Below are positions 1-64,000 of a stretch of DNA of 64,000 nt, one piece after another; the stretch's first letter is position 1; each line of letters opens with the position of its first letter. The stretch spans positions 1 through 64,000 of the forward strand of contig JAFHKN010000007.1 in assembly GCA_016937575.1 (NCBI GenBank). Direction: 5' to 3'. The notes beneath the pieces are model-generated. The model saw nothing but the letters and a program-made list of their open reading frames with translations, was not told the origin of the DNA and ran no database searches. Made by a program: the position numbers and the translations under genes. The stretch comes from Roseomonas aeriglobus. Lineage in GTDB: Bacteria; Pseudomonadota; Alphaproteobacteria; Sphingomonadales; Sphingomonadaceae.

Positions 1-312
1 TCGGAGTGGATGAACTGGCGGCCGTGACTGGATTGCGACGGCTCGCGCTAGTACCCCTGTCGATTCTACTAGTTATCGCTACGTCACGGATCCGGATCGG
101 GTCGCCTGTCGCTGATTGCCTCCCTAAGCGGCGGTGCTAGCTATCCCCTGTACCTGATACACCCCCTATTCTTCTTCCTGGCGGCCCGTCTTCTTCCAGC
201 AAACTCAATATTTTTTAGCCTAATCCTGCTTGGAGCAATCATAGTCGCAGTGCTTATCGATTATATGATCGACAAGCCACTGCAACGACGGATCAAAGCG
301 GCGGGCTGGTAA
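1..312 (+). CDS. Acyltransferase 3 family protein, C-terminal fragment at window edge
   Basis: This is the last roughly 100 codons of the membrane acyltransferase whose full copy is at 49254-50336. The window starts inside the gene. An extra G near base 100 (GGATCGGG here, GGATCGG in the other copy) breaks the frame, so the fragment is not one open frame here. The stop TAA is at 310-312 and the next gene begins at 314. The indel is most likely an error at the contig end. Confidence 0.85.
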
Positions 313-313
313 T

Positions 314-1318
314 ATGAATCCTGCCCTTAACTCGATACCGCCACAACTTTTCATGGCATCGACTATTGCCCGGATGTGGCGGACAAACATCTTTGCAAGC
401 TACCTTATTCTATCGGTGGCATGCGCAATCTATGCGCAGTCGATCGGTCGCACTTTTCTATCGAACGATCTTCTTGATGGGTTTACCATTCAAGTTACCT
501 ATATCTGGAATTATTTTTCCGGCGGAAACTCGATATTTAAATTAGAGCCCCTGTTATGGATTCACTCCGCTCGAGCATTGATCGCTTATATTTTTGTCAG
601 TGTTGAAGATATTTTTGGAGTTGGATCCACCTCATTTTTAATACTTCTAATGTATTTGCCGATTGTCAAGGAGTTCGCCAACGCAAAGAGAGGTTTTTTT
701 GTTTTTGCACTTCCTTTATCGATTTTAGTTTTTAGTCCCAGAACTGCGCTGGTCATTGTATCCGTAGCATATCTGCTGATGTTTATATTTCGCGGAAAGG
801 CATATCTTTATCTTTTGCCTTCTTTATTTCTGTCGACGTTAAGCTCGGGAGTTGTTCTTAGTAATTTGATTATTACACTACTTTTGGTTCGGAATTATCG
901 CCGAAGGTCGTTCGCGTTGTATCTATATGCCTCTACGTTAGCTATATCTTTGTTGATATCTGTTGGCGATAAGTATATCGGATTTAATGAACAGAGAGCA
1001 GGATATAATTCAACGGTATATGGCGCGTCAGGAATCAGCGCGATTATTTCCCGTAGCACGATTTTTGTTTCTTTGCAGGAAGGAAATTTTGTGCGCTTTT
1101 TTGCCTATATAGCACTCGCCGTACTAGCGATGCTCTTGTTGTTTGTGTCGATACGGATGCGTCGCTATCGTGGCTACGCTGCGATCCTGCTGGCGGCGGT
1201 CCCATCTGTGTTTCTGGAAGGGCTGGGTTTCGTTTCGCTGCTTGTTCCGGTTCTTTTGCTCATGGCAGGGCGCCCGCTGCCCTGGCGCCCTGAGCCCGTG
1301 GAGCGGACCATTGGCTGA
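314..1318 (+). CDS. Polytopic membrane protein, possible EpsG/Wzy-like polymerase
   Basis: This 334-residue protein consists almost entirely of hydrophobic segments, about 9 to 10 predicted membrane spans separated by short basic loops. No confident family motif is visible. Size, topology and position inside the exopolysaccharide operon suggest a polysaccharide polymerase of the EpsG/Wzy kind, but this is inference. The start ATG lies one base after the acyltransferase stop, and the C-terminus overlaps the next gene by 8 bases, so translation is probably coupled. The DNA from about 470 to 1110 is much richer in A and T than the neighbours, with TTT, ATA and TTA codons common, which suggests a separately acquired gene. 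It could instead be a flippase-associated or O-unit-modifying membrane protein. Confidence 0.7.
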   Translation: MNPALNSIPPQLFMASTIARMWRTNIFASYLILSVACAIYAQSIGRTFLSNDLLDGFTIQVTYIWNYFSGGNSIFKLEPLLWIHSARALIAYIFVSVEDIFGVGSTSFLILLMYLPIVKEFANAKRGFFVFALPLSILVFSPRTALVIVSVAYLLMFIFRGKAYLYLLPSLFLSTLSSGVVLSNLIITLLLVRNYRRRSFALYLYASTLAISLLISVGDKYIGFNEQRAGYNSTVYGASGISAIISRSTIFVSLQEGNFVRFFAYIALAVLAMLLLFVSIRMRRYRGYAAILLAAVPSVFLEGLGFVSLLVPVLLLMAGRPLPWRPEPVERTIG

Positions 1319-2555
1319 CATTCTCGATGCGTTGCGCGACCGAGTTTTGTTCGTGTCTTATGGCGGTGGCCATGCGGCTTCGCTGGCACCGGTGGCGAAG
1401 GAGTTGGAGCGTCGCGGCGTCCCCTTCTCGATCCTCGGACTGACGACGGCGGCGTCCTATTTCGCGCGTCATTCGCTGGAGCCGCTGGGCATGGCCGATC
1501 TTGTCGGCCGCGTCCCGGGCTATGAACATGCCGTGAAGACCGGCGAACGCCTAGCGGCGGGGCAGCCACGGCATGGTGCCGTATCTGCAACGGAAACCGC
1601 CGCCTATCTTGGGGCGGGATATATCGCGCTGGAGAGGATGTATGGCGCCGAGGAAGCGCAACGACGCTACGACAGGTTCAACCGCCAGAGCTTCCGTCCG
1701 CTTGATTTCTTCGACCGGCTGTTCGCAGCTGTCCGGCCGCGCGTTTTGGTGGCGACTAATTCGCCTCGCTCGGAACAGGCGGCGTTGAGTGCAGCCGGCT
1801 CCGCGGGGATCGCGTCGCTGTGTCTGGTCGACCTGTACGCAGCCTTCGAGATCGAATGGTGTGCGGCGCCCGGATATGCCGACCGCGTCTGTGTTCTCAA
1901 TGAAACGATCGCCGAGCGTTTTCGCACGCGAGGCGCAGATCCCGCTGCGGTCCGGGTCACGGGCAATCCGGCGTTCGACAGGCTGGGCCTGCTCGACCGG
2001 CACACCGTGCGTGCGCGTCATCGTGCGGCACTGGGATTGCGCGATGGCGACCGACTGATCGTCTGGATTTCGCAGCCCGAACCGCAGCTTCACCCTTTTT
2101 CTGGCGTCCGTGGTGATCCCAGCCTGCCGGCACGGATTGAGACGGAACTGGCGCAAGGTTTCGCCGATGCGTCGAATGTGTACCTTGTAATGCGGCTTCA
2201 TCCGAGCGAGGATCGCGGCCCGGCGGTGACGGGCGACAGGCTGCGTTACGGCACGGCGAGCGAGCCGCTGGACGACCTGTTGTGCGCGGCGGACTGCGTC
2301 GTGACGTGCAGTTCTACCGTTGGGGTGGAAGCAGGCTTGCTAGGAATTCCAGTGGTCCAGGTCATGCGCTCGATCTTCTCCCGCGACCTTCCCTTGGCCG
2401 ATATGGGCTATGCGACCGCAGCGACCGGCCCGGAAGATTTGAAGGCCCGCATCGTCGACGCCTTCGCGACGGGATTGCGCGATCCCGCTCGTGTCGGCAT
2501 CACGTTCGATGCGGCTGGGCGCGTGGCCGACGAGATCGCCGGACTGAGGCGATGA
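1311..2555 (+). CDS. GT-B-fold glycosyltransferase-like protein
   Basis: The protein has 414 residues from a TTG start at 1311. GGAG lies about 8 bases upstream and the start overlaps the previous stop. The frame stays open further upstream, but that part is only the shadow of the previous membrane gene. The N-terminus reads LFVSYGGGHAASLAPVAKEL, a nucleotide-sugar epimerase or glycosyltransferase type of Rossmann start. The C-terminal half has MRLHPSED and then a DCVVTCSSTVGVEAGLLGIP stretch, typical of GT-B and CDP-glycerol or capsule transferase families, in which such residues bind the nucleotide donor. Lying directly before the nonulosonic acid genes, it is a candidate transferase for that sugar. 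A PseG- or NeuC-like hydrolase role is less likely because a separate NeuC is present. Confidence 0.65.
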   Translation: MADILDALRDRVLFVSYGGGHAASLAPVAKELERRGVPFSILGLTTAASYFARHSLEPLGMADLVGRVPGYEHAVKTGERLAAGQPRHGAVSATETAAYLGAGYIALERMYGAEEAQRRYDRFNRQSFRPLDFFDRLFAAVRPRVLVATNSPRSEQAALSAAGSAGIASLCLVDLYAAFEIEWCAAPGYADRVCVLNETIAERFRTRGADPAAVRVTGNPAFDRLGLLDRHTVRARHRAALGLRDGDRLIVWISQPEPQLHPFSGVRGDPSLPARIETELAQGFADASNVYLVMRLHPSEDRGPAVTGDRLRYGTASEPLDDLLCAADCVVTCSSTVGVEAGLLGIPVVQVMRSIFSRDLPLADMGYATAATGPEDLKARIVDAFATGLRDPARVGITFDAAGRVADEIAGLRR

Positions 2556-3562
2556 CTCGTCATTTCGTCGTCGCCAGCCTGGGCAGCATCGGGCAGCGCC
2601 ATTTGCGCAATCTCCGAATCCTGCGCCCGGATGCCCGGATCACTGCCTTGCGGCGCCCCGAAAGCGCCCCCGTCACCTGTGACGGCTGCGACGGCGAGGT
2701 CACCTCGGTCGAGGCGGCGCTGGCGCTTCGCCCCGACGGGGTGATTCTCGCCGGACCCGCGCCGACCCATGTCCGGCTCGCTCGGGCCTTTGTCGAACAG
2801 GGCATTCCGGTCTTCATCGAGAAGCCGCTTTCGCACGATATAATCGGCCTGGACGAACTGGCGGCTGTCGCGGCGCGGGGCGCGATACCAGTGATGGTCG
2901 GCTACAACCTGCGGTTCAACCCTTCGCTGAACGCGCTCAGGCAGGACCTGCTGGGCGGTGCGATCGGCAAGGTGCTGGCGGTGCGCGCGGAGGTCGGACA
3001 ATATCTTCCGGACTGGCGATCAAATGCGGACTACCGCCAGGGCGTGTCCGCCCGACGGGCGCTGGGCGGCGGGCCGATCTTGGAACTGAGCCACGAGATC
3101 GACTATCTCTACTGGCTGTTCGGAATGCCGGCGTGGGTGACCTGCCGCGGGGGGCGCTATTCCGATCTCGAGATGGATGTCGAGGACTGCGTCGACATCT
3201 GCCTCGAATATGCCGAGCCGCGGCGCCTAGTGTCGGTGCATCTGGATTTTCTGCAGAGGCCGGTCGCTCGCACCTGCAAGTTCATCGGATCCGGCGGGAC
3301 CATCGTTTGGGAAGCGCTGCGGGATCGCCATATCGTCGAGGCCATGGATGGTGGACGTCGCGTCGTGGAATCCCCGTTGCCTGATCGCAACCGGATGTAT
3401 TTGGACGAACTCACCGACTTCCTCGGCGCGATCGAAGACGGGTGGCCCGTTTCTATTCCGCTGTCCGACGGCATCGACGTCATGCGGATCATCTCGGCCG
3501 CCGCCCGATCGCTGACGATCGGTCGGTCCATATCACTCCTTGAAGTGGAGCCTTACGCATGA
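2552..3562 (+). CDS. Gfo/Idh/MocA family oxidoreductase (PtmF-like)
   Basis: The protein has 336 residues. The ATG at 2552 overlaps the previous stop in an ATGA junction. The frame is open from 2282, but that part shadows the preceding gene. The N-terminal Rossmann motif GSIGQRH (residues 11-17), the EKP motif (residues 90-92) that places the conserved lysine of the family, and the C-terminal substrate domain with LELSHEIDYLYWLFG are all present. The enzyme should be a cytoplasmic NAD(P)-dependent sugar oxidoreductase. It sits with an SDR and a CMP-sugar synthetase. The Campylobacter ptm legionaminic locus also pairs a Gfo/Idh/MocA member (PtmF) with an SDR (PtmA), so a sugar-precursor role is plausible but unproven. 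Confidence 0.85.
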   Translation: MTRHFVVASLGSIGQRHLRNLRILRPDARITALRRPESAPVTCDGCDGEVTSVEAALALRPDGVILAGPAPTHVRLARAFVEQGIPVFIEKPLSHDIIGLDELAAVAARGAIPVMVGYNLRFNPSLNALRQDLLGGAIGKVLAVRAEVGQYLPDWRSNADYRQGVSARRALGGGPILELSHEIDYLYWLFGMPAWVTCRGGRYSDLEMDVEDCVDICLEYAEPRRLVSVHLDFLQRPVARTCKFIGSGGTIVWEALRDRHIVEAMDGGRRVVESPLPDRNRMYLDELTDFLGAIEDGWPVSIPLSDGIDVMRIISAAARSLTIGRSISLLEVEPYA

Positions 3563-4281
3563 AAGCGCGCGCCTTCATCTTCGCCCGCGGAGGCTCGAAG
3601 GGGGTGCCGCGCAAGAACGTGCGGGCGCTTGGCGGAGTGCCGCTGATTGGCCATGCCATCCGGGTCGCGCGCGCCTGTCCATCCTTGGACGAAGTCATCG
3701 TATCGACCGACGACGAGGAAATCGCACAGGTCGCGCTCGATCTTGGTGCTGAGGTTCCGTTTCTCCGTCCCCCCGCGCTGGCTTCCGATACTGCATCGGA
3801 ATGGATGGCGTGGCGTCACGCCATCGAATGGGTGCGGCGACATCGCGACGACTTCGATATTTTCGTCAGCCTGCCCGCGACCTCGCCATTTCGCGCCGTG
3901 GACGACGTGGAAGCCTGCATCGACATCCTGCGCCGCGACCCGCGGACCGACGTTGTAGCCACCGTCAAGAAGGCGGAACGCAGCCCTTATTTCAACATGG
4001 TCAGCCTGGATCCGGACGGTATCGCGCGACTGGTCATCCAGCCCCAGGGGGACGTGACGCGGCGACAGGACGCACCGGTCGTGTACGACATGACGACGGT
4101 CGCCTATGCGGTACGGCCCGACTTCGTGATGTCACGTGCCGGCCTCTTTGACGGTCGGATGCGCGTCGTCGAAATTCCGCCGGAGCGCGCACTGGACATA
4201 GACACGCCGTTCGATTTCGCGGTCGCGCAATATCTAGCAGAGCAAAATGCCGGAAACGGCTGGGACCCGATAGGAATTTGA
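3559..4281 (+). CDS. CMP-nonulosonic acid (NeuA/LegF/PtmB-type) cytidylyltransferase
   Basis: The protein has 240 residues, normal for NeuA-like cytidylyltransferases. The nucleotide-binding signature ARGGSKGVPRKN is at residues 9-20, followed by STDDEEIAQVA and LPATSPFR, and the late ERALDIDTPFDF segment is typical of CMP-sialate, CMP-pseudaminate and CMP-legionaminate synthetases. The reaction is CTP plus the free nonulosonate giving CMP-sugar and pyrophosphate, in the cytoplasm. It overlaps both neighbours (ATGA at the start, TGATG at the end). Immediate adjacency to an SDR matches the ptmB-ptmA order of Campylobacter. Which sugar is used (legionaminic, sialic or another) cannot be read from the sequence alone; the pathway context favours a legionaminic-type sugar. 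Confidence 0.9.
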   Translation: MKARAFIFARGGSKGVPRKNVRALGGVPLIGHAIRVARACPSLDEVIVSTDDEEIAQVALDLGAEVPFLRPPALASDTASEWMAWRHAIEWVRRHRDDFDIFVSLPATSPFRAVDDVEACIDILRRDPRTDVVATVKKAERSPYFNMVSLDPDGIARLVIQPQGDVTRRQDAPVVYDMTTVAYAVRPDFVMSRAGLFDGRMRVVEIPPERALDIDTPFDFAVAQYLAEQNAGNGWDPIGI

Positions 4282-5081
4282 TGCGCACCATAGCACAGTT
4301 GAGCGATTTGACAGGCAGGATCGCTCTTATAACCGGCGGGGCTGGGCATATCGGTCGGGCCATGGCAGGGGCGCTTGCCGAACAAGGCTGCGGCCTCATC
4401 TTGGTCGACCAGGATCAGGCGGCCCTATCCGACACTGCCGCTCCGCTGGGCGAGGCTGGGCTGCCGATCCACATAATTCCCGCCGACCTTGAGGATGAAG
4501 CGCAGCGGATTCGAATGATCGAGCGTGTCGTCGGCGATATCGGGCAACTCGATATCCTCGTCAACAATGCGGGGTTCGTGGGAACCAACCAGCTAGAGGG
4601 TTGGGCCGTCCCGTTCGAGGAGCAAAGCCTGACGACCTGGCGTCGTGCGGTCGAGGTCAACCTCACCGCCCCATTCCATCTCGCCCAGGCATTCACCCCG
4701 CTGTTGCGGCAAAGTGGTCGCGGCACGATCGTCAACGTGGGATCGATCTACGGCATCCTCGGCCCTGACCTCGATCTGTACGCTGGCACCCGGATGGGAA
4801 ATCCCGGCGGCTATGCCGCAAGCAAGGGCGGGCTCCTGCAGTTAACCCGCTGGCTTTCGACGTCGCTCGCACCGGCGGTCCGCGTCAACAGCGTCAGTCC
4901 GGGTGGCCTTGCACGGGGGCAGGCCGACAGTTTCGTCGAACGTTACGTCCGACGGACACCTTTGGGTCGGATGGGCACCGAAGAGGATTTCAAGGGCGTC
5001 ATATTGTTCTTGGCGAGTGATCTGTCAGCATGGATGACGGGCCAGAACATCATGGTGGATGGCGGATGGTCCGCATGGTAG
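4281..5081 (+). CDS. Short-chain dehydrogenase/reductase (PtmA-like)
   Basis: This is a 266-residue classical SDR. The cofactor motif TGGAGHIG is at residues 18-25, NNAG at 95-98, the catalytic Ser at 155 and the Tyr/Lys pair in GYAASKGG at 178 and 182. The C-terminal NIMVDGGWSAW is the usual family ending. A TTG three bases earlier could serve as start, but ATG at 4281 forms the TGATG junction with the previous gene. The protein should be a cytoplasmic NAD(P)-dependent oxidoreductase acting on a sugar. Location between the CMP-synthetase and NeuB supports a role in making or editing the nonulosonic acid. Confidence 0.85.
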   Translation: MRTIAQLSDLTGRIALITGGAGHIGRAMAGALAEQGCGLILVDQDQAALSDTAAPLGEAGLPIHIIPADLEDEAQRIRMIERVVGDIGQLDILVNNAGFVGTNQLEGWAVPFEEQSLTTWRRAVEVNLTAPFHLAQAFTPLLRQSGRGTIVNVGSIYGILGPDLDLYAGTRMGNPGGYAASKGGLLQLTRWLSTSLAPAVRVNSVSPGGLARGQADSFVERYVRRTPLGRMGTEEDFKGVILFLASDLSAWMTGQNIMVDGGWSAW

Positions 5082-5120
5082 AGGCGCGGTGTTTTGTGAT
5101 CCTGGAGCGCCCAGAACGCC

Positions 5121-6152
5121 GTGAAAACCTTTATTATCGCCGAAGCTGGCGTCAATCATAATGGTCGAGAAGAACTTGCATATGCATTGGTCGAAGCCGC
5201 GGCCGGAAGCGGTGCCGATGCGGTCAAGTTCCAGACCTTCTCTGCCGACCGGCTAGTCCGTCAAGGCGCGGCGACGGCTGACTATCAACAGCGGCAAACC
5301 GGAACCAGCGACCAGCATGCGCTGTTGAAATCGCTCGAGTTGCCGCTCGCCCTTCATGAAGGGCTGTTTCGCCGATGCGGTGAACTGGGGATCGAGTTCA
5401 TGTCGACACCGTTCGACAGGGAGTCCGCCGATTTCCTCGCCCAGCTAGGCATGCGGCGGTTCAAGATTCCTTCGGGCGAGATTACCAACGAGCCGTTCCT
5501 GGCCCATCTGGCGCGATATGGGCGACCGCTCGTCCTGTCGACCGGAATGGCGGACATGGACGAGATCACGCGAGCGGTCGAAGTCATCGGACAAGCGCGC
5601 GCGGACAGCGGACAGGCGCCCATCGGGGGCGAGGACCTGACGATCCTGCACTGCACGTCCAACTATCCCGCCGCCTATGCTGACGTGAATCTGCGCGCCA
5701 TGGCCAAGATTGGGCAGGCAACCGGACTTCCGATCGGCTACTCGGACCATAGCTTGGGTGTCGCTGTTTCAACCGCGGCTGTCGCCTTGGGCGCGGTCGT
5801 CATCGAAAAGCATTTCACCACTGATCGCGACCTGCCCGGTCCGGACCATCGCGCATCGCTGACAATTGCGGAACTGACCACCATGGTGGACCAGATCCGT
5901 GCGGTAGAAATGGCATTGGGATCGCCAAACAAGCGTCCGACGGAATCCGAATTGCCCGTGCGATCGCTGGTTCGGCGAAGCGTGACGACCCTGCGACCGA
6001 TTCCCGCCGGCGCCTACATAACACCGGAAGATATCGGTCTACTGCGCCCTGGAACCGGAATCCTTCCGCGCGACAGTGGAGCCGTCGTCGGCAAGCGAGC
6101 CCGTCATGCGATCGACGCCGGAATGACGTTGCAATGGTCGGATATAGAATGA
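5121..6152 (+). CDS. NeuB/LegI-type nonulosonic acid synthase
   Basis: The protein has 343 residues, family length. It condenses phosphoenolpyruvate with a 2-acetamido mannose-type sugar to give a nine-carbon nonulosonic acid in the cytoplasm. The NeuB barrel shows AEAGVNHNG (residues 7-15), KFQTF, STPFD, KIPSGEITN, STGMA, GYSDH and IEKHFTTDR. The C-terminus from about residue 285 is a SAF (antifreeze-like) domain with PAGAYITPEDIGLLRPG. The start is GTG at 5121, with a weak GGAG about 13 bases upstream; the 39-bp gap before it is the largest inside this part of the operon. It overlaps the epimerase gene that follows. Context favours the 2,4-diacetamido-trideoxymannose substrate of LegI over ManNAc. 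Confidence 0.93.
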   Translation: MKTFIIAEAGVNHNGREELAYALVEAAAGSGADAVKFQTFSADRLVRQGAATADYQQRQTGTSDQHALLKSLELPLALHEGLFRRCGELGIEFMSTPFDRESADFLAQLGMRRFKIPSGEITNEPFLAHLARYGRPLVLSTGMADMDEITRAVEVIGQARADSGQAPIGGEDLTILHCTSNYPAAYADVNLRAMAKIGQATGLPIGYSDHSLGVAVSTAAVALGAVVIEKHFTTDRDLPGPDHRASLTIAELTTMVDQIRAVEMALGSPNKRPTESELPVRSLVRRSVTTLRPIPAGAYITPEDIGLLRPGTGILPRDSGAVVGKRARHAIDAGMTLQWSDIE

Positions 6153-7279
6153 GCCGATTGATCTGGTACGTCTCGGGCACGCGAGCAGATTACGGTCTGA
6201 TGCGTGCGGTCCTTCAGGCGATTGATCGTCATCCTGACCTACGACTCGGAATATTGGTGACGGGCATGCACCTCGAACCAGCCTATGGCAAAACGGTGGA
6301 CGAGATTGCGGCGGACGGGTTTGACATCGTCGCGAAATTTCCCTCCGGAGAGGGGACGAGCGGCGGTGCCGAGATGGCTCGCGGCATATCGCGCATGATT
6401 TCGGGCTTTACCGACGCGATGGAGCGTGGGCGACCGGATATCGTGCTACTGCTCGGCGATCGGGGAGAAATGCTCGCCGGGGCCATCGCGGCGATACATT
6501 TGGACCTGCCGATTGTGCATATCCACGGGGGGGAGCGGTCGGGGACCGTCGACGAACCGATCCGCCATGCGATTTCGAAATTGGCGCACTATCACTTTGC
6601 CGCGACCGAAGAATCCGCGGAACGCTTGCGCCGTATGGGCGAGCACGCCGACGCCGTCCTGACCGTCGGCGCGCCTGGGCTGGTTGGTCTTGGCGATGCC
6701 GTCATGCGATCGAAAAACGAGTTGGCGGCAGAGGTTGGGTTCGACCCGTCACGCCCGATCGCGTTGTTCGCGTACCACGCCGTCCTCCAGGAAGCCTATA
6801 TGGCAGGCACGATCGCGGGAGCCATTCTTGAGTCTTTGGTCGCGCGCGGTTTCCAGACGATCGCGCTCAAGCCGAACTCGGACAGCGGCGGCGACCGTAT
6901 CCGCACGGAACTGGACGCCCGTACGGGTCAGCCTGGCCTCGTCGTGAAAACCCACCTTACGCGATCGCTGTTTATCAATTGGATGGCGGTGGTCGACCTG
7001 ATGATTGGCAATTCCAGTTCCGGCATCATTGAGGCTGCGACGTTCGGCACGCCTGTAATCAACGTCGGTCCTAGGCAGAACCTGCGGCAACGCAACGGCA
7101 ATGTGATCGACGCTGCCTCCACTCCCGAAGCCATCGACGCGGCGATTGCAACTGTCGCTAGCGGCACGCGCTTTCCAACAGCTAACATCTATGGCGACGG
7201 CGCATCGGACGAACGCATCGCCGCGCTGCTCGCGACTCTGCCGCTCCAAGGCGTGACATGGAAATCTAATGCCTATTGA
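6149..7279 (+). CDS. Hydrolysing UDP-sugar 2-epimerase (NeuC/LegG type)
   Basis: The protein has 376 residues from ATG 6149, which overlaps the NeuB stop (ATGA). An in-frame ATG at 6134 is less likely. Family signatures are SGTRADYG (residues 9-16), GDRGEM (103-108) and the HIHGGERSGTVDEPIRH stretch near 124-140 that carries catalytic residues; NSSSGIIEA lies in the C-terminal domain. NeuC and LegG remove UDP while inverting C2, here most likely giving 2,4-diacetamido-2,4,6-trideoxymannose, the NeuB substrate. It overlaps the acetyltransferase gene by 11 bases. UDP-GlcNAc itself is an alternative substrate, but the adjacent dehydratase, aminotransferase and acetyltransferase argue for the legionaminic-type route. 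Confidence 0.9.
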   Translation: MSRLIWYVSGTRADYGLMRAVLQAIDRHPDLRLGILVTGMHLEPAYGKTVDEIAADGFDIVAKFPSGEGTSGGAEMARGISRMISGFTDAMERGRPDIVLLLGDRGEMLAGAIAAIHLDLPIVHIHGGERSGTVDEPIRHAISKLAHYHFAATEESAERLRRMGEHADAVLTVGAPGLVGLGDAVMRSKNELAAEVGFDPSRPIALFAYHAVLQEAYMAGTIAGAILESLVARGFQTIALKPNSDSGGDRIRTELDARTGQPGLVVKTHLTRSLFINWMAVVDLMIGNSSSGIIEAATFGTPVINVGPRQNLRQRNGNVIDAASTPEAIDAAIATVASGTRFPTANIYGDGASDERIAALLATLPLQGVTWKSNAY

Positions 7280-7886
7280 ACCGCTTTTAGTAATCGGCGC
7301 AGGCGGGCATTCCAAGGTCGTTCTGGATGCATTAGCGTTGACGACCCCGCGCGCCGTACGTCTTTGTGACGACGATCCGCGCTGCGTCGGCCAGGTCGTG
7401 ATGAACACTGTAGTGGAGGCTCGGCCGGCGATCGCGACGCAACGGGGCATTCCCTTTCATATCGCGATCGGGAACGCGTTGCATCGCAGGTCACTCCAGA
7501 AGGCGCTGGTCGAAGCTGGCGCAATTCCAACGTCGGTCATCCATCCGGCGGCCGTAGTATCCGCATCGGCGGCAATCGGTGCAGGCAGCTTCGTGGCTGC
7601 GCGGGCTGTGATCGCGCCAGATACGGGCGTCGGCGATAGCGTTATCGTAAATCATGGTGCGATTATCGACCATGATTGCGAAGTCGGCGATTTTTCGCAT
7701 ATCGCACCGAACTCGACACTATGTGGGGGTGTCCGTATCGGCGTAGCGGTCCTGATTGGAGCGGGAGCGACAATCCTGCCGGGTGTCCATATCGGCGATG
7801 CCGCCATTATCGCCGCCGGTGCCACGATCGTTCGTGACGTGGCCCCGAATGAGAAGGTAATCTTCGCCTTGGCTCGTAAGAATTGA
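7269..7886 (+). CDS. PglD/NeuD-family sugar O/N-acetyltransferase
   Basis: The protein has 205 residues. The N-terminal nucleotide-sugar-binding Rossmann piece carries VIGAGGHSKVVLDAL (GAGGHSK at residues 10-16). From about residue 90 it turns into a left-handed beta-helix of hexapeptide repeats (AAIGAGSFVAARAVIAPDTG and following), with IIDHDCEVG holding the histidine that serves as base in PglD. The expected reaction is acetyl-CoA-dependent N-acetylation of the 4-amino group of UDP-4-amino-4,6-dideoxy-GlcNAc. It sits between the 2-epimerase and the aminotransferase, which makes its substrate and product flow clear. NeuD-like O-acetylation of the finished acid is the main alternative. Confidence 0.88.
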   Translation: MPIEPLLVIGAGGHSKVVLDALALTTPRAVRLCDDDPRCVGQVVMNTVVEARPAIATQRGIPFHIAIGNALHRRSLQKALVEAGAIPTSVIHPAAVVSASAAIGAGSFVAARAVIAPDTGVGDSVIVNHGAIIDHDCEVGDFSHIAPNSTLCGGVRIGVAVLIGAGATILPGVHIGDAAIIAAGATIVRDVAPNEKVIFALARKN

Positions 7887-7896
7887 AGGTTTGCGC

Positions 7897-9366
7897 GTGG
7901 ACATAGAAGCGATCTTTGTGACCCGTTCTGTATCTTTGCGCCACGCGCTGGAACGGATGAATGCCGGAGGCAAAGGGCTGTTGCTCCTAGTCGACGGAGA
8001 CGGTCGTTTTGAACGAACGATCACCGACGGCGACCTGCGCCGCGAGCTTCTTGCCGGTCGGTCGCTTGATGACGACCTTCGGCAACTCGCGTCGTTCCAC
8101 TCGCTCACGATCGATGAGAACACCACGCGCCGGCAAGCTCTGGCGCTCATGAACGAACATTCCATCAATCACATGCCGGTGATCCGGCCCAATGGAACCG
8201 TCGCAAGCCTGCTGGATCGCCGTGAGGTCGACAGCCAGATCCTTCTGTCAACCCCGCATATGGGTGATACCGAACAGGCCTTCGTCGAAGAGGCTTTCCG
8301 TACGAATTGGATTGCTCCTCTCGGCCCCCATGTCGATGCTTTCGAGCAGGAATTGGCCGAATTGGTTGGGATGGGACATGCCGCAGCGGTTTCTTCGGGG
8401 ACTGCCGCGCTCCATCTGGCCTTGCGGCTGCTCGACGTCGGCCCCGGCGATCGCGTCTTCTGCTCGACACTGACCTTTGCCGCCAGCGCCAACCCCATTG
8501 TCTATCAGGGAGCGACCCCGGTCTTCATCGATTCCGAGGCCGAAAGCTGGAACATGTCGCCTATCGCTCTCGAACGCGCATTCGCCGCAGCGAAGGCCGA
8601 AGACTGGTTGCCCAAGGCTGTGATCGTGGTCAACTTGTACGGCCAAAGCGCTAATATTGATCCGATCAAGACTATTTGCGACGCGCACGGCGTTCCTATC
8701 GTCGAGGACGCAGCGGAATCACTTGGTGCGACCTACAAAGGTCGCGCGAGCGGTTCTTTCGGATTGCTCACCGTCTTCTCCTTTAACGGAAATAAGATTA
8801 TTACGACATCGGGCGGTGGCATGCTACTGTCGAACGACGATCATCTGATCGAGCGCGCTAGATTTCTGGCGACACAGGCTCGCGATCCCGCCCCGCATTA
8901 CCAGCATAGCCAGATCGGCTTTAACTACCGTTTGAGCAACATCCTGGCTGGTGTCGGTCGAGGGCAACTAAAGGTTCTGGGTGATCGCGTGCGCGCGCGC
9001 CGGGACGTGTTCAGCCGGTACGAGCATGGTCTGTCCGACATAGCGGAGATTAGATGGATGCCTGAACCGGAGTGGAGCCATGGGACGCGCTGGCTGACGG
9101 CCTGTACCGTTGACCCGGCGGGGCCGATCAGCCGCGAGGGCCTGCGCCTTCATCTCGCGGAGGATCTGATTGAGGCACGCCCCGTGTGGAAGCCGATGCA
9201 TCAGCAACCCGTATTTGCCGGTGCAGCCTATTACAGCGCCGAGGAGCAGTCGATTTCTGACCGTCTGTTCGATGACGGCCTGTGCCTGCCATCAGGGTCG
9301 AACCTGTCGGATGTACAGATCGATCGAACAATCTCGTCGATCAGGGCGGCATTCGGACGCTCATGA
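7897..9366 (+). CDS. CBS-domain pair fused to DegT/DnrJ/EryC1/StrS sugar aminotransferase
   Basis: The protein has 489 residues from GTG 7897. AAGG lies 7 bases upstream, whereas the TTG at 7891 sits too close to it. Residues 1-115 are a CBS pair (TITDGDLRREL at 41-51, then NHMPVIRPNGTVASLLDRRE) like the regulatory N-terminus of PtmE-type nucleotidyltransferases. Residues 125-489 are a complete PLP aminotransferase with SSGTAALHLAL (166-176), DAAES (271-275) and the PLP lysine 300 in SFNGNK. It should convert the 4-keto sugar from the downstream dehydratase into the 4-amino sugar (PglE/LegC-like). The CBS pair may bind a nucleotide and tune flux. The fusion order is intact in both copies, so it is not an assembly join. 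Confidence 0.9.
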   Translation: MDIEAIFVTRSVSLRHALERMNAGGKGLLLLVDGDGRFERTITDGDLRRELLAGRSLDDDLRQLASFHSLTIDENTTRRQALALMNEHSINHMPVIRPNGTVASLLDRREVDSQILLSTPHMGDTEQAFVEEAFRTNWIAPLGPHVDAFEQELAELVGMGHAAAVSSGTAALHLALRLLDVGPGDRVFCSTLTFAASANPIVYQGATPVFIDSEAESWNMSPIALERAFAAAKAEDWLPKAVIVVNLYGQSANIDPIKTICDAHGVPIVEDAAESLGATYKGRASGSFGLLTVFSFNGNKIITTSGGGMLLSNDDHLIERARFLATQARDPAPHYQHSQIGFNYRLSNILAGVGRGQLKVLGDRVRARRDVFSRYEHGLSDIAEIRWMPEPEWSHGTRWLTACTVDPAGPISREGLRLHLAEDLIEARPVWKPMHQQPVFAGAAYYSAEEQSISDRLFDDGLCLPSGSNLSDVQIDRTISSIRAAFGRS

Positions 9367-9507
9367 CGATCATTAGGGCCACGATATGGTCTGCGTCGGG
9401 GATTGTTTCGCCGTTGCGCGAAACGCTGTAGAGCCGCCTCCCAAGCATGAACCTATACTATCGGTGCCGTCCAGGCGCGATGCATGCCCGGGGGCGAAAG
9501 GATTAGA

Positions 9508-11445
9508 ATGCGTAAGGTTATCGCTCCGTTGTTGCGGATGCCGCATACCGGAAGGGGGCTTCTGGCGCTCTTTGCGGACATTCTGATCTGTCCGATCTCG
9601 GCATGGCTGGCATTCTACCTGCGCCTTGGAGAAATCTCCGGTTTCGCGGCTGGCTTTCATGTGGCGTCGCTTGTCAGCCTGGCGATCGCCCTGCCTATAT
9701 TTTACGTCTCGGGCTTGTACAGCGTCATCCTGCGCCACGCGACTTGGAACGTTCTGATCGATATCGTGCGTTCGGTCGTGATCTACGGCGTCGTATTTGC
9801 GTTCATCTTTTCAGTTGTCGGCGTGCCGGGCGTACCCCGCACTATCGGCCTAATCCAACCTATTCTGTTGTTCTTGGGTATAGGATGTTCACGTGCGATC
9901 GTCGGATATTGGCTTGGCAACACATACCGACGGCAGCATCGCGACGAGTCGAAGATCAGTATTCTGATCTATGGCGCTGGTGCATCGGGACGGCAGTTGG
10001 CCAGTGCGATAAGCTATAGCGGTGCTTTTCGGCTTGTCGGGTTCGTAGACGATGCACCGACACTGCGCGGTCGCCGATTGGGCAACGTCCGCATTCATGG
10101 ACCCGACGAATTATCAGCTCTCATCCGCAAGCACGATATCGAGGAAGTGCTGCTGGCGCTGCCGTCTGCTCCGCGCAGCCGGCGAAACCAAATCATGAAA
10201 CTGCTCTACGACTTGGATATTCGCGTTAGAACGCTTCCAGGACTGATGGATTTGGCGAGTGGTCGGGTCGAGGTGACAGATCTTCGTCCTTTGGAGATCG
10301 AGGACCTGCTCGGTCGCAACGTCGTGGCACCGGACCCGATCCTGCTCGCGCATGATATCAGGCGAAAGACTGTCCTGGTGACAGGGGCTGGTGGTTCGAT
10401 CGGAAGTGAACTGTGCCGGCAGATTCTGCAGGTGCAGCCTGCGACGTTGCTGCTTGTCGAAAGCAGCGAGTTTTCACTGTATTCCATCAATCAGGAACTT
10501 GAAAAGGCAGCCCTATCCCAAGGCGCCACCGAAGTATCGATCGTCCCTCTTCTCGCATCGGTGCGTGAAACGCGACGGATCGACGAGATTATCAGGACGT
10601 GGCGGGTCGATACCATCTACCATGCAGCGGCCTACAAGCATGTTCCACTAGTCGAACATAATCCGACTGAAGGCGTCTTGAATAACGTATTCGGTACTTT
10701 GTCGACGGCGCGGGCTGCACATCGCCACGGGGTCGCAAAATTCGTTCTCGTCAGTACAGACAAGGCGGTTCGTCCGACTAACATCATGGGTGCCAGCAAG
10801 CGTATTGCCGAAATGGTGCTGCAGGCGATGGCGGAGGAGCCTACCGACACTTGCTTCACCATGGTCAGGTTCGGTAATGTCCTAGGATCGAGCGGATCGG
10901 TTGTGCCCCTGTTCCGCCGCCAGATCGAGGAAGGCGGCCCGATCACTATCACCCACCGCGACATCAATCGATATTTCATGACAATCCCTGAAGCTGCCCA
11001 ACTCGTCATCCAGGCTGGGGCGATGGCGCATGGTGGTGAGGTTTTCGTCTTGGACATGGGCAAACCGGTGCGCATTGCCGACCTTGCGCGCAACATGGTG
11101 GAACTTTCCGGCTTGACAATCAGAGACCATAACCATCCCGACGGTGATATCGAGATTCATGAAGTCGGCTTGCGCCCTGGTGAGAAGCTCTATGAGGAGC
11201 TATTGATTGGCGACAATCCCGAGATGACATCCCATCCCCGGATCATGAAGGCTAACGAGCAGTTTATACCCTTGCTCAAAATCAATGATGAACTTGAGTT
11301 GATGATGCATGCGATAAATGATGATAACGCTATCTTGCTCAAGGAAATACTTTGTAGGATTGTTCCCGAATATAACACGACCAGTGATGTTGTTGATTGG
11401 GTAGGAATAAGACGTGCTGCGATCGTCGTAGATAGTGAATTATAG
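9508..11445 (+). CDS. Membrane-bound nucleotide-sugar 4,6-dehydratase (PglF/WbpM/CapD family)
   Basis: The protein has 645 residues. ATG 9508 has GAAAGGA about 6 bases upstream; the in-frame ATG at 9484 lacks a good site. The N-terminus has about four membrane spans (to residue 140), then a CoA-binding-like Rossmann fold with YGAGASGRQ (155-163), then the catalytic SDR domain with TGAGGSIG (292-299), STDKA (416-420) and MGASK (427-431). The Met in place of the usual Tyr is characteristic of this large dehydratase class. It converts UDP-GlcNAc to UDP-4-keto-6-deoxy-GlcNAc at the inner membrane. A 141-bp gap separates it from the aminotransferase, so it may have its own promoter. A role as C4,C6-dehydratase for N-acetylfucosamine synthesis is possible, but the aminotransferase next door argues otherwise. 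Confidence 0.92.
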   Translation: MRKVIAPLLRMPHTGRGLLALFADILICPISAWLAFYLRLGEISGFAAGFHVASLVSLAIALPIFYVSGLYSVILRHATWNVLIDIVRSVVIYGVVFAFIFSVVGVPGVPRTIGLIQPILLFLGIGCSRAIVGYWLGNTYRRQHRDESKISILIYGAGASGRQLASAISYSGAFRLVGFVDDAPTLRGRRLGNVRIHGPDELSALIRKHDIEEVLLALPSAPRSRRNQIMKLLYDLDIRVRTLPGLMDLASGRVEVTDLRPLEIEDLLGRNVVAPDPILLAHDIRRKTVLVTGAGGSIGSELCRQILQVQPATLLLVESSEFSLYSINQELEKAALSQGATEVSIVPLLASVRETRRIDEIIRTWRVDTIYHAAAYKHVPLVEHNPTEGVLNNVFGTLSTARAAHRHGVAKFVLVSTDKAVRPTNIMGASKRIAEMVLQAMAEEPTDTCFTMVRFGNVLGSSGSVVPLFRRQIEEGGPITITHRDINRYFMTIPEAAQLVIQAGAMAHGGEVFVLDMGKPVRIADLARNMVELSGLTIRDHNHPDGDIEIHEVGLRPGEKLYEELLIGDNPEMTSHPRIMKANEQFIPLLKINDELELMMHAINDDNAILLKEILCRIVPEYNTTSDVVDWVGIRRAAIVVDSEL

Positions 11446-12607
11446 ATTGATTTGGCGAGCAACTTCATTGGCCATTAACATCAGTAAGATCGTGCGGATG
11501 TTTTCTGGAGTAATGATCTTCATTCTGACATCTACGGTTTTGCTGTCATTTAGTAATGATGTTTCAAAGGCTGAACAGCCTGTGAGCCGTGATCAGAGCG
11601 GTTTTGTTGACGGTGTGGCCGATGTGCGCTCGCCAGCGTTCGGTGCGAAGGGCGATGGTCGTGCTGACGATACCGTTGCCATCCAAGCTGCAATTGATCG
11701 ATATGCTCGCGTATATCTTCCGGCTGGTGTGTACCGCATTAATTCGAAAGTCGGCCTGTCGTTGCGAACCGGGACGCAACTGCTAGGAGACGGGCGCGCA
11801 GCGACTTTGCTCGTCGCAGTGCCAGGCGGTGGAACCCTTGCGGATTTGGCGTCATACAGAACGGGATCTCTGATACGCCGCAAGTTCGACCCTCATCATC
11901 AAAATTCCTATGTCAATTATGTGAGACTGGCCGATTTTAGTGTTATCTTGAATCATCCCAGAGATGCAGTGACGGCAGATAGAATTCAGATCGGAATTGA
12001 TTTTCGGAATATCAGTCGCTCCATAATAGAACGCGTGCACGTTGGAAATTCTCTACCAGAGGGTACAGTACTGCGTAAAGTAGCGGCGCACGTGTACGAT
12101 AGCCAGGGTTATGGTATTGTCTTGGGTTCAGTGCCGAGTGGCTTGATATCTTATGCGGGCGGCGAACTCAACGTTGTTAGAGATTCGAGTGTCTGGGGCG
12201 CTTACAAAGCTATCGTTCAGGACGATTTACGATTGAGTCCGCGCTCGGCCGCTCATGCGACCAGGATAGAGCGAAATGACCTTCAGGGTGCGCAATATCT
12301 TTTGTCTCAAGAGAGCCGATACATGCACGGAAGTGTATGGCGCGACAATATCCTGCAAAATGTCGTTCCCAGGCCCGATGGGGTAGAAGACGCGGCCGTC
12401 ATTCATGTTGATGGGCAGGATTCCCGTGTGGACGGGGGCTATGTCGAAGCTGGCGGATTAAGTAAATATCTTATTTATTTAGGGAAGTTTACCAAACGCG
12501 TTTCAGTACATCTCGACTATACAAGCTGCACCAATACAACAAAGATAGTCAACTTGGGGAACGACAATAAGATATCGTTGAGTGATGCTTGTCTTACCTA
12601 TAGATAG
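11435..12607 (+). CDS. Secreted right-handed beta-helix (pectate-lyase-3-like) protein
   Basis: The protein has up to 390 residues from GTG 11435, overlapping the dehydratase end. ATG 11498 would give a cleaner signal peptide (MFSGVMIFILTSTVLLSFSN) and is equally plausible. After the signal the motif FGAKGDGRADDTVAIQAAID, followed by VYLPAGVYRI, marks the start of a pectate-lyase-3 or tailspike-like parallel beta-helix. It is probably exported to the periplasm or outside, where it may cut or modify the exopolysaccharide. No catalytic residues can be assigned. The DNA after about 11900 is AT-rich compared with the operon, suggesting separate acquisition. It is intact here; the second copy is frameshifted. 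Confidence 0.75.
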   Translation: MNYRLIWRATSLAINISKIVRMFSGVMIFILTSTVLLSFSNDVSKAEQPVSRDQSGFVDGVADVRSPAFGAKGDGRADDTVAIQAAIDRYARVYLPAGVYRINSKVGLSLRTGTQLLGDGRAATLLVAVPGGGTLADLASYRTGSLIRRKFDPHHQNSYVNYVRLADFSVILNHPRDAVTADRIQIGIDFRNISRSIIERVHVGNSLPEGTVLRKVAAHVYDSQGYGIVLGSVPSGLISYAGGELNVVRDSSVWGAYKAIVQDDLRLSPRSAAHATRIERNDLQGAQYLLSQESRYMHGSVWRDNILQNVVPRPDGVEDAAVIHVDGQDSRVDGGYVEAGGLSKYLIYLGKFTKRVSVHLDYTSCTNTTKIVNLGNDNKISLSDACLTYR

Positions 12608-12695
12608 ACATCATTTATCGTATGTTCTAAGTGACTGATCATCCCTCGGCTTGACGGACACCCATGATAGGCTCAGCGGGCCAAGAGGTGTGTTG

Positions 12696-12865
12696 ATGGC
12701 AAGTACGACGAAGCGTCGTTTTACGGAGGAGTTCAAGCGCGAGGTTGTGGTGTTGTGAGAGACGAGCAGCCGCACACAGGCCGAGATAGCGGCTGAGTTA
12801 GGTATCGTGCCTGCGTTGCTGGCAGCGCAAGCAGCAGGAGGGCAGCGCTCCGCCGGCCAGCCCGT
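12696..12865 (+). pseudogene. IS3-family orfA remnant (outer element)
   Basis: The frame starting ATGGCAAGTACGACGAAG reads MASTTKRRFTEEFKREVVVL, then a TGA stop, then ETSSRTQAEIAAELGIVPALL. This is the helix-turn-helix start of an IS3-family OrfA with an in-frame stop, cut off by the IS256-type element at 12866. It is not functional. Confidence 0.75.
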
Positions 12866-14173
12866 GGGAGTGGCAGGAATTCTGTGCGGGAGGCCGTTAT
12901 CGTCATCAGATGACGAGCCGCTCGCCGAAGATGACGGCGAACTGGGTCTTTGCCTCGGACCACTCGCGGGGTGGACGTTTTCTACTCCTGAGCGGCGGTA
13001 TTGAGTACGATGTATAGCAGCTTCATCGCGGCATCGTCACCGGGGAAGTGGCCGCGGGTCCGCACAGCCCTTCGCAGTTTCGAGTTCAGCGCCTCGATGG
13101 CGTTGGTGGTGTAGATGATCCGGCGGACGCCCTCGGGGAAGGCAAAGAACGGATCACCTGGTCCCAATGGCGCCGCCAGCTCTGCGCGATCGCCGGGTAC
13201 CGCTTGCCCCAGGGACCGGCCTCGAAGGCGTCCAGCGCCGCCAGGCCGGCTTCGACCGTCTCGGTGCGGTAGACGCTGCGGAGTGCCTGTGCGATCGGCT
13301 TGCGGTCCTTCCACGACGCAAAGCTCATCGAATTGCGCAGCAGGTGGACGATGCAGAGCCTGCCCCGGCGAAGGCCGAAGTCTGGACGACCGTCGCCGGG
13401 AAGGCTGCGTTGATCGCCTCAGGAAATCCCTTCAGGCCATCGACGACGGCGATCAGGATGTCGGCGACGCCGCGGTTCCCAAGCTCGTTCATCACCGCCA
13501 GAATTTGGCGCCCTCGGTCTGGTCGATCCAGATGCCGAGGATGTCCTTGGTGCCATCGGGCAAAATGCCAAGCGCGATGTATACCGCCTTGTTGCGCACG
13601 AAGCCCTCGTCGCGGATCTTTACCCGGATCGCGTCGAAAAGACGAGATCGCAGGTGTCGAGCGGGCGGCCCTGCCATTCCGAAACTGTTTCCAGAACCGC
13701 GTCGGTCACCGTCGAGATCAGGTCCGGCGACACGTCGATGCCGTACAGCTCCTCCAGATGCCCGCGGATCTCGCGCACCGTCATCCCGCGCGCGTACATC
13801 GAGACGATCTTGTCATCGAGGTCCGGAAACCGGCGCTGGTACTTGGCGATGAGCTTCGGGTCGAACGTGCCCGCCCGGTCGCGCGGAATGTCCAGCGTCA
13901 CCTTCGACGTGCCCGTCAGCATCGTCTTGCGCTACGAGACGTTACGCCGATTGTCGGCACCTTCATTCCCGAGATGATCGTTGAGCTCAGCCGACAGCAT
14001 GCGCTCCGAAAGCGCCTTCTTCAATTCGTCGAGCAGCCCGTCCTTCGCAAACAGTTCCTGTGGGTCACGGCCAGCCAGCAGCTGGTCCAGAACGTCCTTG
14101 TCGATTGCCATATCGATGGTCCTTCCTCTCCATCATTATGGCCTCCCGCACAGAATTCCTGACACTCCCGCTT
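12866..14173 (-). mobile_element. IS256-family insertion sequence
   Basis: Terminal inverted repeats of about 30 bp with one mismatch bound the element. The left begins GGGAGTGGCAGGAATTCTGT at 12866, and the right is its complement ending CCTGACACTCCC near 14172. The length of about 1.3 kb is normal for IS256. No 8- to 9-bp target duplication is seen, because the left flank belongs to one IS3 element and the right flank to another. That points to a deletion beside the element after insertion. Confidence 0.85.
12980..14111 (-). pseudogene. IS256-family (Mutator type) transposase, broken
   Basis: Reading leftward from ATG 14111 the frame gives MAIDKDVLDQLLAGRDPQEL and continues to NRRNVS before a TAG stop. 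It resumes as [18 protein letters not shown], through [20 protein letters not shown], shifts frame near 13640 at the first catalytic Asp region, shifts again near 13500, and ends with TNAIEALNSKLRRAVRTRGH and MKLLYIVLNTAAQEW. Family landmarks are all present, but one stop and at least three frameshifts disable it. The same stop is found in the second copy, so that defect is probably real; some frameshifts differ between copies and are sequence errors. Confidence 0.85.
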
Positions 14174-14852
14174 GCCCCGGATCACACCCTGTAGACCCAT
14201 ATCGCGCATCAGCCGCTCGATGGTGCAGCGGGCGACCGGGAAGCCCTCGCGCATCATCTGCCGCCAGACCTTGCGGACGCCGTAGACCGCGAAGTTCTTG
14301 GCGAACCCGCGAGCCACTTCGGGCTTGAGAACTTGATCCCGCTGCGCCCGCGCCGACAGGCGCATTGGATTTCGTCGTTGCGCGACATGCTCGAAATACG
14401 TCGATGGGGCGATCGACAAGACGCGGCAGATCGGCTCGACCCATAGACATCGCGGTGATCATCGATAAAGGCGAGCATCACCGGAACGGGCGGTCGAGCT
14501 CCGCTGGACAAAATACGCGGACGCCTTGCGCAGGATCTCGTTGGCTTGGCGCAACTCACGGACTTCGCGCTCCAACGCCTTCATCTTGTCAGCAACCTCG
14601 GTCGGAACGCCAGCGCGCCTGCCGCTGTTCACCTCAGCCTTCTTCACCCACTCATGCAGCGTCTGCGGCACGCACCCGATCTTCTCCGCAATGGAAACCA
14701 CCGCCGCCCATCGCGATGGGTGATCGCGCTCGTGTCCAGCACCATCCGTACCGCCCGCTCGCGGACCTCAGGCGCAAACTTGTTCGTCGTCTTGCTCATA
14801 CAGGCTCCACCTTCTCAGGAGTTGGAGCCTCCGATAAACCCGGCACGGTTCA
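14167..14852 (-). mobile_element. IS3-family element, truncated right part (second copy at 34106-35424)
   Basis: This segment is nearly identical to the right part of the element at 34106-35424, starting exactly at the CCCGCTTGCCCCGG next to the IS256-type end. It keeps the terminal repeat GGAGCCTCCGATAAACCCGG ending at 14852, orfA fragments ([20 protein letters not shown]) and the start of orfB (SIAPSTYFEHVAQRRNPMRL). The left half, with the DDE catalytic region, is missing. It was inserted into the outer IS3 element before the IS256-type event. Confidence 0.85.
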
Positions 14853-14869
14853 AATCGTCACTACAGCCT

Positions 14870-15096
14870 GGTTCCAGCTGGATGAAGAAACTGGGGTCAC
14901 GTCACCAAATGCCCCGATGGAGAGCTTCTTCCACACCCTCAAGGTCGAGCTGGTCCATCAATGCCGATGGGCGCCCCAGTCAAAAGCCCGACAGGCGCTG
15001 TTCGGATACATTGAAGGATACTACAACCGGCACCGCATGCACTCGGCCCTCGGGTATCTGACACCCGAGCAAGCCGAGCAGCGCATGACCGGCTAA
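14870..15096 (+). pseudogene. IS3-family orfB C-terminal remnant (outer element)
   Basis: The end of a transposase is readable as NAPMESFFHTLKVELVHQCR, then FGYIEGYYNRHRMHSALGYL and TPEQAEQRMTG with a TAA stop at 15094-15096. This is the classical C-terminal part of an IS3-group DDE integrase, including the final catalytic Glu in MESFF. The upstream part has been displaced by the nested elements. Confidence 0.85.
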
Positions 15097-15157
15097 CCCC
15101 GCGTGTCCGCCAAAACGGGGAATGATCAATCTCGCGCCTAGTTAACTTCCCCACTGC

Positions 15158-15427
15158 TCAATCGCCCACCGGACTCTCTCCGTGCTTCCTGAGCACGTCG
15201 TTGAAAGCCTCGGTCATCAGAGCCTGCAGGCTTCGTCCTTGGCGGCGCGCCAGCATGTGCATGGCAAAGGACATTTCAGGCGAGAAGAAGCCGGCGATCT
15301 GTTTGCGTCCCTGACGGCTTAGGGGTGTCTTGTCGATGGCCTCCCCTGCTCCGGGCGTTCCCGCTGCAGTCTGTTTCAACGCCGGGCTTGTCCCGCGCAG
15401 ATTGGCGAAGCTGGGTTTACGGCTCAT
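15158..15427 (-). CDS. Small ribbon-helix-helix-like partner of ParA
   Basis: The protein has 89 residues. The C-terminal half IAGFFSPEMSFAMHMLARRQ, followed by GRSLQALMTEAFNDVLRKHG, fits a ribbon-helix-helix DNA-binding fold, with a basic disordered N-terminus. It directly follows parA and shares an ATGA overlap with it. Small RHH proteins encoded downstream of a short ParA are the centromere-binding partners of type Ib plasmid partition systems, so that role is likely. It may also repress the parA promoter. Confidence 0.75.
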   Translation of the reverse strand: MSRKPSFANLRGTSPALKQTAAGTPGAGEAIDKTPLSRQGRKQIAGFFSPEMSFAMHMLARRQGRSLQALMTEAFNDVLRKHGESPVGD

Positions 15428-16080
15428 GCGGTGGCCTTTCCTTTGCGCTTACGTGTGGGCAGGCCGACCTGTCGACATGTCCAATCGTAGATCTGCCGGA
15501 TTTCCTCGGCCGCCTTGCCCGATGGCTCGGCCTCCAACACGCTTTTCCCTTCGGAACTGGCGTGACGATATGCTGCGCGGTCGGGGAGGAGGATCGGGCA
15601 TGGCGGCGTGCCGTAGCTTTCGACCAGCTCGCCCGCTTCGGCATAGATGCGCGGAGCGTTTGGGCTGCCGGCGATGAAGACGACATAGGCCGGTCTGCGC
15701 AGCAGTTGGACGAGTTTCGCCGTCGTCTGGATCGCAGCCAGATCGAACGCGCTCGGGCGGCACGGGATCAGCACTAGGTCGGCGACCTCGACCGCGGCGC
15801 GGGCGGCGCTGTCGGCGTGGGGGGGCGTGTCGATGATGATAAGCTCGGCTCCCTGCCCGCTCGCCTGCGCGACCTTCGCGGCCAGGCGCGGTGGGGGTGA
15901 GTCAATCACTTCGGGCGGCGCGTCCTGACGCCAGGCGGCCCATTGGCTGGCGGTCGCCTGCGGGTCGGTGTCGATGACCAGCGCGACGCGGCCCGCTTCC
16001 TGCGCCGCGGCGGCCAGGTGCAACGCGAGCGTGGTCTTGCCCGCCCCGCCCTTCTGGCTGATGACCGCGATCGTCGGCAT
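15424..16080 (-). CDS. parA: ParA-type plasmid partition ATPase
   Basis: The protein has 218 residues and lacks the N-terminal HTH extension, so it is the short type Ib form. The deviant Walker A motif KGGAGKTT is at residues 10-17, DTDPQATASQW follows the signature-lysine fold, and Walker B is IIIDTPPH. It positions plasmid copies before cell division, using ATP-dependent binding to the nucleoid. The gene is read leftward and coupled to the RHH partner. Upstream (16081-16225) several ACATGTC-type repeats are candidate centromere or operator sites. Confidence 0.92.
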   Translation of the reverse strand: MPTIAVISQKGGAGKTTLALHLAAAAQEAGRVALVIDTDPQATASQWAAWRQDAPPEVIDSPPPRLAAKVAQASGQGAELIIIDTPPHADSAARAAVEVADLVLIPCRPSAFDLAAIQTTAKLVQLLRRPAYVVFIAGSPNAPRIYAEAGELVESYGTPPCPILLPDRAAYRHASSEGKSVLEAEPSGKAAEEIRQIYDWTCRQVGLPTRKRKGKATA

Positions 16081-16090
16081 GATCGAATTT

Positions 16091-16222
16091 CCTACATGTC
16101 TACATGGCGACTCGCCGAGATTTCGACGATGCCGTTTAGGCGGCTTGTCGTCGCCCTAACCCGATCACGGTTGGACAGCTAGTCCCATCGACATGTCGAC
16201 GTGCAAAGCATGCAACATGTCT
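16091..16222. promoter_or_regulatory. Candidate parC/operator repeats upstream of parA
   Basis: Three copies of a CATGTC core lie in front of parA: CTACATGTCTACATG at 16092-16106, TCGACATGTCGA at 16188-16199 with GTCGACGTGC overlapping its right side, and CAACATGTCTG near 16213-16223. Type Ib systems normally have their centromere and autoregulatory operator here. The same core occurs at other backbone sites. The assignment is inference from position and repetition. Confidence 0.5.
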
Positions 16223-16569
16223 GCGGCATGATCGAAGGGCGGCACCATCCGTTTGGTCTCTTCGAAAGCATTTGGACCGCGGAGCCAAGCCGTCCTGTCT
16301 TGGCCGTCGGCAATCGATCGAAGGTTGCCGAGTGACTTTTCCCCGACCGATTGGTCAGGCGGAACGCAGTCGGCCAGCGAGGCCGACGTCCGCTTGCGCA
16401 GGATCATAAGACATGGAGGAACGGTTGCGCATCGGGTTGAGACTCATGCTTTTGGGCGTCGAGCGCGGCGCCCCGACGGGCGAGCACTTGGCTGAGCCAT
16501 CCGCCCACCGTAACCACCGCCAGTTCGCGGGCGCTCAGGCTCGCCTTCATCGCAGTGAACTCGGCGGTG

Positions 16570-17045
16570 CGGGTCTTGGAATAATGCAGCCGCGCTTTGC
16601 TGAGCCACGAGAACAACCCCGCCTCCCCTTCCCCCGCCGGCTTCAATATTGGTTTCGATCTGCGTGACCAGCAGCCGTTCGAGCGCCACCGATACCGCTG
16701 GTACGGTCGTGCCGACTGGTTGCCACCAGCCATCGAAAAACCGGTCGTGCGCAGTGAAGACGAAGTCCTGGCCGACATCTGCCCCTTGCTTGACCAACTG
16801 CCATCAAGCTGGCGATGTAGAGCATGACTTCCTTGTTACAGGTCGTCGCGACCCCGGTCGACGACGGCTGCATCTCGATCGAGACGGGCCGTGGTCGCAG
16901 CTCGACAGCTTCATCCAGGCGTGTTTGCGAGCGCGAAGAACGGAAACGCCATCAGCGACCGCTCGCGGCGGTCAGCGGGCTATCGAGCTGGAACAGGGCT
17001 TGGGGGCTTTGCGCGGGACTGGGCAGGAGACCTGAGATGTTGGAT
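16570..17045 (-). pseudogene. Decayed second repA replication initiator
   Basis: Pieces in different frames on the minus strand align in order with the intact RepA at 28402-29295. They are SPAQSPQALFQLDSPL (intact: SPAQSRRISLFDMDSPL), MAFPFFALA (intact: MDFPFFSLS), VATTCNKEVMLYIASL (intact: VATMWDKEILLYVASL), ALERLLVTQIETNIE (intact: ALERLQGTQIKTNIE) and GLFSWLSKARLHYSKT (intact: GWFSWLSEAQVEYEKM). Several frameshifts separate them and the C-terminal third is absent. This is a relic of an older replicon. Bases 16223-16570 hold nothing else that I can identify. Confidence 0.8.
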
Positions 17046-17190
17046 TTCATACCCCAAAGCACGAATTTTCGGCAGTGAGGCGCGATTTTACCGGGGACAG
17101 GGGGCAGAGCGGGGTCCCGAGATCGTGCTTTTGAGTAGGAATTGAGGCGGGGCTTCCAGAGCCGGGGCGATTGCTCCCACCGTCTCGACG

Positions 17191-17220
17191 CGTTGATTTG
17201 TCGACACGTCGACAATCAAC
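17191..17220. repeat. Imperfect inverted repeat with TGTCGAC core
   Basis: GTTGATTTGTCGAC and GTCGACAATCAAC face each other around a 2-base centre, with one bulged T. It lies about 240 bp upstream of rmlB in a gene-free stretch (17046-17459). The core resembles the CGACATGTC motif seen elsewhere on the backbone. It could be a regulator-binding site; no protein can be assigned. Confidence 0.5.
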
Positions 17221-17459
17221 GTTTCACGTTACCATTGCGGCGTCACGACCGGGCGCCGGACATCCCTTGCCCGCATTTCAGCCCGCAGGGCGGTTGTGTC
17301 TCTCCGATCTGCGCCGGCGATCCGTCGCGACACTCACCCCCGCCTTCATGGCAATATGTCTGAATGTCTACGCGTCTTCACGTCGATGTGTCGCAGAACG
17401 AGTGGATGATTGTGTGGTGGAATCTCAACGTTAACGCAGCCCATGCTAAGCACGCGCCC

Positions 17460-18515
17460 ATGAAGATCCTCGTCACCGGCGGCGCCGGGTTCATCGGTTC
17501 GGCGCTGGTCCGGCATCTGATCGCCAACACCGCGCATGACGTGATCGTGCTCGACGCGCTGACCTATGCCGGAACGCTCAGCGCGCTCGCGCCGGTCGCC
17601 GATAGCCCGCGCTATCGCTTCGTCCGCGCCGATATCTGCGATGCGGCCGTGGTGCGTACGGCGATCGAGGAATTCCGGCCCGACGTCATCACGCATCTGG
17701 CGGCCGAAAGCCACGTCGACCGCTCGATCGACGGACCGCGAGCGTTCATCCAGACCAACCTGATCGGGACCTATACGATGCTGGCGGCGGCGCTCGAATA
17801 CTGGCGCAGGCTGGATGCGGACGGGCAGGGGGCCTTCCGCTTCCATCATATCTCGACCGATGAGGTATTCGGGTCGCTCGGCGAAACCGGCCTATTCACC
17901 GAAGACACACCTTACGACCCGCGATCGCCCTATTCGGCGTCGAAGGCGGGCAGCGATCACCTCGTGTCGGCGTGGGGCCATACCTATGGCCTGCCAGTGC
18001 TGATCACCAACTGCTCGAACAACTACGGGCCCTATCACTTCCCGGAAAAGATGATCCCGCTAATGATCGTCAAGGCGCTTAGCGGCGAGACATTACCCAT
18101 CTACGGCCAGGGCGAGAACGTCCGCGACTGGCTGTATGTCGAGGATCACGTAACCGCGCTGACCGCAGTATTCGAACGCGGCGTGGCCGGTCGCCGCTAC
18201 AACATCGGCGGAAATGCTGAGCGGCGGAACATCGACGTGGTTGAGGAGCTGTGCCGCATCCTCGACCACCTGCGCCCGCGCTCCGACGGCCGGTCTTATG
18301 CGCAGCAGATTGGCTTCGTCGCCGACCGCCCCGGCCACGACCTGCGCTACGCGATCGACGCCACGCGGATCCGCGACGAACTGGGCTGGGAACCGCTTCA
18401 GAGTTTCGAGAGCGGGTTGGAGGCGACAGTCCGCTGGTATCTCGACAACGAGCGATGGTGGCGTCCGATCCTGGCCGAACGCAGCGCCGACGTCCGCCGC
18501 GGCCTGTCCGGCTAA
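17460..18515 (+). CDS. rmlB: dTDP-glucose 4,6-dehydratase
   Basis: The protein has 351 residues, family length. ATG 17460 gives the canonical start [13 protein letters not shown], with the NAD motif TGGAGFIG at residues 6-13. The catalytic STDE (132-135) and YSASK (Tyr158, Lys162) are present, with [11 protein letters not shown] in the substrate region. It makes dTDP-4-keto-6-deoxyglucose in the cytoplasm. It is followed 35 bp later by rmlA. No rmlC or rmlD is present here, so either the chromosome supplies them for rhamnose or another 6-deoxy sugar is made. Confidence 0.95.
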
Positions 18516-18550
18516 CCGCTTCTTCAGCCCGATGTGCTAAGGCCGCTCCC

Positions 18551-19471
18551 ATGAAAGGCATCATCCTCGCCGGCGGTACCGGTTCGCGGCTCCATCCGGC
18601 GACGCTGGTCGTCAACAAGCAGCTGCTGCCGGTCTACGACAAGCCGATGATCTATTATCCGCTGTCGGTGCTGATGCTGGCCGGCATCCGCGACATATTG
18701 ATCATCTCGAGCCCCGACCATCTGCCGCATTACCGCACGTTGTTCGGCGATGGCTCGGCACTGGGGCTCGACATCGCCTATGCCGAACAGCCGCGGCCCG
18801 AGGGTCTGCCGCAGGCCTTCACCATCGGCCGCGAATGGATCGCCCGCGCGCCGGTTGCGCTGGTGCTGGGCGACAATATCTTCTTCGGCAACGGCCTGTC
18901 GGACATGCTGCAGCGGGCTGCGCTGCGAAGTGAGGGGGCAACGGTCTTTTCCTACCGTGTCGACGACCCCGAACGCTATGGCGTGGTCGAATTCGATGGG
19001 GAGGGGCGGGCGATTTCGATCGAGGAAAAACCCGTGCATCCGCGCAGCAACCATGCGCTGACGGGCCTGTATTTCTTCGATCACCACGTCTGCGACTATG
19101 CCGCTACGCTGACCCCGTCGGCGCGCGGCGAGCTGGAGATCACGGACCTGGCGCGGCGCTACATGGACGCCGGCACGCTTCAGGTCGAACCCATGGGCCG
19201 CGGCTATGCCTGGCTTGATACGGGAACGCACGACAGCCTGCTCGAAGCCGGCGAATTCGTCCGCACGATCCAGCACCGTCAGGGCATCCAGATCGCGTGT
19301 CTCGAGGAAATCGCGTATCTCAATGGCTTCATCGACCGCGACACGGCGCGTGCTCGAGGCGAGAGCCTGGCCAAGACCGCCTATGGCCGCGCGATCCTGA
19401 AGGCGATCGAGGAAACGCCATCACCCAGGTCACAGGCCGAACGTCGCTTTGCCGACCGCCGCAAGGCATAG
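18551..19471 (+). CDS. rmlA: Glucose-1-phosphate thymidylyltransferase
   Basis: The protein has 306 residues, slightly longer than the usual 290. ATG 18551 gives [18 protein letters not shown] with the nucleotide-binding G-rich loop, then [26 protein letters not shown] with the metal Asp, EKP and [17 protein letters not shown]. It forms dTDP-glucose from glucose-1-phosphate and dTTP, feeding rmlB upstream. The two genes look like one transcription unit. The last 20 residues are a charged tail. Confidence 0.95.
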
Positions 19472-19618
19472 ATTGGCATTCTACGATTCGAAGGCCGCAA
19501 TTACTCAGCGCCATTTAGCGTCAACGCGATGAAATTGTAAGAAACCGCGCGATCAAAGACCTGGAATCAGTGACTGTGACTTGCGCCAACACCAATGATC
19601 CGTAATGACGCCGGCAAC

Positions 19619-19650
19619 ATGCCCGGCCGTATCGCCGGGCATCTTTGTTT
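19619..19650 (+). terminator. Hairpin with U-rich tail in front of glmS
   Basis: ATGCCCGGC (19619-19627) pairs perfectly with GCCGGGCAT (19634-19642) around a 6-base loop and is followed by CTTTGTTT. It ends 24 bases before the glmS ATG, leaving little room for a promoter between. It either terminates rmlA transcription, with readthrough or an upstream glmS promoter, or acts as an attenuator in the glmS leader. The tail is not a pure U run, so strength is uncertain. Confidence 0.65.
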
Positions 19651-19665
19651 CGGGGCATTCAGCAC

Positions 19666-21488
<1,823 letters not shown>

Positions 21489-21489
<1 letters not shown>

Positions 21490-21530
21490 ATCCTATAGAC
21501 ATGTCGCTTTGTCGACATGTCTATAGGATT
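21489..21530. repeat. Perfect 18-bp inverted repeat between convergent genes
   Basis: The arms 21489-21506 and 21513-21530 are perfect complements around the loop CTTTGT. Each arm contains GACATGTC. The site starts at the last base of the glmS stop and lies 12 bases from the end of the next, convergent gene. A long U run is missing on both strands, so it is either a non-canonical bidirectional terminator or a binding site related to the CGACATGTC copies near parA. Confidence 0.7.
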
Positions 21531-21541
21531 AAATGTGTGCG

Positions 21542-22108
21542 TTAACCTCTCAGCGCCGTCGTGTGATGGATAGGCATGCACAACTGCGTCTCATCGAAGT
21601 CCTCCGCGATACGATACAACCGATCGATCGCCCGCTGCATACCCTCGACCTCCGCCTCGAAGCTGGCGACCGGGGTCGGGCGGCGGTGCATGCGGTGCTT
21701 TTTCGACATTTGGAAGGCGACGTCGTAATCGTTGCGCAGGATGCGGACAGGTTCGTGGTCGTTCGCGGCCCACAACACGCAATCCTCGTATACGGTCACC
21801 ACGTCACCTTCCCGGTGAGCAAAGGTCACCAGCGGCACGACCGGGTTATCGGGCGAGAAGCGGAGATGGGCGACATGGCGCCGGTTCGTGCGCGCCATAG
21901 AGGCCAGCCACATCGACCCCAGCGGCCCGAGATCGCCACCGACGATCAGCATCAGTTCGGCATCGAATGCGCGCCCTTCGGGATCGCCGTCGCGGCCCGC
22001 AATCAGTCTGGCGGTTGCGGTCATGATGCGGCGAACATAATCGCTCGGCTGCGGTGCTTGGGTCATGGTCGGGTCCTTTTTCATCGCGTGATTGCGATCA
22101 CCCTCCAC
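21542..22108 (-). CDS. Hypothetical protein
   Basis: The protein has up to 188 residues; starts at 22084 (MKKDPTM) or 22066 (MTQAPQP) are equally possible. It is soluble, with no signal peptide or membrane span, and a mixed alpha/beta composition. I recognise no family. Stretches such as FDAELMLIVGGDLGPLGSMW and VYEDCVLWAANDHEPVRILR are conserved-looking. It is the last gene of a leftward group (22630, 22108) under a possible TetR-type operator at 22726-22745. Its plasmid backbone location suggests an accessory role. Confidence 0.55.
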   Translation of the reverse strand: MEGDRNHAMKKDPTMTQAPQPSDYVRRIMTATARLIAGRDGDPEGRAFDAELMLIVGGDLGPLGSMWLASMARTNRRHVAHLRFSPDNPVVPLVTFAHREGDVVTVYEDCVLWAANDHEPVRILRNDYDVAFQMSKKHRMHRRPTPVASFEAEVEGMQRAIDRLYRIAEDFDETQLCMPIHHTTALRG

Positions 22109-22630
22109 TCACCCGTCTCCCTTCTCACCTTTCCCCGGTCCGGCGAGCGTCAACCGTTTGCCGACCATCCCGCGCGCGATGCCGGCGTTGCGGTCGGCCG
22201 GATCGTGGAACGGCATCGTTTCCACCGGGATCAGCGACGTCCGCCCCAGCACGACCGCCGGACCTTCGCCCCGTGACGGGACAAACGCCGGCATGCGATC
22301 GGGGAGGGACCAGAACCGCAGATCGGACACGATCTCGATTCTGTCCGCCTCAACGAACAGCACGTCGTAGCGGACCGCCTGGTCACAATCGCTGACGAGC
22401 ACCACGTCGCTCGCAAGCGCGCGGCCGACAGCTTCCGCCTCCGCCCACGCCAGGCTCGGGGCGCCATCGGTGCCGGCGATGACCAGGCGAGCCGCAGGCA
22501 GATGCAGACACCCTGCCGGCAGGTCCGGCGCTGGCGATAGGGTGACCGGTGGCGGGCAGTGCGGGAGCAGGCTGAGCATCGCATGGACGATCGGTGCGGT
22601 GAGGTCGAGATAGTCGATCAACGAAGACAT
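22109..22630 (-). CDS. Hypothetical protein
   Basis: The protein has 173 residues, beginning MSSLIDYLDLTAPIVHAMLS. It has no membrane segments or recognisable domain. It is proline-rich near residues 25-40 and ends in a glycine/lysine-rich tail. It abuts the next gene (22108) with no gap and probably shares its promoter. The perfect palindrome at 22726-22745 lies about 95 bases upstream of its start and could be its operator. The function is unknown. Confidence 0.55.
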   Translation of the reverse strand: MSSLIDYLDLTAPIVHAMLSLLPHCPPPVTLSPAPDLPAGCLHLPAARLVIAGTDGAPSLAWAEAEAVGRALASDVVLVSDCDQAVRYDVLFVEADRIEIVSDLRFWSLPDRMPAFVPSRGEGPAVVLGRTSLIPVETMPFHDPADRNAGIARGMVGKRLTLAGPGKGEKGDG

Positions 22631-22725
22631 TGTGGATCCTTGGGCTGGAGCGCGGCCTCCAGCGGTCGGACTTTCCTGTCCTTGCCGGGAGAACCGCCCG
22701 GCGTTCCAATCTCCATCCCGCTCGG

Positions 22726-22745
22726 TTCGTGACAGCTGTCACGAA
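22726..22745. promoter_or_regulatory. Perfect 20-bp palindrome, candidate TetR operator
   Basis: TTCGTGACAGCTGTCACGAA reads the same on both strands. It overlaps the 3' end of the TetR-like gene and lies upstream of the leftward gene starting at 22630. Its core TGACAGCTGTCA is repeated in front of the TetR-like gene itself (23314-23327), which supports recognition by that protein. Confidence 0.65.
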
Positions 22746-23295
22746 GCCGGTCCGGCCATCTCCAGCAACTCGGTATCGCTCGCGCTGTCGGTCGCCATCA
22801 GGCAGCATGTGGCGACATACCAGCGCATCAGGCGCTGGGCGTCGTAACGTCCCATGCCCCGGACAGATTTCAGGAAGCGATCCAGTTGCGCGATGGCCGC
22901 AGCCCGCGCGTTGGCGACCGACTGTGCGATCGCCAGGCCATCGCTTCCTCCGCTGGCACCGAACTGCGCCAAGACTTGCAGCACCAGCGCCGGCACACTG
23001 TGCTCGCGACGCAGATAGGCGAGAATGGTCCGATGGATATCAGCGGGAGGCGGGGGGCAGCTTCGGCATACGGCAAAAGGGCGGTCAGGAGTTCGTCGAA
23101 CGCCGCCTCGATGACCGCCTGCTTCAGCGCAATATTAGGGAAAATCCGCTGGATCGCCGTCCCCGTACGCCCGACGTTGGCGCCGACGTTTCGGACACTC
23201 AGCATCGCCCACCCTTGGTTGACGACGATGTCTATCGCGGCCTCGACGCATAGCGCCTTCAGGTCAGCCCACTGCTGCGACGTATAAGCATTCAT
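22739..23295 (-). pseudogene. TetR-family regulator, frameshifted
   Basis: From ATG 23295 the frame reads MNAYTSQQWADLKALCVEAA, then a TetR helix-turn-helix (SVRNVGANVGRTGTAIQRIF with PNIALKQAVIEAAF), up to PRLPL. The reading then shifts near 23040-23060, beside a GGGGGG run, and continues as DIHRTILAYLRREHSVPALV to the stop at 22739. Joined, the two parts give a normal TetR of about 185 residues. The single shift beside a homopolymer could be a true mutation or a sequencing error. Palindromes with the same core lie at both ends of the gene. Confidence 0.7.
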
Positions 23296-23313
23296 AGCTT
23301 AGGATTAGCATGC

Positions 23314-23327
23314 ATGACAGCTGTCAT
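23314..23327. promoter_or_regulatory. 14-bp palindrome in front of the TetR-like gene
   Basis: ATGACAGCTGTCAT lies 19 bases upstream of the TetR-like start and shares the 12-base core TGACAGCTGTCA with the site at 22726-22745. This position is right for autorepression. It also touches the 3' end of the leftward gene at 23324. Confidence 0.65.
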
Positions 23328-23860
23328 CCATTGCAATTATGAGCGAGATGTGCCGCCCATTCAGCCGCAAGTGTCGCGCGATCCAACGTCACGAACGCCC
23401 CGAAACAACCGTGAAGGACGCGAGGAAAATAGAGGGCGTGGACGTGCGGCTTGTGTGCCCGCGCCGACAGGGCGGGGACATGCTGAACCAGCACGACGGC
23501 CAATCCGCGGGCGTTGAAGCTGGTGCGGGCCCAGCTGCGTGCGCATTCCCATTGCACATGGAAACGCTCGCCGTGATGGAATCGCACCGTCGCGATCCCG
23601 AGCAGATCGCGCTGCCCAGGAAGCTGCTGCTCCTCATAGGTAACGACCAGGCGGTGCAGCTTGCGCAGCTCGTCGGGCGCCGATGCGGGCAAAAGTACTT
23701 CATGGTCGAAGCAGCCGGGCTCGATCGACCCATGCGGCGACAGGCGCCGGACGATGGCCTGACCGGCAGTGGTGACGACGCCGCGGTGCTCGCGCCGGAT
23801 CATGCCGTGGGTGAAATCAACCGCGAGTTTCGGACCCGTTTCGGGCGTATAGTCGGCCAT
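23324..23860 (-). CDS. Hypothetical protein with HxxHxH stretch
   Basis: The protein has 178 residues from ATG 23860 (MADYTPETG), 4 bases after the stop of the upstream gene; a longer open frame to 24061 overlaps that gene and is unlikely. The segment LVQHVPALSARAHKPHVHAL, followed by YFPR, has a histidine cluster (HKPHVH) that recalls HUH relaxases or 2-His metal sites, but the catalytic Tyr motif of MobA is not evident. It is soluble and rich in Arg and His. Function is unknown; a mobilisation-related role is only a guess. Confidence 0.5.
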   Translation of the reverse strand: MADYTPETGPKLAVDFTHGMIRREHRGVVTTAGQAIVRRLSPHGSIEPGCFDHEVLLPASAPDELRKLHRLVVTYEEQQLPGQRDLLGIATVRFHHGERFHVQWECARSWARTSFNARGLAVVLVQHVPALSARAHKPHVHALYFPRVLHGCFGAFVTLDRATLAAEWAAHLAHNCNG

Positions 23861-23864
23861 CGCC

Positions 23865-24362
23865 TTACCGCGCCCGCAGGAGGCGGCGGACGGCAGCGTC
23901 GGCACGCGCGAAGCCCAGATCGCGATCACCGGCATCGCGCCACGGCGCGCCCTCGTGCACGACGATCTGGCCGGTTTCCAGCCAGAGATGCCGGTCCCCG
24001 GCCCACGGCACCAGGCAGCACCGTCCGCCCAGATCGTCGCGCCACAACCGTAGCGGCGCATGCCACACCATCCGCCCCCACAGCCGCATCCCGGCGCGCA
24101 AGCCGATGGGCACGCCGTTTGCGGAAATGTCGGCGACGATCAGGTCGCAGCGCAGATCATGGGCGGTTCGCTCAAGATCGACCGGGACCGCCTGGTCCGG
24201 CAATGTGCTGCCGAAGACCAGCCAGTCCCGGCGGCGGCAGCCGTCGGTCAGGCGAATGGCGCCGCCCAATGCGGCATGGGTGGTAGCGGCCACCAGAATA
24301 TCGAGCGCGCGATCGCGCAGGCGCAGATCGGGCGTGGGTTGGTAGTGCAGGGCTGCAGGCAA
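23865..24362 (-). CDS. Hypothetical protein
   Basis: The protein has 165 residues, beginning MPAALHYQPTPDLRLRDRAL. The mid-part DLIVADISANGVPIGLRAGM, then RLWGRMVW, suggests a PilZ-like or small beta-rich fold, but no family is certain. It lies 4 bases upstream of the gene at 23860 and is surely co-transcribed with it. Its own promoter should lie in 24363-24450. Confidence 0.5.
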   Translation of the reverse strand: MPAALHYQPTPDLRLRDRALDILVAATTHAALGGAIRLTDGCRRRDWLVFGSTLPDQAVPVDLERTAHDLRCDLIVADISANGVPIGLRAGMRLWGRMVWHAPLRLWRDDLGGRCCLVPWAGDRHLWLETGQIVVHEGAPWRDAGDRDLGFARADAAVRRLLRAR

Positions 24363-24806
24363 GATTTAAGTCCTTCCGAAGGGTCGACGATGTCGTCCGC
24401 CCATCCGGTCTTTCACCCTTCCTGGCGGAGCATTCCGCCGTTCCTCATCTTCCACTTTGTCATGGCGGGGCTCGTGTGCCGCCGGTGCCTTCCGGACCCG
24501 TATCGACAGTGCGGGGGAGGACCTGATGCGGGCCTGCCGGCATCACGCGCGCCCACGCGCCGCCAAAGCAAAAGTGGCGCCCCACTTTTGCGGTATTGCG
24601 CCTTTCCTTCGCGGGCGGTTTGGGACCACGATCTGTCGTGGCTGCGAAGCACGAACCCGCGTCCCTGATACCGGATATGTCGTGGATGGTACGAAGCTTG
24701 CCATCCGCGCTTCCCGGAACGACATCCGGTCCTTCGGACGAGCCCATGCGCAGACCGTCAGAAGGCCGAGTTTGTCGTGGCTGCCGCGTGAGGGGAGGAG
24801 GACACG
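24363..24806. other. Gene-free stretch with one hairpin-forming repeat
   Basis: No convincing coding frame is present in these 444 bases. The only structure seen is GCAAAAGTGG at 24568-24577 facing CCACTTTTGC at 24582-24591 around a 4-base loop. It lacks a U run. The region must hold the promoters of the two divergent gene groups around it. Confidence 0.5.
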
Positions 24807-25631
24807 ATGCCCGGTGAGAATGACGAAGACCAGGATGGTCTGGCCGAGTTGCGGAAGCGTCTGGCGGAGATGCCGACAGTCGCGGGCGATTTCGAGGCGC
24901 TGGCACGGCTGATGATCGATCAGCTCGTGCCGCACAAAATCGATCGCCGCTTGTGGGAGGATGTCGCCGCCGGCGCCAACGTCGCCTTGCCGGCGAGCGA
25001 CCAGTTCGGTCCGGTCGCCGACCGGCTGAAACCGCCACCGCGGACAGGTGCGCCCAAGGGGAACGACTATGGCCGGGTCCATGCCAAGGGCACGATGGAG
25101 CCGTCGCGGTTCCTGAAGCGGCAGAGCGACTTCATCGCCGGCCGCGCAGGGCGGATCGCCCGGATCGATCGCCAGATCACCGAGCTGGAGCGCCAGCGTG
25201 CCGATGAAGAGGCGCGTCTGGCAGAAGCGGAACATGGTGAACGGCTCTATGCGGTCACGCTATTGCTGACCGCGATGCGGCGCGCGATCGCGCCGGTCTT
25301 CGCGATGGGTCCGGCCTGGACGCTGTTGCGCGCGATTGCCGAAAACGTCGGCGACGAAGCCAAGACAGGCGATCGCGAGCGCGATACCCAGAGCATCCTG
25401 AAGGTGCTGTTCAAGCTGCGCGACGATGCCGGGTTTCGTCGCCAGCTGAAGCGGGCCGTCCGCGATGTGTGCCTTACCCACGAAGCGGCGGCGGACCGGC
25501 AGGTCGCGGACCGCGAGTGGGACGGCCCCTATGATATCGACCACATCCTGTCGGAGCTGGTTTGGCCGGCACCGTCACGGGACGAAGCAAAGTCGCCCGA
25601 TCCGGACGACGACGACTTCAGGCCGTGGTGA
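24807..25631 (+). CDS. Hypothetical coiled-coil protein
   Basis: The protein has 274 residues. A predicted coiled coil spans about residues 105-150 (RFLKRQSDFIAGRAGRIARI and then DRQITELERQRADEEARLAE), and the C-terminus is acidic (SPDPDDDDFRPW). There is no signal peptide. It is read rightward, converging on the gene that ends at 25642. I recognise no family; the shape suggests a structural or DNA-associated accessory protein of the plasmid. Confidence 0.6.
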   Translation: MPGENDEDQDGLAELRKRLAEMPTVAGDFEALARLMIDQLVPHKIDRRLWEDVAAGANVALPASDQFGPVADRLKPPPRTGAPKGNDYGRVHAKGTMEPSRFLKRQSDFIAGRAGRIARIDRQITELERQRADEEARLAEAEHGERLYAVTLLLTAMRRAIAPVFAMGPAWTLLRAIAENVGDEAKTGDRERDTQSILKVLFKLRDDAGFRRQLKRAVRDVCLTHEAAADRQVADREWDGPYDIDHILSELVWPAPSRDEAKSPDPDDDDFRPW

Positions 25632-25641
25632 CGACGACGCG

Positions 25642-26175
25642 CTAACGCTTGCGCGCCTTCGCCACTGCGGCGGCAGAAGCGGCGCGCGTACGCTTCGGTG
25701 CGGCTCGGGCATCGATGATCGCCGCAATCGCCTTGATATCGCTCGGGTCGAGTGCCGCGAAATCCCCACGATCGATCTGGTGATCGCTGAACAGCAGATC
25801 GGCGAACCCGGCGGCTTCTGCATACATGCCGGTCGCCTGACGGACGTCGCGTTCCGCCTGCACGATGGCCTCGGTGCGGCGATAATCCGCCAGCTCCTGC
25901 TCGGCGAAGGCAAGCTGCGTGCGCTTGACCAGCACCTGCTCGACCAGCGGTGCGAGTTCCGCCCGCAGATCGGCGACCAGCTTTTCGAGCGTACGGATGC
26001 GGTCGCCGTTATAGGTGCTCTTGAGCGTCAGTCCGCCCAGATGCCGGCGGCATTGCTCGATCAAGCGATTGACGCGCAGGAGCACGACCGTGTCGAGAAC
26101 ATCGTCGCGCCGGGCGACATAGTCGGCCACGGCCTGTTCGAGCACAGCAGCGAGAGCGGTGATCTCCGAGTCCAT
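25642..26175 (-). CDS. Hypothetical protein downstream of methylase
   Basis: The protein has 177 residues from ATG 26175 (MDSEITALAAVLEQAVADYV); upstream in-frame sequence overlaps the methylase and is unlikely to be used. It is helical with a probable coiled coil (TLEKLVADLRAELAPLVEQV) and a basic Ala/Lys/Arg tail. It starts one base after the methylase stop, so it belongs to the same transcript. A DNA- or partner-binding role with the methylase is possible but not shown. Confidence 0.6.
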   Translation of the reverse strand: MDSEITALAAVLEQAVADYVARRDDVLDTVVLLRVNRLIEQCRRHLGGLTLKSTYNGDRIRTLEKLVADLRAELAPLVEQVLVKRTQLAFAEQELADYRRTEAIVQAERDVRQATGMYAEAAGFADLLFSDHQIDRGDFAALDPSDIKAIAAIIDARAAPKRTRAASAAAVAKARKR

Positions 26176-26176
26176 C

Positions 26177-27022
26177 TCAGATCCCCGTCCCCGACGAACC
26201 GGCCGCCCGCAGCGGATAGCGCAGAGCATGATACAGTTCGACGATCTCAGCTTTCGCCAAGCTAGGAATTCCTGCGACGTCAGCTGCAACGGTGCGGAAG
26301 TCGATCTGCGCCATGAAGTGTTCGACATCGCCGCGAATGAAATAATTGGACGAATCGCTTGCAGTGAAGTCGTGATGCAAGCGCCCGGCTAGAGCGCCAA
26401 CTCTTCGGATCACGAAATCGGCCAAATCCGGCGTCACGAATTCGAAATCAGGATGCCACGTGATGTCGGGACGCACCGGCCGGGGGTAGGAGCGCCATTC
26501 CCAGACCTGAAAAAGCGCTGGCACGTTGAACGGTTTCCCCCGGAACAGGAAGGCGTCGTGCGGCACCGGTTCCTCGCGGATCAGGTGAAAGTAGCGGTGC
26601 AGGCGGTTTTCGATCGATGCCTTGCGAAACGATCGCGGCAGGATGAATGCGATGACACGCGCTTGGGCGGCGGCATGCTCGAAGAAGCGAACCGCCATGC
26701 TGGCGTTCCGACCAAAGGGCGGATTGCCGATGATTGCGACGGGACGGTCGCTGTCGATGCGCACGGTCAGAAAGTCCGCCGTCTGGATGCCCGGATATTT
26801 CGGTTCGACATCATAGCTGACGCTGCCGACAGGCATCACCTTGAGGAAAGACCCGGTTCCGCCACTGGGTTCGACGAGCAGGAATACGGCGGGATCGAAG
26901 TGCTCGCGGAAGATCGCATAGAAATATGCGGCCACATCCGGGTGAGTGTAATATTGGTCGAGGCGTTCGTCTGATGCGCGGTTATCGTTAATCGCCGCTC
27001 CGGCGCATTCTTTCTTCTTCAT
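26177..27022 (-). CDS. Adenine-specific DNA methyltransferase-like protein (orphan)
   Basis: The protein has 281 residues from ATG 27022, with GGGGGAG 7 bases upstream; a TTG at 27049 is a weaker choice. The AdoMet motif I is EPSGGTGSF (residues 51-59) and the catalytic motif IV is NPPF (100-103), placing it with N6-adenine methyltransferases. No endonuclease gene is next to it, so it looks like an orphan methylase, possibly for plasmid protection or replication control. It is divergent from the double-HTH regulator at 27111 across an 88-bp gap holding a perfect palindrome. Confidence 0.85.
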   Translation of the reverse strand: MKKKECAGAAINDNRASDERLDQYYTHPDVAAYFYAIFREHFDPAVFLLVEPSGGTGSFLKVMPVGSVSYDVEPKYPGIQTADFLTVRIDSDRPVAIIGNPPFGRNASMAVRFFEHAAAQARVIAFILPRSFRKASIENRLHRYFHLIREEPVPHDAFLFRGKPFNVPALFQVWEWRSYPRPVRPDITWHPDFEFVTPDLADFVIRRVGALAGRLHHDFTASDSSNYFIRGDVEHFMAQIDFRTVAADVAGIPSLAKAEIVELYHALRYPLRAAGSSGTGI

Positions 27023-27092
27023 CACGTATCTCCCCCATTTTGACTTCAAAATGTGAGATTGGGATAAAGTAGCGATAGCCGTCGCAAGGCAG

Positions 27093-27112
27093 ATATGACA
27101 AAAATGTCATAT
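27093..27112. promoter_or_regulatory. Perfect palindromic operator overlapping a start codon
   Basis: ATATGACA and TGTCATAT face each other around AAAA; the last two bases are the first two of the ATG of the HTH gene. It lies 70 bases upstream of the methylase start. Such a position suits autorepression by the HTH protein and joint control of the methylase, much like controller proteins of restriction-modification loci. Confidence 0.7.
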
Positions 27113-27596
27113 GCCAATCGAAAAAAAGACTAAAATTTGTTGCACTTCGGCAAGTCGCTCAGTTCCCGAAGTCTGCAAGGCCGTCCGATCCGCGCGCGAC
27201 GCACGGGGACTGACGCAGGCACAACTGGCAGATCGCACCGGCCTTGCGTCGCGAACCATAGCGCGCATCGAGGCGGGCTTCGTTCCCAAGGATCTGACGC
27301 TGGCCAAGCTCGAAACAGCGCTTGACGTTCCCCTCAGGCAACCTCCCGCTGCACCGACACGCACCCATGGCGCGGCACTACGCGAACTCCGCCTTCAACA
27401 TCGCTGGACCGTGGCCGAATGCGCGGAAAAGACGGGATTAACCGTTTCCCGCATCAGACGGTTGGAAAAAGGAAATTACGTTCCAAGAGGTGGCTGGGAT
27501 GCTTTTTTTGACGACGACAGTCTGGCTCTGTACTTCGATTTCAAGGATGAACAGGCACTCTACGCCTCTGTAAACCTATGGCTCGATGGCAACTAA
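27111..27596 (+). CDS. Tandem XRE-type helix-turn-helix regulator
   Basis: The protein has 161 residues with two Cro/CI-like HTH units. The first is near residues 22-75 (SARDARGLTQAQLADRTGLA, SRTIARIEAG) and the second near 85-135 (ALRELRLQHRWTVAECAEKT, SRIRRLEKGNYVPRGGW). No clear ribosome-binding site precedes the ATG, which sits at the end of a palindrome. It probably represses itself and the divergent methylase. A start further inside cannot be excluded. Confidence 0.8.
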   Translation: MPIEKKTKICCTSASRSVPEVCKAVRSARDARGLTQAQLADRTGLASRTIARIEAGFVPKDLTLAKLETALDVPLRQPPAAPTRTHGAALRELRLQHRWTVAECAEKTGLTVSRIRRLEKGNYVPRGGWDAFFDDDSLALYFDFKDEQALYASVNLWLDGN

Positions 27597-27603
27597 TTTG
27601 CCA

Positions 27604-28146
27604 CTACCCTGCCAACGCGATTAGCTGCGCCAGCCCACTCGTTCCCGTTTTCGCAATCATCGCGGCGCGGTGGTCCTCGATCGTTTTCAGCGACAGCCCC
27701 AATCGGTCGGCGACCACCTTATTCGGGTGCCCCTAGACCAGCAGATCGAACACTTAGCGTCGCGCGGGGTAAGGGTGGCAGGGCGGCGGCGATGGCGCGG
27801 CGGGTGCGGCTCCAGGCGGAGCCTTCAACCGCGGCGAGCAGACAGGCTTCGTCAATCGTCTTTTCGAGATAGTCGAGCCCGCCGTAGCGGAGCACCGAAT
27901 CCACCGCATTCGCGTCGTCGGCCAAGCGGTTATGAAGATGATCGCGACTGCGGGACCGAGCGCGCCGAGGCGGTCGACGAAGGCGTCGATGTCGCCCATC
28001 ATCACGTCGGTGACGATGCACTGCACCATGCCGGCCTTGTACACATCAATGAGCACTGCAGAGTTAAGGAAGGGCTCAGCCGCGAAGCCTTGCCGCCGGA
28101 GCAGCCGCGCAACGCTCGCGCCCAGGTCGCGGTCGTCGTCGACCAT
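27604..28146 (-). pseudogene. FixJ/NarL-type response regulator, decayed
   Basis: Read leftward from 28146: VDDDRDLGASVARLLRRQGF, then VTDVMMGDIDAFVDRL with the phospho-acceptor Asp, then a frame change near 27930, then LRYGGLDYLEKTIDEACLLA with the conserved Lys, then another frame change near 27770. The LuxR-type HTH follows as VVADRLGLSLKTIEDHRAAM, preceded by a TAG stop within VFDLLV*GHPNK. The full domain order is present but at least two frameshifts and one stop kill it. No sensor kinase remains nearby. Bases 28147-28401 hold no other gene. Confidence 0.85.
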
Positions 28147-28401
28147 GAAGACGGATGGGCGTCGGTCATTCCGAGCCCTCCCATCAGGGGCAGAACAATT
28201 TCAGCGCAGCCACAGTCATACGTGTCGACATGTCGGGAAAGCGTACCACCAATGGCGCAATGCGGTGGCGATCGACAAGCGTCAGGAAGCGTACCCAAGC
28301 GATGCGCCCGCTATCTGTTTGATACTCGTCAGGATAGCGCGGTGTTGCTCAGACGACGCACGCGCCGTTGCGGCGACGAGCAGATTGAGAGAGCAGGGGG
28401 C

Positions 28402-29295
28402 CTACGCTACCGCCTGTAGCGGCGCTGCAACCGCACGTTGCCGCGGGCGCAGCCGGACGGTCGTCGTCACCGACTTGCGCCGACGGCCGATCGTGTCGGT
28501 GTGCTCGCCACTCACGGTTTCGAGCAGGTCGACGTCGTATTCGGGCAGGCGGTTCTCGCTCTCGATGGCCTTTACCAGCTGCTTCAGCCGCTTCACCGGT
28601 CCCATCGACCCGATCTTGCGGTGAAGATCCCCCAGCGTGATCTCAATCGGCCCGTTTTCGCAGTAGCAATGAGCGATCTCGTACATCCGCCGCTCGATCG
28701 CGCTCAGCCGGAAATAATCGTGGTGATAATGGTAGATGCGCTGATCGCGCTTGATCGCGCGGTAGAGCCAGTTGCACGGGCGCACGCGGACGTAGCGGAG
28801 CAGCTCGTCACCGTTCGCCATCTTCTCATATTCAACCTGGGCTTCCGACAGCCACGAAAACCATCCGCGATCGATCTTCGAGCCGGTTTCGATATTGGTC
28901 TTGATCTGCGTGCCCTGGAGTCGTTCGAGCGCCTCGGCGAACCGCCGATAATCACGGGTCGACGGACGCTGGACACCGGTGATGCGGAAGAAATCGTGCG
29001 CGGCAAACGTCACTTCCGCGTCAGCATCCTGCCCCTCGGCGATCGCTTGGGCGACCAAGGATGCGACGTAGAGCAGGATTTCCTTGTCCCACATCGTCGC
29101 GACACCCGTCGCGCTCGGCCGGATCTGGATCGTCACGCCATCATGGTGATATTCGATTGGTTCGAGATGCGCGTTCTTCGACAGCGAGAAGAACGGAAAG
29201 TCCATGATGCTACGTTCGCCACGGACCTTGCCGTGCAGCGGGCTGTCCATGTCGAACAGCGAAATGCGCCGGGACTGGGCAGGGGACTTCGCCAT
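28402..29295 (-). CDS. repA: Plasmid replication initiator RepA
   Basis: The protein has 297 residues from ATG 29295, where GGAG is 5 bases upstream; ATG 29298 and ATG 29325 are alternatives. The RepA (RPA) family core includes DFFRITGVQRPSTRDYRRFA, ALERLQGTQIKTNIETGS, WFSWLSEAQVEYEK and RRMYEIAHCYCENGPIEITL, a winged-helix arrangement. It should bind the iterons at 29361-29470 and 31121-31296 and open the origin. The C-terminal tail is basic. A decayed relative lies at 16570-17045. Confidence 0.85.
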   Translation of the reverse strand: MAKSPAQSRRISLFDMDSPLHGKVRGERSIMDFPFFSLSKNAHLEPIEYHHDGVTIQIRPSATGVATMWDKEILLYVASLVAQAIAEGQDADAEVTFAAHDFFRITGVQRPSTRDYRRFAEALERLQGTQIKTNIETGSKIDRGWFSWLSEAQVEYEKMANGDELLRYVRVRPCNWLYRAIKRDQRIYHYHHDYFRLSAIERRMYEIAHCYCENGPIEITLGDLHRKIGSMGPVKRLKQLVKAIESENRLPEYDVDLLETVSGEHTDTIGRRRKSVTTTVRLRPRQRAVAAPLQAVA

Positions 29296-29360
29296 CATCG
29301 CTCCACTATCAACCTTCGCTATCATAGCAGGTCTGGCCGGCTTGGCATCCGTATCGCCAC

Positions 29361-29382
29361 ATAGGGTAACTGAAAGCACGAG
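29361..29382 (-). repeat. Iteron 1
   Basis: The complement reads CTCGTGCTTTCAG followed by TTACCCTAT, matching the other copies exactly over the 20-base core CGTGCTTTCAGTTACCCTAT. It lies 66 bases upstream of the repA start, so RepA binding here may also repress repA. Confidence 0.85.
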
Positions 29383-29450
29383 GATCGACCGGTTTTGTAA
29401 AAATCAGCGCCGCTTCCCTTCCCGGTGGCATCGACGCTGGACGGCAGGTT

Positions 29451-29470
29451 CGTGCTTTCAGTTACCCTAT
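29451..29470 (+). repeat. Iteron 2
   Basis: CGTGCTTTCAGTTACCCTAT, in inverted orientation to iteron 1, lies 68 bases away in the 181-bp gap between repC and repA. An AT-rich stretch (GGTTTTGTAAAAATCAGC) lies between the pair. Confidence 0.85.
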
Positions 29471-29476
29471 CTCCGC

Positions 29477-30829
29477 TCACAGCAACCGGCCCGATCCGCC
29501 ACCCCGGGCCAACCGCAATGCGGCCGCCGCGATCTGGCCGATGGCACGCGGTTCCGCACCAGCAGCAAGCGAGCGCATGCCCTCGGTCCTGCCATTCTCC
29601 TTCAGGCCGTGGAACGTCCGACCGAGGTTGAGCAAGCCGGCAGCAGCGTGCTTGTTCATGCCTCGCAGATAGGCGCCGGGGCGATCGACGTCGCCGCGCA
29701 GATGCTTGTGCGCCGTCGCCAGCACCGAAGCGGCCGCCCCCTTCTGCCCCATCAGCCGGCAGGCTTCCTGCCAGACATTCCGCTGGATCGAGGTCTGATC
29801 GACGATCCGCTCGGCCGTAGCGATGAGCGTGCCCCAGGTCGGTCGCTCGATATCGGACAGGATGAACTCGGGCGTCACCGCGGCGACGAAGTCCGGATCG
29901 ACGCCGTAGCGTGCCAGATCAGCTTCGACCTCGGTCTGAGGTTCCTCGTCCCGGACGTCGTATCCGGCCCCACTACTCTTTTTCGGAAAGCAGCTACTGT
30001 AATCTGCTTTAGCAGTTATGGGTTGGTTTGTAGTTGTAAAGAGGGTGTCCTCAGAGTCGTCCGAGGGTGACCTTTTCCTCTCACATTGTTGCCCATTACA
30101 GGCCTCCAACGCATCGGCGACCGTGCGTCCCAGCGTCTCGGCCCGCTCCTCGATTTGCTCCACGCAGGCGCCCAGCAGCTCCTCGTCCCGGACCATCCGC
30201 ATCTGCCGGGTCGCCATCTGCGCGATCTCGACGACGGTTTCCGCGTCGATCCCGCTGATGTGCTCGTCTTCGACCAGCTGGGCGAGGCTGCGGATGCGCC
30301 GCCGCGCCGCCGTCAGCCGCTTGCGCAGGACGTCGATCCGACCGTCAGCGGCGCTGCCCTCGCTCGCCGTTCGGACAAACTCCTCGTAGCGCGCGCCGAG
30401 CGGGCTGAGATCGATGCCGTAGGCATAGATCAGCCGCCCGTCCTTGCCGCGCGCGCCGATCCGGTTTCCGTTGGCGCTGTCGCGGTGGGTGATAAGCCCA
30501 TACCGTGTCGCGCTGGTCAGCATCTTCTGTAGCTGCCGCACACCGATGCCGAGCTTGCCGGCGAGCGTCTCATTCGACGGGAAGACGATCGGCCGCTGCC
30601 CCTCCAGCCAATCGACCGCGCGGGACCAGCTCATCAGCGTGTCGATCGCATGGACGAGGCGCGGGGGGATGCCCAGATACGGCGCCGCGCGTTTGAACAT
30701 GGTGAGGACCTGACGATGCGTCACGTCCTGCGGCAAGCCGGCAAAGCCGCGGGCAAGCTGATCGGTCGCAGCCGATCGTTCGTCGAGCCGGCGGTGGCCG
30801 GCCCCCGGTGCATAGGCGTAAGTCATCAT
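29477..30829 (-). CDS. repC: RepC-type plasmid replication protein
   Basis: The protein has 450 residues from ATG 30829 or 30826. The N-terminal RP-C domain shows RPIVFPSNETLAGKLGIGVR, then LTSATRYGLITHRDSANGNR and a GIDLSPLGARYEE strand, a winged-helix initiator related to RepC of repABC plasmids. The C-terminal domain carries LSDIERPTWGTLIATAERIV and PGAYLRGMNKHAAAGLLNLG. RepA and RepB partners of a repABC operon are missing; partition is provided by the separate ParA. In repABC plasmids the origin lies inside repC, so the plasmid may have two ways to initiate. Upstream sequence has a possible antisense RNA. Confidence 0.85.
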   Translation of the reverse strand: MMTYAYAPGAGHRRLDERSAATDQLARGFAGLPQDVTHRQVLTMFKRAAPYLGIPPRLVHAIDTLMSWSRAVDWLEGQRPIVFPSNETLAGKLGIGVRQLQKMLTSATRYGLITHRDSANGNRIGARGKDGRLIYAYGIDLSPLGARYEEFVRTASEGSAADGRIDVLRKRLTAARRRIRSLAQLVEDEHISGIDAETVVEIAQMATRQMRMVRDEELLGACVEQIEERAETLGRTVADALEACNGQQCERKRSPSDDSEDTLFTTTNQPITAKADYSSCFPKKSSGAGYDVRDEEPQTEVEADLARYGVDPDFVAAVTPEFILSDIERPTWGTLIATAERIVDQTSIQRNVWQEACRLMGQKGAAASVLATAHKHLRGDVDRPGAYLRGMNKHAAAGLLNLGRTFHGLKENGRTEGMRSLAAGAEPRAIGQIAAAALRLARGGGSGRLL

Positions 30830-30892
30830 TCGGCAAAATCCCCCTGGGGATTCCGTGCGGACGCAAACATCCGTGGCGCGAAACGCGGCGCT

Positions 30893-30990
30893 TTGCTTGC
30901 TGCGTGACTGGATTTCGGCTAGAGGATCGTTGCTACACGGCCTCTATCGAGAGTCCTGAAAAGCCCGGCCTGGTGTCGGGCTTTTCCTTT
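30893..30990 (+). ncRNA. Candidate counter-transcribed RNA against the repC leader
   Basis: RepC is read leftward, and just upstream of it the plus strand has a strong intrinsic terminator (30958-30990). In repABC plasmids a short antisense RNA is made exactly in this orientation from the leader of repC. A weak promoter-like TTGCTT at 30893 with CGGCTA 17 bases later could start it. Start site and existence are inference; the terminator orientation is the main evidence. Confidence 0.45.
30958..30990 (+). terminator. Strong rho-independent terminator
   Basis: GAAAAGCCCGGC (30958-30969) pairs with GTCGGGCTTTTC (30975-30986), including one G-U pair, around the loop CTGGT, and CTTT follows. The U-rich side is on the plus strand, antisense to repC, which is why it matters for the antisense RNA proposal. 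Confidence 0.8.
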
Positions 30991-31120
30991 ATGCACGGCA
31001 TCCCCTGTTCATGGTTTCCCACAGCCGGTCGGCAGCGAGGCGGCCTCCACCGGGCCTGTCCCGGTTTAAGCGGCGCCGGCAGCGTAGGCGGCGGATGCGC
31101 CCAGAGTCGCGCTTCGTGAC

Positions 31121-31296
31121 ACGTGCTTTCCGTTACCGTGTGCGGGAAATCCTCGTGCTTTCAGTTTCCCTGTGGTCGTTTGAAGGCCATCGGTGCCCGA
31201 CGTCGGACATAGGGTAACCGAAAGCACGAGCCGAACGGTGGTGGCGCGCCTCTCGCCATCAAGATCTGGCGAATCTCGTGCTTTCAGTTACCGTAT
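31121..31296. other. Second iteron cluster, candidate oriV (four iterons)
   Basis: Four variants of the RepA iteron lie here: ACGTGCTTTCCGTTACCGTG (31121-31140, plus), CGTGCTTTCAGTTTCCCTGT (31154-31173, plus), the inverted copy AGGGTAACCGAAAGCACGAG (31211-31230), and CGTGCTTTCAGTTACCGTAT (31277-31296, plus). With the two at 29361 and 29451 there are six. AT-rich DNA follows at 31325-31345 and could be the melting region. Apart from these sites, 30991-31609 holds no gene that I can support. Confidence 0.8.
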
Positions 31297-31609
31297 CTTT
31301 CCGCGCCGGCAGGCCCCCCGCTAAGCCTTCTAATTTCGATAGTTAGACGTATCGACACGGCTGAACGGCATGTGTCGCAACGATCCAACCGCGACGGCTG
31401 CGCCTGCGGTCGCAGTGCGCGATCTCGCTCCGACGCCGGCAAACGACCTGTAAATGCAGAAAGGGGTGCGGTCCCTCTACAGCCGCGCTAGTCTCTTGTT
31501 ATATGTCGACATGACAACCTGCATACTGATCGACACTTGAAATCACGACTGCCTGACTGATTCAGACAAGTCGTAAGACAGGGATTCCGCGCGCGCGTAG
31601 ACCGTTGCC

Positions 31610-31888
31610 ATGGACACGCTGCCTCTTGCCCCGATCGAGCTCGTTGCGATCGATGCGGCCCGTAACATCCATCGCCGCTGGTCGCTGGTCGCCGGGCACG
31701 ACCTGTTCGACGACGTGGTAGTGGAGACCGACTGGGGTCGCATTGGTCAGCGCGGGCAGCATCTGGTGCGCAGATTTGCCGACGAACGGGCGGCGCTGCG
31801 TCATATCCGTACGTTGCTTGCGCGCCGGCGGAGTGCCGAACGGCGCCTGGGCGTGGGGTATGTTGCTCGACCATCGGCACGTCCCTGA
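31610..31888 (+). CDS. Small WGR-domain protein
   Basis: The protein has 92 residues. The core ETDWGRIGQRGQHLVRRFAD fits the WGR domain, a nucleic-acid-associated module, preceded by the typical strand RRWSLVAGHDLFDDVVVE. It has no other domain. It stands alone, read away from the origin region, with a CGACATGAC-type site about 100 bases upstream (31505). Similar small WGR proteins are common on alphaproteobacterial plasmids; their precise role is not known to me. Confidence 0.75.
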   Translation: MDTLPLAPIELVAIDAARNIHRRWSLVAGHDLFDDVVVETDWGRIGQRGQHLVRRFADERAALRHIRTLLARRRSAERRLGVGYVARPSARP

Positions 31889-31936
31889 GGACGGCCCGCG
31901 TTGAGAACACGCTGCGTGTTGCAAACAGCCGGTTAG

Positions 31937-32170
31937 GTGCTGCTCGACCAGGAACGCGCCGAAACACGCAGCGTCCGCGCCGCCGCCCAGCGGGTCGCGG
32001 GCCACGAGATCGATCCGAACGCGCTCGACACCCAGGCGCTCGCCGCGATCAGCCTGGGCGCCCCGGTCGAGCCGACCAAGCCCGCGACCCCCGATCCGGC
32101 GGCGGCCGCGACCAGCGATGTGGTGAGTCAGATCGTCGAGGCCGTGCAGTCGATGTCACCGAAGTTCTAG
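31937..32170 (+). CDS. Small hypothetical protein
   Basis: The protein has 77 residues from GTG 31937 (MLLDQERAETRSVRAAAQRV), Ala- and Pro-rich, ending VSQIVEAVQSMSPKF. There is no good ribosome-binding site and the frame could be the C-terminal relic of a longer gene. It has codon bias like the neighbours, so it is listed with low certainty. Confidence 0.35.
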   Translation: MLLDQERAETRSVRAAAQRVAGHEIDPNALDTQALAAISLGAPVEPTKPATPDPAAAATSDVVSQIVEAVQSMSPKF

Positions 32171-32232
32171 GAAGATGACGTGCGCCGTCTTTTCTACGCC
32201 GCAGCTGTCGCTGCCTTGCAGGATCTCCGTTG

Positions 32233-32526
32233 ATGGCCAGCGATACCCCCAAACCCGTCCATCTCACGGTGCAGGAAAGTCCGGACGGTGTCGAACTGGT
32301 CGTGCCCGGTGCGGCCGACGATGCGCGCTCCGACCTAGAGGTCGACAGCAAGGGCGCCGGCGGAACGACCCGGACGGTGCAATCGGGCACGAACCGCGCA
32401 GGCGGGGCAGGGGGCGTGCTGCTGCGCTCGACGATCCGCACCAGCGGCCTCACCCAGTGGACCGCACGGATGTGGGTCCACTCCGCCGGCGGCGAATACA
32501 GCGAGACGTGTTCGAGCGGGGGGTGA
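32233..32526 (+). CDS. Small hypothetical protein
   Basis: The protein has 97 residues from ATG 32233 (MASDTPKPVHLTVQESPDGV), Gly- and Thr-rich, with repeated beta-strand-like segments (ELVVPGAADD, TTRTVQSGTN). No family is recognised. A palindrome GTGTCGACAC lies shortly after it at 32586-32595. Bases 32596-32779 show nothing. Confidence 0.4.
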   Translation: MASDTPKPVHLTVQESPDGVELVVPGAADDARSDLEVDSKGAGGTTRTVQSGTNRAGGAGGVLLRSTIRTSGLTQWTARMWVHSAGGEYSETCSSGG

Positions 32527-32779
32527 GGCGCGGACGGATCTTCGTCGTCGAAGACCTCGACTTTCACATCCGACCGCGCGTCTAGGTGTCGACACGAAGA
32601 CACGTATAGCTGCGGCACATTGCGATTGGCACTCGCACACACAGGTGCTCCACGATCCACGGTGACCGGCTGTGCTCCGACGAAAGCTGGAGCCTTGGCA
32701 GTGGCAACCCGTCGCGGTTCACCGCTCCCGCCCCCCGCCGGAGCAACTGCTTCAAACCCGACTGCCCGCCAGATCGTGC

Positions 32780-33532
32780 TTACCCCTGTTCCGTCCCGAC
32801 CGCAGTCTCCGGAGCCGAGCGCCGCCGATGCGCCGCCGTCACCCGCTTGACCTGGGCGATACTGCACCCGGCGAGCTCGGCGGTCCGCGCGATGCTCATC
32901 CCCGCCTCGCGCAGCGCGATGATCCGACGGTGCTGCGCGACGTCGGCTTTGCGCCCGATATAGCGCCCGGCACTCCGTGCGATTGCGATCCCTTCACGCT
33001 GGCGTTCGCGCCGCGTCTCATATTCATCGCGGGCGGTCTGAAGCGCCACGCGCAGCAGCATGTCCTGGACCGCCTGCAAGACGATCCGCGCGACACCGCT
33101 ACTGTCGGCGACCAAATCGGTCAGGTCGACGATTCCCGCCACTGCAAGCCGCGCGCCCTTCTCCCGGATCGCGGCGACGAGACGTTCGGCCTCGGGCAGC
33201 GGCAAGCGGCTGATGCGGTCGATCTTCTCGGCGATCACGACCTCGCCCGCCTGCAGATCGTCGATCATCCGCAACAGCTCGGGCCGATCCGGCCGCGCAC
33301 CTGACGCCTTCTCGCGGTAGACGGCCGCCACATAGAAACCCGCACATCGCGCATTCGCGACAATCGCTTCCTGGCGGGCGAGGTCCTGCTCGTCGGTACT
33401 GACGCGCAGATACACGCGAGCGGCGCGGACCGGAGGCGGGGCAGGGGTGGCGCTTTCGGGTATACCCATCGGAGCCGATGGTAGCGCCGGTGGCTCGGAG
33501 TAGCAAGGCGCGATGTTTGTTGGCCTGGCCAA
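32780..33532 (-). CDS. Serine recombinase (resolvase/invertase family)
   Basis: The protein has 250 residues, or 229 from the in-frame ATG 33469. The catalytic Ser is residue 45 in YLRVSTDEQDLARQ, and the family segments GARPDRPELLRMIDDLQAGE and KIDRISRLPLPEAERLV follow. The C-terminus is a HTH (MSIARTAELAGCSIAQVKRV). It probably resolves plasmid multimers, or belonged to a Tn3-type element. The proline-rich N-terminal 40 residues are unusual and favour the shorter start. No paired res site was identified with confidence. Confidence 0.85.
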   Translation of the reverse strand: MARPTNIAPCYSEPPALPSAPMGIPESATPAPPPVRAARVYLRVSTDEQDLARQEAIVANARCAGFYVAAVYREKASGARPDRPELLRMIDDLQAGEVVIAEKIDRISRLPLPEAERLVAAIREKGARLAVAGIVDLTDLVADSSGVARIVLQAVQDMLLRVALQTARDEYETRRERQREGIAIARSAGRYIGRKADVAQHRRIIALREAGMSIARTAELAGCSIAQVKRVTAAHRRRSAPETAVGTEQG

Positions 33533-33714
33533 ACAGAAAGAGGTAAATTAGCTAGGTGGGCCCGACATAGATTGCTCGCCTCTCGTGGATGAATGCGTCG
33601 ACCACTGCCAGCGCCCGCAAGCACCGTCTCTCGAGCAGCGATCTGAGACAAAGTCCATCGACCATATCTCCTTGGGTGCCGAGGTCGCAGGTTGGCGCTC
33701 GCGGTTCGCCGCCC

Positions 33715-33986
33715 TAGAGCGGTTTCCGACCGATCTGCACCATCGCGACGAAGCCGATTTTGGTTCGTGGATGGGAGTGAGGAGGGAGCGGGGCTGTGCC
33801 CCCGTGACGGACGAGGGACGCCGCCATGGGGCTAAATCGGCCCGCGCCGAAGGGGTTGCGTCAGGAAGGCCGCTGGACGTTGTCGCGACGCTTGCAGGGG
33901 CAGATCAGCCCCTGCTTCGCGCCGCTCTTCGCCAGCAGCCTTCCTGACACAATCACGATGATGCAGATCGGTCGGAAACCGCTCTA
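33715..33986. mobile_element. IS630-type MITE with TA target duplication
   Basis: A 272-bp element is bounded by 31-bp inverted repeats with one mismatch (left TAGAGCGGTTTCCGACCG..., right the complement ending CGGTCGGAAACCGCTCTA), and each end begins with TA, the target site duplicated by IS630/Tc1-type transposases. It encodes nothing credible. An internal hairpin (GCAGGGGC/GCCCCTGC) lies near 33894-33914. It would be mobilised by a transposase encoded elsewhere. Bases 33987-34105 contain only a short GCAGCT tandem run (34038-34060). Confidence 0.85.
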
Positions 33987-34105
33987 AATCCGGAAATAGC
34001 TATAGCGCCCCCGGGCTGATGCCAGATCGTGGATGCGCAGCTGCAGCTGCAGCTGCAGCGGCTCCTGATTTGGCTTGTGCGCGATGTACCGCACCGACGT
34101 GCGGT

Positions 34106-35424
34106 TGAACCGCCCCGGATTTGTTGGAGGCCATGGTTTGTGATTCACGCTGCCATATCGATGATGTCCGTGGCAGCATAATATCGCTCTTCGGCTTCGG
34201 CAGGCGGGATGTTGCCGATGGGCTCCAGCAGCCGGCGATGATTGAACCAGTCGACCCATTCGAGCGTGGCATATTCGACGGCTTCAAAGCTGCGCCACGG
34301 TCCACGCCTGTGAAACACCTCGGCCTTGTAGAGACCGTCGATCGTTTCGGCCAAAGCGCTGTCGTAGCTGTCGCCGACGCTGTCGACCGATGGCTCTATC
34401 CCGGCTTCGGCGAGGCGCTCGGTGTATTTGATGGACACGTATTGCGACCCGCGGTCGCTTGATGGATGAGGCCGCCCCGATGGGCCGGCCGGCGATCATG
34501 GAGAGCCTGCTCCAGGGCATTGAGGACGAAGCTGGCATGCGCCGTTCTGCTCGCCCGCCACCCCACGATCCGCCGGGCGTAAGTGCCTATGACGAAGGCG
34601 ACGTAGACGAAGCCCGCTTAAGGCTCGCGACGTAGGTGAAATCCGACACCCAGAGCATGTTCGGCGCTGGCGCGTAGAACCTGCGGTTGACGTGATCCAG
34701 CGGGCACGGCGCTGCCTTGTCACTCATCGTCGTGCGAACCCGCTTGCCCCGGATCACACCCTGTAGACCCATATCGCGCATCAGCCGCTCGATGGTGCAG
34801 CGGGCGACCGGGAAGCCCTCGCGCATCATCTGCCGCCAGACCTTGCGGACGCCGTAGACCGCGAAGTTCTTGGCGAACCCGCGAGCCACTTCGGGCTTGA
34901 GAACTTGATCCCGCTGCGCCCGCGCCGACAGGCGCATTGGATTTCGTCGTTGCGCGACATGCTCGAAATACGTCGATGGGGCGATCGACAAGACGCGGCA
35001 GATCGGCTCGACCCATAGACATCGCGGTGATCATCGATAAAGGCGAGCATCACCGGAACGGGCGGTCGAGCTCCGCTGGACAAAATACGCGGACGCCTTG
35101 CGCAGGATCTCGTTGGCTTGGCGCAACTCACGGACTTCGCGCTCCAACGCCTTCATCTTGTCAGCAACCTCGGTCGGAACGCCAGCGCGCCTGCCGCTGT
35201 TCACCTCAGCCTTCTTCACCCACTCATGCAGCGTCTGCGGCACGCACCCGATCTTCTCCGCAATGGAAACCACCGCCGCCCATCGCGATGGGTGATCGCG
35301 CTCGTGTCCAGCACCATCCGTACCGCCCGCTCGCGGACCTCAGGCGCAAACTTGTTCGTCGTCTTGCTCATACAGGCTCCACCTTCTCAGGAGTTGGAGC
35401 CTCCGATAAACCCGGCACGGTTCA
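34106..35424 (-). mobile_element. IS3-family insertion sequence, complete in length but decayed
   Basis: The element is 1319 bp, with ends TGAACCGCCCCGGATTTGTT (34106) and GATAAACCCGGCACGGTTCA (ending 35424) as imperfect inverted repeats. orfA (minus strand) begins [20 protein letters not shown] near 35370, shifts frame at 35320, and continues [20 protein letters not shown]; orfB spans SIAPSTYFEHVAQRRNPMRL to YYAATDIIDMAA with further shifts near 34610 and 34455, the latter beside the catalytic Asp. It is probably inactive. A truncated copy with the same orfA defect lies at 14167-14852. No clear 3-bp target repeat flanks it. Confidence 0.85.
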
Positions 35425-35510
35425 CCGCCGTCATCTTCTGGTCGATTATCTGATTTTTACCCTAGCAGAGCATCGGCGCGTTATCCGTCAAATTCTATCA
35501 TTCAAATTAA

Positions 35511-36158
35511 TTAGATTTCCAAGAAGGCGCCTAAAACCTTGTGGCCTACCTCACCACTTCTTTCAGGATGAAATTGTACGCCGAAGATATTATCTCGATG
35601 AATAGCCGCAGTTATCTCTATGCCATCATAGTCCGTTGTAGCAAGAAGTTCATCGCGGTTAGTTGGATTACAGTGATAAGAGTGAACAAAATAAACTGAG
35701 TCGCTCTCCGGGGACAATTTAGAAAGCGGCGTATCATTCCACGCCTCGTCTTCGTTGCTGTAGCGAAGACCTGCCCAGCCGATGTGAGGAACGCGGCGGG
35801 TCATACCCGTGGGGCCAGATTCCTCGACACGTCGAACTTCACCCGCGACGAAGCCCAACCCGGGGTGATCGCCAAATTCGGTTGATCGTTCCATCAGCAC
35901 CTGCATGCCGATGCATATGCCCATGAACGGTCGTTCGGTAGCGACGAAATCCCGCAACGCATCCGCAATGCCGCCCGCCTGAAGCGCATCCATTGCGCGC
36001 GCGAAAGCGCCGACACCGGGAAGCAACACTCTATCGGCCTTGCGTATCGCGTTCGGATCGCTGGTCAAGACGGTGTCGCCGCCAATCGCGCGCAACGCAT
36101 TGCAGACGGAAAATACGTTGCCGATCCCGTAATCGACTACTACGGTCCGGCCAGTCAT
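35511..36158 (-). CDS. HisH-like glutamine amidotransferase subunit for sugar amidination
   Basis: The protein has 215 residues from ATG 36158 (MTGRTVVVDYGIGN), sharing an ATGA overlap with the HisF-like gene. The glutaminase nucleophile is Cys82 in GICIGMQVLM, and the C-terminal VQFHPERSGE supplies the His-Glu pair. Although HisH-like, it sits with a HisF-like and a WbpG-like gene, not with histidine genes; in Pseudomonas O-antigen loci such a trio makes the acetamidino group, with HisH releasing ammonia. The AT-rich gap to the IS3 element (35425-35510) holds nothing else. Confidence 0.88.
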   Translation of the reverse strand: MTGRTVVVDYGIGNVFSVCNALRAIGGDTVLTSDPNAIRKADRVLLPGVGAFARAMDALQAGGIADALRDFVATERPFMGICIGMQVLMERSTEFGDHPGLGFVAGEVRRVEESGPTGMTRRVPHIGWAGLRYSNEDEAWNDTPLSKLSPESDSVYFVHSYHCNPTNRDELLATTDYDGIEITAAIHRDNIFGVQFHPERSGEVGHKVLGAFLEI

Positions 36159-36931
36159 GCGACGAACTCCTGCACCGATTGGCGAGTCGGGATGCTGGCA
36201 TCCAAACATGCCTGACGATAATCAGACAAAGTCGCGCGATTGTTGTGAAGGTCACGCGCGATCGCGACGGCACTAACGTCCGGATTTCGCAAAACATCGA
36301 CGACATGACGTCGATCACCGACCCCTCCTGACGCGATTACAGGAATGTCGACTTCACGCGCTACTTCGCTGATCAACGCTACATCCATGCCCCGACCCGT
36401 GCCGTCTTGATCAATCGACGTCAAAAGGATTTCACCGGCGCCCAACTTTTGGCCCTCGGCCGCCCAAGCGACGACATCGCGCCCAGAATGGTTGCGGCCG
36501 TTCTCGGTCATCGCCTCCCACCCGCCGTTCGGCAGCCTCTTTGCTTCGATCGACAGCACCGTAGCCTGCGAGCCGTAGGTATCGGCAATCGCGGTGATGA
36601 TGCTAGGGTCGAGCGTCGCCGCGGTGTTGATCGCTACCTTGTCGGCACCGACGGCGAGCATAGCTCGTACAGCTTCTAGCGTCCGGATTCCGCCACCAAC
36701 GGTAATCGGAATGAAGACCTCCGCAGCGACTTCTCGTACCATGTCGTACAAATTGTTACGGCCGTAAAGGCTGGCCACTACGTCCATGTAGAGCAATTCG
36801 TCCGCGCCTTGAAGGTAATATTGCTCGGCCCGCTCTTTTGGGTCCCCCATCTTGCGCCATCCCTCGAGATGGACGCCCTTGATAAGGTGCTTCATCTTCA
36901 CGTCAAGACGAGCGATCAAACGTCGGTTCAT
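36155..36931 (-). CDS. HisF-like cyclase-family subunit for sugar amidination
   Basis: The protein has 258 residues, a TIM barrel with RLIARLDVK at the N-terminus, ITVGGGIRTLEAVRAMLAVG and PVIASGGVGD phosphate-binding loops. It differs from true HisF near the active site (SIEAKRLPNGGWEAMTENGR). It should channel ammonia from the HisH-like subunit toward the WbpG-like enzyme at 38289. It is second in the leftward operon, 35 bases after that gene. Moonlighting in histidine synthesis is unlikely, given the context. Confidence 0.88.
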   Translation of the reverse strand: MNRRLIARLDVKMKHLIKGVHLEGWRKMGDPKERAEQYYLQGADELLYMDVVASLYGRNNLYDMVREVAAEVFIPITVGGGIRTLEAVRAMLAVGADKVAINTAATLDPSIITAIADTYGSQATVLSIEAKRLPNGGWEAMTENGRNHSGRDVVAWAAEGQKLGAGEILLTSIDQDGTGRGMDVALISEVAREVDIPVIASGGVGDRRHVVDVLRNPDVSAVAIARDLHNNRATLSDYRQACLDASIPTRQSVQEFVA

Positions 36932-36966
36932 GGCATTGGCTACTCGTGAGGCTTGGGCCTGAAGTT

Positions 36967-38289
36967 TTAGTTCTGGTCGAAGACGGTATGGCGAAGACGC
37001 CAGACACCATCGTCAAACGCCCACAAGTGAGGCGAACGGAACCTGTTGGCGAGTGCATCGAAATACGCGCGATCCATGATTGGATCCTCGAACTGGCTTG
37101 CGGCCTCAGGAAACATCGCCGGCGGCAGGCTCAAATATTCGAAGAGTTCCTCGGCAAAACGCTCCGGAAACTCGCCATCGTAGCGGCGGACCAAGGCAAC
37201 GCCTTCTTCACGTTCGATGTCGCCTGAACGAATTTCCTGAGCCGCATCGTAGCTGGTCCGACCAATGCCAAATTTCACATGGGTCGTATAATAGTGCAGG
37301 TCGTCGATCCGATCGTCGATCGAATTATATTTCGAATAGGTGCCAGGCGTCCGCTCGGGCGATGCTTCGAAGCCGCCGTTCTCCACAGCAAAATAGTAGG
37401 CGGCCTGCGGGTGCCATTTGAGATAATAGCCTAGATAGTGGACTTCTACACCCTCTTGCTCAAGTTCACGCGGATCGGACGGCATATAGGCAGCAAGGTC
37501 AGATTTGCGAACGCCGAAGCGGTCGATCAGGTCGGCGACCGAGACACCGCCCAGATAAGTTTCTTCATCCGATGCCATGGAAAAATAGTCGTAATCGCGC
37601 TTGGCGCTTTCGTTATCGGCGATCGGATTGCCATATTCGGCTTCGTTCTCACCGTAGAAGATTAGCGGAATGCCCATCTTCGCGGCGAACCCTGGCGCAA
37701 AACCTTTTTGTCCGATGATAAAAGGCTGGAACGGATGGAACAGGTTCTCGACCGCAAGCCGTGTCATCAATCGCTTCACCCGACCGTTGGGGGTCAGGAG
37801 GTAATTATCGAACCCGGCGTGGATCCAGCGGTTGAAATTGCGCCAACCCCAGTCGGTGTAAATATGCGGTGCCCAAGTGCAGGTGAGCGGATTCATTCCA
37901 AACTCATATTTGAGCATCCAGGACTGGTAGAAGGAATCCTTACCGCCCGAACCCGGGACCAGGCAGTCATAGGATCCGTTGCGTGACCGGTATTTATCGC
38001 ACAGCGCACTCAGTTCCGCACGGCGACGATCCCAATCGATCACTTCGTGCTTTCGTTCGGCGTTGCGGCACGCATCGCAGACACCCTGATCATCGAAGGC
38101 AATGACGGATTTCTTGCTTTCTGTGGTATGCCTGTACTCGACCGCGGAATTCGGTCGCTGGTTCGAGATGACGCATTTCCGGCAGAAAGCGACGTGGGGG
38201 GGAAGACCGTACTTGGTTTCGGTCGGCGCCACGTTCGGACCATAACGCCCTAAATCTATCGCTTCCTTCCGCGGGTCCGCGTAGGTCAT
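36967..38289 (-). CDS. N-acetyl sugar amidotransferase (WbpG/PseA/PtmG type)
   Basis: The protein has 440 residues. The ATP-pyrophosphatase loop SGGKDS is at residues 114-119. Cys36, Cys39, Cys71 and Cys74 (CRKC, CDAC) look like a zinc site. The family makes acetamidino from N-acetyl groups on sugars: WbpG on a mannuronic acid derivative, PseA on pseudaminic acid and PtmG on legionaminic acid. Here it heads the operon with the HisH- and HisF-like genes and, with the nonulosonic genes on the same plasmid, suggests an acetamidino nonulosonate. The promoter should lie in 38290-38483, shared with the divergent membrane gene. Confidence 0.9.
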   Translation of the reverse strand: MTYADPRKEAIDLGRYGPNVAPTETKYGLPPHVAFCRKCVISNQRPNSAVEYRHTTESKKSVIAFDDQGVCDACRNAERKHEVIDWDRRRAELSALCDKYRSRNGSYDCLVPGSGGKDSFYQSWMLKYEFGMNPLTCTWAPHIYTDWGWRNFNRWIHAGFDNYLLTPNGRVKRLMTRLAVENLFHPFQPFIIGQKGFAPGFAAKMGIPLIFYGENEAEYGNPIADNESAKRDYDYFSMASDEETYLGGVSVADLIDRFGVRKSDLAAYMPSDPRELEQEGVEVHYLGYYLKWHPQAAYYFAVENGGFEASPERTPGTYSKYNSIDDRIDDLHYYTTHVKFGIGRTSYDAAQEIRSGDIEREEGVALVRRYDGEFPERFAEELFEYLSLPPAMFPEAASQFEDPIMDRAYFDALANRFRSPHLWAFDDGVWRLRHTVFDQN

Positions 38290-38483
38290 CTTTGATCTTT
38301 CTTTTTGATTGCCTTGCCACGCTAGTGGCCAAGGTGTGCCGGATTGTCAATTTCGGCGCGTACCGCAGCGCCGGACATGGGATGCGATGGCCACATGGAT
38401 CGATGATTGCGATCCTTGCCCGGGGCTGATGGATAGGAAAAACGCGGTTCCGCTCGATGGCGAAATGACCTAAGCTACCATTG
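38290..38483. promoter_or_regulatory. Divergent promoter region between amidination and export operons
   Basis: This 194-bp gap separates the leftward amidotransferase operon from the rightward polysaccharide genes and must carry both promoters. I see no strong -35/-10 pair or palindrome that I would commit to. Confidence 0.45.
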
Positions 38484-39869
38484 ATGCGTCGTTTTCCCAA
38501 TCTGCCTGACAAATATCGCCCAGATCCTTCTTTCACGATGTTGGCAATCTTCCTTTGCATCCTTTGGGTGGCGGGAGGAGCATCCCGTGCTGATGTGATG
38601 GGGCAGGCCATCGTTCGGTTCGGCGGATGGACCGTCATCGCGTTGACAGTCGTAAGAGGGGACAGGCCATCATTTTCGGACGTCCAACCGGTTGGATATC
38701 TGCTGCTCGCAATAATTAGTCTTCCGTTGGTGCAACTGCTGCCGCTTCCACCGGCATTGTGGGAGCATTTGCCCGGACGCGACCTGTTCACGACAATCGA
38801 CCCGATCCTCGGCCAGGCGCAGCCATGGCGGCCGTGGTCGATCGTACCTGGCAACACGCTCAACGCCCTGTTCTCACTGATCGTACCAGTCGCCGTTTTG
38901 ATTTTGATGGTACAGATGTCCGAGGCGCAAAGATCTTGGATACCCGGCCTGCTTCTGGTGCTGATCGCGGCTTCGACGATCCTGGGTCTGCTGCAATTCT
39001 CCGGCGCAGGTTTCGACAACCCATTCGTGAACGATTCGCCTTGGTACGTCGGCGGCATCTTCGCTAACCGCAATCACTTCGCGCTCTGGCTTGCGATCGG
39101 ATGCGCCATTGCGCCGGTGTGGGCATTTAGAGATCATCGGGCTCGTCGCTGGCGGGCTTTGGTTGCCCTAGGGCTGGTGCTCCTCTTTTCTCTCACTCTT
39201 CTCGCCACCGGGTCCCGTGCCGGATTGCTGCTCGGAACCGTCGCCCTCGGCTTCGCGCTGGCGATGTCATGGTCTAGCCTGAAGCAGCAGCTGCGGCATG
39301 CTCCACGATGGGCCTTTCCCGCGCTGATCGTGGCCGTCGTCACCTCTGTCGGGTTTCTGGTGACGATCAGCATATCGGCTGATCGTGCCATCTCCATTCA
39401 GCGTGTGTTTGCCCTTGATGCCGGACGAGATCTGCGGGCGCGGGCATTACCGCATGTATGGTCGATGGTCCGGGCCTATTTTCCAGCAGGATCGGGAATG
39501 GGCAGCTTCGAACCCGTTTTCAGGATGCGAGAACCGTTCGAGCTGTTGAAGCCGACCTATTTCAACCACGCACATGACGATTTCCTCGAACTGCTCTCCG
39601 ACGGCGGGCTTCTAGCCGGTCTGTTGATGGCGGTGGCAATGGGGTGGTGGGCCGTGGCGACCATCCGTGTCTGGCGGGGCGGGGCCGATGCCCGCCTGGG
39701 CCGGCTTGGATCGACGACGATCCTGCTGGTGATAATCGCCAGCGTGTTTGACTATCCGGCCCGCGTGCCGACGATTATGGCGGTCATCACGATTGCGGCG
39801 ACATGGCTGAGCCAGGCGCAAAGGTCATATCCGCGACCTGCTTTACCCACTGACGCCCAGCAATTATAG
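38484..39869 (+). CDS. O-antigen ligase/polymerase family membrane protein
   Basis: The protein has 461 residues from ATG 38484. About 10 to 12 membrane spans surround the Wzy_C-type core FANRNHFALWLAIGCAIAPV, TGSRAGLLLGTVAL, and a large periplasmic loop with FPAGSGMGSFEPVFRM and TYFNHAHDDFLELLSDGG. The HAHDD segment is typical of these ligases. It is the best candidate for the polysaccharide polymerase (Wzy) or a ligase. It stands 38 bases before wza. The membrane protein at 314 is a second candidate polymerase. Confidence 0.85.
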   Translation: MRRFPNLPDKYRPDPSFTMLAIFLCILWVAGGASRADVMGQAIVRFGGWTVIALTVVRGDRPSFSDVQPVGYLLLAIISLPLVQLLPLPPALWEHLPGRDLFTTIDPILGQAQPWRPWSIVPGNTLNALFSLIVPVAVLILMVQMSEAQRSWIPGLLLVLIAASTILGLLQFSGAGFDNPFVNDSPWYVGGIFANRNHFALWLAIGCAIAPVWAFRDHRARRWRALVALGLVLLFSLTLLATGSRAGLLLGTVALGFALAMSWSSLKQQLRHAPRWAFPALIVAVVTSVGFLVTISISADRAISIQRVFALDAGRDLRARALPHVWSMVRAYFPAGSGMGSFEPVFRMREPFELLKPTYFNHAHDDFLELLSDGGLLAGLLMAVAMGWWAVATIRVWRGGADARLGRLGSTTILLVIIASVFDYPARVPTIMAVITIAATWLSQAQRSYPRPALPTDAQQL

Positions 39870-39907
39870 GCGCCGAACTTCCCTCATCGGTCGGATACAC
39901 GCAGAAT

Positions 39908-40618
39908 ATGCGCACGATTTGTATATTAATCTTTGCAGCCACCGTCCTCACCGGCTGCGTGGGAAGGCAGCCGCTATCATCCACTGAGCGACTTACCGTC
40001 GTTGAGGGAAGCGCCGCGCTCCCCCCTCCAGAGCGTGACGATTTGATTGCCGGAGACCGCCCGTCGTTGATCGGGCCGCTCGATACAATCGAGGTCGATG
40101 TGTTCGGTATCCCGGACCTGGGCCGTGAAATGCAGGTAGACGCTAGTGGTCGTATCGCCATGCCGCTCGCCGGCACAGTCGATGCAAGGGGTAAGACATC
40201 CGAGGAACTGGCCCGCGCTGTGGAGGCGGCTCTTCGCGCCCGGTTCGTTCGCAACCCGCAGGTCACGATCAACATCAAGAATTCAGTCAGTCAGGTCGTC
40301 ACGATCGACGGCCAGGTGGTTGAGCCCGGACTGTATCCCGTCACCAACCAGATGACGCTGATGCGCGTGATCGCGTCGGCGAAGGGATTGAGCGAATTCG
40401 CCCGCCAAGACGACGTGATCATCCTGCGGACTGTCGGTGGACGCCGCATGGCGGGCCTCTACAACGTCGCCGCGATCCGTCAGGGGGTCTATGACGATCC
40501 CGCCATCTACGCGAACGACGTGATAGTTGTCGGGGATTCGCCGCAACGTCGCCTCTTCCGAGATTTGGTCTCGGTATCCCCGCTGCTTGCAGCGCCGCTG
40601 ATCGCTATTCTCCAGTAA
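39908..40618 (+). CDS. Outer-membrane polysaccharide export lipoprotein (Wza-like)
   Basis: The protein has 236 residues, with signal peptide and lipobox LTGC (Cys17). A poly-export domain follows (IGPLDTIEVDVFGIPDLGRE, ..ARFVRNPQVTINIKN) and one SLBB domain (GLYPVTNQMTLMRVIASAKG). It is shorter than E. coli Wza and lacks the extended C-terminal helix region, as in many sphingomonad (GelD/SpsD-like) exporters. It forms the outer-membrane channel for the exopolysaccharide and works with the Wzc-like kinase 11 bases downstream. Confidence 0.92.
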   Translation: MRTICILIFAATVLTGCVGRQPLSSTERLTVVEGSAALPPPERDDLIAGDRPSLIGPLDTIEVDVFGIPDLGREMQVDASGRIAMPLAGTVDARGKTSEELARAVEAALRARFVRNPQVTINIKNSVSQVVTIDGQVVEPGLYPVTNQMTLMRVIASAKGLSEFARQDDVIILRTVGGRRMAGLYNVAAIRQGVYDDPAIYANDVIVVGDSPQRRLFRDLVSVSPLLAAPLIAILQ

Positions 40619-40629
40619 GGCCTGCTTCA

Positions 40630-42831
40630 ATGAACATGGTCATTCCCAACCTGCGCGACGACATACCGAACGGGCGCGCGCCCATGGTCGGACCGGGTGA
40701 GCGCCTTCCCCTGGTCAGACAGTATCTACGTATAGTCACTCGGTGGCGGTACGTCATTCTGGGAGCCACGGCGGCCTGCTTGTTGCTGGGGCTGATCGTC
40801 ACGCTGTTGATGACACCCCAATATACGGCGACATCGCAGATCGAGATTTCCCGCGAAGCCAATCAGGTTACGAACTTTCAGGGCGTGGAACGCGAAACCA
40901 GCATCGCCGACCAGGAGTTCTATCAGACGCAGTACGGGCTTCTGCAGTCTCGCTCGCTCGCCGAACGGGTGGCACTGCAATTGCGTTTGATCGATGACCG
41001 GGCGTTCTTCGAGCGTTTCGGGGTCGCGGACAGCGAGCCAGATCTAACAATCGCCAATGGTCGCTACCCAATTTCCGGTCGGGCGGGGCGGCAGCGGATC
41101 GCTGGCGAAATCCTTTTAAGGCATTTGAAGATCACTCCGATTCGCCTCTCGCGTTTGGTCGAGATCAGTTTCACAAGCCCGGATGCAGTTTTTTCGGCCC
41201 GGGTCGCCAATGCGTGGGCAGACAATTTCATTAATATTAATTTGGAGCGAAAGGTTCAGGCTACGTCATACGGTCGGAATCTGCTTCAGCGCGAGCTTGC
41301 ACAGGCCAAGGAACGCTTGGATGAATCTCAACGGCAGTTGGTCGGCTATGCGACAAACCAAAGGATCATCAACCTGCCGGGGCAGACAAACGCCAACGGC
41401 ACGACATCGGAACGGTCGATCGTCGCGGATGAACTTGCAACGTTAAGCAACACGCTTTCGCAAGCGACCGCAGACCGGATCCAGGCCGAAGCCCGCTACA
41501 GGGAAGCCGGACGTGCGGGGGCGTCCTCCGAAGCCTTGCGCAACCAAGCCATCAATTCGCTGCGTCAGCGCCGTGCAGAGCTCTCGGCAGACTATGAGCG
41601 CCTGATGGTGCAGTTCGAACCGGAATACCCCCAGGCGCGCGCGCTCAAGTCTCAGATCGACCAACTCGATCGATCGATTGGTCGTGAAGAGAACCGAGTA
41701 TCAGGATCGCTGCAGACGGATTATCGCCAAGCCTTGGAACGCGAAGGGGCTCTGCGGGCACGGGTCGAAAACCTAAAGTCCAGTTTCCTGGATCTGCGCC
41801 GTCGCAGCATCCAGTACAATATCTATCAGCAGGAAGTGGATACCAACCGTACCTTGTACGATGGCCTGCTACAGCGTTTCAAAGAGATCGGTGTCGCCGG
41901 CGGGGTCGGGGTCAACAATATCGCGATCGTGGATCCGGCCGACACGCCCCAGAAACCATCTAGTCCGCGCCTGATTCTCAACTTGGCAATCGCTTTCATT
42001 CTGGGGATCGCACTGGGCAGTGCGCTGGCGTTCGTACTGGAGCAGATCGACGAGGCAATCGCGGATCCGGAGGAGGTTGAGCGGCGACTTGGGCTACCGT
42101 TGCTGGGGTCGGTTCCGAAGGTCGACGGCGTCACGCCCAAAGAGGCGCTGTTGGATCGGAAGTCGGAACTGGTGGATGCTTATCTCACGATCCAGACCAA
42201 CCTCGCTTTCGCGACCGAGCATGGCGTGCCGCGGTCGCTGGCGGTCACATCGACACGACCGGCCGAGGGAAAATCGACGACTGCCCTAGCCGTCTCAACC
42301 ATGCTCGCACGGGCTCACAGGAAGGTCATCTTGGTGGATGGCGATATGCGCTCGCCCTCGATCCATCACTTGGGCGATGTTAATCACGATCATGGCCTGA
42401 GCAATTTCCTGGCCGGACAAGATGCAATTTCACCGCTCATTTTCGAAATGCATGACCTCGGCTTCTCAGCGATGTCAGCCGGCCCCATTCCGCCAAATGC
42501 AGCGGAATTGCTGACCGGATCACGACTGCCGCTGCTTATTTCGCGACTTCTCGAAACCTATGATCATGTTGTGATCGATTCTCCACCGGTGATGGGCCTA
42601 GCGGATGCGCCGCTGATTGCGAGCCGTGTGGAAGGCGTGATCTATGCCATCGAGTCCCATGGGATAAGGTCCAGCCTGGTTAGGACAGCACTCGGTCGCC
42701 TTTCCGCCGCTAATGCCCGCATCTTTGGCGGTGTCCTGACTAAATTCGAGTCCCATAAGGCGCATTACGGCTATGGTTACGAATATGGATATGGGTACGG
42801 ACGCGACACCAAGTCCGGCAATAAGCGTTGA
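40630..42831 (+). CDS. Polysaccharide copolymerase with tyrosine autokinase (Wzc-like)
   Basis: The protein has 733 residues. An N-terminal Wzz-like domain has membrane spans at about 45-65 and 445-465, with a long coiled-coil periplasmic section between. The cytoplasmic BY-kinase follows: Walker A TRPAEGKSTTAL (about 540-552), Walker A' VDGDMRSP (about 568) and Walker B VVIDSPPVMG (about 646). The C-terminus ends in a tyrosine cluster HYGYGYEYGYGYGRDTK, the autophosphorylation site. It controls chain length and export with Wza. Kinase and copolymerase are fused, as in proteobacterial Wzc. Confidence 0.93.
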   Translation: MNMVIPNLRDDIPNGRAPMVGPGERLPLVRQYLRIVTRWRYVILGATAACLLLGLIVTLLMTPQYTATSQIEISREANQVTNFQGVERETSIADQEFYQTQYGLLQSRSLAERVALQLRLIDDRAFFERFGVADSEPDLTIANGRYPISGRAGRQRIAGEILLRHLKITPIRLSRLVEISFTSPDAVFSARVANAWADNFININLERKVQATSYGRNLLQRELAQAKERLDESQRQLVGYATNQRIINLPGQTNANGTTSERSIVADELATLSNTLSQATADRIQAEARYREAGRAGASSEALRNQAINSLRQRRAELSADYERLMVQFEPEYPQARALKSQIDQLDRSIGREENRVSGSLQTDYRQALEREGALRARVENLKSSFLDLRRRSIQYNIYQQEVDTNRTLYDGLLQRFKEIGVAGGVGVNNIAIVDPADTPQKPSSPRLILNLAIAFILGIALGSALAFVLEQIDEAIADPEEVERRLGLPLLGSVPKVDGVTPKEALLDRKSELVDAYLTIQTNLAFATEHGVPRSLAVTSTRPAEGKSTTALAVSTMLARAHRKVILVDGDMRSPSIHHLGDVNHDHGLSNFLAGQDAISPLIFEMHDLGFSAMSAGPIPPNAAELLTGSRLPLLISRLLETYDHVVIDSPPVMGLADAPLIASRVEGVIYAIESHGIRSSLVRTALGRLSAANARIFGGVLTKFESHKAHYGYGYEYGYGYGRDTKSGNKR

Positions 42832-44075
42832 TGGTTTGTTATCATCGGTTCGAGGAGCAGTCGCGGCCGTTCCGGAAATGGATAGTGCGAGGATCACTGG
42901 CGTTGGCTGTGGTGGCGGTAGGATCTGTCTCGGTCACGCATTCGCTGGCTATGACGTTGAAGGACGAGGCTCCTGAGCGTGCCTATGTGATGGCACCTTG
43001 GGATGGTCAGGTGGCGGCGCTCTTCGCCCGCACATTGTTCGGCGTCGATGCGTCTCCCGCTGCCCAGACACGGGCGGGGCAGATCGCACTGGCGGCATTG
43101 CGATCGGACCCTACAGTAGTTCCTGCCGTTACGACGTTAGCCATTCGCGCTCAAGTCGAAGGCGATACTGGCAAGACCCGCAGATTGTTCGCCTACGCGC
43201 AAAGCTTGTCCCGTCGCGACCTGGTGACCCAGTTGTGGATGATCGAGGACGCCGTCGAACGAGGGGACATCCCCGGCGCGATGAGAAACTATGATATCGC
43301 GTTGCGAACGTCGCGGTTCACGCCGCAACTGCTCTATCCGACCCTAACCACCGCGATGGACGATCCGGCAATCCGGCGGGCGCTGGTCGAAACCTTGTCG
43401 AGACAGCCGCTCTGGATCACAAGCTTCGTCGAACATGTCGCCAACAACGGGGAGCCGATGACGGCGGCCCAGCTTTTCCAGGATCTGTCTGCCGTGCAGG
43501 TGCCGATCCCGCAAGATGCGAGGGCCGACGTAATTGAGGCGCTAATCAGGAAACAACGCTTCTCTGCGGCCTGGAATTATTACCGATCGATCCGCCGCGG
43601 TACGGACCCGCGGATGTCGCGGGATCCGGAATTTTCAGCTGCGCTGGAAAGCCCCACTGCTTTTGATTGGCGACCAGTAATCGACAACGCGGGAATTTCG
43701 GCCGTGATCCAGCCGGGCGAGCAGAATGGGGTTTTCGATTTCGCGGTTCCGGCAACGATTGGCGGTACGGTCCTCCAGCAGATGCAATTGCTGCCGCCGG
43801 GCAGATATGACCTGACGGGGAGGAGCGAAGATCTTGAGCAGCCCGCGGACACTCGGCCATATTGGGCGCTCCAGTGCGACACCGGGCGTGAGTTGGGCCG
43901 CATCGATATGCCCAATTCTGCCGAGGACGGTGGCAGATTTGCCGGAAGCTTTACCATTCCGAGCGATTGCAGAGCCCAAAATCTGAAGCTGGTTGTCCGA
44001 CCATCGAATTCGGTGGCCGGCGTGACCGGAAAGATTCTCAGCGTCCAGCTGCATCCATCGGGATCCACGCGATGA
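42831..44075 (+). CDS. Periplasmic TPR-like protein of the export cluster
   Basis: The protein has 414 residues from ATG 42831 (TGATG junction with wzc). One N-terminal membrane anchor (about residues 20-40) is followed by helical repeats with TPR spacing (residues 70-280) and a beta-rich C-terminal domain (LLPPGRYDLTGRSEDLEQPA). I do not recognise a named family. Location between wzc and the polymer genes suggests a scaffold or an export accessory protein in the periplasm. Confidence 0.7.
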   Translation: MVCYHRFEEQSRPFRKWIVRGSLALAVVAVGSVSVTHSLAMTLKDEAPERAYVMAPWDGQVAALFARTLFGVDASPAAQTRAGQIALAALRSDPTVVPAVTTLAIRAQVEGDTGKTRRLFAYAQSLSRRDLVTQLWMIEDAVERGDIPGAMRNYDIALRTSRFTPQLLYPTLTTAMDDPAIRRALVETLSRQPLWITSFVEHVANNGEPMTAAQLFQDLSAVQVPIPQDARADVIEALIRKQRFSAAWNYYRSIRRGTDPRMSRDPEFSAALESPTAFDWRPVIDNAGISAVIQPGEQNGVFDFAVPATIGGTVLQQMQLLPPGRYDLTGRSEDLEQPADTRPYWALQCDTGRELGRIDMPNSAEDGGRFAGSFTIPSDCRAQNLKLVVRPSNSVAGVTGKILSVQLHPSGSTR

Positions 44076-44452
44076 AGACCAACCCATTTATCTGCAAATG
44101 CCGTGCACCGGTATCCTGCGCCGCCGTCCTGGCGCTGGCCGTCCCGACCTGGGCTGCAGCGCAGAATCGACAGGCGCAGTTCGATACCGACATCGTCAGT
44201 CGGGATGTGCCCCCACGACCCGTTCAGGATGGGCAAACAGCGGAGCTCGGCGCAAACCGGGTCGGCCAGCGACAAAGCGTGACCCAGGCGGCCGAGGAAG
44301 CGCGGGTGACGCCAATGGCGCGTCTCAATGGGCGTATCCAGAACCGGGTGCAAGCAAGGATCCGAAACCGCATCGATCGTTACTATGACCCTACGGCGAA
44401 TGCGACATCACCTTTCGTCATCGCCGGCCAAAAGGTACAGCGTCAACGCTGA
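44072..44452 (+). CDS. Small secreted protein of the export cluster
   Basis: The protein has 126 residues from ATG 44072, sharing an ATGA overlap with the previous gene. It has a clear signal peptide ending ALAVPTWAAAQ and then a polar, Gln/Arg-rich chain (NGRIQNRVQARIRNRIDRYY). No domain is recognised. It is probably periplasmic, possibly a partner of the TPR-like protein. Confidence 0.65.
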   Translation: MKTNPFICKCRAPVSCAAVLALAVPTWAAAQNRQAQFDTDIVSRDVPPRPVQDGQTAELGANRVGQRQSVTQAAEEARVTPMARLNGRIQNRVQARIRNRIDRYYDPTANATSPFVIAGQKVQRQR

Positions 44453-44550
44453 CCGGCCGGTCGGTGGTTTCGTCACCGCTGCCTTGTATGTTGCTTGAGA
44501 ACCCGGCATGTGGCGCCGACACGTTACTCCAATAAAACAGGCGTGGACCC

Positions 44551-45378
44551 GTGCGCTTTTTCTTTATTACGAATTCTCCTGTTCTCGCGCGTTTTGTTTC
44601 GGACAACGGTGCCGATCGCATTTTCGTTGATCTCGAACTGATCGGCAAAGTCGAGCGACAGGGACATCTCAATACAGTAATCAGCCGACATCACATTGAT
44701 GATGTCCGCCTCGTCCGCGCTGCAGTTCCCGATAAGGAACTGATGGTCCGCCTCAATCCACTCCATGAAGGATCGCAGCAGGAAATTGATCTGACGGTCG
44801 AATCCGGTGCCGATATCATCATGCTACCGATGTTCCGGACGACGTCCGAAGCCTGCCAATTCGCGGACATGATTGCCGGACGATGCCGTCTGTGCCTGCT
44901 AGTCGAAACGCGCGCTGCCATGCAGGTAATTGGCGAGTTGGTATCGATCCCTGGCGTCGACGAGTTTCATATCGGCCTTAATGATCTTAGCTTGGATCTG
45001 AGACTGAACTTTATGTTCGAGCCGTTTCCTCTAGGCTTGGTCGATGCGATGGCGACCGAATTGACAAAGGCTGGCAAACCGTTCGGGATCGGCGGCCTGG
45101 CTCGCGCCGATGAAGGGCTGTTGCCGGCACGACTGCTGATTGGCGAGCATGTCCGGCTCGGTTCGTCGGCTGCCATCCTGTCGCGCACATTCCATCGCCA
45201 GCACGACAACGTTGAGGCGATCCGCGCCGAAATGGATTTCGCGGCTGAAGTCGCGCTACTGCGGGAAATCGAGCGTGACTGGCAGCAGGCGTCGAGCGAC
45301 GCGATTGAGAAGAACCGGATCGAGGCGTGGCAGCGAATCGCCGACATAAGGGCTCGGCGCTCGCTTCCGAATAACTGA
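44551..45378 (+). CDS. HpcH/HpaI aldolase/citrate-lyase family protein
   Basis: The protein has 275 residues from GTG 44551, after a 98-bp gap that may hold a promoter. The barrel motifs DRIFVDLELIGK, GADIIMLPMF, LLVETRAAMQVIGEL with the metal-binding Glu, and VDEFHIGLNDLSLDL with the Asp match the HpcH/HpaI fold. It might cleave or form a C-C bond with pyruvate or a related keto acid. Its presence in a polysaccharide operon suggests synthesis of a sugar substituent, but the substrate is unknown. Confidence 0.8.
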   Translation: MRFFFITNSPVLARFVSDNGADRIFVDLELIGKVERQGHLNTVISRHHIDDVRLVRAAVPDKELMVRLNPLHEGSQQEIDLTVESGADIIMLPMFRTTSEACQFADMIAGRCRLCLLVETRAAMQVIGELVSIPGVDEFHIGLNDLSLDLRLNFMFEPFPLGLVDAMATELTKAGKPFGIGGLARADEGLLPARLLIGEHVRLGSSAAILSRTFHRQHDNVEAIRAEMDFAAEVALLREIERDWQQASSDAIEKNRIEAWQRIADIRARRSLPNN

Positions 45379-45379
45379 G

Positions 45380-46855
45380 ATGCCTTCGCTGACCCGTGTC
45401 CGATCGATCACGCTAGGTGCCAGCGGACTACTCGCGACCGCGCTCATGGCAGGTCGATTGTCAGGGTTGGGGCGTGAGCTAATTCTGGCATCGCGGTTCG
45501 GCATCTCGACGCAGGCGGATATCGCCGTCGTGCTTCTGACTGTGCCCGACCTGCTGGTGAACCTACTCCTGTCGGGCGGGCTGAGTGCAGCACTCGTTCC
45601 CCGGCTGCGCGCCTTGCCGGCGGAAGCGGCGGCAGAATTGTTTTGGAACGCCTGCTTGTGGGTGACGTCTGCGTTCGGGCTTCTGGCCCTGATCATCGCC
45701 ATCTGGCCGACGGGCGTCTTCGCAATCTTCGCTCCTGGCCTATCCCATCCGGCCGGGGTGGCTGGTAGGGGCGCAATGACCCTAATGGCGCTTTCGATCC
45801 CGTTGACGGCCCTGTCCGGCATCACGGCGGCGTACCTCAACGCACGCGAACGCTTTTTCATCGCGGGCCTCGGAACTTTAATCTTCAATCTCGTAGTCAT
45901 CGCGGCCCTAGTCGGATGGGCCGGAGAGGATAGCTTGCTGGTTCTGACAGGCGCGATCCTTGCCGGTGCGACGATCAGGCTCATGTCGCAGATCGCCGCC
46001 TTGCCACGATCAGCGCTAGTTCGGGGGAGGGGATTCACCCGCTTCGATCGCGCTTTCTCGCTGGCACTGGCTGCCGGAATCGCCGCGAGCAGCCTAACGC
46101 TTATTCCCCCGGCTCTTGTCCGTGCAGCGGCCTCGCTTCTGGGTACGGGCAATGTCGCGGCGTTCAACTATGCACAGAAGCTGGTGGAGCTCCCACTGGG
46201 TATATTGATCACGACGATCAGTACGGTCGCGCTCACCAGACTGAGTGGCCATTATGCCGAAGGGCGGGAGGACGATGCTCGCGACACGCTGCGCAGCGGA
46301 CTTCGACTGTCGCTGTTGCTGGCAATCATGGTCGTGTTCTTCGGCGAACTGCTCGCCGAGCCAGTCGCGGCTCTCGTCTTCCTGCGTGGCGCGATCGACG
46401 AGCGGGATGTCGTGCAGATCGCGGAACTGACGCGCATCATCCTGATCGGCGTGCCTTTCGTGGCCATCAGCAGCTTGGCCATGGCGAGCCTAAATGCGCA
46501 GATGAGGACCTCAGAAGTCTTGCGCTCAACGGGGGCGTCGATCGGCGTTCTGGTCGTACTTGCCGTTCCCGGACTGCTGGCATCGTCGGGGCCGTTGCTA
46601 ATGGCCGCGGTGACGGGATCGCAAGCTACGCTGGCGTGGTTTCTTGCCAGGCGGGCAGGAATATGCTTGTGGGGCCGCGCTGGAATAATCGACCACCAGT
46701 CTCTGAAGGCGATCGGCTTTGGTCTGGTGGTAGCGATGATTTTTGGAGGTATCGCGTTCTTTTTCGACCGGGAAAAAGGTGTCGTAGCAATTGCCTTAGG
46801 CGTTGCCGGCTTCGCGGCGGCCATCGGCACGTCCGTATCGGTCGCGCGTCGTTGA
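45380..46855 (+). CDS. MurJ/MviN-type lipid-linked oligosaccharide flippase (Wzx role)
   Basis: The protein has 491 residues with about 13 to 14 membrane spans of the MOP superfamily. The N-terminus ASGLLATALMAGRLSGLGRE, then LILASRFGISTQADI, and LLSGGLSAALVPRL resemble MurJ. It starts one base after the aldolase stop. As the only flippase in the cluster it should move the undecaprenyl-linked repeat unit across the inner membrane. A true MurJ role is less likely on a plasmid. Confidence 0.85.
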   Translation: MPSLTRVRSITLGASGLLATALMAGRLSGLGRELILASRFGISTQADIAVVLLTVPDLLVNLLLSGGLSAALVPRLRALPAEAAAELFWNACLWVTSAFGLLALIIAIWPTGVFAIFAPGLSHPAGVAGRGAMTLMALSIPLTALSGITAAYLNARERFFIAGLGTLIFNLVVIAALVGWAGEDSLLVLTGAILAGATIRLMSQIAALPRSALVRGRGFTRFDRAFSLALAAGIAASSLTLIPPALVRAAASLLGTGNVAAFNYAQKLVELPLGILITTISTVALTRLSGHYAEGREDDARDTLRSGLRLSLLLAIMVVFFGELLAEPVAALVFLRGAIDERDVVQIAELTRIILIGVPFVAISSLAMASLNAQMRTSEVLRSTGASIGVLVVLAVPGLLASSGPLLMAAVTGSQATLAWFLARRAGICLWGRAGIIDHQSLKAIGFGLVVAMIFGGIAFFFDREKGVVAIALGVAGFAAAIGTSVSVARR

Positions 46856-46865
46856 CGAAGCTCCC

Positions 46866-47492
46866 ATGATTACCGGCAGACATCCGGATCCGTCACCCGA
46901 AGACGAATATCCTGACCGCGGTCTCGTCTGGGTATTGGGGAAGCGAGCGCTCGACGTCCTGCTTGCCGCCGCCGCGCTTGTCGCACTGGCGATCCCGATG
47001 GGACTGGTGGCGTTCGCCGTACGGCGGCATGACGGCGGCCCAGCCTTGTATCGACAGATACGCGTGGGGCGCGGTTGCCGGACATTCCGAATGTTCAAGT
47101 TCCGGAGCATGGTCATCGATGCCGACCGCGTCGGCGGATATGCGACGGCGACCGGCGATGCACGAATCACGCCGATCGGTCGCTTCATTCGCCGGACCAG
47201 TCTGGACGAGTTGCCGCAGCTGTTGAACGTGTTGCGCGGCGACATGAGCATCGTTGGCCCCCGCCCGGACGTACCCGCGCAGGAGCATCTTTATGCTCCG
47301 GACGAATGGCGGCTGCGGCATTCGGTGCGGCCCGGTATCACGGGGCTGGCACAGGCCGTGTCGCGTTCTGTTGCGACGGCGGAGGCGCGTAAGGAACTGG
47401 ATCTTTCGTATGCGCGGGAGGCCTCAGTCGCGCTCGACCTCAAAATCATCCTGATGACGGTTCGTCAGCTAACGGGAAAGACGGGTAACTAA
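46866..47492 (+). CDS. Initiating sugar-phosphate transferase (ExoY/WcaJ C-terminal type)
   Basis: The protein has 208 residues from ATG 46866. The single N-terminal membrane segment (about 25-50) is followed by the catalytic domain: FRMFKFRSMVIDAD, FIRRTSLDELPQLLNVLRGD, MSIVGPRPD and RPGITGLAQ. It lacks the four-span N-terminal domain of WbaP, as in ExoY-like short forms. It transfers a sugar phosphate to undecaprenyl phosphate and starts the repeat unit. The sugar cannot be deduced. Confidence 0.92.
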   Translation: MITGRHPDPSPEDEYPDRGLVWVLGKRALDVLLAAAALVALAIPMGLVAFAVRRHDGGPALYRQIRVGRGCRTFRMFKFRSMVIDADRVGGYATATGDARITPIGRFIRRTSLDELPQLLNVLRGDMSIVGPRPDVPAQEHLYAPDEWRLRHSVRPGITGLAQAVSRSVATAEARKELDLSYAREASVALDLKIILMTVRQLTGKTGN

Positions 47493-47493
47493 C

Positions 47494-49257
47494 GTGTGTG
47501 GCATATTCGGCTATTTCGATCGTTCGGGCGAAAGCCTCCCGCAGGACGCGATCCGCGCGATGGGCAACGCCATCCGCCATCGCGGACCCGATGACCACGG
47601 TATCTATAGCGAGGCCGGCATCGCACTGGGCAATCAGAGGCTATCGGTCATCGACATCCAGGGCGGGCATCAGCCTTTTGTGTCGGATGACGGGCAGATC
47701 GTCGTCGTCCAGAACGGCGAGATCTTCAACCATGTTGAACTGGCCGCCGACTTGGCGGGCACGCCTTATGCCTGCCGTACCCATTCGGATACCGAGGTGC
47801 TGTTGCGTCTGTATGAACGCGAGGGGTTGGCGTTCCTTGACAAGCTGAACGGCATGTTCGCAATCGCCATTCTCGACCGGCGCGAGGGGGCGGTCTATCT
47901 TGTTCGCGACCGCATAGGGGTCAAGCCGCTGTACGTGGCTGACGACGGGCGCAGGATGGTGTTCGGGTCGGAAATCAAGGCGATCACACCCGCATTGCCA
48001 GGGTCGGCTACTCTCGACGTCGAGGCGCTGCATCATTTTCTAACGTTCAATTACGTTCCCGCACCGTACACAATGCACGCCGGCGTACGTCACGTGATGC
48101 CGGGCCATGTAATGAAGGTCACCAGGTCCGGAACGCGGAACTGGCGCTGGTGGGATCTGGCGAAGACCGCGCCGGTTCACGACCGTCCAGAAACCGACTG
48201 GATCGACGAATTCATTGCGATCCTGGACGATGCCGTCCGCATCCGGATGCGTTCGGACGTGCCGTTCGGCGCCTTCCTGTCGGGCGGCGTCGATTCCAGC
48301 ACGATCGTCGGGATGATGGCGCGTCACGCCGCCGAACCCATCAAGACGTTTTGCATCGGTTTCGACGATCCACGCTACGACGAATCCCCCTTCGCCGAAG
48401 CGGCTGCGCGCCGATTCGGGACGGAGCATGTCATGCGGCGCGTCAACCCCGACATGCTGGCCTTATGGCCGATAGCGGTGCATCACTGCGATCAACCGCA
48501 TGGTGACATTTCTTTCCTTCCTACCTATCGCGTATCGGAACTGGCCGCCGACCATGTGACGGTGGTGCTGACCGGCGATGGCGGCGACGAACTCTTCGCC
48601 GGATACGATAAATACGCCGCATTCTTCGCGCAGCCAGACGTCGCGACGCTTGATGACGAAACGTTCCAGCGGCGCTATTTCAGCAGTATCTCACTGTTCG
48701 ACGACGATCGCAAACTGGCCCTGCTGGATCCGGAGATCCGCCAACAGGTCGCAAGCATCGATTCCTTCGATATCGCGCGGTCCTGGTTCGATCACGTGCC
48801 GCATCAGGACCGAATCAACCAGGCACTCTATCTCGACATGCAGCTGCTGTTGAGCGGCAACAACCTGGTCAAGCCGGATCGTATGGGCATGGCCGTTTCG
48901 ATAGAGGCGCGGACGCCGTTTCTCGACTACCGCATGATGGAATTTGCGTTTCGGATGCCCGGTGACCTCAAGTTGAAGGACGGGATCACCAAATATCTCT
49001 ATAAACAAGCTGCGGCACCACTGATCGGAGACGACCTGGCCTATCGCAAGAAACAGATGTTTACCGTACCGGTCGGAGACTGGTTTCGTGGCCGTCTGAG
49101 CGGATATTGTCGCGAGCATATCGAACGACTGGCGCAACGAAGCGCGCTGTTCGACGCCGATCATCTGCGCACGCTTCTGGAAGACCATATCTCGGGAAGT
49201 GCCAACAATACCCGTGAGTTGCGCAGCCTCATCGCGATCGATCACTGGCTGCCATGA
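47494..49257 (+). CDS. Asparagine-synthetase-like glutamine amidotransferase (AsnB family)
   Basis: The protein has 587 residues from GTG 47494, one base after the transferase stop. The nucleophile Cys2 starts the glutaminase domain (CGIFGYFD, RHRGPDD), and the synthetase domain has LSGGVDSSTIVGMM near residue 261 and GDGGDELFAGYDKY. Such proteins in polysaccharide operons often amidate a sugar carboxylate, which fits a uronic or nonulosonic acid. True asparagine synthesis is the alternative. It overlaps the acyltransferase start (ATGA). Confidence 0.88.
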   Translation: MCGIFGYFDRSGESLPQDAIRAMGNAIRHRGPDDHGIYSEAGIALGNQRLSVIDIQGGHQPFVSDDGQIVVVQNGEIFNHVELAADLAGTPYACRTHSDTEVLLRLYEREGLAFLDKLNGMFAIAILDRREGAVYLVRDRIGVKPLYVADDGRRMVFGSEIKAITPALPGSATLDVEALHHFLTFNYVPAPYTMHAGVRHVMPGHVMKVTRSGTRNWRWWDLAKTAPVHDRPETDWIDEFIAILDDAVRIRMRSDVPFGAFLSGGVDSSTIVGMMARHAAEPIKTFCIGFDDPRYDESPFAEAAARRFGTEHVMRRVNPDMLALWPIAVHHCDQPHGDISFLPTYRVSELAADHVTVVLTGDGGDELFAGYDKYAAFFAQPDVATLDDETFQRRYFSSISLFDDDRKLALLDPEIRQQVASIDSFDIARSWFDHVPHQDRINQALYLDMQLLLSGNNLVKPDRMGMAVSIEARTPFLDYRMMEFAFRMPGDLKLKDGITKYLYKQAAAPLIGDDLAYRKKQMFTVPVGDWFRGRLSGYCREHIERLAQRSALFDADHLRTLLEDHISGSANNTRELRSLIAIDHWLP

Positions 49258-50336
49258 CGACTATGGCGACCGTCGCCGCATCCGACGCGGAGCCGGCTAC
49301 CGGCGCGACCTATCCTGCGGTCACGCGCCTAGATTCGCTGGATTTGTTACGTGGGCTGTGTGCACTGGCGGTTGCGGTTTTTCATTATCATTCATGGGGC
49401 GGTCTTCAGTTCCCGTCTGCGTTCGAAGGCTTTCTGGCGATCTGCGGCACCTACGGTGTGTCGGTGTTTTTCGTCCTGAGCGGCTTCAGCCTTGCCCACG
49501 GCTATGGCGATCGTTTCGGAGACATGGTCACAGCGAGCGCGCTTCTGCGGTACGGGCGGCGTCGCGTTGGTCGTCTGGCACCACTGTTCATGGCAGTGGT
49601 GCTGGCATCGCTGGCGGGCAAGCTTCTGAGCGGGAAAGACGTTCCTGACATTTATGCTATCGCGGCTAACCTGACGCTGGTGTTCGGGTTCATTGATCCG
49701 GCGCAGACGCCCGTCATCGGTGGATGGAGCATCGGTGTCGAGGTTGTGTTCTACGTCGTCTTCCCGATTCTGCTGCTGTTACGTCAACACATGAAAATCG
49801 TTGTGACGTTCTCGATTTTCCTTACCGCATGGACTAGCAGCCGTCTGGGGGGCCTTGAAACGCTTGAACAAGGATGGCGGCTCTACGTCGGTCCCGCTAA
49901 CCACCTTGTCTTCTTTGCGACTGGGGCTTTTGCCGCATTGAAACTGCGCGATCGTGCGCCGATCAAGGATATTGTCGGGCTGGCTCTCGTCGCCGCCATT
50001 CTACTGGTTGTGGTGCTTCTATCCATCGGAGTGGATGAACTGGCGGCCGTGACTGGATTGCGACGGCTCGCGCTAGTACCCCTGTCGATTCTACTAGTTA
50101 TCGCTACGTCACGGATCCGGATCGGTCGCCTGTCGCTGATTGCCTCCCTAAGCGGCGGTGCTAGCTATCCCCTGTACCTGATACACCCCCTATTCTTCTT
50201 CCTGGCGGCCCGTCTTCTTCCAGCAAACTCAATATTTTTTAGCCTAATCCTGCTTGGAGCAATCATAGTCGCAGTGCTTATCGATTATATGATCGACAAG
50301 CCACTGCAACGACGGATCAAAGCGGCGGGCTGGTAA
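49254..50336 (+). CDS. Acyltransferase 3 family membrane protein (O-acetylase)
   Basis: The protein has 360 residues and about 10 membrane spans. The N-terminal motif RLDSLDLLRGLCALAVAVFH carries the catalytic-site His in the FHYHSW region, with SVFFVLSGFSLAHGY and GGWSIGVEVVFYVVFPILLL further on. It should O-acetylate the exopolysaccharide from a cytoplasmic acyl-CoA donor. ATG 49254 overlaps the AsnB stop. This is the full copy; the window starts with its last third. Confidence 0.92.
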   Translation: MTTMATVAASDAEPATGATYPAVTRLDSLDLLRGLCALAVAVFHYHSWGGLQFPSAFEGFLAICGTYGVSVFFVLSGFSLAHGYGDRFGDMVTASALLRYGRRRVGRLAPLFMAVVLASLAGKLLSGKDVPDIYAIAANLTLVFGFIDPAQTPVIGGWSIGVEVVFYVVFPILLLLRQHMKIVVTFSIFLTAWTSSRLGGLETLEQGWRLYVGPANHLVFFATGAFAALKLRDRAPIKDIVGLALVAAILLVVVLLSIGVDELAAVTGLRRLALVPLSILLVIATSRIRIGRLSLIASLSGGASYPLYLIHPLFFFLAARLLPANSIFFSLILLGAIIVAVLIDYMIDKPLQRRIKAAGW

Positions 50337-50337
50337 T

Positions 50338-51342
50338 ATGAATCCTGCCCTTAACTCGATACCGCCACAACTTTTCATGGCATCGACTATTGCCCGGATG
50401 TGGCGGACAAACATCTTTGCAAGCTACCTTATTCTATCGGTGGCATGCGCAATCTATGCGCAGTCGATCGGTCGCACTTTTCTATCGAACGATCTTCTTG
50501 ATGGGTTTACCATTCAAGTTACCTATATCTGGAATTATTTTTCCGGCGGAAACTCGATATTTAAATTAGAGCCCCTGTTATGGATTCACTCCGCTCGAGC
50601 ATTGATCGCTTATATTTTTGTCAGTGTTGAAGATATTTTTGGAGTTGGATCCACCTCATTTTTAATACTTCTAATGTATTTGCCGATTGTCAAGGAGTTC
50701 GCCAACGCAAAGAGAGGTTTTTTTGTTTTTGCACTTCCTTTATCGATTTTAGTTTTTAGTCCCAGAACTGCGCTGGTCATTGTATCCGTAGCATATCTGC
50801 TGATGTTTATATTTCGCGGAAAGGCATATCTTTATCTTTTGCCTTCTTTATTTCTGTCGACGTTAAGCTCGGGAGTTGTTCTTAGTAATTTGATTATTAC
50901 ACTACTTTTGGTTCGGAATTATCGCCGAAGGTCGTTCGCGTTGTATCTATATGCCTCTACGTTAGCTATATCTTTGTTGATATCTGTTGGCGATAAGTAT
51001 ATCGGATTTAATGAACAGAGAGCAGGATATAATTCAACGGTATATGGCGCGTCAGGAATCAGCGCGATTATTTCCCGTAGCACGATTTTTGTTTCTTTGC
51101 AGGAAGGAAATTTTGTGCGCTTTTTTGCCTATATAGCACTCGCCGTACTAGCGATGCTCTTGTTGTTTGTGTCGATACGGATGCGTCGCTATCGTGGCTA
51201 CGCTGCGATCCTGCTGGCGGCGGTCCCATCTGTGTTTCTGGAAGGGCTGGGTTTCGTTTCGCTGCTTGTTCCGGTTCTTTTGCTCATGGCAGGGCGCCCG
51301 CTGCCCTGGCGCCCTGAGCCCGTGGAGCGGACCATTGGCTGA
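50338..51342 (+). CDS. Polytopic membrane protein (repeat of 314-1318)
   Basis: The translation is identical to the gene at 314-1318; see there. Here it directly follows the intact acyltransferase, which is the true gene order on the circle. Confidence 0.7.
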   Translation: MNPALNSIPPQLFMASTIARMWRTNIFASYLILSVACAIYAQSIGRTFLSNDLLDGFTIQVTYIWNYFSGGNSIFKLEPLLWIHSARALIAYIFVSVEDIFGVGSTSFLILLMYLPIVKEFANAKRGFFVFALPLSILVFSPRTALVIVSVAYLLMFIFRGKAYLYLLPSLFLSTLSSGVVLSNLIITLLLVRNYRRRSFALYLYASTLAISLLISVGDKYIGFNEQRAGYNSTVYGASGISAIISRSTIFVSLQEGNFVRFFAYIALAVLAMLLLFVSIRMRRYRGYAAILLAAVPSVFLEGLGFVSLLVPVLLLMAGRPLPWRPEPVERTIG

Positions 51343-52579
51343 CATTCTCGATGCGTTGCGCGACCGAGTTTTGTTCGTGTCTTATGGCGGTGGCCATGCG
51401 GCTTCGCTGGCACCGGTGGCGAAGGAGTTGGAGCGTCGCGGCGTCCCCTTCTCGATCCTCGGACTGACGACGGCGGCGTCCTATTTCGCGCGTCATTCGC
51501 TGGAGCCGCTGGGCATGGCCGATCTTGTCGGCCGCGTCCCGGGCTATGAACATGCCGTGAAGACCGGCGAACGCCTAGCGGCGGGGCAGCCACGGCATGG
51601 TGCCGTATCTGCAACGGAAACCGCCGCCTATCTTGGGGCGGGATATATCGCGCTGGAGAGGATGTATGGCGCCGAGGAAGCGCAACGACGCTACGACAGG
51701 TTCAACCGCCAGAGCTTCCGTCCGCTTGATTTCTTCGACCGGCTGTTCGCAGCTGTCCGGCCGCGCGTTTTGGTGGCGACTAATTCGCCTCGCTCGGAAC
51801 AGGCGGCGTTGAGTGCAGCCGGCTCCGCGGGGATCGCGTCGCTGTGTCTGGTCGACCTGTACGCAGCCTTCGAGATCGAATGGTGTGCGGCGCCCGGATA
51901 TGCCGACCGCGTCTGTGTTCTCAATGAAACGATCGCCGAGCGTTTTCGCACGCGAGGCGCAGATCCCGCTGCGGTCCGGGTCACGGGCAATCCGGCGTTC
52001 GACAGGCTGGGCCTGCTCGACCGGCACACCGTGCGTGCGCGTCATCGTGCGGCACTGGGATTGCGCGATGGCGACCGACTGATCGTCTGGATTTCGCAGC
52101 CCGAACCGCAGCTTCACCCTTTTTCTGGCGTCCGTGGTGATCCCAGCCTGCCGGCACGGATTGAGACGGAACTGGCGCAAGGTTTCGCCGATGCGTCGAA
52201 TGTGTACCTTGTAATGCGGCTTCATCCGAGCGAGGATCGCGGCCCGGCGGTGACGGGCGACAGGCTGCGTTACGGCACGGCGAGCGAGCCGCTGGACGAC
52301 CTGTTGTGCGCGGCGGACTGCGTCGTGACGTGCAGTTCTACCGTTGGGGTGGAAGCAGGCTTGCTAGGAATTCCAGTGGTCCAGGTCATGCGCTCGATCT
52401 TCTCCCGCGACCTTCCCTTGGCCGATATGGGCTATGCGACCGCAGCGACCGGCCCGGAAGATTTGAAGGCCCGCATCGTCGACGCCTTCGCGACGGGATT
52501 GCGCGATCCCGCTCGTGTCGGCATCACGTTCGATGCGGCTGGGCGCGTGGCCGACGAGATCGCCGGACTGAGGCGATGA
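51335..52579 (+). CDS. GT-B-fold glycosyltransferase-like protein (repeat of 1311-2555)
   Basis: The translation is identical to the gene at 1311-2555, with the same TTG start. Confidence 0.65.
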   Translation: MADILDALRDRVLFVSYGGGHAASLAPVAKELERRGVPFSILGLTTAASYFARHSLEPLGMADLVGRVPGYEHAVKTGERLAAGQPRHGAVSATETAAYLGAGYIALERMYGAEEAQRRYDRFNRQSFRPLDFFDRLFAAVRPRVLVATNSPRSEQAALSAAGSAGIASLCLVDLYAAFEIEWCAAPGYADRVCVLNETIAERFRTRGADPAAVRVTGNPAFDRLGLLDRHTVRARHRAALGLRDGDRLIVWISQPEPQLHPFSGVRGDPSLPARIETELAQGFADASNVYLVMRLHPSEDRGPAVTGDRLRYGTASEPLDDLLCAADCVVTCSSTVGVEAGLLGIPVVQVMRSIFSRDLPLADMGYATAATGPEDLKARIVDAFATGLRDPARVGITFDAAGRVADEIAGLRR

Positions 52580-53586
52580 CTCGTCATTTCGTCGTCGCCA
52601 GCCTGGGCAGCATCGGGCAGCGCCATTTGCGCAATCTCCGAATCCTGCGCCCGGATGCCCGGATCACTGCCTTGCGGCGCCCCGAAAGCGCCCCCGTCAC
52701 CTGTGACGGCTGCGACGGCGAGGTCACCTCGGTCGAGGCGGCGCTGGCGCTTCGCCCCGACGGGGTGATTCTCGCCGGACCCGCGCCGACCCATGTCCGG
52801 CTCGCTCGGGCCTTTGTCGAACAGGGCATTCCGGTCTTCATCGAGAAGCCGCTTTCGCACGATATAATCGGCCTGGACGAACTGGCGGCTGTCGCGGCGC
52901 GGGGCGCGATACCAGTGATGGTCGGCTACAACCTGCGGTTCAACCCTTCGCTGAACGCGCTCAGGCAGGACCTGCTGGGCGGTGCGATCGGCAAGGTGCT
53001 GGCGGTGCGCGCGGAGGTCGGACAATATCTTCCGGACTGGCGATCAAATGCGGACTACCGCCAGGGCGTGTCCGCCCGACGGGCGCTGGGCGGCGGGCCG
53101 ATCTTGGAACTGAGCCACGAGATCGACTATCTCTACTGGCTGTTCGGAATGCCGGCGTGGGTGACCTGCCGCGGGGGGCGCTATTCCGATCTCGAGATGG
53201 ATGTCGAGGACTGCGTCGACATCTGCCTCGAATATGCCGAGCCGCGGCGCCTAGTGTCGGTGCATCTGGATTTTCTGCAGAGGCCGGTCGCTCGCACCTG
53301 CAAGTTCATCGGATCCGGCGGGACCATCGTTTGGGAAGCGCTGCGGGATCGCCATATCGTCGAGGCCATGGATGGTGGACGTCGCGTCGTGGAATCCCCG
53401 TTGCCTGATCGCAACCGGATGTATTTGGACGAACTCACCGACTTCCTCGGCGCGATCGAAGACGGGTGGCCCGTTTCTATTCCGCTGTCCGACGGCATCG
53501 ACGTCATGCGGATCATCTCGGCCGCCGCCCGATCGCTGACGATCGGTCGGTCCATATCACTCCTTGAAGTGGAGCCTTACGCATGA
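52576..53586 (+). CDS. Gfo/Idh/MocA oxidoreductase (repeat of 2552-3562)
   Basis: The translation is identical to the gene at 2552-3562. Confidence 0.85.
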   Translation: MTRHFVVASLGSIGQRHLRNLRILRPDARITALRRPESAPVTCDGCDGEVTSVEAALALRPDGVILAGPAPTHVRLARAFVEQGIPVFIEKPLSHDIIGLDELAAVAARGAIPVMVGYNLRFNPSLNALRQDLLGGAIGKVLAVRAEVGQYLPDWRSNADYRQGVSARRALGGGPILELSHEIDYLYWLFGMPAWVTCRGGRYSDLEMDVEDCVDICLEYAEPRRLVSVHLDFLQRPVARTCKFIGSGGTIVWEALRDRHIVEAMDGGRRVVESPLPDRNRMYLDELTDFLGAIEDGWPVSIPLSDGIDVMRIISAAARSLTIGRSISLLEVEPYA

Positions 53587-54305
53587 AAGCGCGCGCCTTC
53601 ATCTTCGCCCGCGGAGGCTCGAAGGGGGTGCCGCGCAAGAACGTGCGGGCGCTTGGCGGAGTGCCGCTGATTGGCCATGCCATCCGGGTCGCGCGCGCCT
53701 GTCCATCCTTGGACGAAGTCATCGTATCGACCGACGACGAGGAAATCGCACAGGTCGCGCTCGATCTTGGTGCTGAGGTTCCGTTTCTCCGTCCCCCCGC
53801 GCTGGCTTCCGATACTGCATCGGAATGGATGGCGTGGCGTCACGCCATCGAATGGGTGCGGCGACATCGCGACGACTTCGATATTTTCGTCAGCCTGCCC
53901 GCGACCTCGCCATTTCGCGCCGTGGACGACGTGGAAGCCTGCATCGACATCCTGCGCCGCGACCCGCGGACCGACGTTGTAGCCACCGTCAAGAAGGCGG
54001 AACGCAGCCCTTATTTCAACATGGTCAGCCTGGATCCGGACGGTATCGCGCGACTGGTCATCCAGCCCCAGGGGGACGTGACGCGGCGACAGGACGCACC
54101 GGTCGTGTACGACATGACGACGGTCGCCTATGCGGTACGGCCCGACTTCGTGATGTCACGTGCCGGCCTCTTTGACGGTCGGATGCGCGTCGTCGAAATT
54201 CCGCCGGAGCGCGCACTGGACATAGACACGCCGTTCGATTTCGCGGTCGCGCAATATCTAGCAGAGCAAAATGCCGGAAACGGCTGGGACCCGATAGGAA
54301 TTTGA
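53583..54305 (+). CDS. CMP-nonulosonic acid synthetase (repeat of 3559-4281)
   Basis: The translation is identical to the gene at 3559-4281. Confidence 0.9.
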   Translation: MKARAFIFARGGSKGVPRKNVRALGGVPLIGHAIRVARACPSLDEVIVSTDDEEIAQVALDLGAEVPFLRPPALASDTASEWMAWRHAIEWVRRHRDDFDIFVSLPATSPFRAVDDVEACIDILRRDPRTDVVATVKKAERSPYFNMVSLDPDGIARLVIQPQGDVTRRQDAPVVYDMTTVAYAVRPDFVMSRAGLFDGRMRVVEIPPERALDIDTPFDFAVAQYLAEQNAGNGWDPIGI

Positions 54306-55105
54306 TGCGCACCATAGCACAGTTGAGCGATTTGACAGGCAGGATCGCTCTTATAACCGGCGGGGCTGGGCATATCGGTCGGGCCATGGCAGGGGCGCTT
54401 GCCGAACAAGGCTGCGGCCTCATCTTGGTCGACCAGGATCAGGCGGCCCTATCCGACACTGCCGCTCCGCTGGGCGAGGCTGGGCTGCCGATCCACATAA
54501 TTCCCGCCGACCTTGAGGATGAAGCGCAGCGGATTCGAATGATCGAGCGTGTCGTCGGCGATATCGGGCAACTCGATATCCTCGTCAACAATGCGGGGTT
54601 CGTGGGAACCAACCAGCTAGAGGGTTGGGCCGTCCCGTTCGAGGAGCAAAGCCTGACGACCTGGCGTCGTGCGGTCGAGGTCAACCTCACCGCCCCATTC
54701 CATCTCGCCCAGGCATTCACCCCGCTGTTGCGGCAAAGTGGTCGCGGCACGATCGTCAACGTGGGATCGATCTACGGCATCCTCGGCCCTGACCTCGATC
54801 TGTACGCTGGCACCCGGATGGGAAATCCCGGCGGCTATGCCGCAAGCAAGGGCGGGCTCCTGCAGTTAACCCGCTGGCTTTCGACGTCGCTCGCACCGGC
54901 GGTCCGCGTCAACAGCGTCAGTCCGGGTGGCCTTGCACGGGGGCAGGCCGACAGTTTCGTCGAACGTTACGTCCGACGGACACCTTTGGGTCGGATGGGC
55001 ACCGAAGAGGATTTCAAGGGCGTCATATTGTTCTTGGCGAGTGATCTGTCAGCATGGATGACGGGCCAGAACATCATGGTGGATGGCGGATGGTCCGCAT
55101 GGTAG
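54305..55105 (+). CDS. Short-chain dehydrogenase (repeat of 4281-5081)
   Basis: The translation is identical to the gene at 4281-5081. Confidence 0.85.
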   Translation: MRTIAQLSDLTGRIALITGGAGHIGRAMAGALAEQGCGLILVDQDQAALSDTAAPLGEAGLPIHIIPADLEDEAQRIRMIERVVGDIGQLDILVNNAGFVGTNQLEGWAVPFEEQSLTTWRRAVEVNLTAPFHLAQAFTPLLRQSGRGTIVNVGSIYGILGPDLDLYAGTRMGNPGGYAASKGGLLQLTRWLSTSLAPAVRVNSVSPGGLARGQADSFVERYVRRTPLGRMGTEEDFKGVILFLASDLSAWMTGQNIMVDGGWSAW

Positions 55106-55144
55106 AGGCGCGGTGTTTTGTGATCCTGGAGCGCCCAGAACGCC

Positions 55145-56176
55145 GTGAAAACCTTTATTATCGCCGAAGCTGGCGTCAATCATAATGGTCGAGAAGAACT
55201 TGCATATGCATTGGTCGAAGCCGCGGCCGGAAGCGGTGCCGATGCGGTCAAGTTCCAGACCTTCTCTGCCGACCGGCTAGTCCGTCAAGGCGCGGCGACG
55301 GCTGACTATCAACAGCGGCAAACCGGAACCAGCGACCAGCATGCGCTGTTGAAATCGCTCGAGTTGCCGCTCGCCCTTCATGAAGGGCTGTTTCGCCGAT
55401 GCGGTGAACTGGGGATCGAGTTCATGTCGACACCGTTCGACAGGGAGTCCGCCGATTTCCTCGCCCAGCTAGGCATGCGGCGGTTCAAGATTCCTTCGGG
55501 CGAGATTACCAACGAGCCGTTCCTGGCCCATCTGGCGCGATATGGGCGACCGCTCGTCCTGTCGACCGGAATGGCGGACATGGACGAGATCACGCGAGCG
55601 GTCGAAGTCATCGGACAAGCGCGCGCGGACAGCGGACAGGCGCCCATCGGGGGCGAGGACCTGACGATCCTGCACTGCACGTCCAACTATCCCGCCGCCT
55701 ATGCTGACGTGAATCTGCGCGCCATGGCCAAGATTGGGCAGGCAACCGGACTTCCGATCGGCTACTCGGACCATAGCTTGGGTGTCGCTGTTTCAACCGC
55801 GGCTGTCGCCTTGGGCGCGGTCGTCATCGAAAAGCATTTCACCACTGATCGCGACCTGCCCGGTCCGGACCATCGCGCATCGCTGACAATTGCGGAACTG
55901 ACCACCATGGTGGACCAGATCCGTGCGGTAGAAATGGCATTGGGATCGCCAAACAAGCGTCCGACGGAATCCGAATTGCCCGTGCGATCGCTGGTTCGGC
56001 GAAGCGTGACGACCCTGCGACCGATTCCCGCCGGCGCCTACATAACACCGGAAGATATCGGTCTACTGCGCCCTGGAACCGGAATCCTTCCGCGCGACAG
56101 TGGAGCCGTCGTCGGCAAGCGAGCCCGTCATGCGATCGACGCCGGAATGACGTTGCAATGGTCGGATATAGAATGA
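55145..56176 (+). CDS. NeuB/LegI-type synthase (repeat of 5121-6152)
   Basis: The translation is identical to the gene at 5121-6152, with the same GTG start. Confidence 0.93.
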   Translation: MKTFIIAEAGVNHNGREELAYALVEAAAGSGADAVKFQTFSADRLVRQGAATADYQQRQTGTSDQHALLKSLELPLALHEGLFRRCGELGIEFMSTPFDRESADFLAQLGMRRFKIPSGEITNEPFLAHLARYGRPLVLSTGMADMDEITRAVEVIGQARADSGQAPIGGEDLTILHCTSNYPAAYADVNLRAMAKIGQATGLPIGYSDHSLGVAVSTAAVALGAVVIEKHFTTDRDLPGPDHRASLTIAELTTMVDQIRAVEMALGSPNKRPTESELPVRSLVRRSVTTLRPIPAGAYITPEDIGLLRPGTGILPRDSGAVVGKRARHAIDAGMTLQWSDIE

Positions 56177-57303
56177 GCCGATTGATCTGGTACGTCTCGG
56201 GCACGCGAGCAGATTACGGTCTGATGCGTGCGGTCCTTCAGGCGATTGATCGTCATCCTGACCTACGACTCGGAATATTGGTGACGGGCATGCACCTCGA
56301 ACCAGCCTATGGCAAAACGGTGGACGAGATTGCGGCGGACGGGTTTGACATCGTCGCGAAATTTCCCTCCGGAGAGGGGACGAGCGGCGGTGCCGAGATG
56401 GCTCGCGGCATATCGCGCATGATTTCGGGCTTTACCGACGCGATGGAGCGTGGGCGACCGGATATCGTGCTACTGCTCGGCGATCGGGGAGAAATGCTCG
56501 CCGGGGCCATCGCGGCGATACATTTGGACCTGCCGATTGTGCATATCCACGGGGGGGAGCGGTCGGGGACCGTCGACGAACCGATCCGCCATGCGATTTC
56601 GAAATTGGCGCACTATCACTTTGCCGCGACCGAAGAATCCGCGGAACGCTTGCGCCGTATGGGCGAGCACGCCGACGCCGTCCTGACCGTCGGCGCGCCT
56701 GGGCTGGTTGGTCTTGGCGATGCCGTCATGCGATCGAAAAACGAGTTGGCGGCAGAGGTTGGGTTCGACCCGTCACGCCCGATCGCGTTGTTCGCGTACC
56801 ACGCCGTCCTCCAGGAAGCCTATATGGCAGGCACGATCGCGGGAGCCATTCTTGAGTCTTTGGTCGCGCGCGGTTTCCAGACGATCGCGCTCAAGCCGAA
56901 CTCGGACAGCGGCGGCGACCGTATCCGCACGGAACTGGACGCCCGTACGGGTCAGCCTGGCCTCGTCGTGAAAACCCACCTTACGCGATCGCTGTTTATC
57001 AATTGGATGGCGGTGGTCGACCTGATGATTGGCAATTCCAGTTCCGGCATCATTGAGGCTGCGACGTTCGGCACGCCTGTAATCAACGTCGGTCCTAGGC
57101 AGAACCTGCGGCAACGCAACGGCAATGTGATCGACGCTGCCTCCACTCCCGAAGCCATCGACGCGGCGATTGCAACTGTCGCTAGCGGCACGCGCTTTCC
57201 AACAGCTAACATCTATGGCGACGGCGCATCGGACGAACGCATCGCCGCGCTGCTCGCGACTCTGCCGCTCCAAGGCGTGACATGGAAATCTAATGCCTAT
57301 TGA
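56173..57303 (+). CDS. NeuC/LegG-type 2-epimerase (repeat of 6149-7279)
   Basis: The translation is identical to the gene at 6149-7279. Confidence 0.9.
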   Translation: MSRLIWYVSGTRADYGLMRAVLQAIDRHPDLRLGILVTGMHLEPAYGKTVDEIAADGFDIVAKFPSGEGTSGGAEMARGISRMISGFTDAMERGRPDIVLLLGDRGEMLAGAIAAIHLDLPIVHIHGGERSGTVDEPIRHAISKLAHYHFAATEESAERLRRMGEHADAVLTVGAPGLVGLGDAVMRSKNELAAEVGFDPSRPIALFAYHAVLQEAYMAGTIAGAILESLVARGFQTIALKPNSDSGGDRIRTELDARTGQPGLVVKTHLTRSLFINWMAVVDLMIGNSSSGIIEAATFGTPVINVGPRQNLRQRNGNVIDAASTPEAIDAAIATVASGTRFPTANIYGDGASDERIAALLATLPLQGVTWKSNAY

Positions 57304-57910
57304 ACCGCTTTTAGTAATCGGCGCAGGCGGGCATTCCAAGGTCGTTCTGGATGCATTAGCGTTGACGACCCCGCGCGCCGTACGTCTTTGTGACGACGAT
57401 CCGCGCTGCGTCGGCCAGGTCGTGATGAACACTGTAGTGGAGGCTCGGCCGGCGATCGCGACGCAACGGGGCATTCCCTTTCATATCGCGATCGGGAACG
57501 CGTTGCATCGCAGGTCACTCCAGAAGGCGCTGGTCGAAGCTGGCGCAATTCCAACGTCGGTCATCCATCCGGCGGCCGTAGTATCCGCATCGGCGGCAAT
57601 CGGTGCAGGCAGCTTCGTGGCTGCGCGGGCTGTGATCGCGCCAGATACGGGCGTCGGCGATAGCGTTATCGTAAATCATGGTGCGATTATCGACCATGAT
57701 TGCGAAGTCGGCGATTTTTCGCATATCGCACCGAACTCGACACTATGTGGGGGTGTCCGTATCGGCGTAGCGGTCCTGATTGGAGCGGGAGCGACAATCC
57801 TGCCGGGTGTCCATATCGGCGATGCCGCCATTATCGCCGCCGGTGCCACGATCGTTCGTGACGTGGCCCCGAATGAGAAGGTAATCTTCGCCTTGGCTCG
57901 TAAGAATTGA
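57293..57910 (+). CDS. PglD/NeuD-family acetyltransferase (repeat of 7269-7886)
   Basis: The translation is identical to the gene at 7269-7886. Confidence 0.88.
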   Translation: MPIEPLLVIGAGGHSKVVLDALALTTPRAVRLCDDDPRCVGQVVMNTVVEARPAIATQRGIPFHIAIGNALHRRSLQKALVEAGAIPTSVIHPAAVVSASAAIGAGSFVAARAVIAPDTGVGDSVIVNHGAIIDHDCEVGDFSHIAPNSTLCGGVRIGVAVLIGAGATILPGVHIGDAAIIAAGATIVRDVAPNEKVIFALARKN

Positions 57911-57920
57911 AGGTTTGCGC

Positions 57921-59390
57921 GTGGACATAGAAGCGATCTTTGTGACCCGTTCTGTATCTTTGCGCCACGCGCTGGAACGGATGAATGCCGGAGGCAAAGG
58001 GCTGTTGCTCCTAGTCGACGGAGACGGTCGTTTTGAACGAACGATCACCGACGGCGACCTGCGCCGCGAGCTTCTTGCCGGTCGGTCGCTTGATGACGAC
58101 CTTCGGCAACTCGCGTCGTTCCACTCGCTCACGATCGATGAGAACACCACGCGCCGGCAAGCTCTGGCGCTCATGAACGAACATTCCATCAATCACATGC
58201 CGGTGATCCGGCCCAATGGAACCGTCGCAAGCCTGCTGGATCGCCGTGAGGTCGACAGCCAGATCCTTCTGTCAACCCCGCATATGGGTGATACCGAACA
58301 GGCCTTCGTCGAAGAGGCTTTCCGTACGAATTGGATTGCTCCTCTCGGCCCCCATGTCGATGCTTTCGAGCAGGAATTGGCCGAATTGGTTGGGATGGGA
58401 CATGCCGCAGCGGTTTCTTCGGGGACTGCCGCGCTCCATCTGGCCTTGCGGCTGCTCGACGTCGGCCCCGGCGATCGCGTCTTCTGCTCGACACTGACCT
58501 TTGCCGCCAGCGCCAACCCCATTGTCTATCAGGGAGCGACCCCGGTCTTCATCGATTCCGAGGCCGAAAGCTGGAACATGTCGCCTATCGCTCTCGAACG
58601 CGCATTCGCCGCAGCGAAGGCCGAAGACTGGTTGCCCAAGGCTGTGATCGTGGTCAACTTGTACGGCCAAAGCGCTAATATTGATCCGATCAAGACTATT
58701 TGCGACGCGCACGGCGTTCCTATCGTCGAGGACGCAGCGGAATCACTTGGTGCGACCTACAAAGGTCGCGCGAGCGGTTCTTTCGGATTGCTCACCGTCT
58801 TCTCCTTTAACGGAAATAAGATTATTACGACATCGGGCGGTGGCATGCTACTGTCGAACGACGATCATCTGATCGAGCGCGCTAGATTTCTGGCGACACA
58901 GGCTCGCGATCCCGCCCCGCATTACCAGCATAGCCAGATCGGCTTTAACTACCGTTTGAGCAACATCCTGGCTGGTGTCGGTCGAGGGCAACTAAAGGTT
59001 CTGGGTGATCGCGTGCGCGCGCGCCGGGACGTGTTCAGCCGGTACGAGCATGGTCTGTCCGACATAGCGGAGATTAGATGGATGCCTGAACCGGAGTGGA
59101 GCCATGGGACGCGCTGGCTGACGGCCTGTACCGTTGACCCGGCGGGGCCGATCAGCCGCGAGGGCCTGCGCCTTCATCTCGCGGAGGATCTGATTGAGGC
59201 ACGCCCCGTGTGGAAGCCGATGCATCAGCAACCCGTATTTGCCGGTGCAGCCTATTACAGCGCCGAGGAGCAGTCGATTTCTGACCGTCTGTTCGATGAC
59301 GGCCTGTGCCTGCCATCAGGGTCGAACCTGTCGGATGTACAGATCGATCGAACAATCTCGTCGATCAGGGCGGCATTCGGACGCTCATGA
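57921..59390 (+). CDS. CBS-aminotransferase fusion (repeat of 7897-9366)
   Basis: The translation is identical to the gene at 7897-9366. Both copies carry the fusion without any difference at the domain junction. Confidence 0.9.
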   Translation: MDIEAIFVTRSVSLRHALERMNAGGKGLLLLVDGDGRFERTITDGDLRRELLAGRSLDDDLRQLASFHSLTIDENTTRRQALALMNEHSINHMPVIRPNGTVASLLDRREVDSQILLSTPHMGDTEQAFVEEAFRTNWIAPLGPHVDAFEQELAELVGMGHAAAVSSGTAALHLALRLLDVGPGDRVFCSTLTFAASANPIVYQGATPVFIDSEAESWNMSPIALERAFAAAKAEDWLPKAVIVVNLYGQSANIDPIKTICDAHGVPIVEDAAESLGATYKGRASGSFGLLTVFSFNGNKIITTSGGGMLLSNDDHLIERARFLATQARDPAPHYQHSQIGFNYRLSNILAGVGRGQLKVLGDRVRARRDVFSRYEHGLSDIAEIRWMPEPEWSHGTRWLTACTVDPAGPISREGLRLHLAEDLIEARPVWKPMHQQPVFAGAAYYSAEEQSISDRLFDDGLCLPSGSNLSDVQIDRTISSIRAAFGRS

Positions 59391-59531
59391 CGATCATTAG
59401 GGCCACGATATGGTCTGCGTCGGGGATTGTTTCGCCGTTGCGCGAAACGCTGTAGAGCCGCCTCCCAAGCATGAACCTATACTATCGGTGCCGTCCAGGC
59501 GCGATGCATGCCCGGGGGCGAAAGGATTAGA

Positions 59532-61469
59532 ATGCGTAAGGTTATCGCTCCGTTGTTGCGGATGCCGCATACCGGAAGGGGGCTTCTGGCGCTCTTTGCG
59601 GACATTCTGATCTGTCCGATCTCGGCATGGCTGGCATTCTACCTGCGCCTTGGAGAAATCTCCGGTTTCGCGGCTGGCTTTCATGTGGCGTCGCTTGTCA
59701 GCCTGGCGATCGCCCTGCCTATATTTTACGTCTCGGGCTTGTACAGCGTCATCCTGCGCCACGCGACTTGGAACGTTCTGATCGATATCGTGCGTTCGGT
59801 CGTGATCTACGGCGTCGTATTTGCGTTCATCTTTTCAGTTGTCGGCGTGCCGGGCGTACCCCGCACTATCGGCCTAATCCAACCTATTCTGTTGTTCTTG
59901 GGTATAGGATGTTCACGTGCGATCGTCGGATATTGGCTTGGCAACACATACCGACGGCAGCATCGCGACGAGTCGAAGATCAGTATTCTGATCTATGGCG
60001 CTGGTGCATCGGGACGGCAGTTGGCCAGTGCGATAAGCTATAGCGGTGCTTTTCGGCTTGTCGGGTTCGTAGACGATGCACCGACACTGCGCGGTCGCCG
60101 ATTGGGCAACGTCCGCATTCATGGACCCGACGAATTATCAGCTCTCATCCGCAAGCACGATATCGAGGAAGTGCTGCTGGCGCTGCCGTCTGCTCCGCGC
60201 AGCCGGCGAAACCAAATCATGAAACTGCTCTACGACTTGGATATTCGCGTTAGAACGCTTCCAGGACTGATGGATTTGGCGAGTGGTCGGGTCGAGGTGA
60301 CAGATCTTCGTCCTTTGGAGATCGAGGACCTGCTCGGTCGCAACGTCGTGGCACCGGACCCGATCCTGCTCGCGCATGATATCAGGCGAAAGACTGTCCT
60401 GGTGACAGGGGCTGGTGGTTCGATCGGAAGTGAACTGTGCCGGCAGATTCTGCAGGTGCAGCCTGCGACGTTGCTGCTTGTCGAAAGCAGCGAGTTTTCA
60501 CTGTATTCCATCAATCAGGAACTTGAAAAGGCAGCCCTATCCCAAGGCGCCACCGAAGTATCGATCGTCCCTCTTCTCGCATCGGTGCGTGAAACGCGAC
60601 GGATCGACGAGATTATCAGGACGTGGCGGGTCGATACCATCTACCATGCAGCGGCCTACAAGCATGTTCCACTAGTCGAACATAATCCGACTGAAGGCGT
60701 CTTGAATAACGTATTCGGTACTTTGTCGACGGCGCGGGCTGCACATCGCCACGGGGTCGCAAAATTCGTTCTCGTCAGTACAGACAAGGCGGTTCGTCCG
60801 ACTAACATCATGGGTGCCAGCAAGCGTATTGCCGAAATGGTGCTGCAGGCGATGGCGGAGGAGCCTACCGACACTTGCTTCACCATGGTCAGGTTCGGTA
60901 ATGTCCTAGGATCGAGCGGATCGGTTGTGCCCCTGTTCCGCCGCCAGATCGAGGAAGGCGGCCCGATCACTATCACCCACCGCGACATCAATCGATATTT
61001 CATGACAATCCCTGAAGCTGCCCAACTCGTCATCCAGGCTGGGGCGATGGCGCATGGTGGTGAGGTTTTCGTCTTGGACATGGGCAAACCGGTGCGCATT
61101 GCCGACCTTGCGCGCAACATGGTGGAACTTTCCGGCTTGACAATCAGAGACCATAACCATCCCGACGGTGATATCGAGATTCATGAAGTCGGCTTGCGCC
61201 CTGGTGAGAAGCTCTATGAGGAGCTATTGATTGGCGACAATCCCGAGATGACATCCCATCCCCGGATCATGAAGGCTAACGAGCAGTTTATACCCTTGCT
61301 CAAAATCAATGATGAACTTGAGTTGATGATGCATGCGATAAATGATGATAACGCTATCTTGCTCAAGGAAATACTTTGTAGGATTGTTCCCGAATATAAC
61401 ACGACCAGTGATGTTGTTGATTGGGTAGGAATAAGACGTGCTGCGATCGTCGTAGATAGTGAATTATAG
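59532..61469 (+). CDS. PglF/WbpM-like dehydratase (repeat of 9508-11445)
   Basis: The translation is identical to the gene at 9508-11445. Confidence 0.92.
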   Translation: MRKVIAPLLRMPHTGRGLLALFADILICPISAWLAFYLRLGEISGFAAGFHVASLVSLAIALPIFYVSGLYSVILRHATWNVLIDIVRSVVIYGVVFAFIFSVVGVPGVPRTIGLIQPILLFLGIGCSRAIVGYWLGNTYRRQHRDESKISILIYGAGASGRQLASAISYSGAFRLVGFVDDAPTLRGRRLGNVRIHGPDELSALIRKHDIEEVLLALPSAPRSRRNQIMKLLYDLDIRVRTLPGLMDLASGRVEVTDLRPLEIEDLLGRNVVAPDPILLAHDIRRKTVLVTGAGGSIGSELCRQILQVQPATLLLVESSEFSLYSINQELEKAALSQGATEVSIVPLLASVRETRRIDEIIRTWRVDTIYHAAAYKHVPLVEHNPTEGVLNNVFGTLSTARAAHRHGVAKFVLVSTDKAVRPTNIMGASKRIAEMVLQAMAEEPTDTCFTMVRFGNVLGSSGSVVPLFRRQIEEGGPITITHRDINRYFMTIPEAAQLVIQAGAMAHGGEVFVLDMGKPVRIADLARNMVELSGLTIRDHNHPDGDIEIHEVGLRPGEKLYEELLIGDNPEMTSHPRIMKANEQFIPLLKINDELELMMHAINDDNAILLKEILCRIVPEYNTTSDVVDWVGIRRAAIVVDSEL

Positions 61470-62630
61470 ATTGATTTGGCGAGCAACTTCATTGGCCATT
61501 AACATCAGTAAGATCGTGCGGATGTTTTCTGGAGTAATGATCTTCATTCTGACATCTACGGTTTTGCTGTCATTTAGTAATGATGTTTCAAAGGCTGAAC
61601 AGCCTGTGAGCCGTGATCAGAGCGGTTTTGTTGACGGTGTGGCCGATGTGCGCTCGCCAGCGTTCGGTGCGAAGGGCGATGGTCGTGCTGACGATACCGT
61701 TGCCATCCAAGCTGCAATTGATCGATATGCTCGCGTATATCTTCCGGCTGGTGTGTACCGCATTAATTCGAAAGTCGGCCTGTCGTTGCGAACCGGGACG
61801 CAACTGCTAGAGACGGGCGCGCAGCGACTTTGCTCGTCGCAGTGCCAGGCGGTGGAACCCTTGCGGATTTGGCGTCATACAGAACGGGATCTCTGATACG
61901 CCGCAAGTTCGACCCTCATCATCAAAATTCCTATGTCAATTATGTGAGACTGGCCGATTTTAGTGTTATCTTGAATCATCCCAGAGATGCAGTGACGGCA
62001 GATAGAATTCAGATCGGAATTGATTTTCGGAATATCAGTCGCTCCATAATAGAACGCGTGCACGTTGGAAATTCTCTACCAGAGGGTACAGTACTGCGTA
62101 AAGTAGCGGCGCACGTGTACGATAGCCAGGGTTATGGTATTGTCTTGGGTTCAGTGCCGAGTGGCTTGATATCTTATGCGGGCGGCGAACTCAACGTTGT
62201 TAGAGATTCGAGTGTCTGGGGCGCTTACAAAGCTATCGTTCAGGACGATTTACGATTGAGTCCGCGCTCGGCCGCTCATGCGACCAGGATAGAGCGAAAT
62301 GACCTTCAGGGTGCGCAATATCTTTTGTCTCAAGAGAGCCGATACATGCACGGAAGTGTATGGCGCGACAATATCCTGCAAAATGTCGTTCCCAGGCCCG
62401 ATGGGGTAGAAGACGCGGCCGTCATTCATGTTGATGGGCAGGATTCCCGTGTGGACGGGGGCTATGTCGAAGCTGGCGGATTAAGTAAATATCTTATTTA
62501 TTTAGGGAAGTTTACCAAACGCGTTTCAGTACATCTCGACTATACAAGCTGCACCAATACAACAAAGATAGTCAACTTGGGGAACGACAATAAGATATCG
62601 TTGAGTGATGCTTGTCTTACCTATAGATAG
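61459..62630 (+). pseudogene. Beta-helix protein gene, frameshifted copy of 11435-12607
   Basis: Compared with the first copy one G is missing near 61807 (CTAGAGACG instead of CTAGGAGACG). The frame therefore leaves the true protein after TGTQLL and stops at 61896, while the rest of the true protein is readable from about 61830 to 62630. Because the other copy is intact and this lies near the contig end, a sequencing error is the likely cause. Confidence 0.85.
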
Positions 62631-62658
62631 ACATCATTTATCGTATGTTCTAAGTGAC

Positions 62659-64000
62659 TGATCATCCTCGGCTTGACGGACACCCATGATAGGCTCAGCG
62701 GGCCAAGAGGTGTGTTGATGGCAAGTACGACGAAGCGTCGTTTTACGGAGGAGTTCAAGCGCGAGGTTGTGGTGTTGTGAGAGACGAGCAGCCGCACACA
62801 GGCCGAGATAGCGGCTGAGTTAGGTATCGTGCCTGCGTTGCTGGCAGCGCAAGCAGCAGGAGGGCAGCGCTCCGCCGGCCAGCCGTGGGAGTGGCAGGAA
62901 TTCTGTGCGGGAGGCCGTTATCGTCATCAGATGACGAGCCGCTCGCCGAAGATGACGGCGAACTGGGTCTTTGCCTCGGACCACTCGCGGGGTGGACGTT
63001 TTCTACTCCTGAGCGGCGGTATTGAGTACGATGTATAGCAGCTTCATCGCGGCATCGTCACCGGGGAAGTGGCCGCGGGTCCGCACAGCCCTTCGCAGTT
63101 TCGAGTTCAGCGCCTCGATGGCGTTGGTGGTGTAGATGATCCGGCGGACGCCCTCGGGGAAGGCAAAGAACGGATCACCTGGTCCCAATGGCGCCGCCAG
63201 CTCTGCGCGATCGCCGGGTACCGCTTGCCCCAGGGACGGCCTCGAAGGCGTCCAGCGCCGCCAGGCCGGCTTCGACCGTCTCGGTGCGGTAGACGCTGCG
63301 GAGTGCCTGTGCGATCGGCTTGCGGTCCTTCCACGACGCAAAGCTCATCGAATTGCGCAGCAGTGGACGATGCAGAGCCTGCCCGGCGAAGGCCGAAGTC
63401 TGGACGACCGTCGCCGGGAAGGCTGCGTTGATCGCCTCAGGAAATCCCTTCAGGCCATCGACGACGGCGATCAGGATGTCGGCGACGCCGCGGTTCCCAA
63501 GCTCGTTCATCACCGCCAGAATTTGGCGCCCTCGGTCTGGTCGATCCAGATGCCGAGGATGTCCTTGGTGCCATCGGGCAAAATGCCAAGCGCGATGTAT
63601 ACCGCCTTGTTGCGCACGAAGCCCTCGTCGCGGATCTTTACCCGGATCGCGTCGAAAAGACGAGATCGCAGGTGTCGAGCGGGCGGCCCTGCCATTCCGA
63701 AACTGTTTCCAGAACCGCGTCGGTCACCGTCGAGATCAGGTCCGGCGACACGTCGATGCCGTACAGCTCCTCCAGATGCCCGCGGATCTCGCGCACCGTC
63801 ATCCCGCGCGCGTACATCGAGACGATCTTGTCATCGAGGTCCGGAAACCGGCCGCTGGTACTTGGCGATGAGCTTCGGGTCGAACGTGCCCGCCCGGTCG
63901 CGCGGAATGTCCAGCGTCACCTTCGACGTGCCCGTCAGCATCGTCTTGCGCTACGAGACGTTACGCCGATTGTCGGCACCTTCATTCCCGAGATGATCGT
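62659..64000. mobile_element. Nested IS region, second copy, cut by window end
   Basis: This repeats the region from 12636 onward: the outer IS3 left end at 62659, orfA remnant from about 62718, and the IS256-type left end at 62887 with the broken transposase on the minus strand. At least six single-base differences from the first copy occur here, mostly losses in short runs. The window ends inside the transposase. Confidence 0.85.

Follow-up and report, generated by a model that had tools for sequence, protein, structure and literature searches.

What could a CBS regulatory pair be doing at the N-terminus of a sugar aminotransferase? The question is raised by a gene on contig JAFHKN010000007.1 of Roseomonas aeriglobus, of which the first 64,000 nucleotides (the window) were analysed. 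A single uninterrupted frame at 7897..9366 on the plus strand encodes, by its translation, both the CBS pair and the aminotransferase. The predicted product of 489 residues starts at GTG 7897, which is preceded by GAAGG; TTG 7891, two codons upstream, is an alternative start. The CBS model (PF00571) matched two stretches of the protein with 44 bits against a gathering cut-off of 24, and DegT_DnrJ_EryC1 (PF01041) spanned positions 124-484 with 326 bits (cut-off 19.8), these positions being numbered from TTG 7891 and therefore two higher than from GTG 7897. Based on Pfam and on matches to solved chains, the CBS pair was placed at about residues 3-113 (7903..8235, plus strand), with TDGDLRR in its first CBS domain. 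The same evidence, together with an alignment of fusions, placed the DegT-type aminotransferase part at residues 115-489 (8239..9363, plus strand). Since the likeness to solved CBS chains stops at about residue 112 and that to solved aminotransferases starts at residue 115, the junction is nearly free of linker.

Lys300 (numbered from GTG 7897) sits in SFNGNKI, and its column is invariant across 62 aligned fusions. The aminotransferase part is complete and of the DegT type. An earlier note on this DNA had described a CBS pair and a full DegT/DnrJ/EryC1/StrS aminotransferase with a PLP-binding Lys300 in one protein, and Pfam, the translation and the invariant lysine all agree with this predicted architecture. 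Two genes run together in the record were ruled out, since the joined frame recurs in 22 of the 23 fusion loci. For the 23rd (L050), the record has a frame of 193 aa with the CBS pair and a frame of 358 aa with most of the aminotransferase.

One gene copy on a circular plasmid

The same note had reported the fusion in two copies. Window positions 1-13981 and 50026-64000 are 99.94% identical, the only differences being 8 single-base indels (0 mismatches). Furthermore, the last stretch of the 66,640 bp contig (63900-66640) matches window 13881-16627, again with 0 mismatches. The contig is an uncircularised circular plasmid of about 50 kb with redundant ends, and because of this redundancy one fusion gene is seen twice. 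The second reading, at 57921..59390 on the plus strand, has identical letters and lies in the contig end overlap; it is not a second copy and adds no evidence. Two gene copies on one plasmid were thus ruled out by the assembly overlap, in which the gene readings are identical and beyond which the contig end keeps repeating.

The indels in the overlap break frames in one reading, such that a frame of 390 aa at 11435 becomes frames of 145 and 266 aa at 61459 and 61830. An identical repeat of 686 bp was found at window 14167-14852 and 34739-35424, the first copy of which overlaps a region matching an IS3-family transposase from a different plasmid. Window 12866-14170 matches IS256-family transposases.

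Genes around the fusion

The genes flanking the fusion all lie on the plus strand. Upstream, in this order, are a Gfo/Idh/MocA oxidoreductase (2282..3562; PF22725, PF01408, PF02894), a cytidylyltransferase that is probably a CMP-nonulosonate synthetase (3559..4281; PF02348, 76.7 bits), a short-chain dehydrogenase (4278..5081; PF13561, PF00106), a NeuB-type nonulosonate synthase with a SAF domain (5121..6152; PF03102, PF08666), a NeuC-type hydrolysing 2-epimerase (6134..7279) and a NeuD-type acetyltransferase (7269..7886). The latter three all exceeded their NCBIfam cut-offs: 416.6 bits for TIGR03569 (cut-off 399.65), 367.4 for TIGR03568 (cut-off 235.9) and 190.2 for TIGR03570 (cut-off 160.8), respectively. 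Downstream of the fusion follows a WbpM/PglF-type nucleotide-sugar 4,6-dehydratase (9484..11445; PF02719, 409 bits) with the Met-type catalytic motif TDKAVRPTNIMGASK. According to the accessible part of a review (PMC8987622), this motif is that of WbpM and PglF, which are UDP-GlcNAc 4,6-dehydratases. The motif argues only for a non-inverted sugar.

For legionaminic acid, two routes have been described, the UDP-linked one in L. pneumophila and the GDP-linked one in C. jejuni (PMC6137143, accessible part); a UDP route has also been described in B. subtilis (PMC7439481, accessible part). Beside the aminotransferase, the gene set of the UDP route is complete, comprising the WbpM/PglF-type dehydratase, NeuD, NeuC, NeuB and the cytidylyltransferase, the last counted by Pfam alone since its 136.7 bits for the PseF model TIGR03584 fall under the cut-off of 205.7. 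The fusion gene lies among genes for a CMP-nonulosonic acid, probably of the legionaminic type and made by the UDP route; the exact sugar, legionaminic acid or another isomer, we infer from sequence. That amination would be the committed step, as had been suggested, is unproven; the dehydratase acts earlier. Elsewhere on the plasmid, window 44551-49257 encodes an HpcH/HpaI aldolase, a MurJ-like flippase, a sugar transferase and an asparagine synthase, and the same kinds of product are encoded beside a fusion and NeuB on another plasmid (L319).

Distribution of the fusion

CBS and DegT domains were found together in all of the 120 best of 8000 scored homologues; all 120 also match the CBS model, which was built partly from them. 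Close aminotransferases (E <= 1e-100) occurred in 15 of 289 genomes of the host's class, with 4 fusions among them, and in 15 of 396 genomes of its order, where 8 are fusions, both counts including the R. aeriglobus genome itself. Among 72,556 plasmid records, 28 matched the fusion at E <= 1e-60, and among the 25 matches listed the match reached into the CBS part in at least four: CP049031.1, NZ_CP049039.1, NZ_CP106737.1 and the Azospirillum plasmid NZ_CP039644.1 (34% identity). All four proteins carry the annotation aminotransferase, and a NeuB-type gene lies within 10 kb of each; NZ_CP049039.1 and NZ_CP106737.1 share the same proteins.

The fusion is, accordingly, common in sequence databases, yet it is without a published account in the searchable literature. 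By the terms of the earlier note, its proposal would be refuted if the fusion were already both widespread and characterised. Homologues, genomes and plasmids showed it to be widespread, while no characterisation turned up. Neither the fusion nor any CBS-domain control of bacterial nonulosonic acid synthesis was found in searches that combined the CBS domain with legionaminic acid, CMP-Kdo, nucleotide sugar/aminotransferase/DegT, nucleotidyltransferase/NeuB or pseudaminic acid, the scope of which leaves out most subscription journals. The accessible parts of PMC7371886 and PMC7591256 contain nothing on CBS domains.

Fusion loci and stand-alone relatives

NeuB was present in the stretch read at 19 of 23 fusion loci, as compared to 1 of 64 loci with a stand-alone relative (Fisher test, p 2e-14, which ignores relatedness and is descriptive only). 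As for the four fusion loci without NeuB, one lies on a short contig (L019) and three belong to genomes with NeuB elsewhere (L105, L106 and L107); of 18 genomes encoding a stand-alone relative, 9 likewise contain NeuB somewhere. Of the 64 stand-alone loci, 47 have a WbpM-like dehydratase or a NeuD-like gene, a pattern that would be expected of bacillosamine-type sugars. At the fusion loci, a WbpM-like dehydratase was present in 12 of 23, with the Met-type motif in 11 of those 12. Since the other 11 loci have none, the UDP route is supported for about half of the fusions only.

In the aminotransferase tree, the 22 full-length fusions fell on one side of a branch (SH-aLRT 94), and the association between fusion and NeuB consequently represents one event on the tree. 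The inner forks of this first family were left open in an enlarged quick tree, where the stand-alone row L028 stood among them. Two fusion loci (L109 and L110) have NeuB and the CMP synthetase in duplicate, together with two CBS pairs, of which one belongs to the aminotransferase and the other to a NeuB protein.

Kinship and signature of the CBS pair

A tree of 80 CBS pairs rests on 114 columns and has many weak forks; in it, the 23 fusion pairs grouped together (97/93) beside 22 PtmE-type pairs (82/74), with a joint node of 89/84. The 26 KpsF pairs came next (75/43) and 7 NeuB-CBS pairs stood apart. When three rows were added in a quick tree, the PtmE pairs ceased to form one side of a branch. 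When profiles were compared with that of the fusion CBS, PtmE scored 180.6, KpsF 117.1, NeuB-CBS 92.5, small CBS proteins 75.8 and IMPDH-type proteins 57.7, the compared profiles differing in depth. The joint node and the best profile score bear out the likeness to PtmE-type CBS pairs from which the earlier note had set out.

The signature TDGDxRR was found in 119 of the 120 best first-family fusions, 118 of 121 PtmE-type proteins, 24 of 26 KpsF and 5 of 7 NeuB-CBS proteins. It was absent (0 of 31) from the control loci, which carry other CBS genes; some of these controls are the same gene twice, and two lack a match to the CBS model. One control has the near form TDKDLRR. By TDGDLRR and by its grouping in the tree, the pair of the fusion falls into the KpsF/PtmE subgroup as defined here. 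Even divergent fusions preserve the T-x-x-D motif and the arginines of the first CBS, and a Rhodobacterales fusion has SDGDIRR instead of TDGDxRR. Searched with the fusion profile, the best CBS chain in the PDB was 4o9k (7.4e-12), the CBS pair of a KpsF-type isomerase, which we take to hold CMP-Kdo. Next came 2ef7 (7.8e-11), a CBS protein for which we know of no such link; a search with the single sequence reverses this order.

Other enzymes with such CBS pairs

A first sample comprised 80 NeuB-centred stretches from 190 genomes of the host's class, the host's own genome excluded and the strongest matches taken first. A CBS pair of this class was present in 18 of them: on 11 nucleotidyltransferases, on 5 NeuB proteins, at the C-terminal end of one protein of 388 aa (L172), and in one gene cut by a contig end. 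The fusion occurred in none of the 80, and all five NeuB-CBS genes adjoin a CMP synthetase. In a second sample of 25 CBS-nucleotidyltransferase loci, drawn from 289 genomes, NeuB was in the stretch at 18 and NeuB, NeuC or a CMP synthetase at 23. The other two, L311 and L313, lie near aminotransferase genes, but the stretch read contains neither NeuB nor NeuC nor a CMP synthetase. Across the loci considered here, the carriers of such CBS pairs are enzymes of the PtmE, KpsF, NeuB or aminotransferase type, and CMP-ulosonate genes are mostly close by. NeuB frames of about 770-820 aa with an N-terminal CBS pair were observed at L109:15576-17897 (minus strand), where the protein extends well past the NeuB part, and also at L110, L204, L215, L216, L218 and L221. 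At L315:7569-10562, a 998 aa frame has a CBS pair and a nucleotidyltransferase at its C-terminal end.

A CBS-nucleotidyltransferase was found in none of the 18 fusion loci with NeuB and NeuC, nor in any of the 23 fusion loci; among the non-fusion loci of the NeuB set with NeuC and a LegC-type aminotransferase, it was present in 5 of 6, the exception being L174 (Fisher test, p 1e-4, likewise descriptive and blind to relatedness). As had been stated for the plasmid, no gene with CBS and nucleotidyltransferase parts was detected there, nor in the rest of the genome at E <= 1e-5. The chromosome does encode a KpsF-type SIS-CBS isomerase with TDGDLRR (G000:C2:3147799-3148962, read as L013:7799-8962, minus strand), near which lies a DAHP-synthetase-family gene. 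This chromosomal CBS gene, two genes from an aminotransferase, was ruled out as a PtmE since it is the KpsF-type protein.

A strict rule by which the fusion marks the UDP route and the CBS-nucleotidyltransferase the GDP route was not borne out. Among 12 CBS-nucleotidyltransferase loci checked, a strong LegB-like match was found in 5 (L067, L177, L188, L194 and L227), and L178 has a WbpM-like dehydratase in its place. At L194 both the dehydratase (498.5, LegB cut-off 475) and the aminotransferase (535.5, LegC cut-off 420) pass, while at L199 the aminotransferase passes LegC (480.1) and the dehydratase fails LegB (78.7). Given these numbers, and a WbpM-like dehydratase at 12 of the 23 fusion loci, the routes separate as a tendency, not as a rule.

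A second family of CBS-aminotransferases

The Azospirillum protein combines a CBS pair carrying TDGDIRR with an aminotransferase that groups with those of CBS-nucleotidyltransferase loci, and the locus carries neuB and a cytidylyltransferase. Among the 120 matches listed for this second family, the CBS model matched all 120 and TDGDxRR was present in 100. One origin for all CBS-aminotransferases was rejected with p-AU 0.0029 (34 rows, 12 held together, quick tree), in a test where the Azospirillum row is a long branch, the set was thinned and the enlarged tree had been inspected beforehand. This p-AU, with its one long-branch row, suggests that the second aminotransferase family gained its CBS pair independently.

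A member at L320:8983-10470 belongs to this family, the proteins of which are often named perosamine synthetase; others come from Salinibacter and from assemblies that bear the labels Flavobacteriales and Elusimicrobia. Among further stretches fetched for the family, L323 has a CBS-aminotransferase fusion together with NeuB, NeuC, NeuD and a CMP synthetase, and no CBS pair was detected at threshold in L322, L324 and L325. L322 holds a relative with an N-terminal part of 118 residues and no CBS match.

Proposed role of the CBS pair

Quite possibly, if just short of probably, the fusion is a regulated sugar aminotransferase in which the CBS pair serves as a portable sensor of CMP-ulosonates and gives end-product feedback. 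In such a mechanism, NeuD, NeuC, NeuB and the cytidylyltransferase would carry the aminotransferase product on to a CMP-nonulosonate, probably of the legionaminic type. The N-terminal CBS pair, as a putative member of a portable subfamily on several enzymes of CMP-ulosonate pathways, would most likely bind this end product, with the ribose held by the T-x-x-D motif and the phosphate and carboxylate by the conserved arginines. On this view, T43 and D46 would line the nucleotide pocket along with R40, R48 and R49. The occupied pair would then lower aminotransferase activity. This reading draws on the kinship of the CBS pair with PtmE and then KpsF, the match to 4o9k, the TDGDxRR pattern, the NeuB and CMP synthetase context and the second, apparently independent fusion. 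Because the host enzymes differ in substrate, yet mostly act in pathways that end in a CMP-ulosonate, the latter would be the most parsimonious shared ligand, and its binding would most simply serve feedback inhibition. The earlier note had considered a nucleotide, a CMP-sugar or a UDP-sugar as ligand; control by a nucleotide sugar is what we infer, and the contexts favour a CMP-sugar.

Several observations count against end-product feedback. The link to NeuB counts as a single event on the tree, a WbpM-like dehydratase is missing from 11 of 23 fusion loci, L311 and L313 depart from the CMP-ulosonate rule, and 2ef7 ranks above 4o9k by single sequence. The signature, moreover, is incomplete in NeuB-CBS and in the listed second-family proteins, is altered in SDGDIRR and approached by TDKDLRR in a control, and the L322 relative lacks a CBS match.

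It seems unlikely that the pair instead senses a precursor or intermediate (UDP-GlcNAc, the UDP-4-amino sugar, UDP or CTP), giving feed-forward or local product control. The fusion does place it on a UDP-sugar enzyme, and on PtmE-type proteins it would be on the enzyme of another sugar nucleotide. However, KpsF, PtmE-type and NeuB enzymes share no single precursor, so that each would need a ligand of its own, which the shared signature speaks against. A structural pair without ligand, whose task would be to fix the oligomeric state or to dock the enzyme onto a partner such as the membrane dehydratase, would fit the near absence of a linker, and CBS pairs commonly dimerise. Such a role is nevertheless improbable, given that the T-x-x-D motif and the arginines of the first CBS are retained in divergent fusions, and docking to one partner would not account for the presence of this subgroup on KpsF, PtmE-type and NeuB enzymes as well. 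Sensing of AMP, ADP or ATP, which would couple surface-sugar production to cellular energy status, draws on adenine nucleotides being the commonest CBS ligands and on a T-x-x-D motif that fits any ribonucleotide, but we give it little credence since it leaves unexplained why one CBS subgroup keeps to KpsF, PtmE-type, NeuB and aminotransferase enzymes whose genes mostly neighbour those for CMP-ulosonates.

If end-product feedback by a CMP-ulosonate is the correct reading, the finished sugar may switch off its own production in the synthesis of sialic-acid-like surface sugars. Conceivable, if rather doubtful, is a more general role of the TDGDxRR CBS subfamily as a portable sensor of CMP-activated 2-keto-3-deoxy sugar acids, which would exert end-product control over bacterial sialic-acid-like and Kdo pathways through whatever enzyme is available in a given route. 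Its carriers would be KpsF, PtmE-type nucleotidyltransferases, some NeuB proteins and, with at least two acquisitions, sugar aminotransferases. Should one CBS subgroup indeed report the CMP-activated end product, one kind of assay would test the rule across Kdo, legionaminic and related pathways, and the pair would offer a handle for engineered glycan synthesis.

Comparison with known systems

The PtmE-type CBS-nucleotidyltransferase of legionaminic-type loci resembles the fusion in its N-terminal CBS pair of the closest subgroup, with TDGDxRR, and in its usual place near NeuB (18 of 25 loci). Its catalytic part is a nucleotidyltransferase (PF00483), where the fusion has an aminotransferase, and it is absent from the host genome. 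The arabinose-5-phosphate isomerases KpsF, KdsD and GutQ, which act in the pathway to CMP-Kdo and of which the host genome has one, share a related CBS pair with TDGDxRR, and NCBIfam kpsF was the top non-aminotransferase match of the fusion CBS part (39.1 bits). Unlike the fusion, they have a SIS catalytic domain and carry the CBS pair at the C-terminus.

PglE and LegC belong to the same catalytic family as the fusion and are stand-alone enzymes without a CBS pair. The solved aminotransferase chains closest to the fusion are 1o61 and 4ztc, both of which we take to be C. jejuni PglE. Against the LegC model TIGR04181 (cut-off 420), the fusion reached 352.1 bits and another fusion (L108) 357.7, whereas the stand-alone enzymes of two CBS-nucleotidyltransferase loci pass with 535.5 and 480.1. 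The UDP-route legionaminic pathway of L. pneumophila and of the B. subtilis sps genes has the same order of steps from UDP-GlcNAc; in the accessible parts of these papers, 'CBS' occurs 0 times (PMC7439481) and once, in a web address (PMC6137143). Finally, the Azospirillum-type CBS-aminotransferase, annotated as perosamine synthetase or aminotransferase, shares the domain order of the fusion and a related CBS pair, but its aminotransferase lies on a different branch, in keeping with the rejected common origin (p-AU 0.0029).
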